Positions 1 to 64,000 of a DNA stretch of 64,000 nucleotides are shown here, in pieces. Below the pieces are notes generated by a model. That model had not been told where the DNA came from and did not search any database. It worked only from the letters and a program-made list of their open reading frames with translations. Source of the stretch: Labyrinthula sp. Ha (lineage: Eukaryota > Sar > Bigyra > Labyrinthulida > Labyrinthulaceae); NCBI GenBank assembly GCA_015227615.1, contig JAALGZ010000008.1, positions 1,488,001 through 1,552,000 of the forward strand, read 5' to 3'. Numbering within the stretch: position 1 is the stretch's first letter; every line of letters begins with the position of its first letter. The position numbers were made by a program, and so were the translations under genes.

Positions 1-361
1 GCAAGAGACATACAAATACAATGGAATTAAGTTTTGAATTTCCAAACTAATTTATATACTATTATTTCAAAAACTTGAAAAGTTTTTATATTTTGAATGA
101 GTATCATTTTCAAATTTGAACTTTATTTTCTTCCTTTTATTATATACTTTTTAAATAAAACAAAGCAGAGTTGAATGATATAGAATAAAGAAGACTAATT
201 ATGACAACAAACTAGAAAAAATTAAACAAAACATGCTGAATACAAATAAAATAACCGTATTATTGTTACTAAGACTCTGCAGTATATGAAATTCAAATAT
301 TTTATTGATTAACCAAGCATGACCTTCAATCTCCCAATAGAAAGTCTTAATTTGTAAGAAC
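1..361. other. AT-rich intergenic DNA
   Basis: No coding or RNA signal was recognised. The right edge is the 3' flank of the dead family copy that follows. Confidence 0.6.
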
Positions 362-937
362 TTATTCTTCTAATAAATCTCTACAACACTCACGATCAAA
401 ACCAGTAACTGAACCAGTTTCACAAAATATTCCAGTTCTATTACTTTCACAAATAGAACAAGTATTTGAAGACAAAACTATTTCTCTTGCTTCTGTTGCA
501 TTTATATTACCAAAAGGAAGGAGTGCTTGAACAGTAGAAAAATCATATTCAAATCTTTCTTCTGGGTTTACATTAGAGCTTTCATCAAAAGTAAGTATTG
601 ATTATATACACGGAAAAGAAGAACAAAATATTTGCTTTTCTAAGTTACATAAAGCAAACTCATCTTCACATACTAAAGGTTCATATTCAGGAAGTGCTTC
701 ACCTTTACCAACTTTACTTATGCCTTTATCAAGCAGAATAAAATAGGAAGTTATTTCAACTAACACCAAAAATATATTAAACAAAACAAGATAAAACTTT
801 TGTTTTTTTTCTCTATTTTTCTGTTCTTAAATAGCATAATTCTGTCTTATTTGAAGTTGTTGTTCTCTATCTCTAATGAACCAACGAGGAACATATTCTT
901 CAGAAGTTGTATTATTTGTTTGTGACTGAGTGTTCAT
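362..937 (-). pseudogene. Cys-rich single-pass membrane protein family, copy A (dead)
   Basis: I do not recognise this family outside this window. The frame runs 192 codons from the ATG at 937 to TAA at 362 without a frameshift but contains two in-frame TAA codons, so it is a pseudogene. It has a polar N-terminus (PRWFIRDREQQLQIRQNY), one hydrophobic segment (FNIFLVLVEITSYFILL) and a Cys-rich C-terminal half. That half has the family signature YEPLVCEDEFALC and ends in CC-x-DLL. The first stop sits where copy C has Gln, the second where the copies have Val or Ile. Its N-terminal half is about 90% identical in DNA to copy C at 31.6-31.8 kb, and its C-terminal half resembles copy B. The stops are not a variant code, because other genes here end in TAA. 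A solo LTR lies about 130 bp upstream. Confidence 0.7.
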
Positions 938-1249
938 TTTTTATCTCCATATATATTTTTTATAGTTTGAACAAATTTTGATGACTAAGTATTTAAACCA
1001 CTATTCTATATTTTGAATTAGTTTTTTTTGTCTCTTAAATATTTAGTATGTTTGTTTTATATCTACCAGTTAGACAAGTAATTGTCCGTATCGTCTGTAT
1101 GTGTATGAGGATAAGTATATTAAATTAAATAAACTGAAAGAGCTTGAAAAGAGCTTTAAAATGATATAAGTAACGTTTTCTAACTCCCAGTAGTTGTTGA
1201 GATATTAAGGTTTTACGATCTGTTGTTTCCGGTGCTTATGTATTAGTAA

Positions 1250-1452
1250 TGTCATGCTATGACACGTTATTCACGCAAAGTATTGCGATATGTGTGTACC
1301 ATGTGAGCACCAACTGTACTATATATTCATGCTATAGAAACTAGCTGTATACTTGTCATAAATAAACCGTTGACATAAGTTCTATATATGTCATAAGTTA
1401 ACTGTTAATACACAATAACCTTTATCTGAAAAAACGTGCACAAGAGAAGACA
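1250..1452 (+). repeat. 5' LTR of the short LTR element
   Basis: This 203-bp LTR begins TGTCATGCTATGACA, itself an inverted repeat, and ends GAAGACA. Inspection shows no difference from the LTR at 2505-2707. The 12 bp just inside it (1453-1464, ttattcgaataa) form a perfect palindrome where a tRNA primer site would be expected. Confidence 0.92.
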
Positions 1453-1501
1453 TTATTCGAATAACGTCAGTTTTCGGATATCAAGATATAAAAACTTTAC
1501 C

Positions 1502-2143
1502 ATGCAAGAAGATCAATCTACTCCTCCTGAAACCCCAAGTTCACCCGTGGCGAAGCAGTCGGTGCCTCCAGTCGTGGAAGAAATCACGGAGAAAATGCCC
1601 AGGGACGAAGAACATGAATCAATCCAAACTAGAAGCAAGGCTACGCAGTCGCTATTTGGAAATGAAGTCCTTGAAAGCGTAAACTTGGTAGCTAAGGAAG
1701 GAAGGAAGATAGAGAATCTCTTGCTTGAAATGGAATCAAATGCTCCTGCTATGTCGGCAAAGCAGGTCACTACGTCCTTAGAAGTCAAAAAAAGTCTACC
1801 AATCTACTCACCGCATCAGGTCCCTGAGACAATACCATTCACGCCTAGCTCAGCTCTCAGCCACCATGCTAGACAGGCAGCTCAAGAGGCAGGTATCAAG
1901 TGGATCATACTGGAAGAAGACTATCTTTCTTGCGCGGGAGAAGACCTTTTACTTACTAAGACCATCGAGGAAAAGATTCAGAATTCAAATCTTTCTGAAC
2001 TTTCAAGAAAAAATGTGTTCAATACACTGCATGAAATCAAAGATGCGCTTGAACTTAAGCGCTACAGGGTGCTGGGACACTCAAACCCGCTAAAAATTCC
2101 ATCAGGGGGGCATCCAGTTATTGCAGTGCTGGAAGATGCATAA
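1502..2143 (+). CDS. Gag-like or unknown ORF of the short LTR element
   Basis: The open frame reaches back into the 5' LTR, and the first ATG is at 1502, giving about 213 residues. The N-terminal third is Pro/Ser/Thr/Glu-rich (STPPETPSSP) and looks disordered. The C-terminal part looks helical and charged. No zinc knuckle, protease motif or RT motif is visible. Position after the 5' LTR suggests a gag-like product. It could instead be the N-terminal part of the accessory methyltransferase, which lies just downstream. I do not recognise its family. Confidence 0.45.
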   Translation: MQEDQSTPPETPSSPVAKQSVPPVVEEITEKMPRDEEHESIQTRSKATQSLFGNEVLESVNLVAKEGRKIENLLLEMESNAPAMSAKQVTTSLEVKKSLPIYSPHQVPETIPFTPSSALSHHARQAAQEAGIKWIILEEDYLSCAGEDLLLTKTIEEKIQNSNLSELSRKNVFNTLHEIKDALELKRYRVLGHSNPLKIPSGGHPVIAVLEDA

Positions 2144-2211
2144 TTCAAGAAATTCACACCTAATCGTCCTAATCGATAGGGAATTTCCTACTACATAGCC
2201 AAGAGACTTCC

Positions 2212-2496
2212 TTGGTATTTAAACATCACAACAGACTTAATGTTCTATATCAAAATACATTCGAAGAAGATAACATAAAAGCTTTTAATAAATATTTTTA
2301 TTCCCAACCATTGAGACCTTCAAGAAAACCAGAAATATTTTATACGATGCTTACGACTATGTTTCCAGCTAGAAGAACAATCGAACTCTTTGGACGTTGG
2401 AATAACATCAGAGAGAATTGGACCACATGCGGCCTGGATCTAACCCCGCCTGCTCAACTTTGTTTTCTCCAACAAAGACGTACAGGTTCAGCCTAA
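2212..2496 (+). CDS. MT-A70-like methyltransferase C-terminal segment (METTL3/14-like)
   Basis: This ORF of about 94 residues contains KPEIFYTML, then FPARRTIELFGRWNN, then RENWTTCG. This order matches the C-terminal part of the MT-A70 fold: the Lys-Pro before the last helix, the central E/H-L-F-G/A-R strand motif, and the closing W-x-(T/L)-x-G. In METTL3, METTL14 and Ime4 this region binds the sugar of S-adenosylmethionine and closes the Rossmann fold. I cannot see an intact DPPW catalytic motif upstream, so methyltransferase activity is doubtful. The ORF ends about at the polypurine tract, the same place as the methyltransferase ORF of the gypsy element at 10.6 kb. The motif match is visible by eye; the assignment is inference. 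Confidence 0.68.
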   Translation: MVFKHHNRLNVLYQNTFEEDNIKAFNKYFYSQPLRPSRKPEIFYTMLTTMFPARRTIELFGRWNNIRENWTTCGLDLTPPAQLCFLQQRRTGSA

Positions 2497-2504
2497 AGGG
2501 GGGA
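2495..2504 (+). other. Polypurine tract of the short LTR element
   Basis: Ten purines (aaagggggga) directly abut the TG of the right LTR, as expected for the plus-strand primer site of LTR retroelements. Confidence 0.85.
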
Positions 2505-2707
2505 TGTCATGCTATGACACGTTATTCACGCAAAGTATTGCGATATGTGTGTACCATGTGAGCACCAACTGTACTATATATTCATGCTATAGAAACTAGC
2601 TGTATACTTGTCATAAATAAACCGTTGACATAAGTTCTATATATGTCATAAGTTAACTGTTAATACACAATAACCTTTATCTGAAAAAACGTGCACAAGA
2701 GAAGACA
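2505..2707 (+). repeat. 3' LTR of the short LTR element
   Basis: Identical by inspection to 1250-1452. The flanking gtaa at 2708-2711 is the target duplication, after which the interrupted copia LTR resumes. Confidence 0.92.
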
Positions 2708-3150
2708 GTAAAAATGTATTATGTAAAGTTGCACCCATTGTGCAGTAATGTAATATTGTATTATAACTATGTAAAGTGTAAACAGTCAGTATGGAGAGAG
2801 TCGTACACTCGACTGCTTAGTGTCTGACTCTACCAAGTAGTTTCCTGGAATATTTGTTCCAGATTTTTTCACCTATTAGAAATTATGTGGTGAATATTTT
2901 GGGAACTAGTTAGAACAGAAACTTAACTACAAAGCTTTAGATACATATGAAATAAAAAAAATGTTCTTTTAATAATTTATTATATCTATTCTGTTTTTTA
3001 AAGTTTTCTTGATCTATATAACTCTCTTGGTTTGGTAAGTTAGGAGGATGTCTTCTTGGTCCAGCTTGATGTTGTCTAAATCTAATTGGCTAATTGACAG
3101 GAACCAAGATATGATTGGCATATCAGGTACTAAGGGTGTAATTCTTAAGT

Positions 3151-3519
3151 GTGTATTTTTCTGAAGGTACAGAAAATCGAAGCAGGAAGAGAACACTGAC
3201 TATCACCCACAATCAAACACTCTCACATGGTAAAAGCCAACAAAAGTTAAACAAAATAGAAAAAACAGGAGACACAATTAAAGAAGCCACAGAATATATG
3301 TATCTTGAATCGAGATTCAACTCTCAATGGATAAAACCTGAATCCATTATCAAGAAAATAAAGTCAACCCACGGCCTCATCAATAAGGTTAGAGATGTGT
3401 CTGCAGCAAGAAACACCGAAGCAAAGACAAAAAAGATCCTAGCTCGAGCGGTGATAATAACCCCAGTGCTATATAATACAAAAGACTGGTCGCACATTTC
3501 TGTGATGTCAACAAATTGA
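3151..3519 (+). pseudogene. LINE reverse-transcriptase C-terminal relic
   Basis: An isolated frame of about 120 codons whose middle resembles the region after the RT catalytic core of non-LTR elements. It has a Y-(M/L)-x-L-(E/G)-x-x-(F/I)-N block, then basic helices, then K-I-L-A-R-A-V-I-I-T-P-V-L-Y-N-x-x-D-W, like the usual 'vi..llYG.e.W' ending. No catalytic A(D)D box is present and the frame ends within 120 codons, so it is a fragment. It is on the opposite strand to the LINE at 7-20.6 kb and differs from it. Flanking DNA up to about 4.25 kb is less AT-rich than its surroundings and may be more of the same relic. Confidence 0.45.
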
Positions 3520-6500
3520 AGGCAATCCTATTGAAACGGGAAACAGATCGCCAAAATACTTGAAGCCAACAAGTTTCAGCTGGAAGCAGGTTTGAACCTA
3601 GAAAAAGAAGAGAAACGTAAATAGGGCCACCTATCAGAATCTAAAGAACTTGTCAACAGAAAACTCACCGTCATCAGCGCAAACAAAATAACAAGGAGCT
3701 CCGACTCATTTGCACGTACAACTTTATATTGCTTTCAAAAACTTTTTTTTTGGAGAAGAACCCATACCGCCCGAACATCAACTTGCAACCGCCATAAACG
3801 ATAAGCAAACATGAACCTGGAACATCATCTTCAATTTATCAAACCCTGAAAATAACCGACCGGCTAATGGCACAAACCCTAAAGAAAATAGCGACAATTG
3901 GTCAATCTAGGACTCTTATTAACTCTAAAATGCTCTTTCCTAACCTATTAATTAACAAGAACCTTCTGAGCATCCACTGCCAAAAAAAATCAAAAATTTT
4001 AATCCGTCGGAAATCGATCACTCCCGAACCACACCAAAACTTGCAAGATCATTATCATAACCCTCCTTGAAAATCTTCAAACTCAACAAGAAGCATAATA
4101 GTTTCAAAGCAGCAAATTCCACAACTTGGTTATCAACTAGAACTAACTGAAAACAAAGCAGCACTTTCATTTTAACCAAAGATTCCAAACTTTCTAGGAA
4201 TGAATCCAATACCCCCCATAGACTTCCATACGTCATATATCATACACCTTGGATACCTGTGAGCTTAGGAGTTTTTTCAACTGGATCCCGTCATATAATG
4301 TTTTGATTTTGTGCAATGTTTGTCTTGTCGACTAAATGAATGGAGATAGCAGTAAGATCAAAATTTTGGATAATACTTCAGATGAATGCAGCTTGATCAA
4401 CCAGTATCACTGAAAATGAAAAACAATAAAATAGAGCAACAAATGTTTAAGAGAACATAACACGATAATCTAGAACAATTTAAGAAATAAATACCGCGGA
4501 CACAAATATATCTCTTACTGCTAGCTAAACATCTTGGTAGGGTCAGGTCATTAAATCCAACAAATTATCTTCATTAATCCAATCTAAAACACGACCCATG
4601 GTTTCAGGTTTCTCAAAATCTTAACTATGTCTATTTTAGATAATTTAGACACAAATTATTTTGATGAAAGGGAACAGAATGCTATAAATCAAGACCACTG
4701 TAACACAATATTTAATTGATTCTCTATCAATGAAAATTCTAAATGCACTTAATTTCTTTTATGGACTTTATTGCCAAAAAAAGTCCTAGTTGAGGCTGTA
4801 AGATATTTTTCACGCCTATGATAAGCTTTAATAAGCAGGCTTATATTAGAATTATTCTGATTAATTTACATGTAAATAAGAGAATGAAATCTGAGTTATT
4901 AAAAACATTTAGTTTGTTGTAGCCAATATAGATCAGAAAATGTATACTTTTTATGGAGTAATTATTTTCTTCATAATAAAACTGTCACTTGGAACTACCC
5001 TAGAATTTGAAGGACTCGCAATACCCAAGAAACATATATACATCTCCTCTGTAGCATTCAAGAAACTGGGGAAAAGTTGTTTGTAGCTAGTCCGCATTGC
5101 TCTCTAGTACTTATGAGAAAATATATTAAAGGTCTATCCTTTAACATATGCGAAAATGGAAGAAAAACATGAAGTTTCTAACTGTAAAGGCGTTTTTTAC
5201 TTATTAAAATAAACTGGAGAGAGGCTTTGAAATAATTGTACAAAATTTAACTCTTAGAAGAGAAGAAAATTTGATTTCCTTAGTTGGTAGTTGGGGTAAA
5301 CTTTTCAGAAAGTTATCCTGGGTGAAAATAGGTTAATTTCGAAATCATGAAAAGTCTTCTGGGGCAAACAGAATGTTATGCATATATGTACTTGTCTTTT
5401 TCATAAGCATCATGACATCATTTCATTTTCAAAAACTTGTTTAGAAACTTTCGCACAGCTGATCCAACATATGCACAAATAGCAGAATAACGGTATAAGC
5501 ACAATCAACGCTTGAAAATTTCATTTATAAGAACATTGCACTGCACCAGCTGAGAAGTGAGGTAGAACATTCTATCCATATAGGGTTCACAGGCTGGGCA
5601 CCATGAATATATCATATATGAGACGAGACAAAAGAAACTCTATTTTCTATCTGTAAGTTAGAGATTGTATTGTAGCTTTCCGTCATTTCCATGAGGTATA
5701 GAAATGATGTAACACAAGCATAGAATTAGTGATTAGTATCATATTTTTAGAGCTGACCGTTGCCTAATATCTTGAAAGTCCTGATGCTAGTTTCCAAATA
5801 AGTTGAAGTGCAATTAGTATAATGATTGAACTGTTTCATACAAGAAATAATATAAAGCTAAGAAACTGCGCAATGTTTTGCTATGTAAAGGTTTCAGTTC
5901 GTCCAGATAATTTTACTCTAAGCTTATATTATTTACTTTTGTCTCTCGTTAGTTGTATCACTGTAGAGATTTATGATCAATACAACTAACTGTGAGAATA
6001 AATAGATTGACTAGATAGGCACTTTTGTTGATTCATAGAATGATGCCACAACCCTTCATATTGAACACCTAATTGGACTTAAATCAATCAAATAAAATTA
6101 TTTAGTATGCAAAATTAGAGTTTTGATTTATGGTCGCAAAGATTCATCCATATATGTTGCAAAACTTTAGCAAATATCACCAACGCAGTAAATAATAATC
6201 GAAGCAAATCAGCAAGATTAATTTGTATAGGAAAGAAATTCTGTTCTTGGGCATACCTATTTGGCTCTATGTGCAATTTGCCATGTATGTCAACAAAAGC
6301 GAAATAGCATAACAAGTTAGGAAAAGCAAAAATAAAACTAAAAGCTCTGAAAAGATACAATTACCGATGAATGGAAACTAAAACAAGCTTATTAAGATAT
6401 TATTCACCTATCTAATATTTAGTATATATAGAAGTTGTTAATTAAATTAATAGGTAGGATTCTAAATTTATTTGTAGGTCAGCTAAGAAATAGGGATGAC

Positions 6501-6989
6501 AAAAAAACAAAATTAATAGAAAGCAAGTCTACACAGTATCAATTATTATTCAAATAAGCGTGGTTGATTGATTATTTTTACCTTGGTTTGTTTCTTTGTG
6601 ATGTTTAATGGTAGATCATATTAGGCTATACATAGTCTTGGTAATATTATTTAGTAGTTCTAGGGTTCTTATCTAGTGTTATTTAGATATTATTCTTGAT
6701 AATTAAGTTAATGAGAATAATAGTTATACAAGACCAATATATTTAATCTTTCTTGCAAAGTTTCAAGCACTCAGCTTAACTTGAGTATAAGAGACATATA
6801 TGTTGACCTATACCAGTAATATCGGGGTTTTTGTCTACTTAATTAGGATTCCTAGTTATGTTGCCGTGACCGCACTTGTGTTATTAAGCTTCAAAGTATC
6901 CATAGCAAGTATAATATAGTATTTATTCATTTCTAAAACTTAGTATATCTTTTTATTCTCTTTGGGTTAACTGCTTAGTTAATAGTTAA
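3520..6989. other. AT-rich DNA without recognised genes
   Basis: From 3520 to about 4250 the base composition stays mixed and may be decayed transposon. From there to 6990 I see only AT-rich DNA and short chance frames. Confidence 0.5.
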
Positions 6990-7107
6990 TAGTTAAGGTG
7001 GGAGAAAGGTACTATATCTGCAAACCCGCCTATGCGTTTATCTTAGGGTCCGATGTCAGTCCGCCGCTCACTAGGGAAGCTTCCCGTCTCGTACTCCTAC
7101 TGTCACT

Positions 7108-7425
7108 AGACTAAACTGGTTATCGGGATTTCGGGACAATATTTGTATGATCGCGATAGTTTTCCCGTTGTACTCATTTGTCGCATTTGATCATCCAAAG
7201 AGGTAGTGATTTTCCGAGATTTGCGAGTAATCCTCGCTATAATCCTCGATCACTCAGAAAATCAGCTAAACTAACTGATTCTCGGGGTTTCGGGATACTA
7301 TTGGTATGATCGCGATAGTATTCCCGTTGTACTCATTTATCGCATTTGATCTCCCAAAATAGTGATTTCCCAAAGTTTGTGAATAATCCAAATCGAAAAC
7401 AGCAAATCACGCAAAAAATCATGAA
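7108..7425. repeat. 159-bp tandem repeat in the LINE 3' tail
   Basis: Two diverged units share ctaaact, tttcggga, gtatgatcgcgatag, cccgttgtactcattt and cgcatttgatc in the same order. The block gtatgatcgcgatag begins at 7145 and again at 7304, giving a period of 159 bp. The repeats lie beyond the end of the LINE coding region on its 3' side. Confidence 0.75.
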
Positions 7426-7767
7426 AGAGATTGAGATATTGTCAAACGTCATATCCAGCGCTCCAGATAACAAATAAATTGTTCCAAGTTCCTTTATTGA
7501 TCATATCGAGATGTCCTGTACCTGTTTTTTACTTCTACTATCGCTCATCATTCTGTTTTACAAGATAATCGTGGTTTATGAAGAGATCCAGTTGAGTTAC
7601 CTTCAGTTATCCATCCAAGAAGCAACTGAGGCCAGAAGTTATTTCAAATGTACGTGAGAGATGCATCAGGCGATGAACTAAGGTGATATTTGTGGTGGGG
7701 ATGGTCTGTTCTCCCTGGGTAGTGGTGGGTGAAGGGGAGGACAGGGTTCGTTTTGTTCTAGTTCTTC

Positions 7768-9600
7768 TCATATATGTTCCAGAGGCACGTTCAGGTTCTT
7801 GGCTGGGATAAGGTTTTGTGGGAAGAGGTGTGCTTCGAGTTTCCTTGAGGATTCCGCCAGTTCTATATCCGTTTCTGCAGTTGTGCACGTTTCCAGCCAG
7901 CTCTTTTGTTTTTCTTTTAATATTTTTAGAATGTTTATATCTCCAGCTTTGAGGATGTTGGCCTTTTTCGTGTGTTTAAGTGGTTGTGTTGGATTAGGTT
8001 GGAGGAGGGTGCGTTTTATATCTCTGGATAGTTTGTTTAAGGCTTTGGATATATCTTTGTTTTCCAGGTTCCAGAACTCGCTGCCATACTGGATTTTTGT
8101 GACCACTAGCGCTTTCACTATGTTTTTTTTTTCCTTTTGACAGTCAGCATATTATTCCTCAGTATCGGTTGCAATTTCCGAAGAGTTTCCTGTGCAGCGC
8201 GTATTCTAGCGGATGGGTTAACGTGGGTTTCAGCTGTTGCTGTTATACCCACTCCAAGGTATCTAAAGGTTTTTACTCCTTTGATGGTTCCGAGGTTGGT
8301 TTCCGGGTTTTCTTCTATTGGGATGTTGCTGCAGAGAAAGCTTTGTTTAGCTGCAGCAACTGCTGTAGTGCCTTTTCTACTTCGAACTAACGTGGTTCCC
8401 GGTCCAAAACACTGTGCTTTATGTCCTACAAGGGCATCTTTTGACGAGAAGTTTCTGGAACAAGAGGTGCAGGTATGTTTATTGGCCAGTTGTTGAATTG
8501 CAGTGTCTGAAAGCTTATCTTTGAGCTTCCTTCTTCTGATTATTCCCATGAGTTGAGTTTTCTGTGTATTTATCTTTAGACCAGACAATTGTGAGAGCTC
8601 TTCTGTATATTGAACAAAGTGTTTCAAGATGTTTCTATCTTTATTCATGATACAAAGGTCGTCAGCAAATCCAAGAATGTTTTGAAAGGAGAATTCTGCT
8701 TCTGGAAAGTTCAAGTTTATTTTCTTTATTATCCTTCGAAGCAGGGAGTCCAGAGCAAGTACAAATAACATGGGACTTAGTGAATCACCTTGTAGCACGC
8801 CCTTGTTTATTTCTACTCTATCACTTATATGTTTACCGATTTTTACTTGAACTGCAGCATATTCATATAGGTAAAGAATTATATTGACAAAGTCAGTAGA
8901 AACTTTTCCCTCTTTCAAAATAATCTCAAGTAAAGAAGGTTGACAAGAGTCGAAAAGTTCTTTAAAGTCTATAAAGAGGCAAAGTATCTTTGTGTTCTCT
9001 AATTGAATGAGTTTGCTGTGGTTCAAGAGAATTTGATTTTTTTGTCTGGTTCCCGTGTTTTCTCGAAATATGGACTGATAACTACCTACTATTCTTTCCA
9101 GGGTATTCTTTAGTCTATTGTTTATTATTTTAGTGATTATTTAGTAAGAAGTATTGAGCAACGATATTGGCCTATAGTTAGAAGGAAGTTGGTGGCTTCC
9201 TTTTTTGTATAGGAATATGATATTTCCAGGTGAAAGAGAGAAAAGTTCTTCCGTGAGTTGTTGTAGGTACTCTATTGTTATTTTATTATTTTTTGGAACT
9301 TCGTTTGTTATTCCATCAGGTCCAGGTGCTTTATAATTTTTTATTGTTCTCGCTGTTTCTTGAAGTTCGTCCAGAGTTGGGGAGGTGTATTGACATCTTC
9401 AGTTTTTGCTTCAGGTATATCCAGTTAGGTGTCCGTGATGCTTTCTTCTCTGCTCCTTTGAGTGAGTTCAAGATATTCTTGGAATACTTTTACTCATTTT
9501 TTTATCGTTTAGGTACTTTCCATCTTCCATGGTAACGGTGCGTTGAGGTTTCCGCTTTTTCCCTAGTATCCTTTCGGCCTGTTTGAAAGCTTCATGGATA
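7768..9600 (-). pseudogene. LINE reverse transcriptase with internal zinc finger
   Basis: In minus-strand order, 9600 down to 9027 encodes KAPGPDG (RT motif 0) and NYRPISLL (motif 2a region), broken by stops. The longest open part, 8118-9026, has FIDFKELFDS (motif A), KGVLQGDSLSPMLF (motif B), LGFADDLCIM (catalytic motif C) and KINTQKTQLMG (motif D). It then has an inserted CTSC-x8-LVGHKAQC zinc finger, followed by FRYLG (motif E). The tail at 7768-8118 carries IQYGSEFWNLENKD, the usual end of non-LTR RTs. The catalytic Asp pair is intact, but at least three stops or frame changes disable the protein. It copies RNA at a nicked target in living relatives. Confidence 0.82.
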
Positions 9601-10312
9601 TCATTCTCCCATAGCTGTATCTATTCTTCTTACTTGGAGGTCCAACCAGGTTTTGTAGTCAGTCAACGTACTTTTTCTTATCATTTTCTTTAGTATTTTA
9701 GATTCGTTTTCAATTAGAGATTTCCACAGTCTTCTTCTTATTTCAAATAGAGTTTCTGTTCTATCTGAAGATGTTCTGTAGAGCCGCTCGTGTGCCACCA
9801 GTGGGATACAGTTTTCAATGGCTTGTTTTACTGTTGACTTGAATGTTTGGAAGTTTAGTCTTGATTGTTTTCCAGAGTTGTTGGATGGTGGGAGTTTGGC
9901 TATTTCTTCTTCGAAGCCTTGTCGTATTTCTTCGTTTAGTTTCCAGCGGTTTGCGTCAATTTTGAAGAACTCTTTGTAGTTTCGATGCATCTTTGGGTTT
10001 TGGTTGGAGTATTTCCTGAACTTTTGTGAGACTAGTGCTTCAACTGGTTGATGATCAAACTCTGTTCTATTTTGGATCTTCTCTCCTAGTTTTCTTTTTA
10101 TCCGAATTTTTCGGAATAGTGGGGTGCTGCCTTTACACGCTATGATGAAATCTATTTCTGAGCGTTTCTGATTATTCTTGTGCTTTGAGTAGTATTTTAC
10201 GTGACTATTTGTATTCTTTGCACCCGTAGCGAAGTATGAGTTGACGATGGCCAGGTTGTACTTGTTCAAAAAGTCCTGAAGTATTTTGCCGTTCCTGTTC
10301 GTTCTTGTCGTG
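9601..10312 (-). pseudogene. LINE endonuclease, C-terminal half
   Basis: The frame TRTNRNGKILQDFLNKYNLA, then RSEIDFIIA, matches the second half of the apurinic endonuclease of non-LTR elements (N-x-N-G-x-x-L-x-x-F, then R-S-x-I-D-Y-I). Basic linker sequence towards the RT follows. The N-terminal half of the same domain lies beyond the gypsy element, ending at 19961. Confidence 0.8.
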
Positions 10313-10590
10313 TAGATCGCCACCGGTATCTTGACTTCTTCGGTGGGATAGGTTCACGCGTGTTCTAGGTCTTTCCTTTAACTTAGCTTATAGTATCTCT
10401 TGGTCTCTTTGATATCTTGAACTGATAGGCTTGTATTTTACTTTCTCTTTTGTGATTAAATCTTATTCCGTTGGATTGTTACACTGACCCTTTTGGTCAT
10501 TCTATGCACCCAATCATATCACTCTAACTACCCAATCATATTATACTATTTATATTAATAATCAATAATGCAGAACTTCATAACGATACA
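10313..10590 (-). repeat. 3' LTR of the gypsy element
   Basis: A 278-bp LTR reading TGTATCG...CGATCTA on the minus strand. It differs from the copy at 19683-19960 by a single transition. The last codons of the methyltransferase ORF lie in its first 13 bases. Confidence 0.93.
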
Positions 10591-11417
10591 TCCCCCTTCT
10601 CCCATAAATGCGAGACTCCATTCTGTCTAAGCACCGCCTGTGTCCCAAGACTTCTCATATTTTCGTTTAGGTCAGTCCTGGTCTCGAGGTGCAGCCATCC
10701 TTTTTGTAGTCCGCTTATACTAGAAAATATCTCTATTAGAACTGCATTGTCCCCCATTATCCGCTTAACCTCCTTTTTTACCGCCAGTGGTTTTATTCCG
10801 TATTTTGCCCGATCAGCAAATATCACTTCTTGTTTCCTCAATACTTCCAGCGCTATCGATCCTTCAACGTTGCGTCGCTTAAAGAAATATAATACTTCAT
10901 GCGATCGCTGAAATATTTTTCCTAAAGCTCCTCTTATTTTTCCACGTGGCGTCATTTTCACCCATGTCCAACTATGAACGGGCTCATAATCCGCCTTGTC
11001 CATATATCGAAACACCTGGCACAGTTTTCCTTGCGGAATCCATACCGCCGCATACTGCGGTCTTACTTCTTTTATTCCGAAGTCCATCCAGTCTATATTT
11101 CTGCCTCCGCCTGGATTCGCTTCCGCGTTTTTCCAAGGCGGGTCGGCTAAAATCAGTTTCACTTCCGGCAATCCTGGCTCCCCCTGACTCCAGTCCATCT
11201 TATATGGATCAAGTGTATACCACACTTTTTCAGGCGGCGCTATGCACCACTTCAGTATTACTTCGCTTTCTTCGAAAAAGACCTCAAATACTCTACCCAC
11301 GCACTGTATCGCGGTAAGTTGTATTTTTCCATCATACGATATCAAATACCGCCACTTAGCATCCTGCTCTATCTGAAAGGGAATGTTCGTTAAAACCCGC
11401 GGCGTCCTGGTCGGCTC
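10578..11417 (-). CDS. MT-A70-family N6-adenine methyltransferase encoded by the gypsy element
   Basis: The open frame spans 10578-11417; the conserved domain fills the last 250 codons. LILADPPWKN holds the DPPW catalytic motif of the MT-A70 class, which methylates the N6 of adenine in RNA or DNA using S-adenosylmethionine. Further class features are a strand with AAVWIP, then HSWTWVKMTPRGKIRGALGK, RSHEVLYFFKR, a conserved Lys-Pro (IKPLAVKKEV) and EIFSS...QKGWLHLE. These correspond to the R-(G)-x-H-E-x-(L/C)-L-x-(F/G) and (E/L)-L-F-x-R...GW blocks. It looks closer to prokaryote- or phage-type MT-A70 proteins than to METTL3. The frame passes through the polypurine tract and ends in the LTR. 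How translation starts is not evident. Composition matches the rest of the element, so it is a resident part of it. Confidence 0.86.
   Translation of the reverse strand, partial: EPTRTPRVLTNIPFQIEQDAKWRYLISYDGKIQLTAIQCVGRVFEVFFEESEVILKWCIAPPEKVWYTLDPYKMDWSQGEPGLPEVKLILADPPWKNAEANPGGGRNIDWMDFGIKEVRPQYAAVWIPQGKLCQVFRYMDKADYEPVHSWTWVKMTPRGKIRGALGKIFQRSHEVLYFFKRRNVEGSIALEVLRKQEVIFADRAKYGIKPLAVKKEVKRIMGDNAVLIEIFSSISGLQKGWLHLETRTDLNENMRSLGTQAVLRQNGVSHLWEKGDVSL
10591..10604 (-). other. Polypurine tract of the gypsy element
   Basis: On the minus strand GGGAGAAGGGGGA directly precedes the TG of the 3' LTR. The same bases encode W-E-K-G-D in the methyltransferase ORF, so priming signal and coding sequence are shared. 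Confidence 0.88.
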
Positions 11418-11792
11418 TTAATGGCGCTCATATCTTATTCGAAAGCCATTTTCCTCCCATTCCGCTTCTTTGTTCTGCTCAAATGCGACAACCATTGTAC
11501 CTATCATTTCTTCATAGGTCGCAAGCTTCCTGCACAACTTCGCCGCCTTCCTCACATAATCAGCGGCCCTCTTCCTGTGCTTCCGCAAACCTGCCGCATA
11601 TTCTGGCGTAAACTCCGCCGCTACTTCCTCATTAGAAAGCGCTAGCGCCTGCTCACAGTCAGAAAACCGCCTTACGCAGCGGAAATCCGCGCGCCTAATT
11701 CTTTCATTTGACTTTCGCGCTTTTTCAATATCCCAATGTTCTCCCCCTATCTCTTCAAGGTTCAGCCGCCCTAATTGCTGCTGGATATATCC
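11418..11792 (-). CDS. Small charged helical ORF between integrase and methyltransferase
   Basis: An open stretch of about 124 codons follows the chromodomain ORF. It is rich in Arg, Lys, Glu and Ala, with runs such as LRKHRKRAADYVRKAAKLCR, and probably forms long helices. No Cys/His finger, membrane segment or catalytic motif is visible. Base composition matches the gypsy element. It may be a distal extension of pol or a separate accessory protein acting with the methyltransferase. I do not recognise it. Confidence 0.5.
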   Translation of the reverse strand, partial: GYIQQQLGRLNLEEIGGEHWDIEKARKSNERIRRADFRCVRRFSDCEQALALSNEEVAAEFTPEYAAGLRKHRKRAADYVRKAAKLCRKLATYEEMIGTMVVAFEQNKEAEWEENGFRIRYERH

Positions 11793-14627
11793 TCAAATCA
11801 TAGATGAACTTTTATGCGGGAGATATAAATGGTACTTCTCAAAGCGGCCGATACCAAATTTAAGCACCAGCTTTCTAACTTCCTGCTTTTCCGCTTTTGT
11901 CCATCCTTTTACCGCCGCCACAATATGTTGCTTGGTCGGTAATTTCGTTTGTGCTGCTGTTAAATAATCATGCCATTTCCGAAATCCTGGCATTCTCCTT
12001 ATTATTCGATCAATACCATGTTCCGTTGTGATGAGCGCTTGCTTTGCTCTTTTTCGCAATTTATCTTGACTCGGTCTACGTGTTTTTGCCGATAAGTGTT
12101 CCGTTAGAACATTTCTCACATCTCCGTACATCGTTTGAATAGGTTCCCAAGTGTTGTCTTCGTCACGAAAACCCCTCCATTTAACTTCTACTACATATTC
12201 GGTTAAACGAGGGTCGTATCTAACATCTCCGAAACCTGCTACTTCTAAATGTTTAAAGTTTCCGACATAGATTTTTCTTAGCGCCTCCGCCGGTACAAAC
12301 CCGCTCGGCTCATAAAAATATAGCCGGCTTCCATGCACTTCCGTCGTTTTTCCGTCTAATGTTTTGACTTTGTAAACATTTTTCGAAACTACTTCTACAA
12401 TTTGTGCCGGGCCAGACCACTCCAGCGCTAACTTATCGCGCTCTCTTGGAGTGCCTTTCGACGATACCAGGCACCAGTCCCCTTCATTATATTGAAGTAG
12501 CGCTGGATCAACCGCCGTCCTCTTTCTCCTATTGTTCAGTACTTTCTGAAATTCTACATACTTAGCGATTTTGCCTTCATAATCATCCAAGTGCTTTCTG
12601 AAAGCGGAACTCAATTTATATAATATATCATCGTCAATACCGACCAACATCCTAGCGCCGCCTCGGATGCTCTCCACTATTGGCGGAAGACCCGCAGGTT
12701 CAATATACTGGCGCTCCGGATTTACATATAAAAATAATTCATATGCTGTCGGTGCATTTTTCCGATCAGGTATTTTGCGCGGCGGCACCGGCAACTCATT
12801 CATCGCACCTTGAATTTTATTCAATATCTTCGGCCACTCATCCTCATTCAGTCGGTATTCGTTAACCAGACTTTTTAAGAAATTCAACACCTTTTTATTC
12901 ACTACTTCAACTTCTCCGTTTGTCCAGCTCGCATAAGATACTGCGAAGCTTTGAGAAAAACGAAGTTCCTTCCTAAGCGCTGCCATCAATGAATTCGCAA
13001 AATGACTTCCGCGGTCCGTTACTAACGTAAAGTCTTTCTCCAATTTATAATTTGCCGCAAATCTATCAAGCGCTTCTATAACCGCCTGTGTATCCGGTGT
13101 TTTCGCATGCGTTAGCTGCGTAAATCTGCTGAAGGCATCTGTTAATACTAAAATATGCCCTATTCTATTTACGTATAGGAAGTCTGCAACTAAAGTTTCG
13201 CGCGGCCGCCTGGCTCTCGTGACCAGGCTGTAGGTTGTTTTAATCGCCTTCGGGAGTCTGCGGCAGTGTATACAGTTATCCCTGAATAAGCGGATTAATT
13301 CAACCATCTTCTTCCATGGGGTATCTCCTCTTAGCGTACGCTCCATGGCGGCGGGAATTCTCCATTCAAATTTAGCCGCCTCCGCCAAGTCCGCCTCAAG
13401 GGAACCGTGCTTATTTGCTAAATGTATGTGGACTAATTGCCGCTCCAAAAGTGAGGTCGGTAAAATAATCTTCCCCGACAACCTTTTTATTCTCGAGGTT
13501 CTAGTGATCAACTCTTTTTTCTGCTCATTAATAACTTCCGCTTCCGTCAGCGGCGCCCAATCGCCTTCAAAATATGGGTTGAATACTGATACCCTATATT
13601 TATCAAGTGACTTAAGCGACGCATATATCTTTTTATCCATCTGACGTTTTGGTCTCAGGTGGTTTACTCTCACCGTTGTGCTTCTTATCTTTGCAGTAAT
13701 GCCATCCTCATCCTCCGACGATGAATAAGTATCCGTCTCAATGTAGCGCTCTTTTTCTGTGTCGCTAATATCCGACGGAACTTCAGTCGGCCACGTCGCG
13801 AAATCCTCCGTCAGTTTTCTCCATTCTTCTTCAGAATATTCATTTTTAATTTGGCGCTCTATTTCTTTCATAAGATTCGGCGCACCTTCCTCTCGCAGCG
13901 GTTTCCGCATAATCCGCCTAGTAATTTGCCGACAACCTGTTACCGTCGGTTGCACAAAATACTTGGGCGTGATACTCATATTCAACCCTTCTATCCATTT
14001 TTGTCTTTTTGGTTGCAATAAGTCGGGTGTCCAGTCTTCAAAATCTCTCTTGATTCTAAAGAATAGGTCTTCATCACCAAGTAACGAATCATCTCTCTCG
14101 GTATATACGGATAAAGCATCAAGCACTGCTTCCTGAAGCCACTCTTTTATTTTTGCGTCAGTCTCCTGTCGGCATTTCTCCGACACTCTTCTCAGGCGCT
14201 TCATCGCGCGCGGCTGGACGGGTATTTCTCTTTCCGCTTCCCGTGTCTGCACCTTTACCGTTCTTACGGCCGTCCTTCCGCCATCGTCTGTCGGCGCCGC
14301 CCATCTCGTAAGCATGTCCGCAAAAATATTACTATCTCCGTCGACGTGATGGATGTCTACCAACACATGCTGCAAGATCACCATCCAGCGCTGCAGGCGG
14401 TTAAGATGTCCATGATTAATCTTTGATCCACCTTGCAATATTGCCTTTAAATTCAAGTGATCGTTGTACACCTGTACCGCCGTCGGATGAAAAGGCAGCA
14501 AGTATGAAAGTTTATTAAATGTTCGGATTATGGGGTATAATTCTTTGTGAGATATACCCCATACAAGTTGACTTACGTCAAATTTTCCGCTAAAAAACAT
14601 CATCGGATAAACTGTCTTTTTCAACAA
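11793..14627 (-). CDS. Gypsy element RNase H, integrase and chromodomain
   Basis: This open region of about 944 codons starts in RNase H (SHKELYPIIRTFNKL, then VYNDHLNLKAIL, then DGDSNIFADMLTRW). A variable spacer leads to integrase. Integrase shows an HHCC-type finger (HLANKHG...NCIHCRR) and the D,D-35-E core (VADFLYV; LVTDRGSHFA; ASWTNGEVEVVNKK). Near the C-terminus VEVKWRGFRDEDNTWEPI is a chromodomain, which in chromoviruses guides insertion to marked chromatin. The three catalytic acidic residues are present. Confidence 0.92.
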   Translation of the reverse strand: MLKKTVYPMMFFSGKFDVSQLVWGISHKELYPIIRTFNKLSYLLPFHPTAVQVYNDHLNLKAILQGGSKINHGHLNRLQRWMVILQHVLVDIHHVDGDSNIFADMLTRWAAPTDDGGRTAVRTVKVQTREAEREIPVQPRAMKRLRRVSEKCRQETDAKIKEWLQEAVLDALSVYTERDDSLLGDEDLFFRIKRDFEDWTPDLLQPKRQKWIEGLNMSITPKYFVQPTVTGCRQITRRIMRKPLREEGAPNLMKEIERQIKNEYSEEEWRKLTEDFATWPTEVPSDISDTEKERYIETDTYSSSEDEDGITAKIRSTTVRVNHLRPKRQMDKKIYASLKSLDKYRVSVFNPYFEGDWAPLTEAEVINEQKKELITRTSRIKRLSGKIILPTSLLERQLVHIHLANKHGSLEADLAEAAKFEWRIPAAMERTLRGDTPWKKMVELIRLFRDNCIHCRRLPKAIKTTYSLVTRARRPRETLVADFLYVNRIGHILVLTDAFSRFTQLTHAKTPDTQAVIEALDRFAANYKLEKDFTLVTDRGSHFANSLMAALRKELRFSQSFAVSYASWTNGEVEVVNKKVLNFLKSLVNEYRLNEDEWPKILNKIQGAMNELPVPPRKIPDRKNAPTAYELFLYVNPERQYIEPAGLPPIVESIRGGARMLVGIDDDILYKLSSAFRKHLDDYEGKIAKYVEFQKVLNNRRKRTAVDPALLQYNEGDWCLVSSKGTPRERDKLALEWSGPAQIVEVVSKNVYKVKTLDGKTTEVHGSRLYFYEPSGFVPAEALRKIYVGNFKHLEVAGFGDVRYDPRLTEYVVEVKWRGFRDEDNTWEPIQTMYGDVRNVLTEHLSAKTRRPSQDKLRKRAKQALITTEHGIDRIIRRMPGFRKWHDYLTAAQTKLPTKQHIVAAVKGWTKAEKQEVRKLVLKFGIGRFEKYHLYLPHKSSSMI

Positions 14628-14645
14628 GTCTTTTACGCGCTCTTC

Positions 14646-16097
14646 CTATTGTGCTTGAAATAAGATCGCGCTATGATATTTATCCGATGCGTCGGTTACT
14701 AGAATTAAATCCATGCTCCGATCATAGTGTTGTAGGCGCGCCTTTGCGGCGTCCGCCAATCTCTGCTTGAAGCGCTTAAATGCCGCCTCCAATTCCTCGT
14801 TCCACAAAATCCGCTTTTTCTCTCTTAGAAGCTTCTTCTTCTTTCCCTTCATTTCCGGGTAAAACAACATAATTTTATCTCTAAGTTCCACCATTTCAGG
14901 AACTGCCGATGTCAACCACTGCGCCAAATGTAAGAGTTTTGCCAACTCATATACATACTCAGGCTTTGGGACAAGTAAAATCTTCTCATAATACTTCTTC
15001 GAATAATTCCACCCACCATTCTGCAGAATCCTTCCGCAATACTCAATACCCGTCGTAAATAATATTGATTTCGTCGGGCTAATTCTCACTTTCCATTTCC
15101 GCAGATTGCGCAAAACATCTTCTAAAATGCTGATGTAGCGCTTAAAATCCTTCGCGTGTATCAACGTATCGTCAATCCATTGAACGATTCCGTTGCCTTC
15201 TTTATTATAATTAGCCGCCGCAATATGATCCACCATGCGCTGGTGAAAAAATACCGGCGTCGAGTGATATCCCATCGGCGCAAATTGCAATTGAAATACG
15301 CCATAAGTTGTCATAAGGTTGAAATACTTCTTAGCGCGGTCCGTTATTGCTAATTGATCAAATCCGCTCACAACATCTAAACATCCGTAAAACCGCGCCG
15401 GCGCCGTGTTGACTAATTGTGTTTCAAGTATGGGGAGTATATTTACATCCCTATGCAATACCTTATTCACTGCAACTAAATCTAACACCATGCGCCAAGT
15501 ATTATTTTTCTTAGGGACAGCAAAGACAACCGACCCATAAATTGCTTGTCGGATTTTCTTTGCCATACCCTTCTCGACCATTCCGTCCAATTTTTCCTTC
15601 ACGAACTCCGCCTTTCCAGGCCCAAGCGGCCGTGGTGCCGGCATCTTGAATTCCGCCCCTTTTATTGGCACAACATCCATAGGCGGCAAAAGGCTAATTC
15701 CTATTTGCGACGCGCTTGTTGCGAACACATCCTCATACTTGAGGCATAAACCCCTAAGCTGGTTGCGCTGGTCTTCGTTAGCGTCGCCAGCGGCTTCTAC
15801 CATTTTCGTTATTGCTTCGCGTATTTCAGCTCTTTCCGCTTCCGGTTGATAGAGCGCATTCCCTTCGGGAAGCATTAATTGCTCTAAGTTGTCCTCGTCG
15901 ATTACATCCTTATTTTGCTTTAGGTGTATTGTTTCTCCAAACGGTATACCTCCCGCATTTCCGTCGCGCAGGCGTCTACTAAAATCAATTGACGCCGCGC
16001 GGATTGACGGAACGTCGGCAAGGACTTCCATTTTCCCGCCCGTTAGTTTTCTAATCATCGCCGCGAAACGAAGCCTAGGCAGTTTTAATCCTGTCAA
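14646..16097 (-). CDS. Gypsy element reverse transcriptase
   Basis: About 483 codons. RT blocks are KNNTWRMVLDLVAVNKVL, YGCLDVVSGFDQLAI (motif A), FQLQFAPMGYHSTPVFFHQ (motif B), VQWIDDTLIHA (motif C, I-D-D where many relatives have Y/V-D-D), LRKWKVRISPTKSILF (motif D) and IEYCGRIL (motif E). The C-terminal part leads into RNase H (LVTDASD). The sequence upstream connects to the protease-bearing gag ORF through a short region at 16119-16394 in another frame. Confidence 0.92.
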   Translation of the reverse strand: MTGLKLPRLRFAAMIRKLTGGKMEVLADVPSIRAASIDFSRRLRDGNAGGIPFGETIHLKQNKDVIDEDNLEQLMLPEGNALYQPEAERAEIREAITKMVEAAGDANEDQRNQLRGLCLKYEDVFATSASQIGISLLPPMDVVPIKGAEFKMPAPRPLGPGKAEFVKEKLDGMVEKGMAKKIRQAIYGSVVFAVPKKNNTWRMVLDLVAVNKVLHRDVNILPILETQLVNTAPARFYGCLDVVSGFDQLAITDRAKKYFNLMTTYGVFQLQFAPMGYHSTPVFFHQRMVDHIAAANYNKEGNGIVQWIDDTLIHAKDFKRYISILEDVLRNLRKWKVRISPTKSILFTTGIEYCGRILQNGGWNYSKKYYEKILLVPKPEYVYELAKLLHLAQWLTSAVPEMVELRDKIMLFYPEMKGKKKKLLREKKRILWNEELEAAFKRFKQRLADAAKARLQHYDRSMDLILVTDASDKYHSAILFQAQ

Positions 16098-16424
16098 GAA
16101 TTGTACATCCTTTGACCTCTAGTGGTTAAGTTTCTGCGTATTGACATTCTTTATAAAAACAAAGTATAATTTTACCGCCAAATTTCCGTCGGTGTCCTCC
16201 AAAATTTTTACCATCTCAGCTAAAGCATATTCATATTTCGCGAAGTTAGAAATTGAACCAAGTATTAAATTTAAGCTCAACCCGACTACGACGATATCAT
16301 ATACTCCAGAAAGCTGTCCAAGTTCCTCCGACATCAGCGCTCTTACAACTGCGGCGCTATCAGCAAAGCAACTTCGACAAACCTTCAGGCACACGGGACC
16401 GCTTTCCGCCCCGCTGCCGACTTC

Positions 16425-19400
16425 CTATACGTTCTGGTGCGGCATCAATCCCGCTTTTTCCAGCGCAGGAGCTCCGACCAGCAGTTCCTTCCACTTCTTG
16501 TCATCTACAAGGAATATCTTCATCTTGCGGAAGTCGCATTTCCATACTCCGCCGATGCGCAACTCGAGATCGGCATAACCTATTTTAGTTATGCGGAGGT
16601 CCGTCGTGCCGTCGGCTATAGTAATTCTTTCTTTAACATCTTCTATAACGTCCATCATCCATGCATGCTTGTGAAGTGAAGCAACACTCTCATCTGCGCC
16701 GCTATCCAGAATTGCGTCGGAAATGCGGTCTCCTGATCTGACATGGTGGATGGTTACATCTTTCTTTTCCGCCCTCCTTACCGACACATTTATTCTCCTG
16801 GTTGGGTTACGCTTCTTATACTCGTCCCCTGGCGCCGGCAATGCTAGAAATGAATCGCGCTGCTTCGACTTCCTATCCTCATTTCTTTCATAGCGCCTGT
16901 TTTCATAGCCGCCCCTGTTTCTATGCGGGAAGTACCTTCCTCGGTTTGTACTTCGTCTATATCCGCGGGGGCTGGGGGATCGAGACTTGCGGCGGTAATA
17001 TTTGTTGCCGTTTCTACCTCTTTCCTTATCAGAAGATATCGATTGTCTTCTCTTCCTTCCGCTTCGATGCGCCCTCTGTTGAGTCCTTCTTACTTCGGAC
17101 TCCCGCGGCGCCGTGACGGTCGGTTCGGGCGGCGATAGGTCCACTTCTTCCGTGGTGTCCATTCTCCGCTCGTAGACTGACTTAATAAGGTCTCTAAATT
17201 TATTAAGCGAGTCGCCGAACTTTGACTTTGGCGCATCTAGCTTCACTTTAAGGCGGGCATCTCTCATTTGCAATTCCACCGGAAGCCGCTTATTCAGCGC
17301 TTTTAATACTTCAAATTTTTGCGCATTCTCCTTAAGTTGCTTCCATTTTATGCATCCCGTGGCGCTGCTCATATAAGTATTTAAGCGCTCCAAAAACGGG
17401 CCTTCACTCGGCCATGCGACTTTTTCCGCAATAGTGCGGAGCGTATCTTCTCCTTCATACGCTTCGTGCTCCGACATATACTTCCTCAAATACTCAACGA
17501 GCCCCTCCTTTGTCACACCTGAACTGGAAAGACTCTGCTTGAGCTCTGGATCAACATGAATCCAGAGGTTTGGCTCCTTTTCTCCGCCATAAACATCTAG
17601 GTATGCGTCGCGCATATCTAACATGGCGCGGATATCCTTTACCTTTGGCGCTTTCAAAGTTCTGAATTTACCGCCGTAGGATCTCCACACCCGATCTCGG
17701 CGCGCATCCTCCGCTCTTTGCCTTTGGATTTCAGCTACTTCATCCGTATCCTTGGGCCTCTTTAGCGCTTGAGCGGTTACTTCCGTCAACTTCGCTAGTA
17801 GCGATTCCATTCCGCTCATTTTTGCCGACAGCGTGAAGACACTCTCTTGTGTTGCTTCCGCCAGCGACCTCGTTTCCGCAAAGTCGGAAAGGGTTCTTCC
17901 ATGAGCCGGGGTTGACTTAGGCGTTGGCGGCGTTTGAGGGGTAGGTCCAAAGGCGCTTTCTTGTTCGATAGCCGACCTTTGAAGTTCTCTTACTTTCTCT
18001 ACCTCTGCGCGGTAAAGACTTTTCATCTCCCTCAACTCTTTAGCCATCCTCTTAATTTCCGCCTTATTCTTCTTCCGTTCCTCATTTACCGCTTTCCTCA
18101 TGATCGTGGAGTTACGATCTCTGAGTACCGATTCCGCTGCCAGCGATTGCGCCTTAATCCTTTCATTTGCCGTGGTTAACGTATCGATGCGTTTTTGCAA
18201 CCTATTTTCCACATCCGTCCTAGTATGCTCCGAAGGTCTCACTTTGCGTATTGGCGTTCTCATCACTATCTCCGCGGCGGGTTCCGCCCTCATTACCCAC
18301 CTAAAGGGCGTGATCCGTCTTGGGCGGTCTGGGTCATCATTAGCCGACAAATTAGGCTTCGGCATATTTCCTCTTACGACTGCCATACCCCTATCCGCCA
18401 TGAACTGCACAGCTGTGGTAATCAAACCTTCCGTTGAGCGGAAAAACCACGTCGGAGTGTTATACTTGAGGACTTGCGCTGGGGACTTTTTCCGCTGCCC
18501 CACTAATTGTCCAAAAGACACTTCTTGACTTTCTCTGAAGTTTGGCACCGCCGCCAGCATATGCGCTACTCTGGCGCTTATAGGAACTCCGTGAAGTTCC
18601 TTTTCCGACAAGGCGGTCATCAACAATAGTGGATATCTCGAAGATTTGTGTATGTTCTTTTCTTCGAGCAACTCCACCGCCGTCTTTCCTCTCATTCGGC
18701 TCTGCATTTCACGAAGGTCTTCTTCGCAAACTACATACTTCTTTGGGGTGAACCAACGCGGTTCTTTCAAATAAAACTCACATTGTTTTCGGCTAACCCT
18801 CTTTTGTCTTGGCGCACTCGGCGCCGCCTTCTTTTTTGACTTCTTTGCCGACGGCGGGGAGGTTAAATTTACCGCTTCCGCCCCAGCCTTCTTATTCCGA
18901 CCTTTTGCAATTACCCGCTCAAGGGTTGTCGGCTCATCAATATTAAGCGCCCCATCACTTGAGGCGGCTTCATCTTCCAGCGCTGCGGTCGGCGATGTCG
19001 GCTCGACCTCCTTAGTCGCTGTCATAGGTTGCGTCAAGTCTAGAATATCCGCTTCCTTTTCGGCGGCGGCGAATATTCTTTCCGCCCGGTCTTCTGTGGC
19101 GGCGACTTCATTTTCCGCTTCATCTTCCGCTTCAGCAACTAAATTTCCCGCCTCATCTTCTTCCCCAGCGGCTAAATTTTCCGCCTCACTTTCCGATTCG
19201 GATAAAAGCATCGTCTCGGCTACCGCGTCTGGCTTGGGGTCATCCTGACCCGGCGCTCCTGTCGCGACACGGTTAGCCTTGCTTTTCGTCTTCTCAGCCG
19301 CCGCTACCTGGGCGGCTTCTTGGCTGTTATTTTCCGCCTCAGTTTCCGCTCGGGCGGCTAAATTCTCCGCCCCGCTATTCTCCGCCGAGTCTTCCGCCTC

Positions 19401-19613
19401 GTCGGCTAACGGTAAATGAAGCGACTTGCGCAGTGCGGCGCGCTTCTCGTCGCTTAATTCGTCAGTCCGACCTTCTTCTTGCTCACCACCTTCATCCTCC
19501 GATGAGTCCGCCCCGAAGAGCTCTTCTTGCTCATCGTCTTCCTCTTCCTGCTCTCTTCTTATCCTCTCTGCTTCCCTCTCCTCCAGCTCTTTTTTCTTTT
19601 CTCTCTGCAACAC
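16425..19613 (-). CDS. Gypsy element Gag with C-terminal retropepsin
   Basis: About 1,060 codons, long for a Gag. The first 230 residues are Glu/Ala-rich and repetitive (AENLAAGEEDEAGNLVAEAE). Lys/Ser-rich basic sequence follows, and a coiled-coil stretch near residues 480-560 (NERIKAQSLAAESVLRDR). Then comes a capsid-like helical region (KFGDSLNKFRDLIKSVYERR) and an Arg/Gly/Tyr-rich nucleic-acid-binding tail (RYFPHRNRGGYENRRYERNE) instead of a CCHC knuckle. ISDAILDSGADESVAS near residue 965 is the retropepsin active site. The start codon is uncertain. The acidic N-terminal extension is unusual for the family. Confidence 0.85.
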   Translation of the reverse strand: MLQREKKKELEEREAERIRREQEEEDDEQEELFGADSSEDEGGEQEEGRTDELSDEKRAALRKSLHLPLADEAEDSAENSGAENLAARAETEAENNSQEAAQVAAAEKTKSKANRVATGAPGQDDPKPDAVAETMLLSESESEAENLAAGEEDEAGNLVAEAEDEAENEVAATEDRAERIFAAAEKEADILDLTQPMTATKEVEPTSPTAALEDEAASSDGALNIDEPTTLERVIAKGRNKKAGAEAVNLTSPPSAKKSKKKAAPSAPRQKRVSRKQCEFYLKEPRWFTPKKYVVCEEDLREMQSRMRGKTAVELLEEKNIHKSSRYPLLLMTALSEKELHGVPISARVAHMLAAVPNFRESQEVSFGQLVGQRKKSPAQVLKYNTPTWFFRSTEGLITTAVQFMADRGMAVVRGNMPKPNLSANDDPDRPRRITPFRWVMRAEPAAEIVMRTPIRKVRPSEHTRTDVENRLQKRIDTLTTANERIKAQSLAAESVLRDRNSTIMRKAVNEERKKNKAEIKRMAKELREMKSLYRAEVEKVRELQRSAIEQESAFGPTPQTPPTPKSTPAHGRTLSDFAETRSLAEATQESVFTLSAKMSGMESLLAKLTEVTAQALKRPKDTDEVAEIQRQRAEDARRDRVWRSYGGKFRTLKAPKVKDIRAMLDMRDAYLDVYGGEKEPNLWIHVDPELKQSLSSSGVTKEGLVEYLRKYMSEHEAYEGEDTLRTIAEKVAWPSEGPFLERLNTYMSSATGCIKWKQLKENAQKFEVLKALNKRLPVELQMRDARLKVKLDAPKSKFGDSLNKFRDLIKSVYERRMDTTEEVDLSPPEPTVTAPRESEVRRTQQRAHRSGRKRRQSISSDKERGRNGNKYYRRKSRSPSPRGYRRSTNRGRYFPHRNRGGYENRRYERNEDRKSKQRDSFLALPAPGDEYKKRNPTRRINVSVRRAEKKDVTIHHVRSGDRISDAILDSGADESVASLHKHAWMMDVIEDVKERITIADGTTDLRITKIGYADLELRIGGVWKCDFRKMKIFLVDDKKWKELLVGAPALEKAGLMPHQNV

Positions 19614-19682
19614 CCTCTATTTTCTCGATAACGGCATTCTGATTTCGTTATTGACCTCTAACCTCTTGCCTTGTAATTACAA

Positions 19683-19960
19683 TAGATCGCCACCGGTATC
19701 TTGACTTCTTCGGTGGGATAGGTTCACGCGTGTTCTAGGTCTTTCCTTTAACTTAGCTTATAGTATCTCTTGGTCTCTTTGATATCTTGAACTGATAGGC
19801 TTGTATTTTACTTTCTCTTTTGTGATTAAATCTTATTCCGTTGGATTGTTACACTGACCCTTTTGGTCATTCTGTGCACCCAATCATATCACTCTAACTA
19901 CCCAATCATATTATACTATTTATATTAATAATCAATAATGCAGAACTTCATAACGATACA
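19683..19960 (-). repeat. 5' LTR of the gypsy element
   Basis: A 278-bp LTR with one difference from 10313-10590. Just inside it, at 19671-19682, lies the perfect 12-bp palindrome ttgtaattacaa. No sequence starting TGG and resembling a tRNA 3'-end complement is seen there. Confidence 0.93.
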
Positions 19961-20566
19961 CGTGTATCCGTAGTTTCCATTGCTTGTCACTTCGTTGTGT
20001 CGAATTTGAGCGCTTCAGTCACCTAGGATTATCATGAAGTCTTTTTTCCTTTTCAGTGAGATCGCTTTCTGGAGTCTTGTTAGAAACTGGCAGTATTCTT
20101 TTGCTGTTTTTCCTGCGTGTGGTGCATAGATATTGATGATGTATTATCTTTTAGAGTTAAGTTTAGTTTTAACACCTAAAATTCTATCTTCATCAAATAC
20201 TTTTTCTGTTTCTTTGTCCATGTTCCTGTTGAAGTATGTTGCTAAAATATTGATTTTGTTTTTTTCTATGTCTTTATTCTTAGAGATATCTGTTGTAAAC
20301 CAGTTTAGTCTAGAGAAGCTCGCTCTTTCGAGGTATTCTTCTCCTTTGCTACCAACTTCCTGTATTGCAAGGACGTTTGTATTGGCAGTTAGTGCATATT
20401 CCTCGTTAGATCTGAGCTTGTAGAAGGTGATACGGTTAGCATTCACAGAAAAAATTGAAATTGCTCTGGAATTTTGCGCTTCATTGATTGGTGACTGTTT
20501 TTCGACTGCCTGAGTGTTGCCGGGACTCTTAACGGTTTCTTTGTTTCCAAATTTTCCGTTTCCCAA
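19961..20566 (-). pseudogene. LINE endonuclease, N-terminal half
   Basis: The start region reads SIFSVNANRITFYKLRSNEE, then NVLAIQEVG (the catalytic Glu block), then INIYAPHAGKTAKEY and ILGD near 20033, where GDFN would be expected. This is the first half of the apurinic endonuclease of a non-LTR element. An in-frame stop follows LNSKR near 20144 and another falls right after ILGD, so the domain is dead. The chain stops at the gypsy target duplication and resumes at 10312. Confidence 0.78.
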
Positions 20567-20639
20567 AAATTTTTAACTGCTTAACGCTTTGTATTTCCTT
20601 TTTTTCGGATAGATCTGTCAAAATACAGTATCAAACACT

Positions 20640-21907
20640 ACTAGATGACGTGGCATAATGGATTTCTTTATAGCAAAATATTGAAAAAGAGCATAAGTAA
20701 AATCAAGTTATAGCAAGATATTTGACTCCTGGATACTAAGAAAAAGTTTTAAGAAACTTGATAGGATTATTTCAATTTCCTTTTGTAGTTAAACAGGGAT
20801 ATACATATTGACTGCAATAACTTGGACCATCCTGGTGTTTAGATTAGTTGACCATCAGTTTTAATCAGATAGTTCTTATTATGTCTCACCTCAGTTGATA
20901 TAAGTACAATATGTGCAGAATCTACCTTGATAGTAAAATATTTTCTATATTCTTATTTTATCTGACGAAAAATCATCTAGAAAACTGTTTATATAATGGT
21001 CTAGATTAGTCAATCTAAGGGAAAGGTAATGGGTGTTCAAATATTAAAGTGAATATATTTTAGAATTTAAAAAGATGCTGCCTATTCATTTACATTTGAA
21101 CTGAAGTATGAAACTGAAATTTATACCTTTATTCAGTTATACATCGATCCCAAATAGAAGAATAATAAATAGCTTATTATCATAGAATTATAAACTAGAC
21201 AATTTTTCATTTGGGAAAAGGTATATCAAAACTAAATATATTATTTTTATGTAAACAGAATTGTGCGAAGAACATTCACTTTCTGTTGGTATAAATAGCA
21301 AAAGCTTGATGAGAATCATATAGAATAAAATTATCAATAGAGGAATAAAATACCTAGACTATATGTAAATGATAATACTATTTGATAAAAAATATCTAAG
21401 AAAAAAGTTAAGAATTGTGGCAAAAGTATTTAGCAAGGCAAGTATTATAGTAAGAGTAGTTCCAAATAAATATGACACCATAAAGAGAAGAATAATCTAT
21501 ATACTTTGAACTGGGGAGTGAAGATATTAGTTTAGGTTCACTTAGAAGTGTATTTTCTTATAATACTTTTTAACTTGTTTTATCTGAAAGCAAAAACAAA
21601 GTTAATTGTATTAAACATTAAGCAAAGAATAGTTTAATTTGTATTCCTTTTACAAAAGAATAACTTACTAGGTTATCTTTTCTTCCCCTCAAAATCTTAT
21701 AACAAAACTTCTTAAGCATCAGAATTCAGAGTTTATTTCCTGATATAAAGTCGTACAAAACTAATAAAGAATAGTTTATAACTTTTACAACTAAGGTAAA
21801 GATGATAAATTTTTTTCATATTATTCTTGGTAATAAAAAAAAGAATAAACCCAAGACTTAGGCTTTATATAAATACAAAGTAAATGCTTACTGTATCTAC
21901 GAGCATC
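20640..21907. other. AT-rich intergenic DNA
   Basis: Only short chance frames are seen. The last part is the 3' flank of family copy B. Confidence 0.55.
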
Positions 21908-22617
21908 TTAAAAATATAAATACTCTTCTGCCTCATACTCAATATCTTGGTTGTCTTCTTCAATGTTTGCACCCAATAAGTCAGTACAACATTCAAGTTT
22001 AATACTAGTATATTCTTGAGTTAAACATGGAATCCCAGTTCTATTTCTTGTACAAACAGGACAACTACTTGAAGATAAATAAGTGTTTCTTACTACTGTA
22101 GCATTTACCCCATCTGGTAAAAGGTTACCTATTGTTGAAAACCCATACTTAAGTTTATCAACTTCATTGTCTTGTTTGTTATCTTCTTCAATAATAATAG
22201 AAATAACACAACTACATGTAGAACAAATTTTTTCTTTCTCAATATCACATAAAGAAAACTCATCTTCACAAACTAAAGATTCATATTCTGATGGTGTTTC
22301 AATATTTTTATCTTTTTCAAACACATCTGAGACCAACCAAAGTATTAGAGAAACAATTAACACATCAACAAAACAACAGGTATTAAGTAAATCAATATTC
22401 TTTTTCTCCCTGTTTTTTTCTCCACATCAACAAATACTTTTATCTCTTCCTTTAACGCAAGGGGATCATTAGGTTTACTAAGTTGTTCTTTTGAAACAGT
22501 TTCTTCATTATGTCCAGTAGCAAGACTTGTTGCAACAGAGAAGTTTTTTGGAACAGAGTTCTCTTCATCCGCAATAGGGATTTCCCCAAGATTTGGTATT
22601 ATATTATTTGACTTCAT
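21908..22617 (-). pseudogene. Cys-rich membrane protein family, copy B (one frameshift)
   Basis: From the ATG at 22617, an N-terminal soluble part (DEENSVPKNFSVATSLATGH) matches copy D's DEEQSVPKHYSIAASFASGY. A basic stretch and the start of a membrane segment (RILIYLIPVVLLM) follow. The frame then shifts near 22360, and the second frame continues the hydrophobic segment (LIVSLILWLVSDVF) and the Cys-rich domain. That domain has YESLVCEDEFSLC, then CSTCSC, SSCPVC and LECCTDLLG. Only one break is seen, inside the membrane segment, so this is either a recent pseudogene or a sequence error. The product would be a type II or tail-out single-pass protein with its Cys-rich part across the membrane, topology inferred. 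No known family recognised. Confidence 0.7.
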
Positions 22618-22728
22618 AGCTTACTCTTATAAACTCTATAATCTTTAAAACCTTGAATATGTGTTTTTTTTAGAATTAAGTATTGGTTTAGTTTTGATTT
22701 GTAAAAAATATTTTTCTTGTGAATCTGT

Positions 22729-22917
22729 CTTACGAAAAGCGATACATACGTTTTATTTAATTCTAATGCAGTTGTTTTATCACGGTTTATATATAAGTTC
22801 CATTCTATTCATGTTCAGTTACTTTATAAAATGCGATGAGTATGTTCTTTTCTGTCCTTATGTAAGTACTTCACAAAATGCGATAAATACGTTCTATTCA
22901 ACTGTTGTGTGAGCTGT
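22729..22917. repeat. Degenerate 47-nt tandem repeat upstream of copy B
   Basis: The core gcgat occurs at 22739, 22833 and 22880, spacings of 94 and 47, with a poor unit at about 22786. Units share aaatgcgataNatacgttctatt and a following T-rich stretch with cagtt or aagta. The block lies 110-300 bp upstream of the copy B start. A matching motif (acgaaatgcgactgatac) lies about 100 bp upstream of copy D, at 34378-34395. It may be a promoter element of the family, but could be neutral repeat. Confidence 0.55.
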
Positions 22918-23430
22918 GAAATATTAAAGTGATTGAAGTTCTTTTTCGATGTTTTACAAGGAGATAACCATGTATTTTGCGCTATTTTTTGAGATGAATA
23001 CTTGTATTTTTTTCTTGTAAAGTTGGTATTCAAAAAAGCGTATTAAAGAATATTACCATTAATTATTCATTTCGTAAAACAAATCTTCATCTCGTATCGA
23101 ACATGTCTTGTCTCGAAAACAACTTTTATACAATATATATGTCTATAGAAATAATCGAGCGAGATAGGAAATTCGAGAAATGAATTATTTATGAGATTTC
23201 CGGGAAACGGGAATATTAAAAGCAAGAAATATATATATATTCCTTGGAATTCAGTCTTTACTGTTATATAAAATATATTTACTAACTTGGAATAAAGTTA
23301 AAACAAAGTATATCGACCATTTCCAATTTTTTTTCTTACCTGTTGGCTCATATTTTTCATTTTCCTAAATAATAAACAATATTGTTTCATAATTTCTATC
23401 TCTTTCTTACATAAGATAAACAATAATTAT
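22918..23430. other. AT-rich spacer before the copia element
   Basis: No coding signal was seen. The last five bases (attat, 23426-23430) are the copia target duplication. Confidence 0.6.
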
Positions 23431-23730
23431 AGTCAGACACTAAGCAGTCGAGTGTACGACTCTCTCCATACTGACTGTTTACACTTTACATAGTTATAAT
23501 ACAATATTACATTACTGCACAATTGGTGCAACTTTACATAATACATTTTTACTAATACATAAGCACCGGAAACAACAGATAGTAAAACCTTAATATCTCA
23601 ACAACTACTGGGAGTTAGAAAACGTTACTTATATCATTTTAAAGCTCTTTTTAAGCTCTTTGAATTTGTTTCACTTAATATATGTATCCTCATACACATA
23701 TAGACGATACGGACAATTACTTGTCTAACT
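23431..23730 (+). repeat. 5' LTR of the copia element
   Basis: 300 bp. The coding frame is already open inside its last 50 bp, with an ATG at 23682 in the LTR and a second ATG at 23740 just inside the element. Confidence 0.93.
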
Positions 23731-26700
23731 TGGTTGCGATGGAAGTAAACGAAAATCAGAACGATCCCGTGGAAGAACGAACAGCACGGAGTGAAAACTC
23801 CAACTTAACCCAAGGGGAAACTCATTTACAAGACTTTCCTGCTTCAACTAGAACACTTACAAAGCTAGAAATTACAAATGAAGCAATTAACGAAGAATTC
23901 TACAAAAAAGGACGAAAAAGATTGGAAAACCTTTTACGATCAAAAACTGATCAAAACCAATTCGAACTACTGAAACAAGGTGTTGAGATGTATCTGCTTG
24001 CCTTAAAATTACAAATTAATGGAACATCTCTACGCAAATTTTTTAAATCTCATGATCGCAGCATCATTGATGAGCTGTTAGAATCTTACAATCCGCTTAC
24101 TCAAAAATCTAACTACATTCTAGAGGAAGAAATTGACGATGAACTTTCAGATGACATCATTTCTCTTTGGAAAAAAGACGTTGTTTTCTTACGAACAATC
24201 CGAACCCCACATCGTTTTTGCAAAATCCTGCGACGCATCGGGGCTGTTACATTCTTACCTACACAAACCAGAAAAAGAATTAACTTTGGAAACTTGATTT
24301 ACAGCTGTTGGGAGGAATCAGAACCCATTACAGAGTTCGTTAAACGCTTTGATTCTTTGGTACAACAGGCTAATCAGATCAAGATGATGCAAAATGACTC
24401 TGATTTACTTACACTTTTTCAAACTAAGATTCTCTTCAGAAGAAACAACAATCAGAAAATTTTTACAGTTGTCAACAATTTGGATTCAAAAGATCTACCA
24501 TTAAAGGATTACATGAGTGAAGTGACACAAGCCGTACTTCAGCATGACAATTCAGGTTTGATCCCTTTTGATGCTCCAAGTACATCAGTTGTTGCATTTA
24601 CAAAGAAAATTGTTTCTTCTAATTCAAAAGTTACATTGTGTTTCAATTGCGGTGAAGATTTTCCACACAAAGGAAAACAATGTGCTGCTAAAGGTGCTAC
24701 CTGTTCTTACTGTGGTAAACCTAATCATTTTGCAAAGGTGTGTTCAACCAACCCAGAACGTACATTACAACTTCCCAAGATGAAGAAAAAGCCTACAAAG
24801 AAAACAGTAGCAGTAACTTCTACAAAAGAAAATTTTAATCCTTTCAGTTTCGCTACTTCTCTTTGTACCACAGGTTCAAACTCTTTAGCTGGGCTAGATT
24901 CATGCAGCGATGTTTTCGTTTTCAGAAGCGCTGATTTTTTTACACACATGGATCAGAAGCCTGGTAAACTTACACTTACAGAAAATTCTGGTAGCTACGA
25001 AAGCACTGGAACAGCCAGATTTGCATTCAAAGAATTTCCTTCTAAGTTTTTTACAGTACAGGCAATTTACATGCCAAGTGCAAATTTCAACATTTTGTGT
25101 ACCTACGATCTAGAGCAACAGAATGTTAAAGTCAACCATCGCTCTAGAAATGTACAACTAGAAACAGGAAACAAATTAAAAATAATTTTACTTGGAAAGA
25201 AAAGCTTCATTGAAATCATTCCACTAGGGAAATCAGTTTTACAAACCTCTGATCCAAATCTAATGCATCGTAGGTTGATGCACCTCTCAGAAGACAAACT
25301 TAAACACGCTGGTTTCATTAAGGGTTCTCAAAAGCTGAACAGCTGCCAAGTCTGTCTTCAGACGAAAGCTAAACACAACCCAGTGAAGAATTTAATTCAC
25401 AAGATGAAACTCTCTCCTGATTCCAAAGGTCAAGCTTTTTCAATGGACTTACTCATTCCGCCAAAACACTCGATGAAACCAGTCAATGGTGTTGTGGCTG
25501 CATTGATTTTAGTTGACCTGAAAACAAAATTAATTAGAGTTGCTCCTTTAAGAACACTTCAATCGAAAGATTTACTTGCAGCTCTTTACTACCTTCTTTC
25601 TACACTCAAAACTTTACCAAAAACGATTGTTACAGACCGCCAATCTGGTTTTACGGCAGAACACTTTGTCAACTCAATTTCCGCAAAAGGCATTCATTTA
25701 CGTTTTGTCCCTAGAGATCGACATGACACTTTCAATGGAGTTGCTGAACGAACGATTGGCATCTTAAAGGTCATGGCTTCAGCCGCCCTACTACAGTCTA
25801 AACTTGATGACTCCTTTTGGATCTACGCGGTCAAATTTGCAAGTTACATCAAGAACAGAGTGCATCACAAAACACTTGGTGAGTCACCTTACAAACTAGA
25901 AACTGGGCAAGAACCAAACCTTTCTTCACTTAGAACCTTTGGTTGCTGTTGTTTTACGTTAAAATCTTCTGGAACGAAGACAAACAAATTTCAAGAAAGA
26001 ACAGACACTGGTCTCTTTCTTGGACTACAGGAACATTCAAGCTTCAACACAGCAATCATCTACAAACTTAGTACTGGAAAAATCATTTATCCTCAACTAA
26101 CCGATGTTTGGTTCCAAGAATCAAGAATACATGATCAAATCGATCAAAATCCACCAACTTTCTCATTTGGTGACATCAAAATTGTTGACAAAACTGAAAA
26201 TGACCCAATTTCTGAGGACGATTTTGAATCTGATGATGACGATGATTTCAGTCCAGATTTTGGTATACACTATGTACGTTATGGCCAGAAGGCAAATCAA
26301 CAAGAAAATCATGATTTTGAGCATGATGATAATTTCGATGAAAATCCCCCTTCAGCAGATGTTCAACTCGATCAGGATCAAGATGCACATGATCCAACCC
26401 CATCTGCCGAAGTAACAAACCCTGAAACACCTCAAACGAGCGAAAACAGCAATGCTCGTCTACCAGTCACAACGCGATCTGGGAGAAATGCAACGAAATT
26501 CGACCTAAATCGGATGTCAGCATTCACGTTGAACACAACTGAAGAAACAACACACATCATAAAGCCTAAAACAAAAGGTCAGAAAGAAAAGCTACGGAAG
26601 AAGATCATTCAGTCTAGAATTGATCAGAAACCTTCCATTTACCGTGACACAGGAGGTCACCCAGACGAAGCATCTTACAAGAAAGCGGTCGAAAAAGAAC

Positions 26701-28176
26701 TCAAAGCTTTGGAAGAACGAAAGGTTCTCAAAGTGATTAATCGCTCTGAACTTCCTGAAAATGCTTACGTTGGAAAATGCACGATGCTTGTGAAACAAAA
26801 ACGCAATGGTAGTTTCAAAGCAAGATGTGTTTACAATGGAAGATCTCAGAAATTCAAAATTACACCTTACCGCAGTTCTCCTACCTTAGATTACAACAGT
26901 CTTGCAGTTGCACTAGCAGTTGCGGCTCGAAGACAGTTCCATTTTAACTCTTTAGATGTTAGTACCGCATTCTTGTACGCGGATCTACCTGCTGGCACTA
27001 CACTCTACTGTGAAATCCCTGATGGACATGAACTGAAACATGACAAGACTAAAGTAATGAAGATTGAGAAAGCGCTTTACGGTCTGAAGGAAAGTCCCAA
27101 GCTTTGGTTTGACAATGTTTCTGCTAAAATTCAAAAACTTGGACTCAAACAAGCAATCTTTGACGAGTGTGTTTTCTACAAGAAAGATTTAATTACTTTA
27201 CGTTGATGATGTACTGATGCTCGGTACAAAACAAGAAATTACAAACTTCTCAAAACAGTTTGGGAAAACTTACAAAATTACACTAGGAACACTAGATCAG
27301 AAAACAGACTTCTTAGGAGTTTACATTGAAAGAAAACCCAATGGAGACTACCAAATTGACCAAACCAAACACATTGAGAAAATTTTAGAAAAATTCAAGG
27401 ATTTCAAGACTAAAGACAAATTTACACCATTACCTTCTACTTTCGCTGAGGCTGTTAAGAACAATTCCAATGCTAAAAGCATTAAATTTCCGTACAGAGA
27501 ATTGCTTGGATCTTTAATTTACTTACGACTTACAAGATTTGATTTACTCTACGCGTTACATGCGCTTAGTCAACTTTCTGAACACGTGACAAGTTTTGCA
27601 GTAAAGTCAATTCTCAACACATTAGGTTACATTAGTAAAACGAAACATCAAAAACGAATTTTTTACTCAGATCAATCAAATGGTGAAATTACACTTCTTG
27701 CCTTTTGTGATGCTGAATGGGCCTCTAACTCACTTAACAGAAAAAGTGTTAGTGGTAACTTCATTTACTTTGGTCAATCGCTCATTACTGGCAGAAGTTC
27801 AAGACAAAGGACAGTTGCTACCTCTGCTGCCGGAGCTGAGCTGATTGAAATTTACAAGACAGCAAAACATTTGCAAGGAATCTACGGATTGTGCATGGAT
27901 TTAGATTGCAAAGTCAAACTACCTTCAGTGATTCTTACAGATTCACTTAGTTCAACTAAAACCTTAGAAAAGACAGTTTCTCCAGAGCAAAAACACATGA
28001 GTGTTGCAATTCATTTCTTAAAAGGACTCATTCGTTCAGGAAAACTAAAGGTGATTTTCATCAAACGCGAATTCAACATTGCTGATCTTCAAACGAAACA
28101 GAATCCAAGAGCTGAGTTTGAAAAACTTTGGAACATGACTCATTCAAGGATGAAGTGGCAGCATTTGAAGATCTAA
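23682..28176 (+). pseudogene. Copia gag-pol region
   Basis: Gag ends with paired zinc knuckles (CFNCGEDFPHKGKQC and CSYCGKPNHFAKVC). A protease region follows (LAGLDSCSDVFVF, with D-S-C where many have D-S-G). Integrase has HRRLMHLSEDKL, NSCQVCLQTK, then FSMDLL, VTDRQSGF and NGVAERTIG as the D,D-35-E core. The acidic linker is followed by RT (KARCVYNGRSQ, SLDVSTAFLYADL, KALYGLKESPKLW) and RNase H (AFCDAEWASN, then LTDSLSS). Order and motifs are those of Ty1/copia. About one break is present, so it looks nearly whole but not active as read. Confidence 0.93.
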
Positions 28177-28189
28177 AAAGACCGCATGG

Positions 28190-28489
28190 AGTCAGACACT
28201 AAGCAGTCGAGTGTACGACTCTCTCCATACTGACTGTTTACACTTTACATAATTATAATACAATATTACATTACTGCACAATTGGTGCAACTTTACATAA
28301 TACATTTTTACTAATACATAAGCACCGGAAACAACAGATAGTAAAACCTCAATATCTCAACAACTACTGGGAGTTAGAAGACGTTACTTATATCATCTTA
28401 AAGCTGTTTTCAAGCTCTTTCAGTTAATTTAATTTAATATACTTATCCTCATACACATATAGAAGATACGGACAATTACTTGTCTAACT
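28190..28489 (+). repeat. 3' LTR of the copia element
   Basis: 300 bp and about 95% identical to the 5' LTR, with most differences in its last third. Followed by the attat duplication. Confidence 0.93.
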
Positions 28490-28494
28490 ATTAT

Positions 28495-31002
28495 TCATTT
28501 TATTAAGAAATTAAAGGCTTAAATTATACTAATTTCCTGAAATATATCAGCTAAAAATTCGTGAATAAAAATCTGTTTCTTCTTTTATCCGATAGATTTG
28601 TATTTCAGCACCTCTTCTCACAACAAAACCAAAGTTATCAAATACATCAAAGCAAAATAATTTCATGGAACAGCACACAACTAGGCTTTAAGTTGTGCAC
28701 TCAACGTTAGTATTCTGCCGCTCAAAATCACCATTGGCGCTCTTTTCGTTTTTTATTTTGTAGTTCACACAAGTTATATTTCCTTATTCTTTAATAACAG
28801 TGTTCGATTTTGACTTCAAGTAGGAGCACAAGTAGACTTTGGTGATTATCTCAGAAGGCTAGGACATGAAATTTAAAAATCAATTTAAGAATATGACGCT
28901 AGTTACTATTTACTTAGATTTCTGGGTGGTAACTATAACTTACAGTTCTTAATGTTGATGAAGTGATATTTAAAATTTTACTTTGTTGAAGCCTGGTTAG
29001 ATCTCGTTGACATACTAACAAAACCGCACGATAAGCTAACGACAGTAAACTTGTGCATTTGATATAGTAAATGATTTTGCTACGAATGTTAATTTATCGT
29101 GGGTCAACGCACTAATGTTCCCTTCTTCCCAATTGATTGGTTTCTGGAGAATAATAAATCTTCACCCACGAAACAAATCTCCTGGACCAACTAAAGTTTA
29201 AGAAATACAGAATATAACGCGTGGGCCAATAGGACAAAAAATATGTTTAGAGTGGGAGAATGTAGACACTGTAATTCCCGATTACTTTGCCACTATTGTT
29301 GACAAACACCATACTACCTTTCATGCATAAATCCGGAAAAAAACGAAAATATTACGTTTTTTTTGTGAAACCAGAACAGATATTCTCGTTAAATTCTCCG
29401 AATGATTTGTGTACCAATTGAAAGATGGTTATGAGCCTTTAGTCTGTTGTTAAAGTTAATAAAAAATATTTGTGTGTAGGAATACAAACGCACACTTAAC
29501 TGAGATTTGTTTATTGCAACAACTAACATAGATCTAGCCAAGTCAAAGTGACTAAAGGTGTATTTGCTTCTGTTATCCCAAATTAATTCAAGGTTTGATT
29601 TCTTCTCTTACGCTTATGAAAGTAATAAGTTTAAGAGTTCTAACTCTTCTCTATAAGACTTATAGAGTGACCTGGCTCTTTTATATTTGGTTCTGCTGAG
29701 ATTTAGCACTAAACATGATTTTTGCTCGTTAACTCTAGAATATATGGACCCGTTACCGAATCAAACACAAGACGAATATTACGGTTTATATACTACCAGA
29801 TTTTACTCTGCTTCACGCATAACCTATGCTTGATGATACTCTGGATTTCTTCTCATGGTTTTAAACTAGCTTGAGTTCTTTTTCGACAACTTCAAACCTC
29901 TTTATTTTTGCTCGTTTCTTTTTTATGTGGGAGGCTTGAGTGATCCACAAAAGTCCGACATAGAAGGATATACCGCTAGAGAGTTACTTTGTACCCTAAC
30001 TACAAGGTTACTGTGCACCTATGATGATTAATCTACACATTACTACAAAGCTGTTTATATACTAATTAACAATGATAATAATTTCCAAACTAATTTCTTC
30101 CTATTCTTTGTTCCTACAAACTATTTTTATATAGGTCTAAATTTCAAGTTCTCAATATTGTGACTAGTAGGAGTTCAGTCTCGACTATTTCAAGGTTAAT
30201 TCTGAGAACAACTTAGTTGAACCTAAAAATCTAAAGCTGTGGTTAGTTCGGACGCTCCTCTAACTTCATTAAACAATGCTAAACAAGACCAATCGGTACT
30301 CATACCTTCAGTTTGCAACATTTCTTTTGAGTGTATTGTCACCAGGTATGTTCATTTCAAAAATACTTGTCATTTATGAGCATCATTCTTCTGAATTTCT
30401 GGGATGTTTAAAATGAAATTCTTATTTATGAAATTTAGGTAGAACACTTCAAAACTAGAAAGAGCTTGCCCTTAGACCTTGAATTATCCATTCGTTAGAT
30501 TGGTGATTCTTGTTGGGCTCTAGTTAAGCCTTTCCTGAGAGAGTTCACGAATTTAAGTTGAGAGAAACTGCATATTGGGTTTAATTAAAAAAAATAAACT
30601 TCTAAAAAATATTTAAAAGAGAATAATACATATATATTTGTTTCTGGGGTTTTCTAGAGTAAAAATTTCTAGTACAATACAAAGTTTTTATCTGTTGCGA
30701 TTATGGCGCTTTTGTGAGGCTATTTGACATATTAAATGCAAATCCAGCACCACCTTGTTAGGTAATCAAGACATAGTTCCTGAAGAAATCATGAAAGGAT
30801 AGAGTAACACAAGACTTTTCTTTTTTGGCTTTACTTTTCTAATCATTATGGTTTACTTTCTACTAACTAGGGAGTTGTTGTACATTATCAACGTCATATT
30901 AACCCCAACAAAGCAATAAGTTCCAAGATGTTAATTGAAAGAAGTCTACGATCTTAGAGTGAGTAAGCTTGGTTATCTTAGCTCACCCTTGATTTTCTGC
31001 AA
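28495..31002. other. AT-rich DNA without recognised genes
   Basis: 2.5 kb in which I see no frame, repeat or RNA that can be supported. Confidence 0.5.
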
Positions 31003-31556
31003 GAGAAAGAAAATCCTGGGATAAAGTCTTAAATATCAGTGGAAGCAGAGTTGGAGCTATTTAAAATTTATTCATTGACAAAAGATACGAGTTTTCATAA
31101 AGAATCCAGATTAAACTCTAGACTTACATAATATAGATATAAAAAGCTAATATTTATTGTGTCTAATGGCATTTAGAGATGAGGCAGATTCTTCTGATTC
31201 TTCAATGGTATCACTTTCTTCTTCGTACTCTTTTGTGTTTTCACCTAATAAATCAGCACAACAATCAACTGTCACACCACCTAATACACCTGAAACACAA
31301 TCAGCTGTGAATGCCATATCTGATGAGCTATGCCTTCTAATTCCCTGCTGTGCAAAGTCAGCAACTGTTATAAATTTAAATTTGAATCTATCAGCTTCAT
31401 CCACTTGCTCACCTCCATCATTAGTGTTTATCGAAACAATACAACTACATGCAGTGCAAATTTTTTCTTTTTCAAAATCACATAAAGCAAATTCATCTTC
31501 ACAAACTAAAGGTTCATATTCTGGAACTATTTCAATACCTTGTTCTTCTCTTTCAT
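31003..31556. repeat. Segmental duplication, unit 1 (3' part of copy C and its flank)
   Basis: 31003-31308 matches 33173-33478 and 31340-31556 matches 33549-33765. There are about 3 differences in some 523 bp, and a 39-bp in-frame length difference between the two blocks. The duplicated sequence covers about 140 bp of 3' flank and the C-terminal half of the gene. Identity stops abruptly at 31556 and 33765. Confidence 0.9.
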
Positions 31557-31785
31557 CAACTTTTTTTATGCCTTTATCAAGCAGAATAAAATAAGAAGAT
31601 ATTTCAACTATCACCAAAAATATATTAAATAAAACAAGATAAAACTTTTGTTTTTTTTCTTTATTTTTTTGTTTTTGAACCAAATAGTTTTGTCTTATTT
31701 GAAGTTCTTGTTCTCTATCTTTAATAAACCAACGAGGAGTATATTCTTCAGAAGTTGTATTATTTATTTGTAACTGAATGTTCAT
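31147..31785 (-). CDS. Cys-rich single-pass membrane protein family, copy C (mosaic)
   Basis: 212 residues from the ATG at 31785, uninterrupted. A polar, charged N-terminus (PRWFIKDREQELQIRQNY) is followed by a basic KKQK and one membrane segment at residues 49-69. The C-terminal half has C95-x6-C102-x7-C110-x2-C113-x-C115, then VDCCADLL and an acidic Glu/Ser tail. There is no signal peptide, so it is probably anchored with the Cys-rich half across the membrane. Its N-terminal half is A-type, while everything after residue 77 is nearly identical to copy D. In place of D's stretch with the DTCLVC pair it has a shorter segment (RRHSSSDMAFT), losing two Cys. Function unknown; a lineage-specific surface or endomembrane protein is my guess. 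Confidence 0.65.
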   Translation of the reverse strand: MNIQLQINNTTSEEYTPRWFIKDREQELQIRQNYLVQKQKNKEKKQKFYLVLFNIFLVIVEISSYFILLDKGIKKVDEREEQGIEIVPEYEPLVCEDEFALCDFEKEKICTACSCIVSINTNDGGEQVDEADRFKFKFITVADFAQQGIRRHSSSDMAFTADCVSGVLGGVTVDCCADLLGENTKEYEEESDTIEESEESASSLNAIRHNKY

Positions 31786-33172
31786 AATTATTTTTATTAA
31801 GTACTTTTAATTTTTTTCTATCTTTTCTTTTCTTTTCTTTTATTAAATATTTTTTGGTATTATTGGTTCAAAATTTAATGATCTATTAATAATTATTACT
31901 ATTTAATAAAATAATTCAGTTCATTTATACTTAATATACACATAATATATAATATTAATATTATATCTTGAATTATTTTTATATAATTGTTTCAAAAGTT
32001 CTTTCTTAATATGTATTCAGAAAAATTAAGTTATTATCTTAGTTTTCTCTAGAACTACCTCATACATTCAAAAAGTCATTTTTATTCATACGAATCAAAA
32101 ATATGTTCCAGAGGAGTTCAGTTATCTGAGAGTTTTGGTTTTATTATATCTCTACCAAAAGTCTCATCAACGCAAGACCTGTATTAACCAGAAAAACTTG
32201 AAATCCTCTTTATGACAATTTCTTTTCGCCCATTTCTGTTGCCTCTATATTAACACTGGAAACAAAGAAGTCTTTCATTATGTAATCATTATGCAATTTT
32301 CAAAGAAACAAATTTTCCTACTTTCTCATAAGAAAGGCAACATAGGCCATATTAACTTCTACTTTTTCTTACTAACAGTTTCTATTTAGGTCACTGTAAT
32401 CAAATAGTGGAGAATTTAAAACTAAGAAAACAAGGAACAGGAAATCTACTAGATTTTATAATTTTAAAAATTTATGATGGTCTAAAAATTTATTTGTTAT
32501 TCACTTTTTGAATAATAGAAATATAAAGCCATTCACCAATATTTGTCCTTAACATAGCAGCAGCTGAACGAAATCTTTTCAAAATTAACTATTGCGCCAA
32601 AAAATTGTTTCCATAATTCTACTGTCAAGTCTCTATACTTAAAATTCTTCAGCTGAAACTTAATTTTCTTTTCAGCAAGAAATTTTATTTACCAGTTAAA
32701 TGATCATGATTTTACATGTTGATAGTTCTAAAGGCAGTTTGCTGGTCATGAATCCAATGAGATTAAAGTTTCTCTTAACTGTAGAAACAGGTTCAAGCAA
32801 TAAATTATCATTTTCCTTTATTATATTCTTCCTGAAATCTGCTGAGTTACCCCGAGGATTTATATCTGCGATGGGGAATCCAAATATATTAAGTAGGTTC
32901 ATAGAAGCAAGTTTGAGAAATAATTTTGAATGCATTAGGAAAAGCGACTAAATATTATTTCTATCTATTCAACTGCATTGCTTTTTCCTTAGGTTATTCA
33001 TGAACTCTACTTTCTTTGACCATTCTTATTAACTAAGTTTTTCAATGATGAGAACAAGAGTGATAATTCTTGCTTTCCATTTTGTGGTGTAATAAACTTG
33101 TTTCTCTTTTTTCGATTATGAACTTATTTTGAGAACTCTTGAAAATGATTACCAAAGGCTACAGTACTACAT
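31786..33172. other. AT-rich spacer between copies C and D
   Basis: No supported gene. It contains T-rich runs just upstream of copy C. Confidence 0.5.
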
Positions 33173-33765
33173 GAGAAAGAAAATCCTGGGATAAAGTCTT
33201 AAATATCAGTGGAAGCAGAGTTGAAGCTATTTAAAATTTATTCATTGACAAAAGATACGAGTTTTCATAAAGAATCCAGATTAAACTCTAGACTTACATA
33301 ATATAGATATAAAAAGCTAATATTTATTGTGTCTAATGGCATTTAGAGATGAGGCAGATTCTTCTGATTCTTCAATGGTATCACTTTCTTCTTCGTACTC
33401 TTTTGTGTTTTCACCCAATAAATCAGCACAACAATCAACTGTCACACCACCTAATACACCTGAAACACAATCAGCTGTAGATCTATCATCAACACACACA
33501 AGACAAGTATCTGATGATAATATAGTTTCTCTTGCTACTGTGGCGTTAATTCCCTGCGGTGCAAAGTCAGCAACTGTTATAAATTTAAATTTGAATCTAT
33601 CAGCTTCATCCACTTGCTCACCTCCATCATTAGTGTTTATCGAAACAATACAACTACATGCAGTGCAAATTTTTTCTTTTTCAAAATCACATAAAGCAAA
33701 TTCATCTTCACAAACTAAAGGTTCATATTCTGGAACTATTTCAATACCTTGTTCTTCTCTTTCAT
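33173..33765. repeat. Segmental duplication, unit 2 (3' part of copy D and its flank)
   Basis: Partner of 31003-31556, in the same orientation and offset by 2,170 bp, rising to 2,209 bp after the 39-bp length difference. Confidence 0.9.
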
Positions 33766-34286
33766 TCTCTTTTTCATGCTCAGCTGAAACCAAAACAACT
33801 ATTGGAACAACAATCAAAACCAATAATAGAATAATAGGTATCAAATATTTCAACATTCTTTTTCTCTTTTCTTGTCTCTGCATAGCATCATATATTCTTT
33901 GTGGTTCTTTAGAAACTTCTATCTTTTCTCCATTTCTAGCTAACTCTTCATCCCTTCTATTTATCTCTCTAGCATATTGTTGAAATTGAGGACCTGCTTT
34001 ATATTCTTGAATTGCTTTTTTTCTCGCATCAGAAAGTGTTGTTGAATTTTCTAAGCTTTATTATAAAACATATAAAAATACGAGTATGAATAGTTGCAAG
34101 AGACGCATGGGAATCATAAGGTGTACCAAGTATTTTAGTTGAATCACTTTCTTCACTATATCCAGAAGCAAAACTAGCTGCAATAGAATAGTGTTTTGGA
34201 ACAGACTGTTCTTCATCCGTTGTGGTATTTCCACCGCTGTTTGGTTTCATAGTTTGTTCTGGTTGTTTTGATGAAGGGGGTTCCAT
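33317..34286 (-). CDS. Cys-rich single-pass membrane protein family, copy D
   Basis: The main frame covers 33317 to about 34050. An upstream frame starting at ATG 34286 encodes the N-terminal part shared with copy B (EEQSVPKHYSIAASFASGY). The two frames differ. A 31-nt segment, 34051-34081, starts GTATTT and ends TTAG on the coding strand; removing it would give 312 residues in one frame. The alternative is a frameshift. The product has a long polar N-terminus with basic helices (DARKKAIQEYKAGPQFQQY), one strong membrane segment (YLIPIILLLVLIVVPIVVLV) and the full Cys-rich domain. That domain has C-x6-C-x7-C-x2-C-x-C, then DTCLVC and VDCCADLL. It is the most complete copy here. Family not recognised. 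Confidence 0.62.
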
Positions 34287-34399
34287 ATTTTCTAAAATTT
34301 TGAATACGTGTTCTATTAGAAATATATACTTTTTTATATTTAATTCTATAGATTGGTTTTTCTTATGCAATTGTTTTACGAAATGCGACTGATACTTTT

Positions 34400-35079
34400 C
34401 TATTCTATTCTTATTTCACAATTATTACGGGAAATTATTATTTGGTACATAATATACAGTACAATATAGAAGACCCATTTGTTAACTCTATAATAACATA
34501 TATATATATACTTGGTAGATACATTTAACAAAGTTATAATAATTCAATTAACATTTTATGTCTATTATCTAATATGACATTACTGGACATATGTAATAGA
34601 AATAATGATATATACTTCCGTCTAGTATTTATACCTAGGTAGTCTATTTCCTTTAATAGACCTTTACTATATTATTTGGTTGCTCTTCAAAAGAAAGTTT
34701 TCGTAATAGGTTTAGAGTGAAACATTGTACTAATTGCGAAAACATAAAGTTTGGTGTTAAGAAAAGGCAAAGCTTTGGTGCTAATAGAGTACTACTGCAA
34801 GCAAAGAACTGAAGACTGTACTCATACTTGTACCTGGAAACTTGTGGGGTTTAAGGAGCCTTGACAAGAGCGTGTTATTTCTTCGAAGAGTAATCTCTTG
34901 AATAGCTTCAGAAGAACTTTGTTTAACTTCTCTCCGTAACGTTTCTCCAGTATTCAAGTTTGAATTAGTTCATATAGTTTTCAGATAGCAAGTGATAACT
35001 CTTGCGGTTATTAGTTCTAATAGTATTATTTCTAGAATCACTTGCTTCGAAATAACCAAAACAAAATAAACTAATAAAA
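34400..35079. other. AT-rich intergenic DNA
   Basis: No supported gene. The upstream motif of copy D lies just before this stretch. Confidence 0.5.
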
Positions 35080-35343
35080 ATGGCTGCTCACCCCAATGGG
35101 AAATAAATTCTTGCCGCTGAGGCGGCTGAAAAGTTCCGTTTTCCAGTCGAGCTTGATCATGTGTTTGTAACAGGTAAAGACGAAGAAAAAAGACTCATGC
35201 AAGGTTGGAAAAGGACTAAGTTGTCAAAACTGAGGGAGTTTTTTGTTTTAATGGAATCTTATAGCTTCTTATTTACGCCTGTTGTTATATCTACATTTTT
35301 TTATGCATTAATTATACTATATTACCACGATTTGGTTAGCTAA
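35080..35343 (+). pseudogene. Possible small broken ORF
   Basis: From an ATG at 35080 a frame of 88 codons runs to 35343 with one in-frame TAA at codon 9. It has a polar start (AAEAAEKFRFPVELDHVFV), a basic patch (KRLMQGWKRTKLSKLREFF) and a hydrophobic end (FLFTPVVISTFFYALIILYY) that could span a membrane. The local G+C rise around 35090-35170 suggests former coding sequence. I do not recognise it; it may be chance. Confidence 0.25.
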
Positions 35344-35599
35344 TAGCCTTAACCCGAGAAGACAGGCCTCGTTTCGTAAGGCGTTATTTCGCATGAGGTT
35401 AGTTCTTTTTCGTAGGAGGTTGAAACAGGATTTTAATGGCAAGCGTTTTGCTTTTCCAAGTACCGTACTATTGAAGTCTTTTTTTTCTACCGTTTCCCAT
35501 ACCCTGTAGCTTCTGTTGTAAACTCTATGAAAAAGGTCCATTTATTTAAGTTTATTTAAAGGTTAGTTTCCCTTGAATGAACAATAGATATCTAGCTGA

Positions 35600-37594
35600 C
35601 TAACTAAACCAAGAGCTATAATACTAAGAAAGGTCTAAGTAAAATATATATTAGACAGCCTCGCATAGTCAAATGAAGAAGAAAAACAGGTTTCACACAC
35701 GGCCAAAAAAGAAACTTTCTAGATATTTATTATCGAAACTTCGTATCTCTATGAGAATGTAAAACTTCCTAAAGCAACGGAACCATATATCAAATACTTA
35801 CCGAAATCAATACATGTTGCTGAGATTCTTTTTCTGTTCCAATTAATAAAGTGTTAATCCCACGTCCTTGTTATCATGGCCGAAACTTGAAATTATCAAA
35901 ATCAGATCCGCAGGAACGAATATTGCATAAATCTTCTGTCTTGCTTTTTGAAAGAATATTTGAAAATTTCTTTTAAATCCTTCTTTTCTGCACGGAATAA
36001 GTACTAATATATGTACTGAAATTCTTCATTATGAAACTGGAGCATCAATTTACTGAGAATAAGGCACTACCTGCCGCATGATTTTATAACACAAACTTAC
36101 TTATCTCCATCTTGGACCGATAACTAAAACTATATATAAAAGAAGTTAGCTCCTTATTACACAGGTTACTGGTTGAAGTTTCTGAATTGTTTATTTTGTA
36201 CTTTCATTTGCAAAACTTGTAGTGGAAGGTACAAAAAAAACTTAGAAGGGTACATCTGCTTACAAGAAGAACTTAGAAGCTCCAGGGCAGTACTAAAACT
36301 TAACCATTTGAGCTCAACTGGACAGGGCATCAGTTCTAGAGAAATCCGTTCTCAGTAGCAGGACGTGTGGACAAATCACGGTGGATAGGCTGTGTTTGGA
36401 CTGTGTTCCAGGGGTCCTGCTCAGATATGAGGATAGAACAACGAAGTAGATAAATTTAAGTATTTAGTGTGAAAGAAAAAATGCTAAGTGGAATGCACGT
36501 ACTACTTGAGCTTAGATTACTACCCTTAATACTATTAGCAGCCTACACTCATTCTGTTCACTTAAACATTACTCCATTAATATACTCAGATTAAGAATTC
36601 TTAAGATGAATTAGTTCTCATGAGTCAATAATTGTACAAACTTAGAAAAAATATATCACAAGACACCTTGTCTTAAGGAATTTTAGTACTAGTTCCGTAC
36701 AAGTACAACTCACTTAAAAAATATTTAGGCTAAGTTCAGGTTAAATAGCCATAACCTTGTAACTAAATTTAAAATGAAAAAGTTCGCAAGACAAATCGAA
36801 ACGAATATCTCTTAACACGCATGATCTTTAGATTAATATAATGGTTGATTGACATCCCAATACTTGTGTACTACTTCAGCAGCATATGCGAAGAACCCGT
36901 AGTCATAGGGGAAAAATTTGAAGAGGATGAACAACAGGCAGGCAAAATTTCATGGCTTAAGTTTAGGACTGTGACCTTAAAATTTCATCTGTCTTTTAAA
37001 CTAATTGCACTACTACTGGTCCTAGTCAGGCAGCCAGGTTACAGAATGCTGTTTTCTCGGGCTTTCTTTTACATTTAATAGATTTCATGCTAGAAAGAAT
37101 TTGTTTTAGAAGCTAATGCAGCCAATTTCAAGAAAATTATGAAGAATGTTGAGTGAATCTTCGCACAAGAAAAGGAGGTGCGAGTTTTCGGGTACACAGT
37201 TTTTTAAGGAATTAATTATTATCATCCCGCTTGAGAATTATTGGCACTACCAATGAGGAGCCCTGATGCTATAAAAATTTATTTGGGGTTCTAATCTCAT
37301 TTCACTGACTATGGATTTGAAATCACAGATGTTACTATAGGTGAAAGATGAGATTAAGTGTCTCCTTAAGAATACCTTTTTTCCCATCTTAAGCATTCTT
37401 TTTTGTTAATCAGCTTTAAGTCAGAGGTAACAAACGCCATTTCTCTTAGTTTGTAGCTATAGCAGTAATATCTAAATCAGGGTAAATGACATGGCACGGT
37501 GAAATTAAAAAATAAAGCTTCAATAAGGTTTAAAATATTTAATTCCATCAGGACAAACAAAAAATACGAGCCTCTAAAAAAATACATGATATCC
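35600..37594. other. AT-rich DNA without recognised genes
   Basis: Only short chance frames are present. The last 100 bp are the 3' flank of the nucleoporin gene. Confidence 0.5.
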
Positions 37595-40500
37595 CTAAAG
37601 CCCAACTGATTTTACAATGGTACCCAGAACATCTTTAAGTAAGGGACCAACATTGCCATCATTCCACTCAACCCTTAGCCCTTCGATAAACTTTTCAACT
37701 TTTTCAACCTCTTTAAACTCGTTTAATCTTAAACTTAAAAACTCTTTAAATAACCGAACTTCCTTTTGCTCAGCTTCAGCAGGTATGACGTCGAGCAACT
37801 GCAGAACAAAGTTATCCTTCAACGCGGGCCTCTCCAAACAAGTTTTCAAAAGCCTATTTTGAAAGTTTACCCAGTCTCCGATACTAACATATCCTTGAAG
37901 CTCGCGTTGAATATCACCCAGATATCTTGCTGAGATAATGTTTTCAAGTTCTGGGAGAGCTGGGTACAGCAAATTAACCTGTTCTACAGACACTTCGGGT
38001 AACAATTCTTCAAGTAAGAGCCCAGCTTCTTGCTTTGAATTTACTTGTTCCAAACAAACGGCGAAAAGATATTTTTTCTGGAGAACAGATAATTCGTTCC
38101 CATAAAGAGCTAATTTTCTCAGCACAAGAAACATACCAAAACTAAACAGCTCTGGAACAGAGACGTCCAGCAAAACTTGACTCTGTGGAAAAGAAACGTT
38201 CTCTACAATAAGCTTCAGGTACTTCCACACAACCCCATACTTCACTTCGTCGTCGACTACTCTCCTCATTGCCTCGTACCCGGATTTAAATTTGTATTCT
38301 TCATCACTGCTCACTAGTTTAGCAAAAACAGTTAACCAGTTTTCTGATGCAACTCCCTTCTGATACTTGTTTAGAAAGCTAAAATCATTACTTCCAAAAT
38401 ATACTCCAGTTTCTTCTTTCAGCCAATTGATTAATCCGTCACTCCTCCAATCTCTTATACCATGCTGTATCTGTATAATATCACCTTTCCCATATGTCAT
38501 TTCAAACAAGTTTATTATCCTACGACAAACGCTTTTGTTACCAAACTTCTGCCGTAAAATGTCAAGCATATCCTTCCAATCTCTTCCTTTCAACTTAAGT
38601 AAATATCCACCAGAATTTCTAAATTCCTTCTTTTTCCAAAAACCTACTTTTTGAGTATGTGCCTGAAGAGCAGATCTATCAAGTGCATATTTTGAAAAGT
38701 GCTCCACTCTAAATGTCCATCTCTTGTCCTTATACTGGATAAACTCAGCCCCAAGGGAGTCTTTAGTGAAACCCTTCAGGAAATCAATAAAATCCTCATC
38801 TGATATTCCGTCAGGGGTTTTTTCAATATTGTACATGGTAACAATGGCAGGATTATTTAACTTTTCACCTTGTTCAGGTGACTCTGTGTCAGTGCCGTAA
38901 ACTTCCACACTTTCATTCTCTATTTGAACTACTTCATCAACAACTAACTCACGTACATCAACCTTGTCAATCCATTTCACGCTTCCTACACCCTTTCTCA
39001 TAATTTGAAAGTTCTCCATTTCTCCTAATTCCTCATCTGTCATAAACTTCATCTCACTTACATCGGGACTTATTGAATACCCCATTTCTCTATAAGCACT
39101 ACTAAGTCGAGGTGCCTTCAAGTTAATCCGTCGTCGGGTTACAGGAATCTGATCAACTTCAGTATCAACCTTTTTCTCTTCAATTTTCTTTTTACCAGGT
39201 GTCAAATTTAGCGAGGGAACTGAAAACTTAGCAGGAGGGGTGTAATGTCGATTGACAAAAGTTTTATCACCCAACAAATATCGTTTTGTTCTCGTCTTGG
39301 ATGGTGTGAATTTCCTTCTTATTGGCAGCTCACCTAATGGATACACTTCTTTCGACTTAACTTTCTTCTGCGGGGAGCTCTTAGACTGTGCTAACCAATT
39401 TAAGTAAGGCTTCGGTCGCCGAGGAAGCCTATTCTGGGTAGATGGGGATGACTGCAACAGCTTCATAGAAAGAGGGAGATCGACCTTCTTAGGTGTCGGA
39501 TTAAGCTGCCTAGTACTCTTGTTTGACCAAAGCTGCTTTGCTAAAAGAAGTTGTTTAGTTGCAGGTGTAAACAGTAAAGAGGAGTTTGGCGAGGAGGTAT
39601 CCAGCAGAGAGAGGGTGAGTGCTTGCTGCAAGCCTTGGTTATTTGGTGTATTATTATTGTTATTATTTTGATTATTGTTCGTATTGTTATTTGAAAAGAG
39701 AGATCCTGAATTTGTATTGCTGCTGCCAAACAGTGAGTTGCTGTTACTATTTGAATTATTATTGTTTGCAAACAATCCTCCCGAAGAATTGTTGTTATTT
39801 GAGTTTCCAAAGAGCCCACCACTGCTTGAGTTATTATTATTATTAGATGCGTTCCCAAAAAGTCCTCCACCTGTTGAGGCGTTATTATTTGAAGTTCCAA
39901 ACAACCCACCTGAACTATTATTAGTTTTAGTATTTCCAAACAGACCTCCACTTGATGTATTCGTGTTTATATTCGAATTTCCAAACAATCCACCTCCAGA
40001 GTTGTTATTATTGTTCGTATTTGTAGCACCAAAAAGTCCACCCCCAGTATTTCCTGTTGTATTATTATTTGAAGTTCCAAATAATCCTCCACCTGAGTTA
40101 TTATTCGTAGAACCTCCAAATAATCCACCTCCTGAGTTATTATTTGTAGAACCTCCAAATAACCCTCCACTATTATTATTATTATTAGTTCCAAACAAAC
40201 CACCACTATTCGATGAGTTGTTATTATTATTATTATTATTGGCACCAAATAATCCACCAGAAGTATTATTATTTTTCGAAGATCCAAATAAACTTCCACC
40301 AGTATTAGTGTTATTATTATTATTGTTTGTAGCTCCAAATAAACCACCACTGTTTGTATTATTAGTATTATTTGCTCCAAACAACCCTCCACTAGTATTA
40401 TTATTATTGTTAGTGCTTCCAAATAATCCACCAGAGTTCGTATTAGTATTCGTTGTACCACTGTTTCCCCAGATTCCTCCTGAGTTAGTGCTTGCACCAC

Positions 40501-41068
40501 CATTCATAAATTCAACCCTAAGTTCTTCAAAACTCTTATCTCGATACTTATCCATCGCAGTAATACTAGCAAACTGTAAATTATTATTATAAGTGCTCGA
40601 GCTATCTCTCGTCGGAACATAATCATTCTGCACCTGCCCTTGGTTTTGACCCATAGTTCCAGACGTACCAAACGTGTTTGTAGATGTTGATCCAAATCCG
40701 CCACTATTTCCAAATGTCCCTGTGTTTGTTCCAAAGGTAGATGTGTTCGTGTTTGAACTTCCAAAAGTATTTGTCGTGTTGTTGCTTCCAAACAACGACC
40801 CAGAATTATTATTATTATTTGTTTGTCCAAAAGCGGTTGTACTATTTGATCCAAAGAGGTTTGAACTGTTGGTGTTATTACCGAACATGCTGGAACCAGA
40901 ACTTGTTGTTGTTTGTCCAAACGCGGAAGAGTTGTTGTTATTGTTGTTAGAGCCAAACAGGCCGCCTGATGTATTGGATGATCCAAATCCCGTGTTATTA
41001 TTGGAGCCAAATGCATTTGATGTGTTATTTGATCCAAATGTTGTTGATCCGAAGCCACCAAAGACCAT
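37595..41068 (-). CDS. NUP98: Nup98-Nup96 nucleoporin precursor
   Basis: 1,157 residues from ATG 41068, with no intron. Residues 1-140 and about 195-490 are FG/GLFG repeats with long Asn runs, forming the permeability barrier of the nuclear pore. Between them SITAMDKYRDKSFEELRVE (near residue 172) is a GLEBS motif, which binds Gle2/Rae1 in mRNA export. Residues 665-792 form the autoproteolytic domain (FQIMRKGVGSVKW; RWTFRVEHFSKYAL). The cleavage site is HF|S at 790-792, which releases the Nup96 part for the Y complex. The Nup96-like part (CRRIINLFEMTYGKGD onward) is only about 366 residues, shorter than the 700-900 of yeast Nup145C or human Nup96. Asn-codon runs make long mirror frames on the other strand. 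Confidence 0.93.
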   Translation of the reverse strand: MVFGGFGSTTFGSNNTSNAFGSNNNTGFGSSNTSGGLFGSNNNNNNSSAFGQTTTSSGSSMFGNNTNSSNLFGSNSTTAFGQTNNNNNSGSLFGSNNTTNTFGSSNTNTSTFGTNTGTFGNSGGFGSTSTNTFGTSGTMGQNQGQVQNDYVPTRDSSSTYNNNLQFASITAMDKYRDKSFEELRVEFMNGGASTNSGGIWGNSGTTNTNTNSGGLFGSTNNNNNTSGGLFGANNTNNTNSGGLFGATNNNNNNTNTGGSLFGSSKNNNTSGGLFGANNNNNNNNSSNSGGLFGTNNNNNSGGLFGGSTNNNSGGGLFGGSTNNNSGGGLFGTSNNNTTGNTGGGLFGATNTNNNNNSGGGLFGNSNINTNTSSGGLFGNTKTNNSSGGLFGTSNNNASTGGGLFGNASNNNNNSSSGGLFGNSNNNNSSGGLFANNNNSNSNSNSLFGSSNTNSGSLFSNNNTNNNQNNNNNNTPNNQGLQQALTLSLLDTSSPNSSLLFTPATKQLLLAKQLWSNKSTRQLNPTPKKVDLPLSMKLLQSSPSTQNRLPRRPKPYLNWLAQSKSSPQKKVKSKEVYPLGELPIRRKFTPSKTRTKRYLLGDKTFVNRHYTPPAKFSVPSLNLTPGKKKIEEKKVDTEVDQIPVTRRRINLKAPRLSSAYREMGYSISPDVSEMKFMTDEELGEMENFQIMRKGVGSVKWIDKVDVRELVVDEVVQIENESVEVYGTDTESPEQGEKLNNPAIVTMYNIEKTPDGISDEDFIDFLKGFTKDSLGAEFIQYKDKRWTFRVEHFSKYALDRSALQAHTQKVGFWKKKEFRNSGGYLLKLKGRDWKDMLDILRQKFGNKSVCRRIINLFEMTYGKGDIIQIQHGIRDWRSDGLINWLKEETGVYFGSNDFSFLNKYQKGVASENWLTVFAKLVSSDEEYKFKSGYEAMRRVVDDEVKYGVVWKYLKLIVENVSFPQSQVLLDVSVPELFSFGMFLVLRKLALYGNELSVLQKKYLFAVCLEQVNSKQEAGLLLEELLPEVSVEQVNLLYPALPELENIISARYLGDIQRELQGYVSIGDWVNFQNRLLKTCLERPALKDNFVLQLLDVIPAEAEQKEVRLFKEFLSLRLNEFKEVEKVEKFIEGLRVEWNDGNVGPLLKDVLGTIVKSVGL

Positions 41069-41229
41069 CGCTAAAGATCTTTTCCTTGGATAATTCTTGT
41101 CGTTTTCTTTTTATTGTGTTGTTTCGAATTGCGATAAATTTGGGGAATTTCTTAGAAAGAAACATCTTTTGTGTGTCTCTCTTTTATGGACATAATTTGA
41201 AGAACCACTTCTGGTAAAGTTAACCAATG

Positions 41230-42870
41230 CAACTTTGAGCTTGAAGAAGAAGATCTGGATCTTGTAAAGATAGTTATTCCTCTGGAAAAATCATATTTCA
41301 GAAGAAAATAGTCGTGGACAATGAACTCACTGCTATCAGGGGACTCAAGAAACTTAATCCATCTGCACAAGCTCTAGCCAACTCCATATCTTACTTGGAA
41401 GCCATAGTATCAATTGGAGAAGAACCAATACTACCGAAAACACGCCGTCATCTCAAACACCAACCCACCGAGCAAACGAGAACCAACCTTCAGCACAAGA
41501 GAATCAGGACCTGAACAGTAGCCAGGAAACAATGATGGGACAAGAACCAGAAGGACCCCAAAAGAAGGATACTACCAAATCTCATACTTCATCCGAGATA
41601 CAATACCCGAAACATCTCCACTAACAATAGGTACAAAAGTATCTCAAGCTTAACCACAATAGCAACTGCAAGAATAACTCGAGGTGGCGGAGGAATGAGT
41701 TCACTAGATTATATGCAACTCCTTGAACATTTAGAGGAATCTACCGCTGGAACCGAAGGACACCTAAAAAATACAAATATTGAATCTGTAGCACCAATAC
41801 GTAGAGAAAAAGCAGAAGCTGAACATCTTTCTTGAGCGGAAACCACTTCAATAACATTTAAGGAAAAAAACAGAAAATGAAAAAGGAATCCCCCAGTTAC
41901 CAAAAGAGTAATCCACAAAATGCCATAGAACGTTTCAAAATCACCTAAAAGCTACAAAAAACCTTACCTTTCAACAGAATATATAACCTCAATAAGACAG
42001 AAAAACTTCGAAATTCCATTAAAACCTCTGAACAATACTTGGATGCAGAACCTTGATATATAGAAGAGCATCCAGCAAAGAATGCAAATTGATCAACAGG
42101 ATGTGAATTCTGCTCAGAACATGAACAGGTAGTATATAAGGACGGATAAGAAGAGCAACTTGAGAACAAAAACCTCTTGGTGGCTTGAAGCGGAAACACA
42201 TGAAAATCTTTCATATTTTGTGCAATGTTTCCTTTTTTAATTTTAATGCGGATTATAAGATCTCGACTAAATTTTGGGAGATCGTAGAATTGGACCTTAA
42301 GACAGAGCTTGACCAACCATCTTCATGGAATCATACAACTGAACCAATCAGAGGAGGATGCTAACATGGAACCTAACGGAAAGATCAATGATCAAGCCGA
42401 ATTCATTCTTGTTACCACAGCATGAAGCTCCTAATGGTATTAAAAGCCCGTGATAGCGTTAGGCTAAAGAGCCCTTCCAAACTACCTAACTCACCACAAC
42501 TGTATTGATATTGCTTGGAAGCTGTGAAATTGTTTGAAAAATCTTAAGATTTGGTTGAACAATCCTGCAAGCATTTTCTTAAGAACCATCAAGACCGTCG
42601 ATCTTAGGAACTCTTGATAGTGGCATTTGCCGCCGAGAAAATCCAAGTTACCGAAGTCGAGCCTGAAAATACTTGTAGCATTGCTTTCAATATGAAGGAA
42701 TAAGCTATCATCATCCATCATTGAACCAGTTCTATGCATAATTGTGCATTAGTCAACACTCATGCAAGAGTTAAAGAATTTCACTTAGTCGATTGGTCAG
42801 ACTTGGACTAAGAACGACAGGAATCTTGGTCTTATCCACCAGGTTGAAAAGGAAAGTACATCTTATTTTC
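41230..42870 (+). other. Less AT-rich region, possible decayed coding or transposon DNA
   Basis: The region holds several open patches on the plus strand with coding-like composition, for example RGGGGMSSLDYMQLLEHLEE near 41.7 kb and a Gln/Pro/Thr-rich patch near 41.45 kb. None is longer than 70 codons and they are not in one frame. I see no RT, integrase or host-domain motif. A decayed retroelement gag region is possible. Confidence 0.3.
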
Positions 42871-45800
42871 TAAATATCACCTCAATAGTTGATGGAAATT
42901 TTACTGACATTTCTCATATGTCGTTCAATACATTATAGCCTCAATCAGTACCTCTACTTTAGAGTTCGAGAGGTTTAAATCCTATGCTAGCATTGAAAAT
43001 GAATTGTGGGCCTGGTGACAGCAAGTATATTGCTATTTAGACACTGTACAATTATAAGTAACCATAGCGTTTGTTACTGGACAAATATGTTGCAGAGAGA
43101 ACAACTTACTGACATACGTTTTCTTTTCATGATATAGATGTGCTTCTAGCCTCAAGAGTTTGATAGTAGGTTTAAGTATTTATAAAAACAAAAACTCTGC
43201 CCAAAAAAAGTATTTTTATCTTAGGAAGACAAAGCTAGTTAAGAGTTCCTTGGAAACACGGGAACACAGGTTGGAGCATTGGCTAGTTCATGGAAACTAA
43301 AAGTGAAGTAGAAAAATAAGTGTCAGTAAGGTGATTAGATGAACAAAATGTACTTCTAGCCGGATACTTATTTTCACAAAAAGATTAGTCAACAGCATCA
43401 AAAGTTGATTAGCTTAGAAATTCATTTAATGATGTTATGTTAGAATGTAGAACATGAACAAGCTAACCCTATTCTTAAGATTAAACTGCCAGGAGCAGTT
43501 GCTCAACCCATAGAGCCTGTATTGTTGCTTCTAATGGGTTATAAGTTTACAAAATTCTCTATAAACAGCTCTAGTTAAATAAAACGGTCTACAAGCTTTC
43601 TTTAGATAATATTTTATGTTTGATTTGAATTTTCATTTCACATCGCCCTTGACTGGAAAATTATTGAAATGATGATGGGGTTTTACACTGGAAACCAGTT
43701 TAAATCGGGATGATTTCCGGTCGAGCTATTAGCTTGCAATAAGGTAACTTAAGTAAGCACAGAATTTCTTCGACTGAGAATACATATATTTACTTAATCT
43801 CCCTTCAAAACACCTGAAGGTAATCTGTTGACATGTGCAATCTTTTATTATAAATATTCTAATAACACAATTACTCGTCACTAACAATGCCTTTTTTTTT
43901 TCGGCAAATCTAGATATATAGTATTCTGTGTTATTGTAGTATTATAGATTAGGCTAGAGGATTTTTGCATAGAATTAAGTCCAAAGAAATAAATAATGTT
44001 AGTATTAAATTCTTGAGAGTGTGTGGCATTCCATTTGATTAAGCCGAAAAAAGAAAAATAAGTTGTAAAGAATCCTTTCAGTGTATCGCTATCCCTCTTA
44101 TATTTACTTTCCTAAAGCATAAATTGGGACTCTGAACATAACTATCCCAAGAATTCAACAGGCAAGAAAGCCATATGAAAGCCAAGCATTGAAGATTAAC
44201 TGTTTTTACATAGTCAAAGTTTTATGTTGAAGACTTTATTTTTTCTAAATGTTCTATGTTATAGAACTATTTGCTTTTCGTGTATCTCGAAGAAAGAGGG
44301 TTAACTAATCACCCAAAATTATTAGTATTGACTATGCTTTCTATGTTTATAGTAGCACCTACTAGTTCTTAATAGGTTATGGATATACTTTGGGCCTTTT
44401 AATCGATTAACTTAGGATATATTTAAATGTACTCAACTAGTTCCATTGTCATATTAACTTTGACAGTTGTCGTCATCGGATGCTGAGACGGCAATATAGT
44501 CCATACACATTTCAACTGTGTATATAACCCGACCCATTAGTGTAGTAACAAATATAATTGTGATCAGAATCTTATTTTCTATTATGATAACTTCAAATAG
44601 AATTTTAGATTGTTTTACCATGAACCATACAGATATGACATATGATCATGCATCTAGTTGGCTGATATTGATTTCTAGTACTTATTGGTATAGGTTTCCA
44701 ATGAAGCTTTCTATAATTTTCGGAATACAAGGTTCCATATATAAAGATAAGAAGATAAGTCTCAAGGCGAGTTCCCAAGTCATATAAAGATTTGCAAAAA
44801 AAAGTGAAAATGGCTACAGTTAACTTTCTGACGTCTCATTCAGATGAGGAAAGGTATTTTTCATTATAGCTTTGGAAAAATAAAGATAATATGTTTGTGA
44901 CTATGTGAAATAGTTAACTATTTAAATTCTTTTTCTACCGTTTTTTTCACAAAAATCTTTTTTCTAGCTTGTTTAGTCTTTAACATTTTCCCGAAGAAGC
45001 TCTAAAGTTCTAGTTTAATACAGGCCGAAAATAACTTATAATCTACACGTTTCATCAATACCTTCAATAGTGATGATGCCATATCATTAGTCTTCAACAA
45101 TGTATACGTTTGAAAAGATGTATATACAAGGAGACAAGATAATACATATATATATTAAAAAGTAATTGCTTTAGATTAAAAATGGGTAAGAGCCTGATCC
45201 TGGGATAATAGTTAATGATTTGAGAGATGAACTCCTCGCGAAATAGTGAAACATATACTGTTAACAGAATATCACGTTTTGAACACAAAATATCGGAATT
45301 AGTATTACTTTATGGATCTGTACATTGTTAAGCTAGGTACCAGATATGCTCACTTTTTAAGAATGTATGCTCAGCACGTAGCCGTTGCGAGATTATAAGT
45401 ATACATTCTTATTGATGTTTCATACAAGCATTGATGCTTGTATTTGCATGAAGGGTATCATTATGTATTTACACACCTGTTTACCTCTTGCAAATAGTTT
45501 ATCCCATAAAAGGTACGAATCTATTTAAACCAATACCATAGACGTAGCTAAGTAAAGTTTATTCTACTTTTTCTTTATTTTGAATTCAAAATCAAGGTTT
45601 TCAAACAAGGTGAGGATTTAAATTTGTGTGTAAGAATGCTTTGTGCATTTGATTTTATATTGTTCTAAATATCTGAAACCTCTAAATAGCTACAAAACTA
45701 AGCTGGTACACTAATCAAACCAAGAATTAGTTCATTTTTTAGATTTGTGCAACTAATATTTTATTACTTTGAAAGCATCTCTTTCTCAGTGTTGCCTTTT

Positions 45801-48520
45801 TGGAAAATGTTAGAAAGCTTTCAACAGTAATGTGGAAATTTGGGGGGGTTACGTGAGTTTCAAACTATACCCATATCCATGTTTGAGATAAATTGGTGTT
45901 TCCAACTAATAGATCGCATTTAAGAATCTATTCTATTAGCGGAATCAAAGCTTTGAAGGCAAATGGCATTATATATATATGAAATAGCGGTTTAACTAAA
46001 CGATGGCTTCAAATTGGTTTGAATCCACAGTATGTATTGGTGTACAACTGTGTCAATGACTATAATTTTAGCTCTAGCAAAGGGGGAATACTCTGTTTTA
46101 CAAGTTATAATATACATATAGGTCCTATCTAAAATGGGTTCTGTTGGAACTATTATTAACAACATCTCATATACATAGTTTGAAGGTTCAACATATATTT
46201 CCTATTATATATAGTTGTTCTAGCAATCCTAAGCTACTTAAGAGAATCTTAAGGAGAATCAACCAACTTTATAACACCCTTGCCCTTAAAACAGTAGTAA
46301 AAGTTAGTTCTTAAATTTTCATTCTAGAAATGAAGGCTCTGCTTAATCATGGAATTCTAGCAGATTTAATTTAAGATTACACCGATCTAAAAAAATGTAA
46401 CTCTCAGAATTCCCAACTTAGCTTTTCAGATGAAAACCCGCTACATCTCTTGGTCTCAAAAGGCACTTTATGTTAGAGGAAACTTTTATTACCTGGTATT
46501 AAAGAACATCTGTAGTTAAATTAAAAGGTGTAATCGCTATTACACTCTTTTTTCCAGAATAAGAATATACTGAAACAGCACCATTTTACTATTAAATTCT
46601 ACCAACAAAATCTAATGGAAAAAGCGAAAGAACAGCATTCAGGATTTATATCCTATAGTACAGTGGAGCTATGCAATGTCCTTCTCAATAGAATAATTAG
46701 ATCATTCTAACGTAGAAAAACTATTTTTTTATAACATTTAGCTACCAGTAAGCTATTCATCTGATTCAATTATGTTGTATTATTAGGCCCTCAACTCCCA
46801 TTCCATGTATATACACTCATTCAACTACATTTAAAATGCTAAAAATATTATTTATAATCTTGAAGTGGTGGACTTTGGAAGTACCTGAACCCGAGCATTG
46901 ACAAAGTCATTACTATCAGCAAACTAACGATCCCCAAATTAGAGAGAAAGTGTACCATGAGGTTATATATGTAACTATTTACTATTGGTCATTAGAGGTT
47001 GAAAATTTGCAATATATATTTGTTAACTTATTATCGGTTATCAGCTTAGCCTTTGAAACGTCTGTATGTAGCCTTTAGATTCTCAGGTTCGAGTCTATAA
47101 TAAGACTTGCAACCAAATTCAAGGTGATAAAGATGAATACCACAACTTGAAATACGTTAAAGTTACTTCCTTGGATATGTGGCAGAATACGTCCAAATAC
47201 AAGGCTTAGAATGACATTATTCTTAATCATTTCAAAAATTTATTCTTGCTTTTTCATGCAGTTAAAGCAGTCACTTACTTCCAAAAATTTGTTTAAGCAA
47301 ATCACTTATGATACGAGCAAAGTGAGAATTAGTTCAAGAGATCTGTTGAGTTCAATGTACTGAGACTTAAGAGTCCTATCGTATTCCTTCTCTTAATTTT
47401 TCCTGCATGTGATTAACCATTGGAATACCTTTTGCTTTCAACCTTAAGTTTATTTCTCGCTGTCGATTATTTTTATGTTAGATTTTTTTGGTTCATGCTA
47501 GATATCTTATTCATATTTCTTCATCAGTGGAGGTTTTGTGGTAATCTAGGGTTTGCAGGATTCAGCTGCTAATTTTGGATGAAACATATTCAGGGCATTG
47601 TAATAAAAGAGATCATTTTCTGGAGTGTATGAATACTTAAGAGTTGCCATTGAGAAGTGGACTGTTCTTCTGAATATCCTTCGTTTACCCGAAGTCACCC
47701 ATTATGTCAAAGACAATTTATAAATGCTATTACATACGGCATAAAGATTGGATCTTACAGACTATATATGCAAGTTTTTAGACTTTTTATCTGAGCATAG
47801 ACATTCCTTCTTAACATTTGACCAAGGTTATAGTATTCCGAACACTATTTACTCAAAAGAAAACAAAAACATTAATTTTTCATTAACTGCCTTCAGAGGG
47901 TCCAGCAGGTGCAAGGGCAGTCATTCATCTGCTAATATTCTTTGATAAGATAAATATTTTAAGAACACGAAAGGAAGGCGATGAAAGTTCCACCCCGGTG
48001 TAATCAGAAATAGGTTCTATTAGGTTGTGGTGTTGTAGACCCAACTTGACCTTGAAACGTGTGTTTAATGCCTATGAATTCTTTATAAGCTTGCCCTTAG
48101 CTTACCTGTTTATTTCCGAGAGTATCTCTAGAGTCATCAAAGAAGTTGAAACCAGTTCGCATCTAGAACAAACTCACAAGGGCATAAAAATTAAGTGTTA
48201 TGACATTTTTGTACGAATAAAGTCAAACGATCTGACAAAGAGATATAAGTAACCAAGAACAAACAAATCTTTGGTTATATATTTGTAATACTTTTTTATT
48301 TAACTCTAAAAACTAGCATACTTATTTTTGGTAATAACCAATATGTCTTTTTTGGTACAGAAACAAGATAACATAAAATTGAAACAAATTGAGAAATTGT
48401 GGAATCTCCGTCTCCATTCAATTCAATTGCCCAAAATATTCTTTATTCGCAACAACCAATATCTGACAGAATAGAGAAAAGCAAACCGAAAAACCGAAGA
48501 TAAAAATCTAAATTTCGAAG
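42870..48520. other. AT-rich DNA without recognised genes
   Basis: 5.6 kb with no supported gene. A ggttcgagtct near 47.09 kb resembles a tRNA B box but no tRNA fold is apparent around it. Confidence 0.5.
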
Positions 48521-49582
48521 ATGGCTCCAGAACCGCAAACAAAGAAAGCTAAAACATCTAGTAATGAACTTGAACAATTAAAAAAACATACTATTGTTGT
48601 TGCAGATACAGGAGATATTGATTCCATCAAGTCATTCAAACCTACAGACGCAACTACTAATCCCTCCTTGATCCTAGCTTCAGCTACAGATAAAAGATAT
48701 AAGAAACTTGTTGATGAAGCAGTCGCCTTTGCTTCCAAGGAAGAAAATCAAACAAAATATGCTATTTCAAACTACAAGTCCGAGAAATCTGAGAAAAATG
48801 GTACTAAATCCGAAGACGGAGATGTTCTTGGATTGGCAATTGATAAAGTCTGCGTGAACTTTGGAGTTGAGATTCTGTCTCATATTGAAGGATTAGTATC
48901 CACAGAAGTAGATGCTCGGCTTTCTTATGATACGAGTGAATCCGTTGCTCGGGCAAAAAGGATTATAGATCTATATAAGGCAGCTGGAATTGAGAAAGAA
49001 AGAATCCTCATTAAGTTGGCATCAACCTGGGAAGGTTTCCAAGCAGCTGTTGAATTAAAGAAAGAAGGAATAAATTGCAACATGACTCTGTTGTTTTCAT
49101 TTGCTCAGGCAATAGTTGCTGCTCAATCTGAAGTTGAATTGATTTCTCCTTTTGTTGGGAGGATTAGAGATTGGTATGTAAAGAATAGAGAGGGAAATTT
49201 TATGGATGCAAAAGAAGATCCAGGAGTATTGAGTGTAACTAAGATTTACAACTATTATAAAAAGTATGGATATAAGACAGTTGTTATGGGAGCTAGTTTT
49301 AGATCTAAAGAAGAGATTATTGAGTTAGTTGGATGTGATAAGTTGACAATTGCACCTAAATTCTTGAAAGCGTTGGAAGAAGGAGAAAGTGAAGTAAGTT
49401 TGAAGTTATCTAAAGATAATGTTGGAGAAGTAGAGGAAAAAGTAGAACTTACTGAAAAGGAATTTAGATGGAGAATGAACGAGGATCAAATGGCTGTAGA
49501 AAAACTAAGTGAAGGAATTAGAAATTTTGCAAAAGACATTGTGAAACTTGAAGTTATGCTCAAGGATTTAATTAAGAGTTAA
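48521..49582 (+). CDS. TAL1: Transaldolase
   Basis: 353 residues from ATG 48521. It transfers a dihydroxyacetone unit from sedoheptulose 7-phosphate to glyceraldehyde 3-phosphate in the non-oxidative pentose phosphate pathway. [11 protein letters not shown] (residues 42-52) is the first family signature. [17 protein letters not shown] contains the Schiff-base Lys165. [11 protein letters not shown] and [12 protein letters not shown] are the later conserved strands of the barrel. Length and layout fit the classical TalB/TAL1 type, about 320-335 residues. It carries a short N-terminal extension and a Lys/Ser/Glu-rich insertion at residues 83-102. No targeting peptide is clear, so a cytosolic site is likely. 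Its 3' end overlaps the opposite-strand BED gene by 15 bp. Confidence 0.95.
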
Positions 49583-50062
49583 ATGAAGGGTTACTGGAAG
49601 GTTCAAAGTAATAATAGCTTTATTTTGTCTCAAATTTACAACTTGGTCTCTAATTTTTCCAGTTTCTACATGAAAAATAAGTCTATTGATCCCTCCACCT
49701 TCCTTACGTTCCCCATCTGCTATCTCTGCTCCAGCAGTAAGATTAGATGTTCCTGAGCACTGACGAAGAACGTGCCACCGCATTGAGGAAGTTGTTCCCC
49801 CTTTGTAAATGACTTCTTTTCCACACTGTTTACAAAGTACACTGTCCTCTCTATTTGGGTTTGGTTCAAAGTATGAATGCCATTGGGATCTCTTTGCTCT
49901 AGTTGTTTGTTTTAGTTGTTCAGGTGGAGAAGAAGGAAGTGATAGTGGCAATGGAACTGTCACAGCAGTATTTAGATTTACCTGGGCTTCAGCATAACTT
50001 TTACCTATGGTTTTTCTCTTCTTTAGAGCCGGTTCCACTTGAATACTAGGTAGTTCTGCCAT
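49568..50062 (-). CDS. BED-type zinc-finger protein
   Basis: 164 residues from ATG 50062; the open frame extends upstream without another ATG, so a slightly longer form is possible. [10 protein letters not shown], then LCKQCGKEV, then [13 protein letters not shown] is a BED finger (aromatic pair, C-x2-C, H-x4-C) that binds DNA. The N-terminus is Pro/Ser-rich with a basic KKRK patch that may be a nuclear signal. There is no hAT transposase domain after the finger, so it is either a small host regulator or the remains of a domesticated hAT transposase. It converges on transaldolase, with its last five codons antisense to the end of that gene. Confidence 0.72.
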
Positions 50063-50146
50063 TGCACTGAAAATATCTCCCGATAGCTTTCTTTCTTTTG
50101 GTGTCGATTTGTTGCGATATGCCGATATTTTGGGCAATGGAATCAA

Positions 50147-53100
50147 GTGTAAGATGAAATAGTTTCTAAACTAAAAAGTTATCAGTATTTTTTTTTGATA
50201 AAAACCTGGATTATAAGTAGGAGAAGTTATACCATTATTACTCCTAAATAGTTTGTTTATCTTTTACTAAATTATATAAGGCTCTTAAAGCAATATTATA
50301 CCTTTAGAATATTATTGGGCTTGCTATACTCCAATTAAGATATGTCAGAAACAAGTTAAAAGTCATGAAACAGAGCAGAACGAGGAAAGTGTGACTAAGC
50401 ATAGAGAAATTTAAATATGAGTTTATTTTTTTTTAGTTTTAAGCTTATAATTGCTAAAACTCTTGAACTTAAGAATACATTTTTAAAGCTCTGAACTTTC
50501 ATTTAAGATTACAAGGGTATAGCATAAGCTAATCTAAACTGAGAATTAAACACAACAAGTTCGAAGAAAATTTTTAATATATTTTTAATTCATTAGGATA
50601 GCTTTTTTATTTGAAAATGCTTCAGTCCGCAAGGAAGATATATCCAGCTTGTTGTACCATAGACACGTAGTTTCTTTTACTTTGGCCTAACATATGCCAA
50701 CAAGGTAGAAACACTTCTACTAATAAGCTGCTTGATATATTAAAAGATAATTTAGCGATAGCTAAATCAATTTATGCAGAGATAATATGCACACAAAATA
50801 CATTATACCGGTCACAGCTCTTGGGCTCCGAATTATAATGTAGAAAAAATCTATCCATAAATACATGTTTTCTTTCTGTGGGCTCATATCTATCGGTTAC
50901 GCTATTCCCTTGATTTAAAAAAAAAAGACTTACCAGGATTAGAAAGTTCATTTAATTTCTTTGTTAGACTAACATAGAGTAGTTTATATTCGGAGAACAG
51001 GTCACTTGGTCCATGTTCTGCAAAATCGCATCGAAGAATCATGGTTAAGATCCGAAATAAACTGAAAGGTAATCGCATATGAGATTATGATTAGAATACG
51101 AGAGTCAAAAGAATCGGATAATTTTAGTGAACTTTGAATGTTCTTAGTAATATGCAAATTAGGTCAGCTAGTCCTGCGTCACGAAGTCTTCACATACAGT
51201 ACCACAAGACTCAAAGCATGGTTTTTCTAAAGCTGCCGGAACATTAACAGAGCCTAGATTAATAATGCAAAATTCCAAACTTGAACCTCTGACTTTTATC
51301 GTGTACCCATTGAGTTCAAAAATAATTTTTTTTCTTTAGAACCCATGTAACTTAGATGGAGTAGTTGATTTGGGATGAAGCCAATGACGTTTCCTTCAGC
51401 TCAATTTTAAGAACTAGATATTGGTGGTTTCCCCTCAACATTTTTTTGAACTTTTAAGTTTTAAATTATGAGCTACGTATAATATATCAAGCTAGCATGG
51501 CACGAATTGTTGTTGTTTGAAAATTGCAGAAGAATCCGCTAAATTGTTTTCTCAATTATTAAGAGATTCCTTCATAATTATACGAAAATTAAATGGAGCA
51601 TAATGCTATCTTTCTCTAATCACTGTAAGCAAAACAATGATCGTTCGATCAGCAGAGCTGTGAAGTTTTCTTATTACTATCTATTAAGGCAGATCTGATT
51701 ACATCTGAAACAACAGAGCTCAGAGTCGACACTTCAGACTTGAATCTGAACTTCAAGCAAACCGAGAAATCAATACTTAGACAAGTACAAGAACTTAAAT
51801 CTTTATCAAAAGCCGCGCCATACTTGGTAGTGGGCTTTGAGCAGTGTTTTAACTGGTGTATACATCTGCATTTTGAACGTGTCTAGCTGCATACCCTATT
51901 TATATACTCACATTCTACTCGATGTAAGCTAATGAACAAATGGCAGAGGTTGCAGGTCTGGAGAATCTATTTGGCGATTTGAACCGACTAATTGCCTCTA
52001 GCAAAACATTCTAGGCAAGAGAAGTATGGAGGAAACTCTCTTTCAATATTTCATAAATGTCATAAAATACTTTTCTTAATAGAGTCTGGATATCGTCCAG
52101 CAGATTAGGTGAAGGGTATCTTTAAGAATAACAAGTATTGTATCCTTAGATTTATACAATTTTCTTTATACACATTTAGGAATCCCTTTTATTTTATTTC
52201 TTCAGGTACCCTAGTATCATAAAGTCTTACGTATTCCATAACATATTTAAAGTAGATTAATAATTACTCTAAAGAATCTAAAGCTTTAATTATCTTGATT
52301 TTTTAGTTGGTCTCTTGATTTCTATAAACATCACTTTCAGAAACTTTTACAATATATTACCTTAGCTCAAAATATTTCGTAGGGAAGCTATAAGAATCAG
52401 TGCCAAAGCAAGATTTAATAAGACTGCTTTTTTGCGGAAGTGACACACTATTTAGATTCTAGGTATATTTTAAAGTTCCTCATAATTTTTTTACTTTTCG
52501 AAATAGCAAGATCAAGAGTATACTTTAGGATTTAGCGTGGATGTGTTGATTCATAGTATAAACAACACTAAAAAGAGGCTAGGCAGTGAGCTTCACACTA
52601 TTATATGCAGTCTTTGATGAATTATATATTTCACAATTAGTATATTTTAATAATTTATGTATTGATACAAGAAATTACGTATTCGTTCACATCCTTAAAC
52701 TTTCTTTATTCTTGGTTAGTCAAACTAATTGAGATTTTCAAATTCCAGGTTAAATAATGCGAAACACTCTAAAAAAATAACCACATGTTATTTTAAACTA
52801 AAAATAAAACAATATCAATTTATTATTGTTAACTTTACAGTATATTAAAATTCAGAAACATGTTAGTATGGGCCATGTGACCATATACCAAGCAGTGTAA
52901 CAATAGCCCAAAATCCTAACGTTACCATTAAAATATACCAAATAAAATTATTGTAGCCTTAGTTAAAGAGAAAAAATTTTCACTATATATAGAAGTTAAG
53001 AAAAGTATTAAAATGGAAAAATTTATTAAATTCAAATATAATATAATTCTGATTCATTAAATATAACCAACCAACCCAACAATAATCTTCCAATAAAAGA

Positions 53101-53555
53101 AATTTACTATTACCAAGATGAGTATTCATGAACTACAACAAGCAAACCAGAGTTATTATAATATATTTACAAAGATTTTTCAAATTTAGGTACTCACAGG
53201 CTCTAAGCACATTGTTACCAGTTTAAGTATATACATCCTTCTTCCATGACGTGCCAATGAGTAGAGCAAAACCTACTCTTGAAGAGTCTTCTGAACAAAC
53301 TAAACTTCTAAATTCTATGTCAAAAGAAATGAAATACAGCTAAATTACAGATCTTGAAACAAAAAGGTTGTTTTTAGGCTTTTTAGCCTACATCTAGTGG
53401 CAAATATACTCAAGTCAATATACTTTGAACAATACAATATTAGTCTGAATAAACTTTATGTTTTGAATTAATAGTACTTTTTGTAGATAAAATAAAAATA
53501 TCCAAACAAAACTACAATTTTACAATTAACTACAGAAACCAACAAACACAATACT
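50147..53555. other. AT-rich DNA with one long open patch
   Basis: An ATG-less open stretch of 82 codons lies at 51641-51886 (plus), with SDLNLNFKQTEKSILRQVQE and a Cys/Trp-containing end. It may be a transposon relic or chance. Nothing else is supported. Confidence 0.4.
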
Positions 53556-54287
53556 TTATTCCATAGACTTTTGCATCTCTTCAAACTTTTTTTTATCTTG
53601 AAAATACTCTTCTTTTAATGGATTTACATATTCTAAAATACATTCACACTCACTTTCTTTTAATAAATCCCAATACCAACAAAAATACATAAATCTTTTA
53701 AACAATCCTTCAAAAAACTTTTGTTGTTGATCTCTTCTTTCACCTTCATACATTTTACTCAATAATGGATTACTGAAAATAATAGCAAATATTCTAAAAG
53801 CTCGTTGAAAAATTTTTTTACAAAATCGAGATATAAACCAACTTGGATAACTTTCATTATAATCCAAAGGAAAAGCTTCTTCATTTCTAAACTGTTTATC
53901 TATCCACTCAAAAACAGCTTCAATGTAAGAATCAACTCTTAACTGAACTGGTTTTTCTTGTCCTTTAAGTTTCCATAAATATATTGTTTTTCTTGGATAT
54001 CCACTATTATTCAATACTTCAGGATGTTTTAAAGCTTCTTCCCACTCTCTGTTATAATGTGCCATAAAACTATACGTCTTTCGTAAATCTTCAACTAAAT
54101 CCAACATATTTTCAGCTATCCAATCTTCTACTCCACTTTCTGAAATTTCAGTTTCATCATCTTCTGGAAGAGGAACTATACATGCTCCATAAATTTCCTC
54201 GCCAGCCACGGTTTTCTTTGAGCTTGCGATAGACGATCGGAACTTAGATTTACGTGGGCTTGTCTTCGTTTGATCAAGATAATTCAT
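53556..54287 (-). CDS. Mob-family (Mob1/phocein-like) protein, divergent
   Basis: 243 residues from ATG 54287. SYIEAVFEWIDKQFRNEEAFP matches Mob1 KYIDYLMTWVQDQLDDETLFP. YPSWFISRFCKKIFQRAFRI matches the FPKNF...LKRLFRVYAHIY core, and FKRFMYFCWYWDLL matches FKHFIFFVQEFNLI. YLW after a Gly-Tyr turn matches the Mob YHW. Mob proteins are scaffolds that bind and activate NDR/LATS kinases for mitotic exit and morphogenesis. Unusually, the four zinc ligands of Mob1 are absent: no Cys pair is seen before the YLW strand, and AIIFSNPL replaces AHIYHQHF. The N-terminus (TSPRKSKFRSSIASSKK) is basic and Ser-rich. It is probably a diverged paralogue that folds without zinc. Confidence 0.78.
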   Translation of the reverse strand: MNYLDQTKTSPRKSKFRSSIASSKKTVAGEEIYGACIVPLPEDDETEISESGVEDWIAENMLDLVEDLRKTYSFMAHYNREWEEALKHPEVLNNSGYPRKTIYLWKLKGQEKPVQLRVDSYIEAVFEWIDKQFRNEEAFPLDYNESYPSWFISRFCKKIFQRAFRIFAIIFSNPLLSKMYEGERRDQQQKFFEGLFKRFMYFCWYWDLLKESECECILEYVNPLKEEYFQDKKKFEEMQKSME

Positions 54288-55480
54288 AGCATTTGTTCTT
54301 GTATTATGACTAAAGGGGAAATAAAAATAATAATGTACAGTTGGACTACGCTCATTGTTGAGTTTTGTTGTTGTCTTTTTTAGTTTCTTTTTATTTTGAT
54401 ATACGATTTAAAAGATACAAAAAGGTTCCTGGTTCCACATCTTTGGGATATTTAATTTTATTCAATATTAATTATAGAAATAATATTAAATTCCACAATA
54501 GGGTGTGCCGTAATTGTATTGTGTGCAAATTAGCCGTTTGTGCAGATTTACTAATGAGGAGATATAGACAGAAATAGATAATAATAAAAGAACCAATTAT
54601 AACAATTTTTCAAAAGCGACAGTATGAAAAAATGGGTAGTATTCTATTGAGTACTCTTGCTCGTAGAAGAAGAGTTTTTCATCATAACAACGATAGCCTT
54701 ACGTATAGGAAATAATGAAATCAAAGGATAAAATTATAATCACTGTGGCACACTGAGGTCTGTTACTTCTCATGGGTAATTCTTAAATCCCAGCATTTTT
54801 TTTAAGTCATGGAAAGAGAACCAAACTTCTTAGGCCTAAGAAAGAACACTTTTATCAATAGATAAGAGTTTTCTACCTCGTTGAATGAAACATTTCCAGG
54901 ACCTCTTGGTCAATAGCAACGATAACTAGGACGATATTACTTTCTACTTGAGAATGAAAATCAGAAAGCGGATAAGAATCTATTTAATTGTGGTGCGTGT
55001 AGGACCAATATACTTTAGAGTGCAGCTGCGGAGAACTCTTGCTAAGTTTATTTCATTTTATAAAGTCATTTTTTTTTGTAACCAGAACTAACAACTTGCG
55101 GATAAGAGCCCATTGAAATGGATTTAAGAAACAGGGCTGCTTCTGGGAGATAAGGGAAGCGAGATGTTTTCGCTCGGTTCGAGAGAGATAATTTGCGTCA
55201 TGGCTTAGCATTTCTAACACTTGAGAAAAGCCAAACTTTATTTGTTGCGTACTTGAACAAACTTGGATTGGATTTCTATCCCAGGGAAATCTCATTCACT
55301 GAGACATAATAGCGCTTTAAAACTCCCTAGGACTTTCTGTAAGTAAAGATCCAACAGTATTTAATTAAAAACTAGCATTCTTCGAGCATTGTTTTGCGAA
55401 GCTCTACGATTGAGTTTAGCTTTTCCCAGAATGCTAAAAAGGCTATAAATAGCTAATAACTAGGTTATATATAATCCAAG

Positions 55481-55639
55481 ATGAAAAAAAAAGAAATTAG
55501 CGCCTGGAATACTAAAGTAACTGCCCCGAGGTTTGAACATCAACCAAAGAAGGTGCTTCCTGGCTCAAACAACCAACTTGACAACCCACCAGAAGCTTCC
55601 CCCTACGAATTTAGATTCCAATATCTTTTAGAAACTTGA
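55481..55639 (+). CDS. Possible 52-residue ORF, unknown
   Basis: ATG at 55481 to TGA at 55639. It is Pro/Asn-rich (EHQPKKVLPGSNNQLDNPPE) and richer in G+C than the flanks. Downstream DNA to about 55.74 kb has similar composition, so this may be a fragment of a lost gene. I do not recognise it. Confidence 0.2.
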   Translation: MKKKEISAWNTKVTAPRFEHQPKKVLPGSNNQLDNPPEASPYEFRFQYLLET

Positions 55640-57879
55640 GGCCCTACAGCTTAAAAGGAAACCAGTGGCCTAGATATCCTAGTACTACATGGTATGATGA
55701 GGTCAGGTACAAGAAGACTCATAATAAGAGGGTGCTATGAATTAGACCAATTATTTCTCATATAGCCATGTAATAAAGATTTAGAGCTTTAATGCCAAGC
55801 CGTCTTGAAAATTTAGCGTAGGGCTATTCAAAAAAAAAATTCTTAGAATAATACAAGTTCTAAAGATGGAAGTTTCTTATGTTCAGGGATTTTGCTCCAC
55901 ATCTACTAAGAATAAGATGTGAGTAGAAAGTTTTTGAAGGATGTGGTCACAAGAAAGAAATGCAGGTTAGGTGACAGTACATTTGATAGCTTTTAGTGCA
56001 GTGGCAACGGTTACTTGAACCAAGGTCTAAATAACTCTTGTAGAGGAAATATTTCCAAAAATGGTGAAACCAGATGCTAAAGAAAGTGTTCTTAGCTGTT
56101 AGTTTCCCTATCAAGTCCAATTATTGAAGTATAGCATGGAACAGTCAAATGGTTCACAGTCTATGACTTAAATTCTCTTAGACAGTTCTTCTTATCAATA
56201 TGGCAAAAGGTGAAGAATATTTCATCTCCTATATACTTATCATACACATATTCATATGCTAAGACCAGCTTCTTAGAAAATATGTGGTAAATGCCCTGTG
56301 CTCTTGACAAATGTCCAAATTTGTTTAGGTTAAGGACGGCGTACCACATAAAACTTAGCACTTTCATATATACGCTCACATTGTCAGATCGCGTGGCTGC
56401 GTTCTATCAGCCGTCATCGAAGCTTCCTACAAGTTTGCTCATAAGATATGATCTTCTTTAACAGTGCTATGCTTCTAGTCAAATGATCAACTTTAACCCA
56501 ACCACCTTCCCATCTTAAAAAAATCAGTATCTATAGATGACAATACGCTGTTGTAGGCTGCAAGCATATAATTACTCCAAGACATCCAGAAACAATAGTA
56601 ACTGTAGAACCACCATGGGAAATATCACCTTGCTAAAGAGTTTTTCATAAACTATGTTTAGTATAGGAGTATATGGCTTTACTTTCATCTGCATTCATGG
56701 TACCTTTATCTGTTGCCGCTGCTGCTACGTTTTTCTTAGAGATGTCCGCTAGTGCTGGAGATGGGGTCCCTTCTTCCTGATAACTGACATGAAGCTCTGG
56801 CTTCGAAGCTGCTCTGGTTAGAGCCAGACTTCAATACTCATAAAATGAAGCAACAAATATTTGGTTTCTTATTCTGATTATCAATTTGAAATTCAGGGTT
56901 TTGAATAAGACATATTTTTGTAATTTTTCTGAATGTGAGATATAGGTAACAATCACTCTACATAGCTTTTGCAAAGTCCATACTGATTTATGAAAAAAAA
57001 GATTCCTTTATAGCATCAGTTAATCCTTGTCTCCTCTACTTATAGTCTGCATGAATTAATTATGGGCCTTGTGCTGAAACTGTTCGAGGATATATCACGA
57101 TGACCTACGTTCTCACTACTGTTTGCACCTTATTCACAAGAAAACTCCATATTGCGGAATGTGGAATTCATGTAATATTTCAATCAGAAAAACTGTATAG
57201 CTCAAGTAAGAGTGAAGAATAATTCATTTGACCTGTCATTTTAAGTTATTATCATTGTGAAGCTAGAAGACCTCATTATATATACGTGCACATGGTTGGT
57301 CTTACAAGTCCATAAGGGTTTGATCATGAAGCAAGCCGGCTGTGCATTCGGGTTCCAAACTTATCCAGATATGCCCTTGGTTTTTCCATTACCCTGAAGG
57401 GCAAATAGTAGTTATTATGCGATTGAACTATATTGAAACTCAGTGTTTACTGTTCTCTAAGGATAATCTACAGAACGTTGTTTTTTACCAACTATAAAAC
57501 TTCATTAATTCCCTTGAAGGCATAATCTACATAGCATACAATCTTTAGACAGGTTTTCTTCTCTTGGCTACAAGATGAAGAAGGGAAGCTTGTGAGATTA
57601 GAGTACCTCATATGTGCCTGTAGCGTTTTCACGCACTAGCCCCAAATACGTTTGTTGATAGACAAAAGGAGCTCTTATGGAAGAGTATCAGACCCAATCC
57701 CTGAGGGTGACCCTGTAGATCTTATTTCCACAGGATGAAGAACATTTAATGTTAGCGTGTTGTTTCCAATTCTAAAAGTCTATATACCTTGATAATACTG
57801 TAGCCAAGTGTGCTACTACAGCTTCTGATTCGCTTTCTGGATACATATATTTCCATGGAAAAGCATAAGAAATTATATT

Positions 57880-58020
57880 GCTGAATAAAATTGCATCCTG
57901 GTAAAGATAAGTTATACACTCTTGAGGTAGATATAGTTTCTACCTATTTGACTTCTGATATTAAGGTACAGGAGCAAGAGTTAAGCAGATCTGTGATGTA
58001 TTATCTTAGATATTAAGCAG
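57880..58020 (+). mobile_element. Possible Ty1/copia RT relic
   Basis: A short patch reads VDIVSTYLTSDI, resembling the copia RT motif A region (D-V-x-T-A-(F/Y)-L-x-x-x-L). It is heavily decayed, and the limits of any element cannot be set. Confidence 0.25.
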
Positions 58021-59104
58021 TAATTCCCCTAGTAACATCATAGCTCAGTTGCCAGAGGTAGACGTACTTTCCGAGAATAATTATAAAAAATAAATTTATC
58101 CTTTTTTTGACTCAGATTATCAATAGGAAAATGGTATTTTTGATTTGCAGCAAATGATTCTGACCTTATTCTGACACTTAATTGATTTTGAATACTCTCT
58201 CTGCCCACTTACGGACTTAGAGAGTAAATCATCAAGAAAGTTTGAGTAAGAGATATTTAATTGAAGCATCAATATATCAGAAGGTATCCTTAGGCAGAGT
58301 TACAAACTATAATTTTGAGTGATAAGTAACTCTGGACTATTAAGAAAAACTATGTTTGAGCTTAGGACATTCACTTAACTATAGAATTAATTTGTTTTCA
58401 ACTATAAATAATTTCTTGTGGTGCGCACCTTAGCCACCATGCTAGATACTTGATGTAGCTTTCAAGAACAAATTTTGGTTTCTAATTCTTTCTTTTGAAT
58501 AGAAGAGCTTTTATGAGAGAATTCTAAGCTTTATGCTCTTTGTTTAGAGAATGTCTCAATATCTAAGTTGACGAACCTAAAGTCGAATACTAAAGTCTTC
58601 AAAGTGAATTACTGTCGGAAAAAAAGATTCTTATTTTCTTACTTTTACTGAAAATGATATAAAAATATTTGTAGATTCATTACAGACTTTCTGGGGACAA
58701 GCTATAGATTTATTTTATTGTTACTCAGAAACCTTTAAATGCTTAATTCTTCTCTTCCACTATTATTTCTAAGAAGATACAGACAACATAGTATAATTAA
58801 ATGTTTTCATTAAAGATCTACAATGAAAAAAATAGATCCTAATTTATCAGTTCACTGACATATAATCTTGCGTTTCAAAAATATAAACATGATGGTAAAT
58901 TATTGTAATATTTTTCTTTGCTGAGAATTAAATGTTTGAAAGAACTTATAAGTAGGAACTAAAGTGCAAAAACTATTGTGAAAGTAATAGTAATTCTGAA
59001 GTTATCATTGAAGCACCATAAGAAAAAACAAGAATATACAGATTAAATGAAGAAAGAGAATAGTTTATTTTATTTTCACCTTACAAACTAATACAAAGAG
59101 CAAC

Positions 59105-59974
59105 TTATTTTTTAGAATGATGGTGTAATAGTTTATCAACTTCATCAAACACAATATGACCTGTAGACTCATCATGAAGTGTAATTCCTCCTTCCCATTT
59201 AAACTTAGCTCCAAGTTCACTCATTTTTTTATACGCTTTTGCAAAATCTTCACGAAACTTTTCTTCATCCTTAGCATACAGATCATGCCACTGTTTAAAG
59301 TCATCATGTAACAAAGCTTCATCTGTATCTAACCAAACAGTTCTATTCTCTGGAGTTAATTTAAAATACTCATTATTAAATTTATGTGGATGGGCTGTCA
59401 TAGGAATTGATACTTGTCCTGTTCGATCATCTGTTGTTCTATCCGCAAATCCTTTGCCTAACGTGTGAGATCCAGATAAAGCAACTATCTCCTGAACACT
59501 AAAACCTAATCTAAAAAATATATTTTTCAAATGAGCTCCGGCATTTCCTTCTGGCATTTTCCTTAAATCTGCTTCTGGAATAAGTCCAGGAGGTTCTGCT
59601 GTGTTTGAATCTATTCTTCCATAGCGAAGATGAACTTTTGGACCACCTGATACATGTAAAGTAGCTTCTCCTGCAAGTTGAATAACATCAGCCCAAGAAA
59701 GAGTTGGGAAAAATGTTTTTATTGGGTTCAAAACTGCCATAACTTGTTCAACAAAAGGAACATTTGGACCAACTTCATATTCTTCTTTCAAGTGAATGGA
59801 ACCATTTGCACCACCACAATCAGGCCATTCTAAATTTGGGCGATAACTTGAAACATCATGGAAAGCAAGTCTAACAAAAGCAGCACGTTTATCTTTCCCA
59901 TAATCAGTTTTCATCAAAGGGATCAACATATACCATAGTGCTTTCAAGTGGAACCTGTAAATTTCCTTGTCCAT
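59105..59974 (-). CDS. Class I haem peroxidase, ascorbate-peroxidase-like
   Basis: 289 residues from ATG 59974. VRLAFHD supplies the distal Arg35 and His39. VALSGSHTLGKG supplies the proximal haem ligand His170. LDTDEALLHDD supplies Asp218, the partner of the proximal His. Arg179 aligns with the plant APX residue that binds ascorbate. Length and the MSELGAKFKW ending match cytosolic APX of 250-290 residues, and no transit peptide is visible. The reaction would be reduction of hydrogen peroxide with ascorbate or another donor. Two positions are unusual: Phe38 stands where APX and CcP have the distal Trp, and Met192 where APX has the proximal Trp179 (IPMTAHPHKF against GPWTSNPLIF). Donor specificity is therefore uncertain. 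Confidence 0.88.
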   Translation of the reverse strand: MDKEIYRFHLKALWYMLIPLMKTDYGKDKRAAFVRLAFHDVSSYRPNLEWPDCGGANGSIHLKEEYEVGPNVPFVEQVMAVLNPIKTFFPTLSWADVIQLAGEATLHVSGGPKVHLRYGRIDSNTAEPPGLIPEADLRKMPEGNAGAHLKNIFFRLGFSVQEIVALSGSHTLGKGFADRTTDDRTGQVSIPMTAHPHKFNNEYFKLTPENRTVWLDTDEALLHDDFKQWHDLYAKDEEKFREDFAKAYKKMSELGAKFKWEGGITLHDESTGHIVFDEVDKLLHHHSKK

Positions 59975-62900
59975 TGCTTTTTTCTCTAATGCTTTTAACC
60001 TTTTACTTTCCTAGCTTGATAAGTTTTGATTATATAAATATGACATAAACTACGGTACAATATGGGAATTTCTATGCAGTGTTCGAGATCAAGAATGTGT
60101 GTAGCTACATATGTTTGGGATTTGATTCTTATCTCCTGAACTTTATTTTGGGCACCAGTAATGTCATATTGTGTAACATGAAAAGTGCATTATAGCATAA
60201 TGACAAGAAGAAATAAAACTGAAATTTAAAAACATTTCCAAATGAACTGAAAGGCAATAGTCAAAGGCTTAAATGATCTCTAAGTGAAAAAGAGCAAATT
60301 TAAAAACACGATGAAGAGTTATATGTAGTTAAGTAGATACAGCTTTAAATATACTTTGTTACCTTTAATCTCATATTTCTGTTGATGTAAGATATTCAAT
60401 TCAAACAAGATCCTTTCCAAACCTGACTTGAGCGAATCATGTGGTTCATAGCTGTTAAGTTTAGAAATATCATCAATTGGTACAAGTTTGAGTTTCTTGG
60501 GTCTTAAATGTGCTCAAACCAAGCTAGTTTATTTCTATTATACCATGTTCAGCCTGAATGTAACTTTACTTGAACATCTGAGAAATCCATGAGAGAGGAT
60601 GGCAATAAGTAAGATATTGAAAATTTCTAGATATAAAAGTACAGTTAAACAACTTTAAACCTATATATCTATCCCTACATCTATTTTTTCTGAGCCACTC
60701 AAGAACTACTTTGGAAAATCATCCCCATCCACCTTTCTATTTAAAACTGAAACATAACTCCTAAAATAATTAATAAAAAACTTTATGGTAATTTTATTGA
60801 GATCTCGCATTTACCTTTTCATGAAATCAGCAATGAAATATTTAAAATTGTTTAATAATTAAGAAAGTATTCACAAATTTTATGTGTGTCACTAGTCACA
60901 GTATAAAGACCATCACTTGGTAAAAGTCTAAAGCTAAGCTACACTGTGTCAGTTCTACCTATTAGCCATCTTATTTCTAGTTAACTATTTACAAACTAAA
61001 ACATCTACACATGCAAGCATAAAACTTTGCTCAGCAGATTATGCATGTTTGGCTCCTTTGTAAAATGTTCACTCAATACTTGAGTCATGAGGCGGGGTAG
61101 TTTCACAGCAATATTAATACTGAAACAAACACATGAAATAGAATAAGCCCTAAGCTAATAAGTAAAATTTTCCCAGACTAACTTTTATCAGACAATTGAG
61201 CTAATTTACCAAGTTTCGTTATGAACGGAACTAGAGTCAGTTTCTTAAGAATATATATATATATATATACATTCCTGGAGTTCTATTCTAATACAAAGTA
61301 TTATTAATAATGAAACTATCTACGTATGAACTCTCGTGACGATGGCTAATAATCAATAACTACTATAAGTTAGGAATACAATAATATCGCAGTGGGTTCT
61401 AGATTTCGTGATATCTTTCCCAACTTCGCTAGTTTTAAGTTCTTACAAACGTTAAAATTCTTGCTAGAATCCATAATTATATGTCAAGGTCAAAGTTCCT
61501 CATTCGGCAAATTTCTTATGACCTACTTTGTACAAGCTAGTGGCTCATGAAATATGAAATTACCTTAAAAATATCAGTTTTCTGCTTTCTGTTCACTGGT
61601 ATAACTTCGTATTAATATATAATTAACATTATAAATTTCAATCTAGTAGAAAAACTCTTGAATTGGATCTTCAAGATTATAGTTTTTCTTCAAGAACTGA
61701 AATATTTACCGTAGAGATAGTTCTACCAGGTTTGTTCAGTTATTAGGTCTAAAGACACCTGTTTGGGCCTTGGAGGAGAGTTTTTTTTAGTTTTAACAGA
61801 TTTAATATAAGATAGTGCAACTGTGAAGAGCCTATTAAATACTCTAAAGAAGCAGGAAAATTTTGTTGTGATATCAATGAGGAATGTGTAACAGGGCCCA
61901 CTCAAGGATTATCTAATCCATGAACCCTCTGAGATAATAGTCTTCAAGAATGTTAACATCCTATAAATAAACATTCAACCAGTAAACAATTTTCTCCTCG
62001 AAACTTGTTGAAATAATTGAGATTTCTAAGTTAATGTCATTGCTTAAATATAGAAAACAGATTAACAGTAGCTTGTCATGTTTCCCGAAAATTAAATGGT
62101 TAACATACAACAGAACCAAATCCAAAACAAATCCTCAAAAAATACTTAGACTATAAATTATTGTGAAATTAAGTTAAGGCTTAGAAATACCCTGACTCTC
62201 AATACACCTCTCCGAGAATTTACCGCATATCGAAGAACAAAACAGAATATGTTCCTTGGGCTTTTCTAATTATCAACTCCAGTTGTATTGGTATACAGAG
62301 AAAAAAATATATATTCTTATCTCGACTTCAATATTATTTAAGGTTGCTAGGAAGAAATTAACATAATGGCAATTTTTTGGCTCTTCTCCTTTCTTTCAGG
62401 AGTACTAATCCATAAAGATATCAAATTCTGTATAATAATTCATGAAAGGGCTACACAACTGAGCAAGAGATCTTGACCAGAAGCCAATTACAATAATGTG
62501 GTTCTGTTAGGGTAAAAACTAATGGAATAAGGAAGTATTGACAAAACTTTTAATCTTATACAGAAGAACTAGAGGCTAAAATAAATTCTTCAAGAGAATA
62601 TACGAATCCTCAATCATTGCTTTTGATCAAGAAGGGAAAGTAATAAAAAACAAAACTTGCTTAGCTAGAATACTTAAGCAGTTGACTATATGATATAAAT
62701 CTCGGATAAAAATTTATTTGTTCTGGACGAACTAATGAAATTCAGATACTCAAAAAATGAGGCAAAGGCGATAACCTGAGTGTTAGGTTATTAATTGAAA
62801 TGATTCAAGCTATCTTCAGTGACCAACAAGTCAACCAAGAGATAAATTACTCAAAAGAAGACTTGAGAGGGGTTAGTAAGCTCTTTAATACTTATTTTAA

Positions 62901-64000
62901 GTCTAGAAACTTACGTAGAACATGTGATACTATGTCTCCTTACTCGTATTGGGACACCCTTGGAATATTTTTTAATTCGCTATTAGCTTTGTTCTTTTAT
63001 TTTTGTTATATCTTAGACAATGCCTTGAGATTGAATACGCTATAATTTCTCAAAATATACATTCTGTAAGCACTATGCTATTTAATACTGCTATGATAAT
63101 TAATAACCGATTAATAAATGCAAAACATTAAGTTCTCACAATGGAAAAAACCAGAATATATATTTTCCCTTAAAGAGCAAACACGGCTTACTATGTATAT
63201 CCTAATTCAATTAGAGAAAAATACAAGCAAAATATAAAACATGCATCCGATAGCCAATATGGGAAATGTTAACAATCTCCAAATGGGATAAATTTCGGCT
63301 CAGCTCTATTTTAGAGATGTAGTTTTGGGTCTTCTTAAAAGTATATTCATAATCTAAATATATTTTTGGTCACTTTTAAGCTCTGTTATTTTTCGTTTTT
63401 TTAAAGGGGCAAGCCAACATTTTCTGATGCGCATTAAAACATCTATTCATGAACCAAGACACTTATCAGCAAGAAAAACTTAGAGAGGCCATATTTAAAC
63501 TTAATGTTAACGTTAAAAATCTAAATTAAGTTTTTAGAAAAAGATATAGACGTATTAAAATTCTATAGCCCAATTAGACTCCTTACCAATGGAATTTTAC
63601 CTGCATATGACTTAAGCCAGTGTGAAATCCTTATCCAACGTTAGATTCAACTCACAGTAATATTCTGCAAATGGATAAAGACTTCCTTGAAGAAAGAAAA
63701 GTTTGATGTCTCTAATCATCTACGAATGACTTCTTCATTTTTAAGTTGTTTCTTTAATCTAATGTAAAAAAAGCGTTGAGTGTTGAGGTAATTTACTCCT
63801 ATACTTTTTTCACCAATGCTATGCTATATATATATAATATCTATTTAATTATATTTCATGCAATAAATTCTTCTCGAGTAAAAAAAACTATATTAAATAT
63901 ATTTTTCATAATGAACACAATTCATATTTTTTTTACTTTATGGAATTCAAAATGGATATAAAGGAATTATTTTCTGGAACATATTATAGTAAAACAATAT
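59975..64000. other. AT-rich DNA without recognised genes
   Basis: 4 kb with only short chance frames and a short TA microsatellite near 61.25 kb. Confidence 0.5.

Follow-up and report, generated by a model that had tools for sequence, protein, structure and literature searches.

Results

An LTR retrotransposon with an MT-A70 domain at its 3′ end

The window, by which we mean the whole stretch of 64,000 nucleotides of Labyrinthula sp. Ha DNA that was analysed, contains on its minus strand a whole LTR retrotransposon of the Ty3/gypsy type (Table 1). Its outer flanks read CACG on both sides, as expected of a target duplication, and its G+C content is 46%, compared to 33% for the remainder of the window. 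From 5′ to 3′ it encodes a Gag-like frame with an aspartic protease, reverse transcriptase (RT), RNase H, integrase, a chromodomain, a Myb-like segment and an MT-A70 methyltransferase domain. An earlier note on this DNA had described a young Ty3/gypsy chromodomain element with an MT-A70 enzyme inside it, and both the single mismatch between the 278-nucleotide LTRs and the order of the domains agree with that description. The domains share a single reading frame, and five in-frame stops interrupt it on the way from the beginning of Gag to the end of MT-A70. One of these may be the Gag/Pol boundary, but with five of them the copy is damaged despite its near-identical LTRs.

Table 1. Features of the 9.65 kb element in the window, with the evidence for each
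Feature	Position	Strand	Evidence
Whole LTR retrotransposon, Ty3/gypsy type, 9,648 bp	10313..19960	-	LTR pair, CACG flanks, domain order
5′ LTR, 278 nt	19683..19960	-	1 mismatch compared to 3′ LTR
Gag-like frame with aspartic protease (PR) at its end, DSGAD at 16706-16692	16428..19613	-	ORF; own PR profile 16736-16434, i-E 4e-11
Reverse transcriptase, WIDD motif at 15179-15168	14946..15725	-	Pfam RVT_1 6.6e-16; own profile 2.2e-68
RNase H, one in-frame stop within	14316..14825	-	Pfam and own profile
Integrase	12714..13520	-	Pfam rve 5.4e-10; own profile 2.1e-67
Chromodomain	12093..12266	-	Pfam Chromo 2.6e-5, 24.5 bits, 0.6 under the 25.1 cut-off; own profile 1.8e-14
P1-like Myb segment, in-frame stop at 11795-11793	11802..11912	-	Own MYB profile 4.7e-11; family profile matches P1 of MTA1c
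MT-A70 (MTA1/AMT1-like) frame, DPPW at 11144-11133	10578..11417	-	Pfam 9e-9; five MTA1 entries are the sole PDB sequences at E≤1
Polypurine tract, within the MT-A70 coding frame and abutting the 3′ LTR	10591..10603	-	Sequence
3′ LTR, 278 nt, in which the MT-A70 frame terminates	10313..10590	-	Repeat comparison

The MT-A70 frame is open from stop to stop between 11417 and 10581, ends with a TGA at 10580-10578 and encodes 279 residues. It matches the Pfam family PF05063 with 35.9 bits, where the curated cut-off is 23.9, and the DPPW motif reported in the earlier note is indeed present. The polypurine tract lies in the same frame and the stop codon is formed by nucleotides 11–13 of the 3′ LTR, so the frame belongs to the element; a neighbouring host gene is ruled out by this tie to the LTR and by the same layout in copies elsewhere. 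Thus the earlier view of the ORF as cargo rather than a host gene is right in that the element owns it, but it is not a separate cargo ORF, since intact relatives encode it as a domain within Pol. The P1-like Myb segment upstream of MT-A70, and the fusion in one frame with Pol in relatives, had been overlooked.

Other mobile elements are present in the window. On the plus strand at 1249-2710 lies a second, strongly shortened LTR element with identical 207-nucleotide repeats (1249-1455 and 2504-2710), enclosing a short ORF and just the end of an MT-A70 domain (2170-2460; identity to the L049 family 85%), with a G-rich tract as its final stretch next to the LTR; this element probably moved in trans. 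Two minus-strand ORFs, which we take to be those of a LINE, lie at 8118-9026 (an RT match with a C2H2 zinc-finger match inside) and at 9601-10323 (the second ORF, with no Pfam match), the first codons of the latter falling within the edge of the 3′ LTR; the 9,648-bp element has apparently inserted into a LINE copy or next to one. At 23682-28176 (plus strand) there is an element that is presumably of the Ty1/copia type. The copy in the window is cut by a stop; counting itself, its first ORF matches 39 sites in the genome at 95–100% identity, 22 of them in an open frame of at least 1,500 residues. Finally, two small minus-strand ORFs (31147-31785 and 33317-33883) have a long, nearly identical stretch in common, a local partial duplication.

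Copies across the genome

We searched the window's own assembly (50.84 Mb in 153 contigs) for MT-A70-like sequences. The protein from the window matches 147 sites, the Pfam MT-A70 family 150 (the best 150 of 354 candidates) and the MT-A70 domain of the distant L049 family likewise 150 (the best 150 of 439). The union is at least 303 distinct sites, a number that counts fragments, includes the host AMT1 and may include other host genes. The earlier note had allowed for a one-off insertion, should other family members lack the ORF; with copies across the genome that is ruled out. Among the best 150 of 549 candidate integrase-core (rve) sites, 93 are followed on the same strand by MT-A70 at a distance of 1,586–2,212 bp, and the remaining 57, which have no MT-A70 among the matches listed, may include Ty1/copia elements as well as sites whose MT-A70 falls outside the scored matches. 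A similar picture emerges from the 150 best-scored P1-like sites, where comparison with an earlier list of 239 MT-A70 sites places MT-A70 355–992 bp downstream at 106 and not at the other 44. More than 100 element copies carry the P1-like and MT-A70-like parts together.

To look at the architecture, 20 loci were fetched, comprising 19 elements and the host AMT1 (L031). RT, RNase H, integrase (IN), chromodomain, Myb and MT-A70 are all present in 15 of the 19 elements; L032 and L034 have no Myb match, L038 no chromodomain match, and L033, which is at a contig start, no RT match. An LTR pair brackets MT-A70 in 18 of the 19 (88.9–100% identical across 122–700 aligned nucleotides), and in the 15 of these where it was measured the MT-A70 frame ends between 13 nucleotides inside and 70 nucleotides before the LTR match. 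Five elements (L042, L046, L047, L048 and L050) have everything from the protease region through MT-A70 in one ORF of 2,061–2,180 residues, giving an intact polyprotein of about 2,100 residues in the order PR-RT-RNaseH-IN-chromodomain-Myb-MT-A70. Pfam finds RT, RNaseH, rve, Chromo and MT-A70 in L042, L047 and L048, and two of these also match a protease weakly. For L042, where the P1-MT-A70 extension behind the chromodomain is 476 residues long, the nearest solved pol relative in a PDB sequence search is the Ty3 Gag-Pol polyprotein (1.6e-25). The position of the protease varies: in L041, L043 and P0008 a protease-like domain is found after the integrase, chromodomain and P1-like domain and before MT-A70, not before RT, and in L049 none was found. 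The group as a whole has the LTR pair, target duplication, polypurine tract, PR-RT-RNaseH-IN order and chromodomain after the integrase that characterise Ty3/gypsy chromodomain elements, and in this large retrotransposon group the Pol polyprotein has MT-A70 as its C-terminal domain.

Relatives of the MT-A70 and Myb domains

A profile running from Myb to MT-A70, made from 13 rows (12 elements and the host AMT1), was searched against all PDB sequences. Tetrahymena MTA1 came first (1.5e-69), followed by METTL3 (2.3e-42), METTL14 (1.9e-21) and 7cv6 (1.1e-19), which is recorded in the PDB as Methyltransferase-like protein 2 and which we take to be METTL4-like; the N-terminal part of the profile matched the P1 subunit of MTA1c (9.2e-11). 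Because the host AMT1 sat in this profile, queries made of elements only are the cleaner evidence of kinship. L042 alone matches MTA1 with 5.7e-34 and METTL3 with 9.3e-20, and the MT-A70 domain of the window alone has five matches at E≤1, all of them MTA1. Judged by sequence, then, the domain is closest among solved structures to Tetrahymena MTA1/AMT1, not to METTL3, METTL14 or METTL4.

Comparison of folds is less discriminating. For an AlphaFold2 model of P0009 (mean pLDDT 70, from an input alignment that also held AMT1 rows) the best Foldseek match is MTA1 of MTA1c (3.0e-18), but VIA-align gives METTL3 and MTA1 equal Z. The alignment to MTA1 starts at its residue 135 and covers part of the Helical domain, which is reported to be absent from MTA9, METTL3 and METTL14 (PMC9174199), though the METTL3 chains compared are mostly MTase domain only, so that the longer MTA1 alignment is no test against METTL3. 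No P1 chain was among the matches listed for this model, one domain having filled the list. A model of the window domain (pLDDT 67, from an alignment that included AMT1 rows) has MTA1/AMT1 chains at Foldseek ranks 1–13, and METTL3 and MTA1 are again equal by VIA-align.

For the Myb segment, a query from ten element copies matches P1 in the PDB with 6.8e-18 across residues 21–160, compared to 2.3e-9 over about 50 residues for the next Myb protein; both the Myb domain and the conserved stretch behind it are thus matched, as P1 kinship requires. An MT-A70 domain of the AMT1/MTA1 kind together with a P1-like domain favours DNA over RNA as the predicted substrate. The host has an AMT1 of its own, with no LTRs at the locus, and its nearest named relatives are in Mucochytrium quahogii and Hondaea fermentalgiana. 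Of the 150 scored P1-like sites, the two that best match Tetrahymena P1 (C1:1284467 and C100:135979) are among the 44 with no MT-A70 downstream, which makes them candidates for host P1 genes.

Origin and selection

We built a tree of MT-A70 domains from 71 rows, which are the 77 prepared minus P0001, P0007, P0019, L008, L013 and L021 (duplicates or partial, P0007 being a presumed duplicate); broken domains and those covering fewer than 125 profile positions had been left out. A single branch, with support of 99/92 and found in 100% of 200 bootstrap trees, separates the 42 element domains from 29 AMT1 rows, the latter consisting of 27 proteins chosen by hand from 120 listed, the host AMT1 and Tetrahymena MTA1. 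The host AMT1 groups with the other AMT1s and not with the element domains. As the element domains form their own clade beside the AMT1 rows, AMT1 being the sole MT-A70 subfamily sampled, we consider them AMT1-like and not AMT1 orthologues. The tree is most simply read as a single ancient capture from an AMT1-like source, though this is no proof, because the branches are long enough for the program to have warned of long branches meeting and because the tree holds no METTL3, METTL14 or METTL4 rows. A recent copy of the host AMT1 is unsupported, given where that gene groups and that it has no LTRs.

The RT and MT-A70 domains can be compared in 21 elements (23 have both, P0001 and P0004 being set aside as duplicates). 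Their trees have 11 of 18 splits in common, some of which join near-copies, and no more than 2 are shared in any of 1000 label shuffles; the row from the window has no supported place in either tree. The two domains have in part descended together.

Among pairs with an MT-A70 dS of 0.02–1.5, the dN/dS of the domain from the window (L001) is 0.29, 0.12, 0.17, 0.16 and 0.12 against L002, L003, L004, L005 and L007, respectively, and lies at 0.11–0.14 for L029/L030, L032/L039, L032/L040 and L035/L045. It is higher in two very close pairs (0.35 and 0.46) and in distant, saturated pairs (0.44–0.79). The integrase and RT values are below those of MT-A70 where measured, so MT-A70 is the less constrained. 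With values mostly of 0.1–0.3 in close pairs, the pattern of substitution shows purifying selection on the MT-A70 domain.

Two scans of some 5.8 billion proteins for the elements found 8 and 10 matches at E≤1e-3, all to EukProt gene models in one naming style, one of which is 100% identical to L042 across the searched region; these probably come from the Labyrinthula source species itself. Searches of this kind need shared short words, as do those of viral contigs, where two scans found no relatives, and of genome contigs, where the host AMT1 as query found none.

Conservation of the catalytic pocket

In Tetrahymena MTA1, changing Asp182, Asp209 or Asn360 to Ala is reported to abolish activity and strongly reduce SAM binding, and R357A, N359A and N370A to reduce activity (PMC9174199). 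We scored 11 pocket positions, namely D182, the four of DPPW, K334, R357, N359, N360, N370 and E371. L042 is identical to MTA1 at all 11, while the copy in the window keeps six (D182, DPPW and K334), with R357, N359, N360, N370 and E371 replaced. Its close relatives show the same losses, and L003 additionally has no D of DPPW. Across 43 distinct stop-free element domains, N360 is kept in 29 and R357 in 34, and DPPW, D182 and N360 occur together in 13; the D182 position is N or S in 10 of the 29 AMT1s too. DPPY, DLPF, DPAW or DLTG stands in place of DPPW in some copies, and L015, L016 and L018 have no DPPW. Because five cofactor-pocket residues are replaced, including an Asn that is essential in MTA1, the window copy and its subfamily are probably weak or non-catalytic. 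Some element families could plausibly write methyl marks, and the subfamily in the window may instead bind DNA or act as a partner subunit in the manner of MTA9 and METTL14.

Discussion

What the P1-MT-A70 module may do

On balance we lean towards the P1-like Myb and MT-A70 domains forming a writer module for DNA N6-methyladenine (6mA) that methylates the element's own DNA and marks it as active chromatin. Families with an intact pocket would bind SAM and methylate double-stranded DNA at ApT, the P1-like part would hold the DNA in the place of the host P1, and host MTA9 and P2 would perhaps complete the complex. If Pol travels with the cDNA into the nucleus, this P1-MTA1-like writer would reach the new copy and tag it as permissive, which could help it to escape silencing. 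Double-stranded DNA is the reported substrate of MTA1c, which acts weakly or not at all on RNA and single-stranded DNA, and MTA1 without its partners is nearly inactive, needing them for full activity (PMC9174199). In eukaryotes with AMT1, 6mA at ApT is reported to accompany active genes, with transposable elements not enriched (PMC12695648). The report on Phytophthora, which has no working MT-A70 gene and uses another enzyme type, places antibody-mapped 6mA on lowly expressed genes and transposable elements (PMC6211444), the opposite of an active mark, and this counts against the activating reading.

Rather unlikely, though the strongest of the alternatives, is that the P1/MTA1-like tail binds DNA or partners in the host AMT1 complex and so steers the integrase to active, 6mA-marked genes, complementing the chromodomain, with catalysis secondary or lost. 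The tail sits behind integrase and chromodomain in one polypeptide, the host has AMT1 and two P1 candidates, and the subfamily in the window is without several pocket residues yet has dN/dS of 0.12–0.29; with that subfamily under purifying selection although its catalysis is probably weak or lost, acting as a partner or tether is the better fit. However, a tether would have no need of the complete pocket of L042, or of DPPW, D182 and N360 together in 13 of 43 domains. We regard as improbable a second alternative, one of the options raised in the earlier note, in which the enzyme places m6A on element RNA and alters its export, translation or packaging. METTL3 is an MT-A70 enzyme, the second best family in the PDB and equal to MTA1 by fold, and Gag-Pol acts on RNA; against this, the sequence is nearer to MTA1, a P1-like domain accompanies MT-A70, no CCCH zinc finger of the kind at the N terminus of METTL3 is among the Pfam matches at E≤0.01 for 11 proteins (several of them partial), and the reported preference of MTA1c is for double-stranded DNA (PMC9174199). 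Least probable of all is a passenger without function today, captured long ago and carried along because it contains the polypurine tract and 3′ cis sequences, since the short element at 1249-2710 retaining just the MT-A70 tail beside its 3′ LTR, the catalytic motifs lost in some copies and the dN/dS of 0.35–0.46 in two very close pairs have to be set against 0.11–0.29 in other close pairs, the complete pocket of L042 and the partial co-descent with RT.

Returning to a module that writes 6mA on the element's own DNA, a wider proposal can be put forward as tentative. A retrotransposon clade would have taken P1 and AMT1, two of the four subunits of the eukaryotic 6mA writer, as a tail to Pol and multiplied into the hundreds, with some families staying catalytic and others becoming partners with eroded cofactor sites, a division of labour like that of METTL3 and METTL14; the clade would write permissive 6mA on itself and may reshape the 6mA landscape of its host. 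One host's 6mA landscape could then be partly driven by elements. Were the elements 6mA-marked as well as young, they would be selfish elements that selection has shaped to place an activating mark on DNA, and would offer a natural experiment on whether 6mA plays an instructive role. They also supply hundreds of natural AMT1-like sequences, some with eroded cofactor sites.

Comparison with known systems

The elements have the LTRs and the PR-RT-RNaseH-IN-chromodomain core of other chromodomain Ty3/gypsy elements, which we take to be those named chromoviruses. They differ from them in the P1-MT-A70 extension past the chromodomain and, in L041, L043 and P0008, in the protease-like domain behind the P1-like one. 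The likeness to the Tetrahymena MTA1c/AMT1 complex (MTA1, MTA9, p1 and p2), as reported in PMC9174199, is that MT-A70 is nearest to MTA1 and Myb to p1, with 11 of 11 pocket residues in L042; the difference is that here p1-like and MTA1-like parts follow the integrase in one chain.

Retrotransposons whose coding regions have acquired a DNA methyltransferase are already known from KnitGypsy-Dnmt3 of Klebsormidium nitens and the SymbioLINE and SymbioDIRS-Dnmt elements (PMC5890265). KnitGypsy, which like the Labyrinthula elements is a Gypsy element, has a reported Ka/Ks below 0.2, and the RT and DNMT trees of SymbioDIRS are congruent (PMC5890265). The Labyrinthula domain likewise lies inside the coding region, in many copies and under purifying selection, and we infer that its substrate is DNA; but the enzymes described in that source are cytosine methyltransferases (5mC), and here an MT-A70 of the AMT1 kind shares its polyprotein with a second complex subunit, the P1-like domain. 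Adenine methyltransferase domains occur in DIRS elements too, but those cited in PMC5890265 and PMC6338049 are Dam-like enzymes of bacterial type in tyrosine-recombinase elements, with no P1 or chromodomain mentioned in the passages concerned, and not MT-A70. No prior description of an LTR element with MT-A70 was found among the matches listed in open-licence literature (titles and abstract openings). Measured against what these sources describe, retroelements with DNMT or Dam-like enzymes are known already, and what appears to be new is the joining of MT-A70/AMT1-like and P1-like domains in the polyprotein of a chromodomain Ty3/gypsy element. Where earlier captures took up cytosine DNMTs or bacterial Dam-like enzymes, this one draws on the AMT1 pathway, whose mark is reported to be tied to active chromatin in the AMT1-bearing species studied (PMC12695648).
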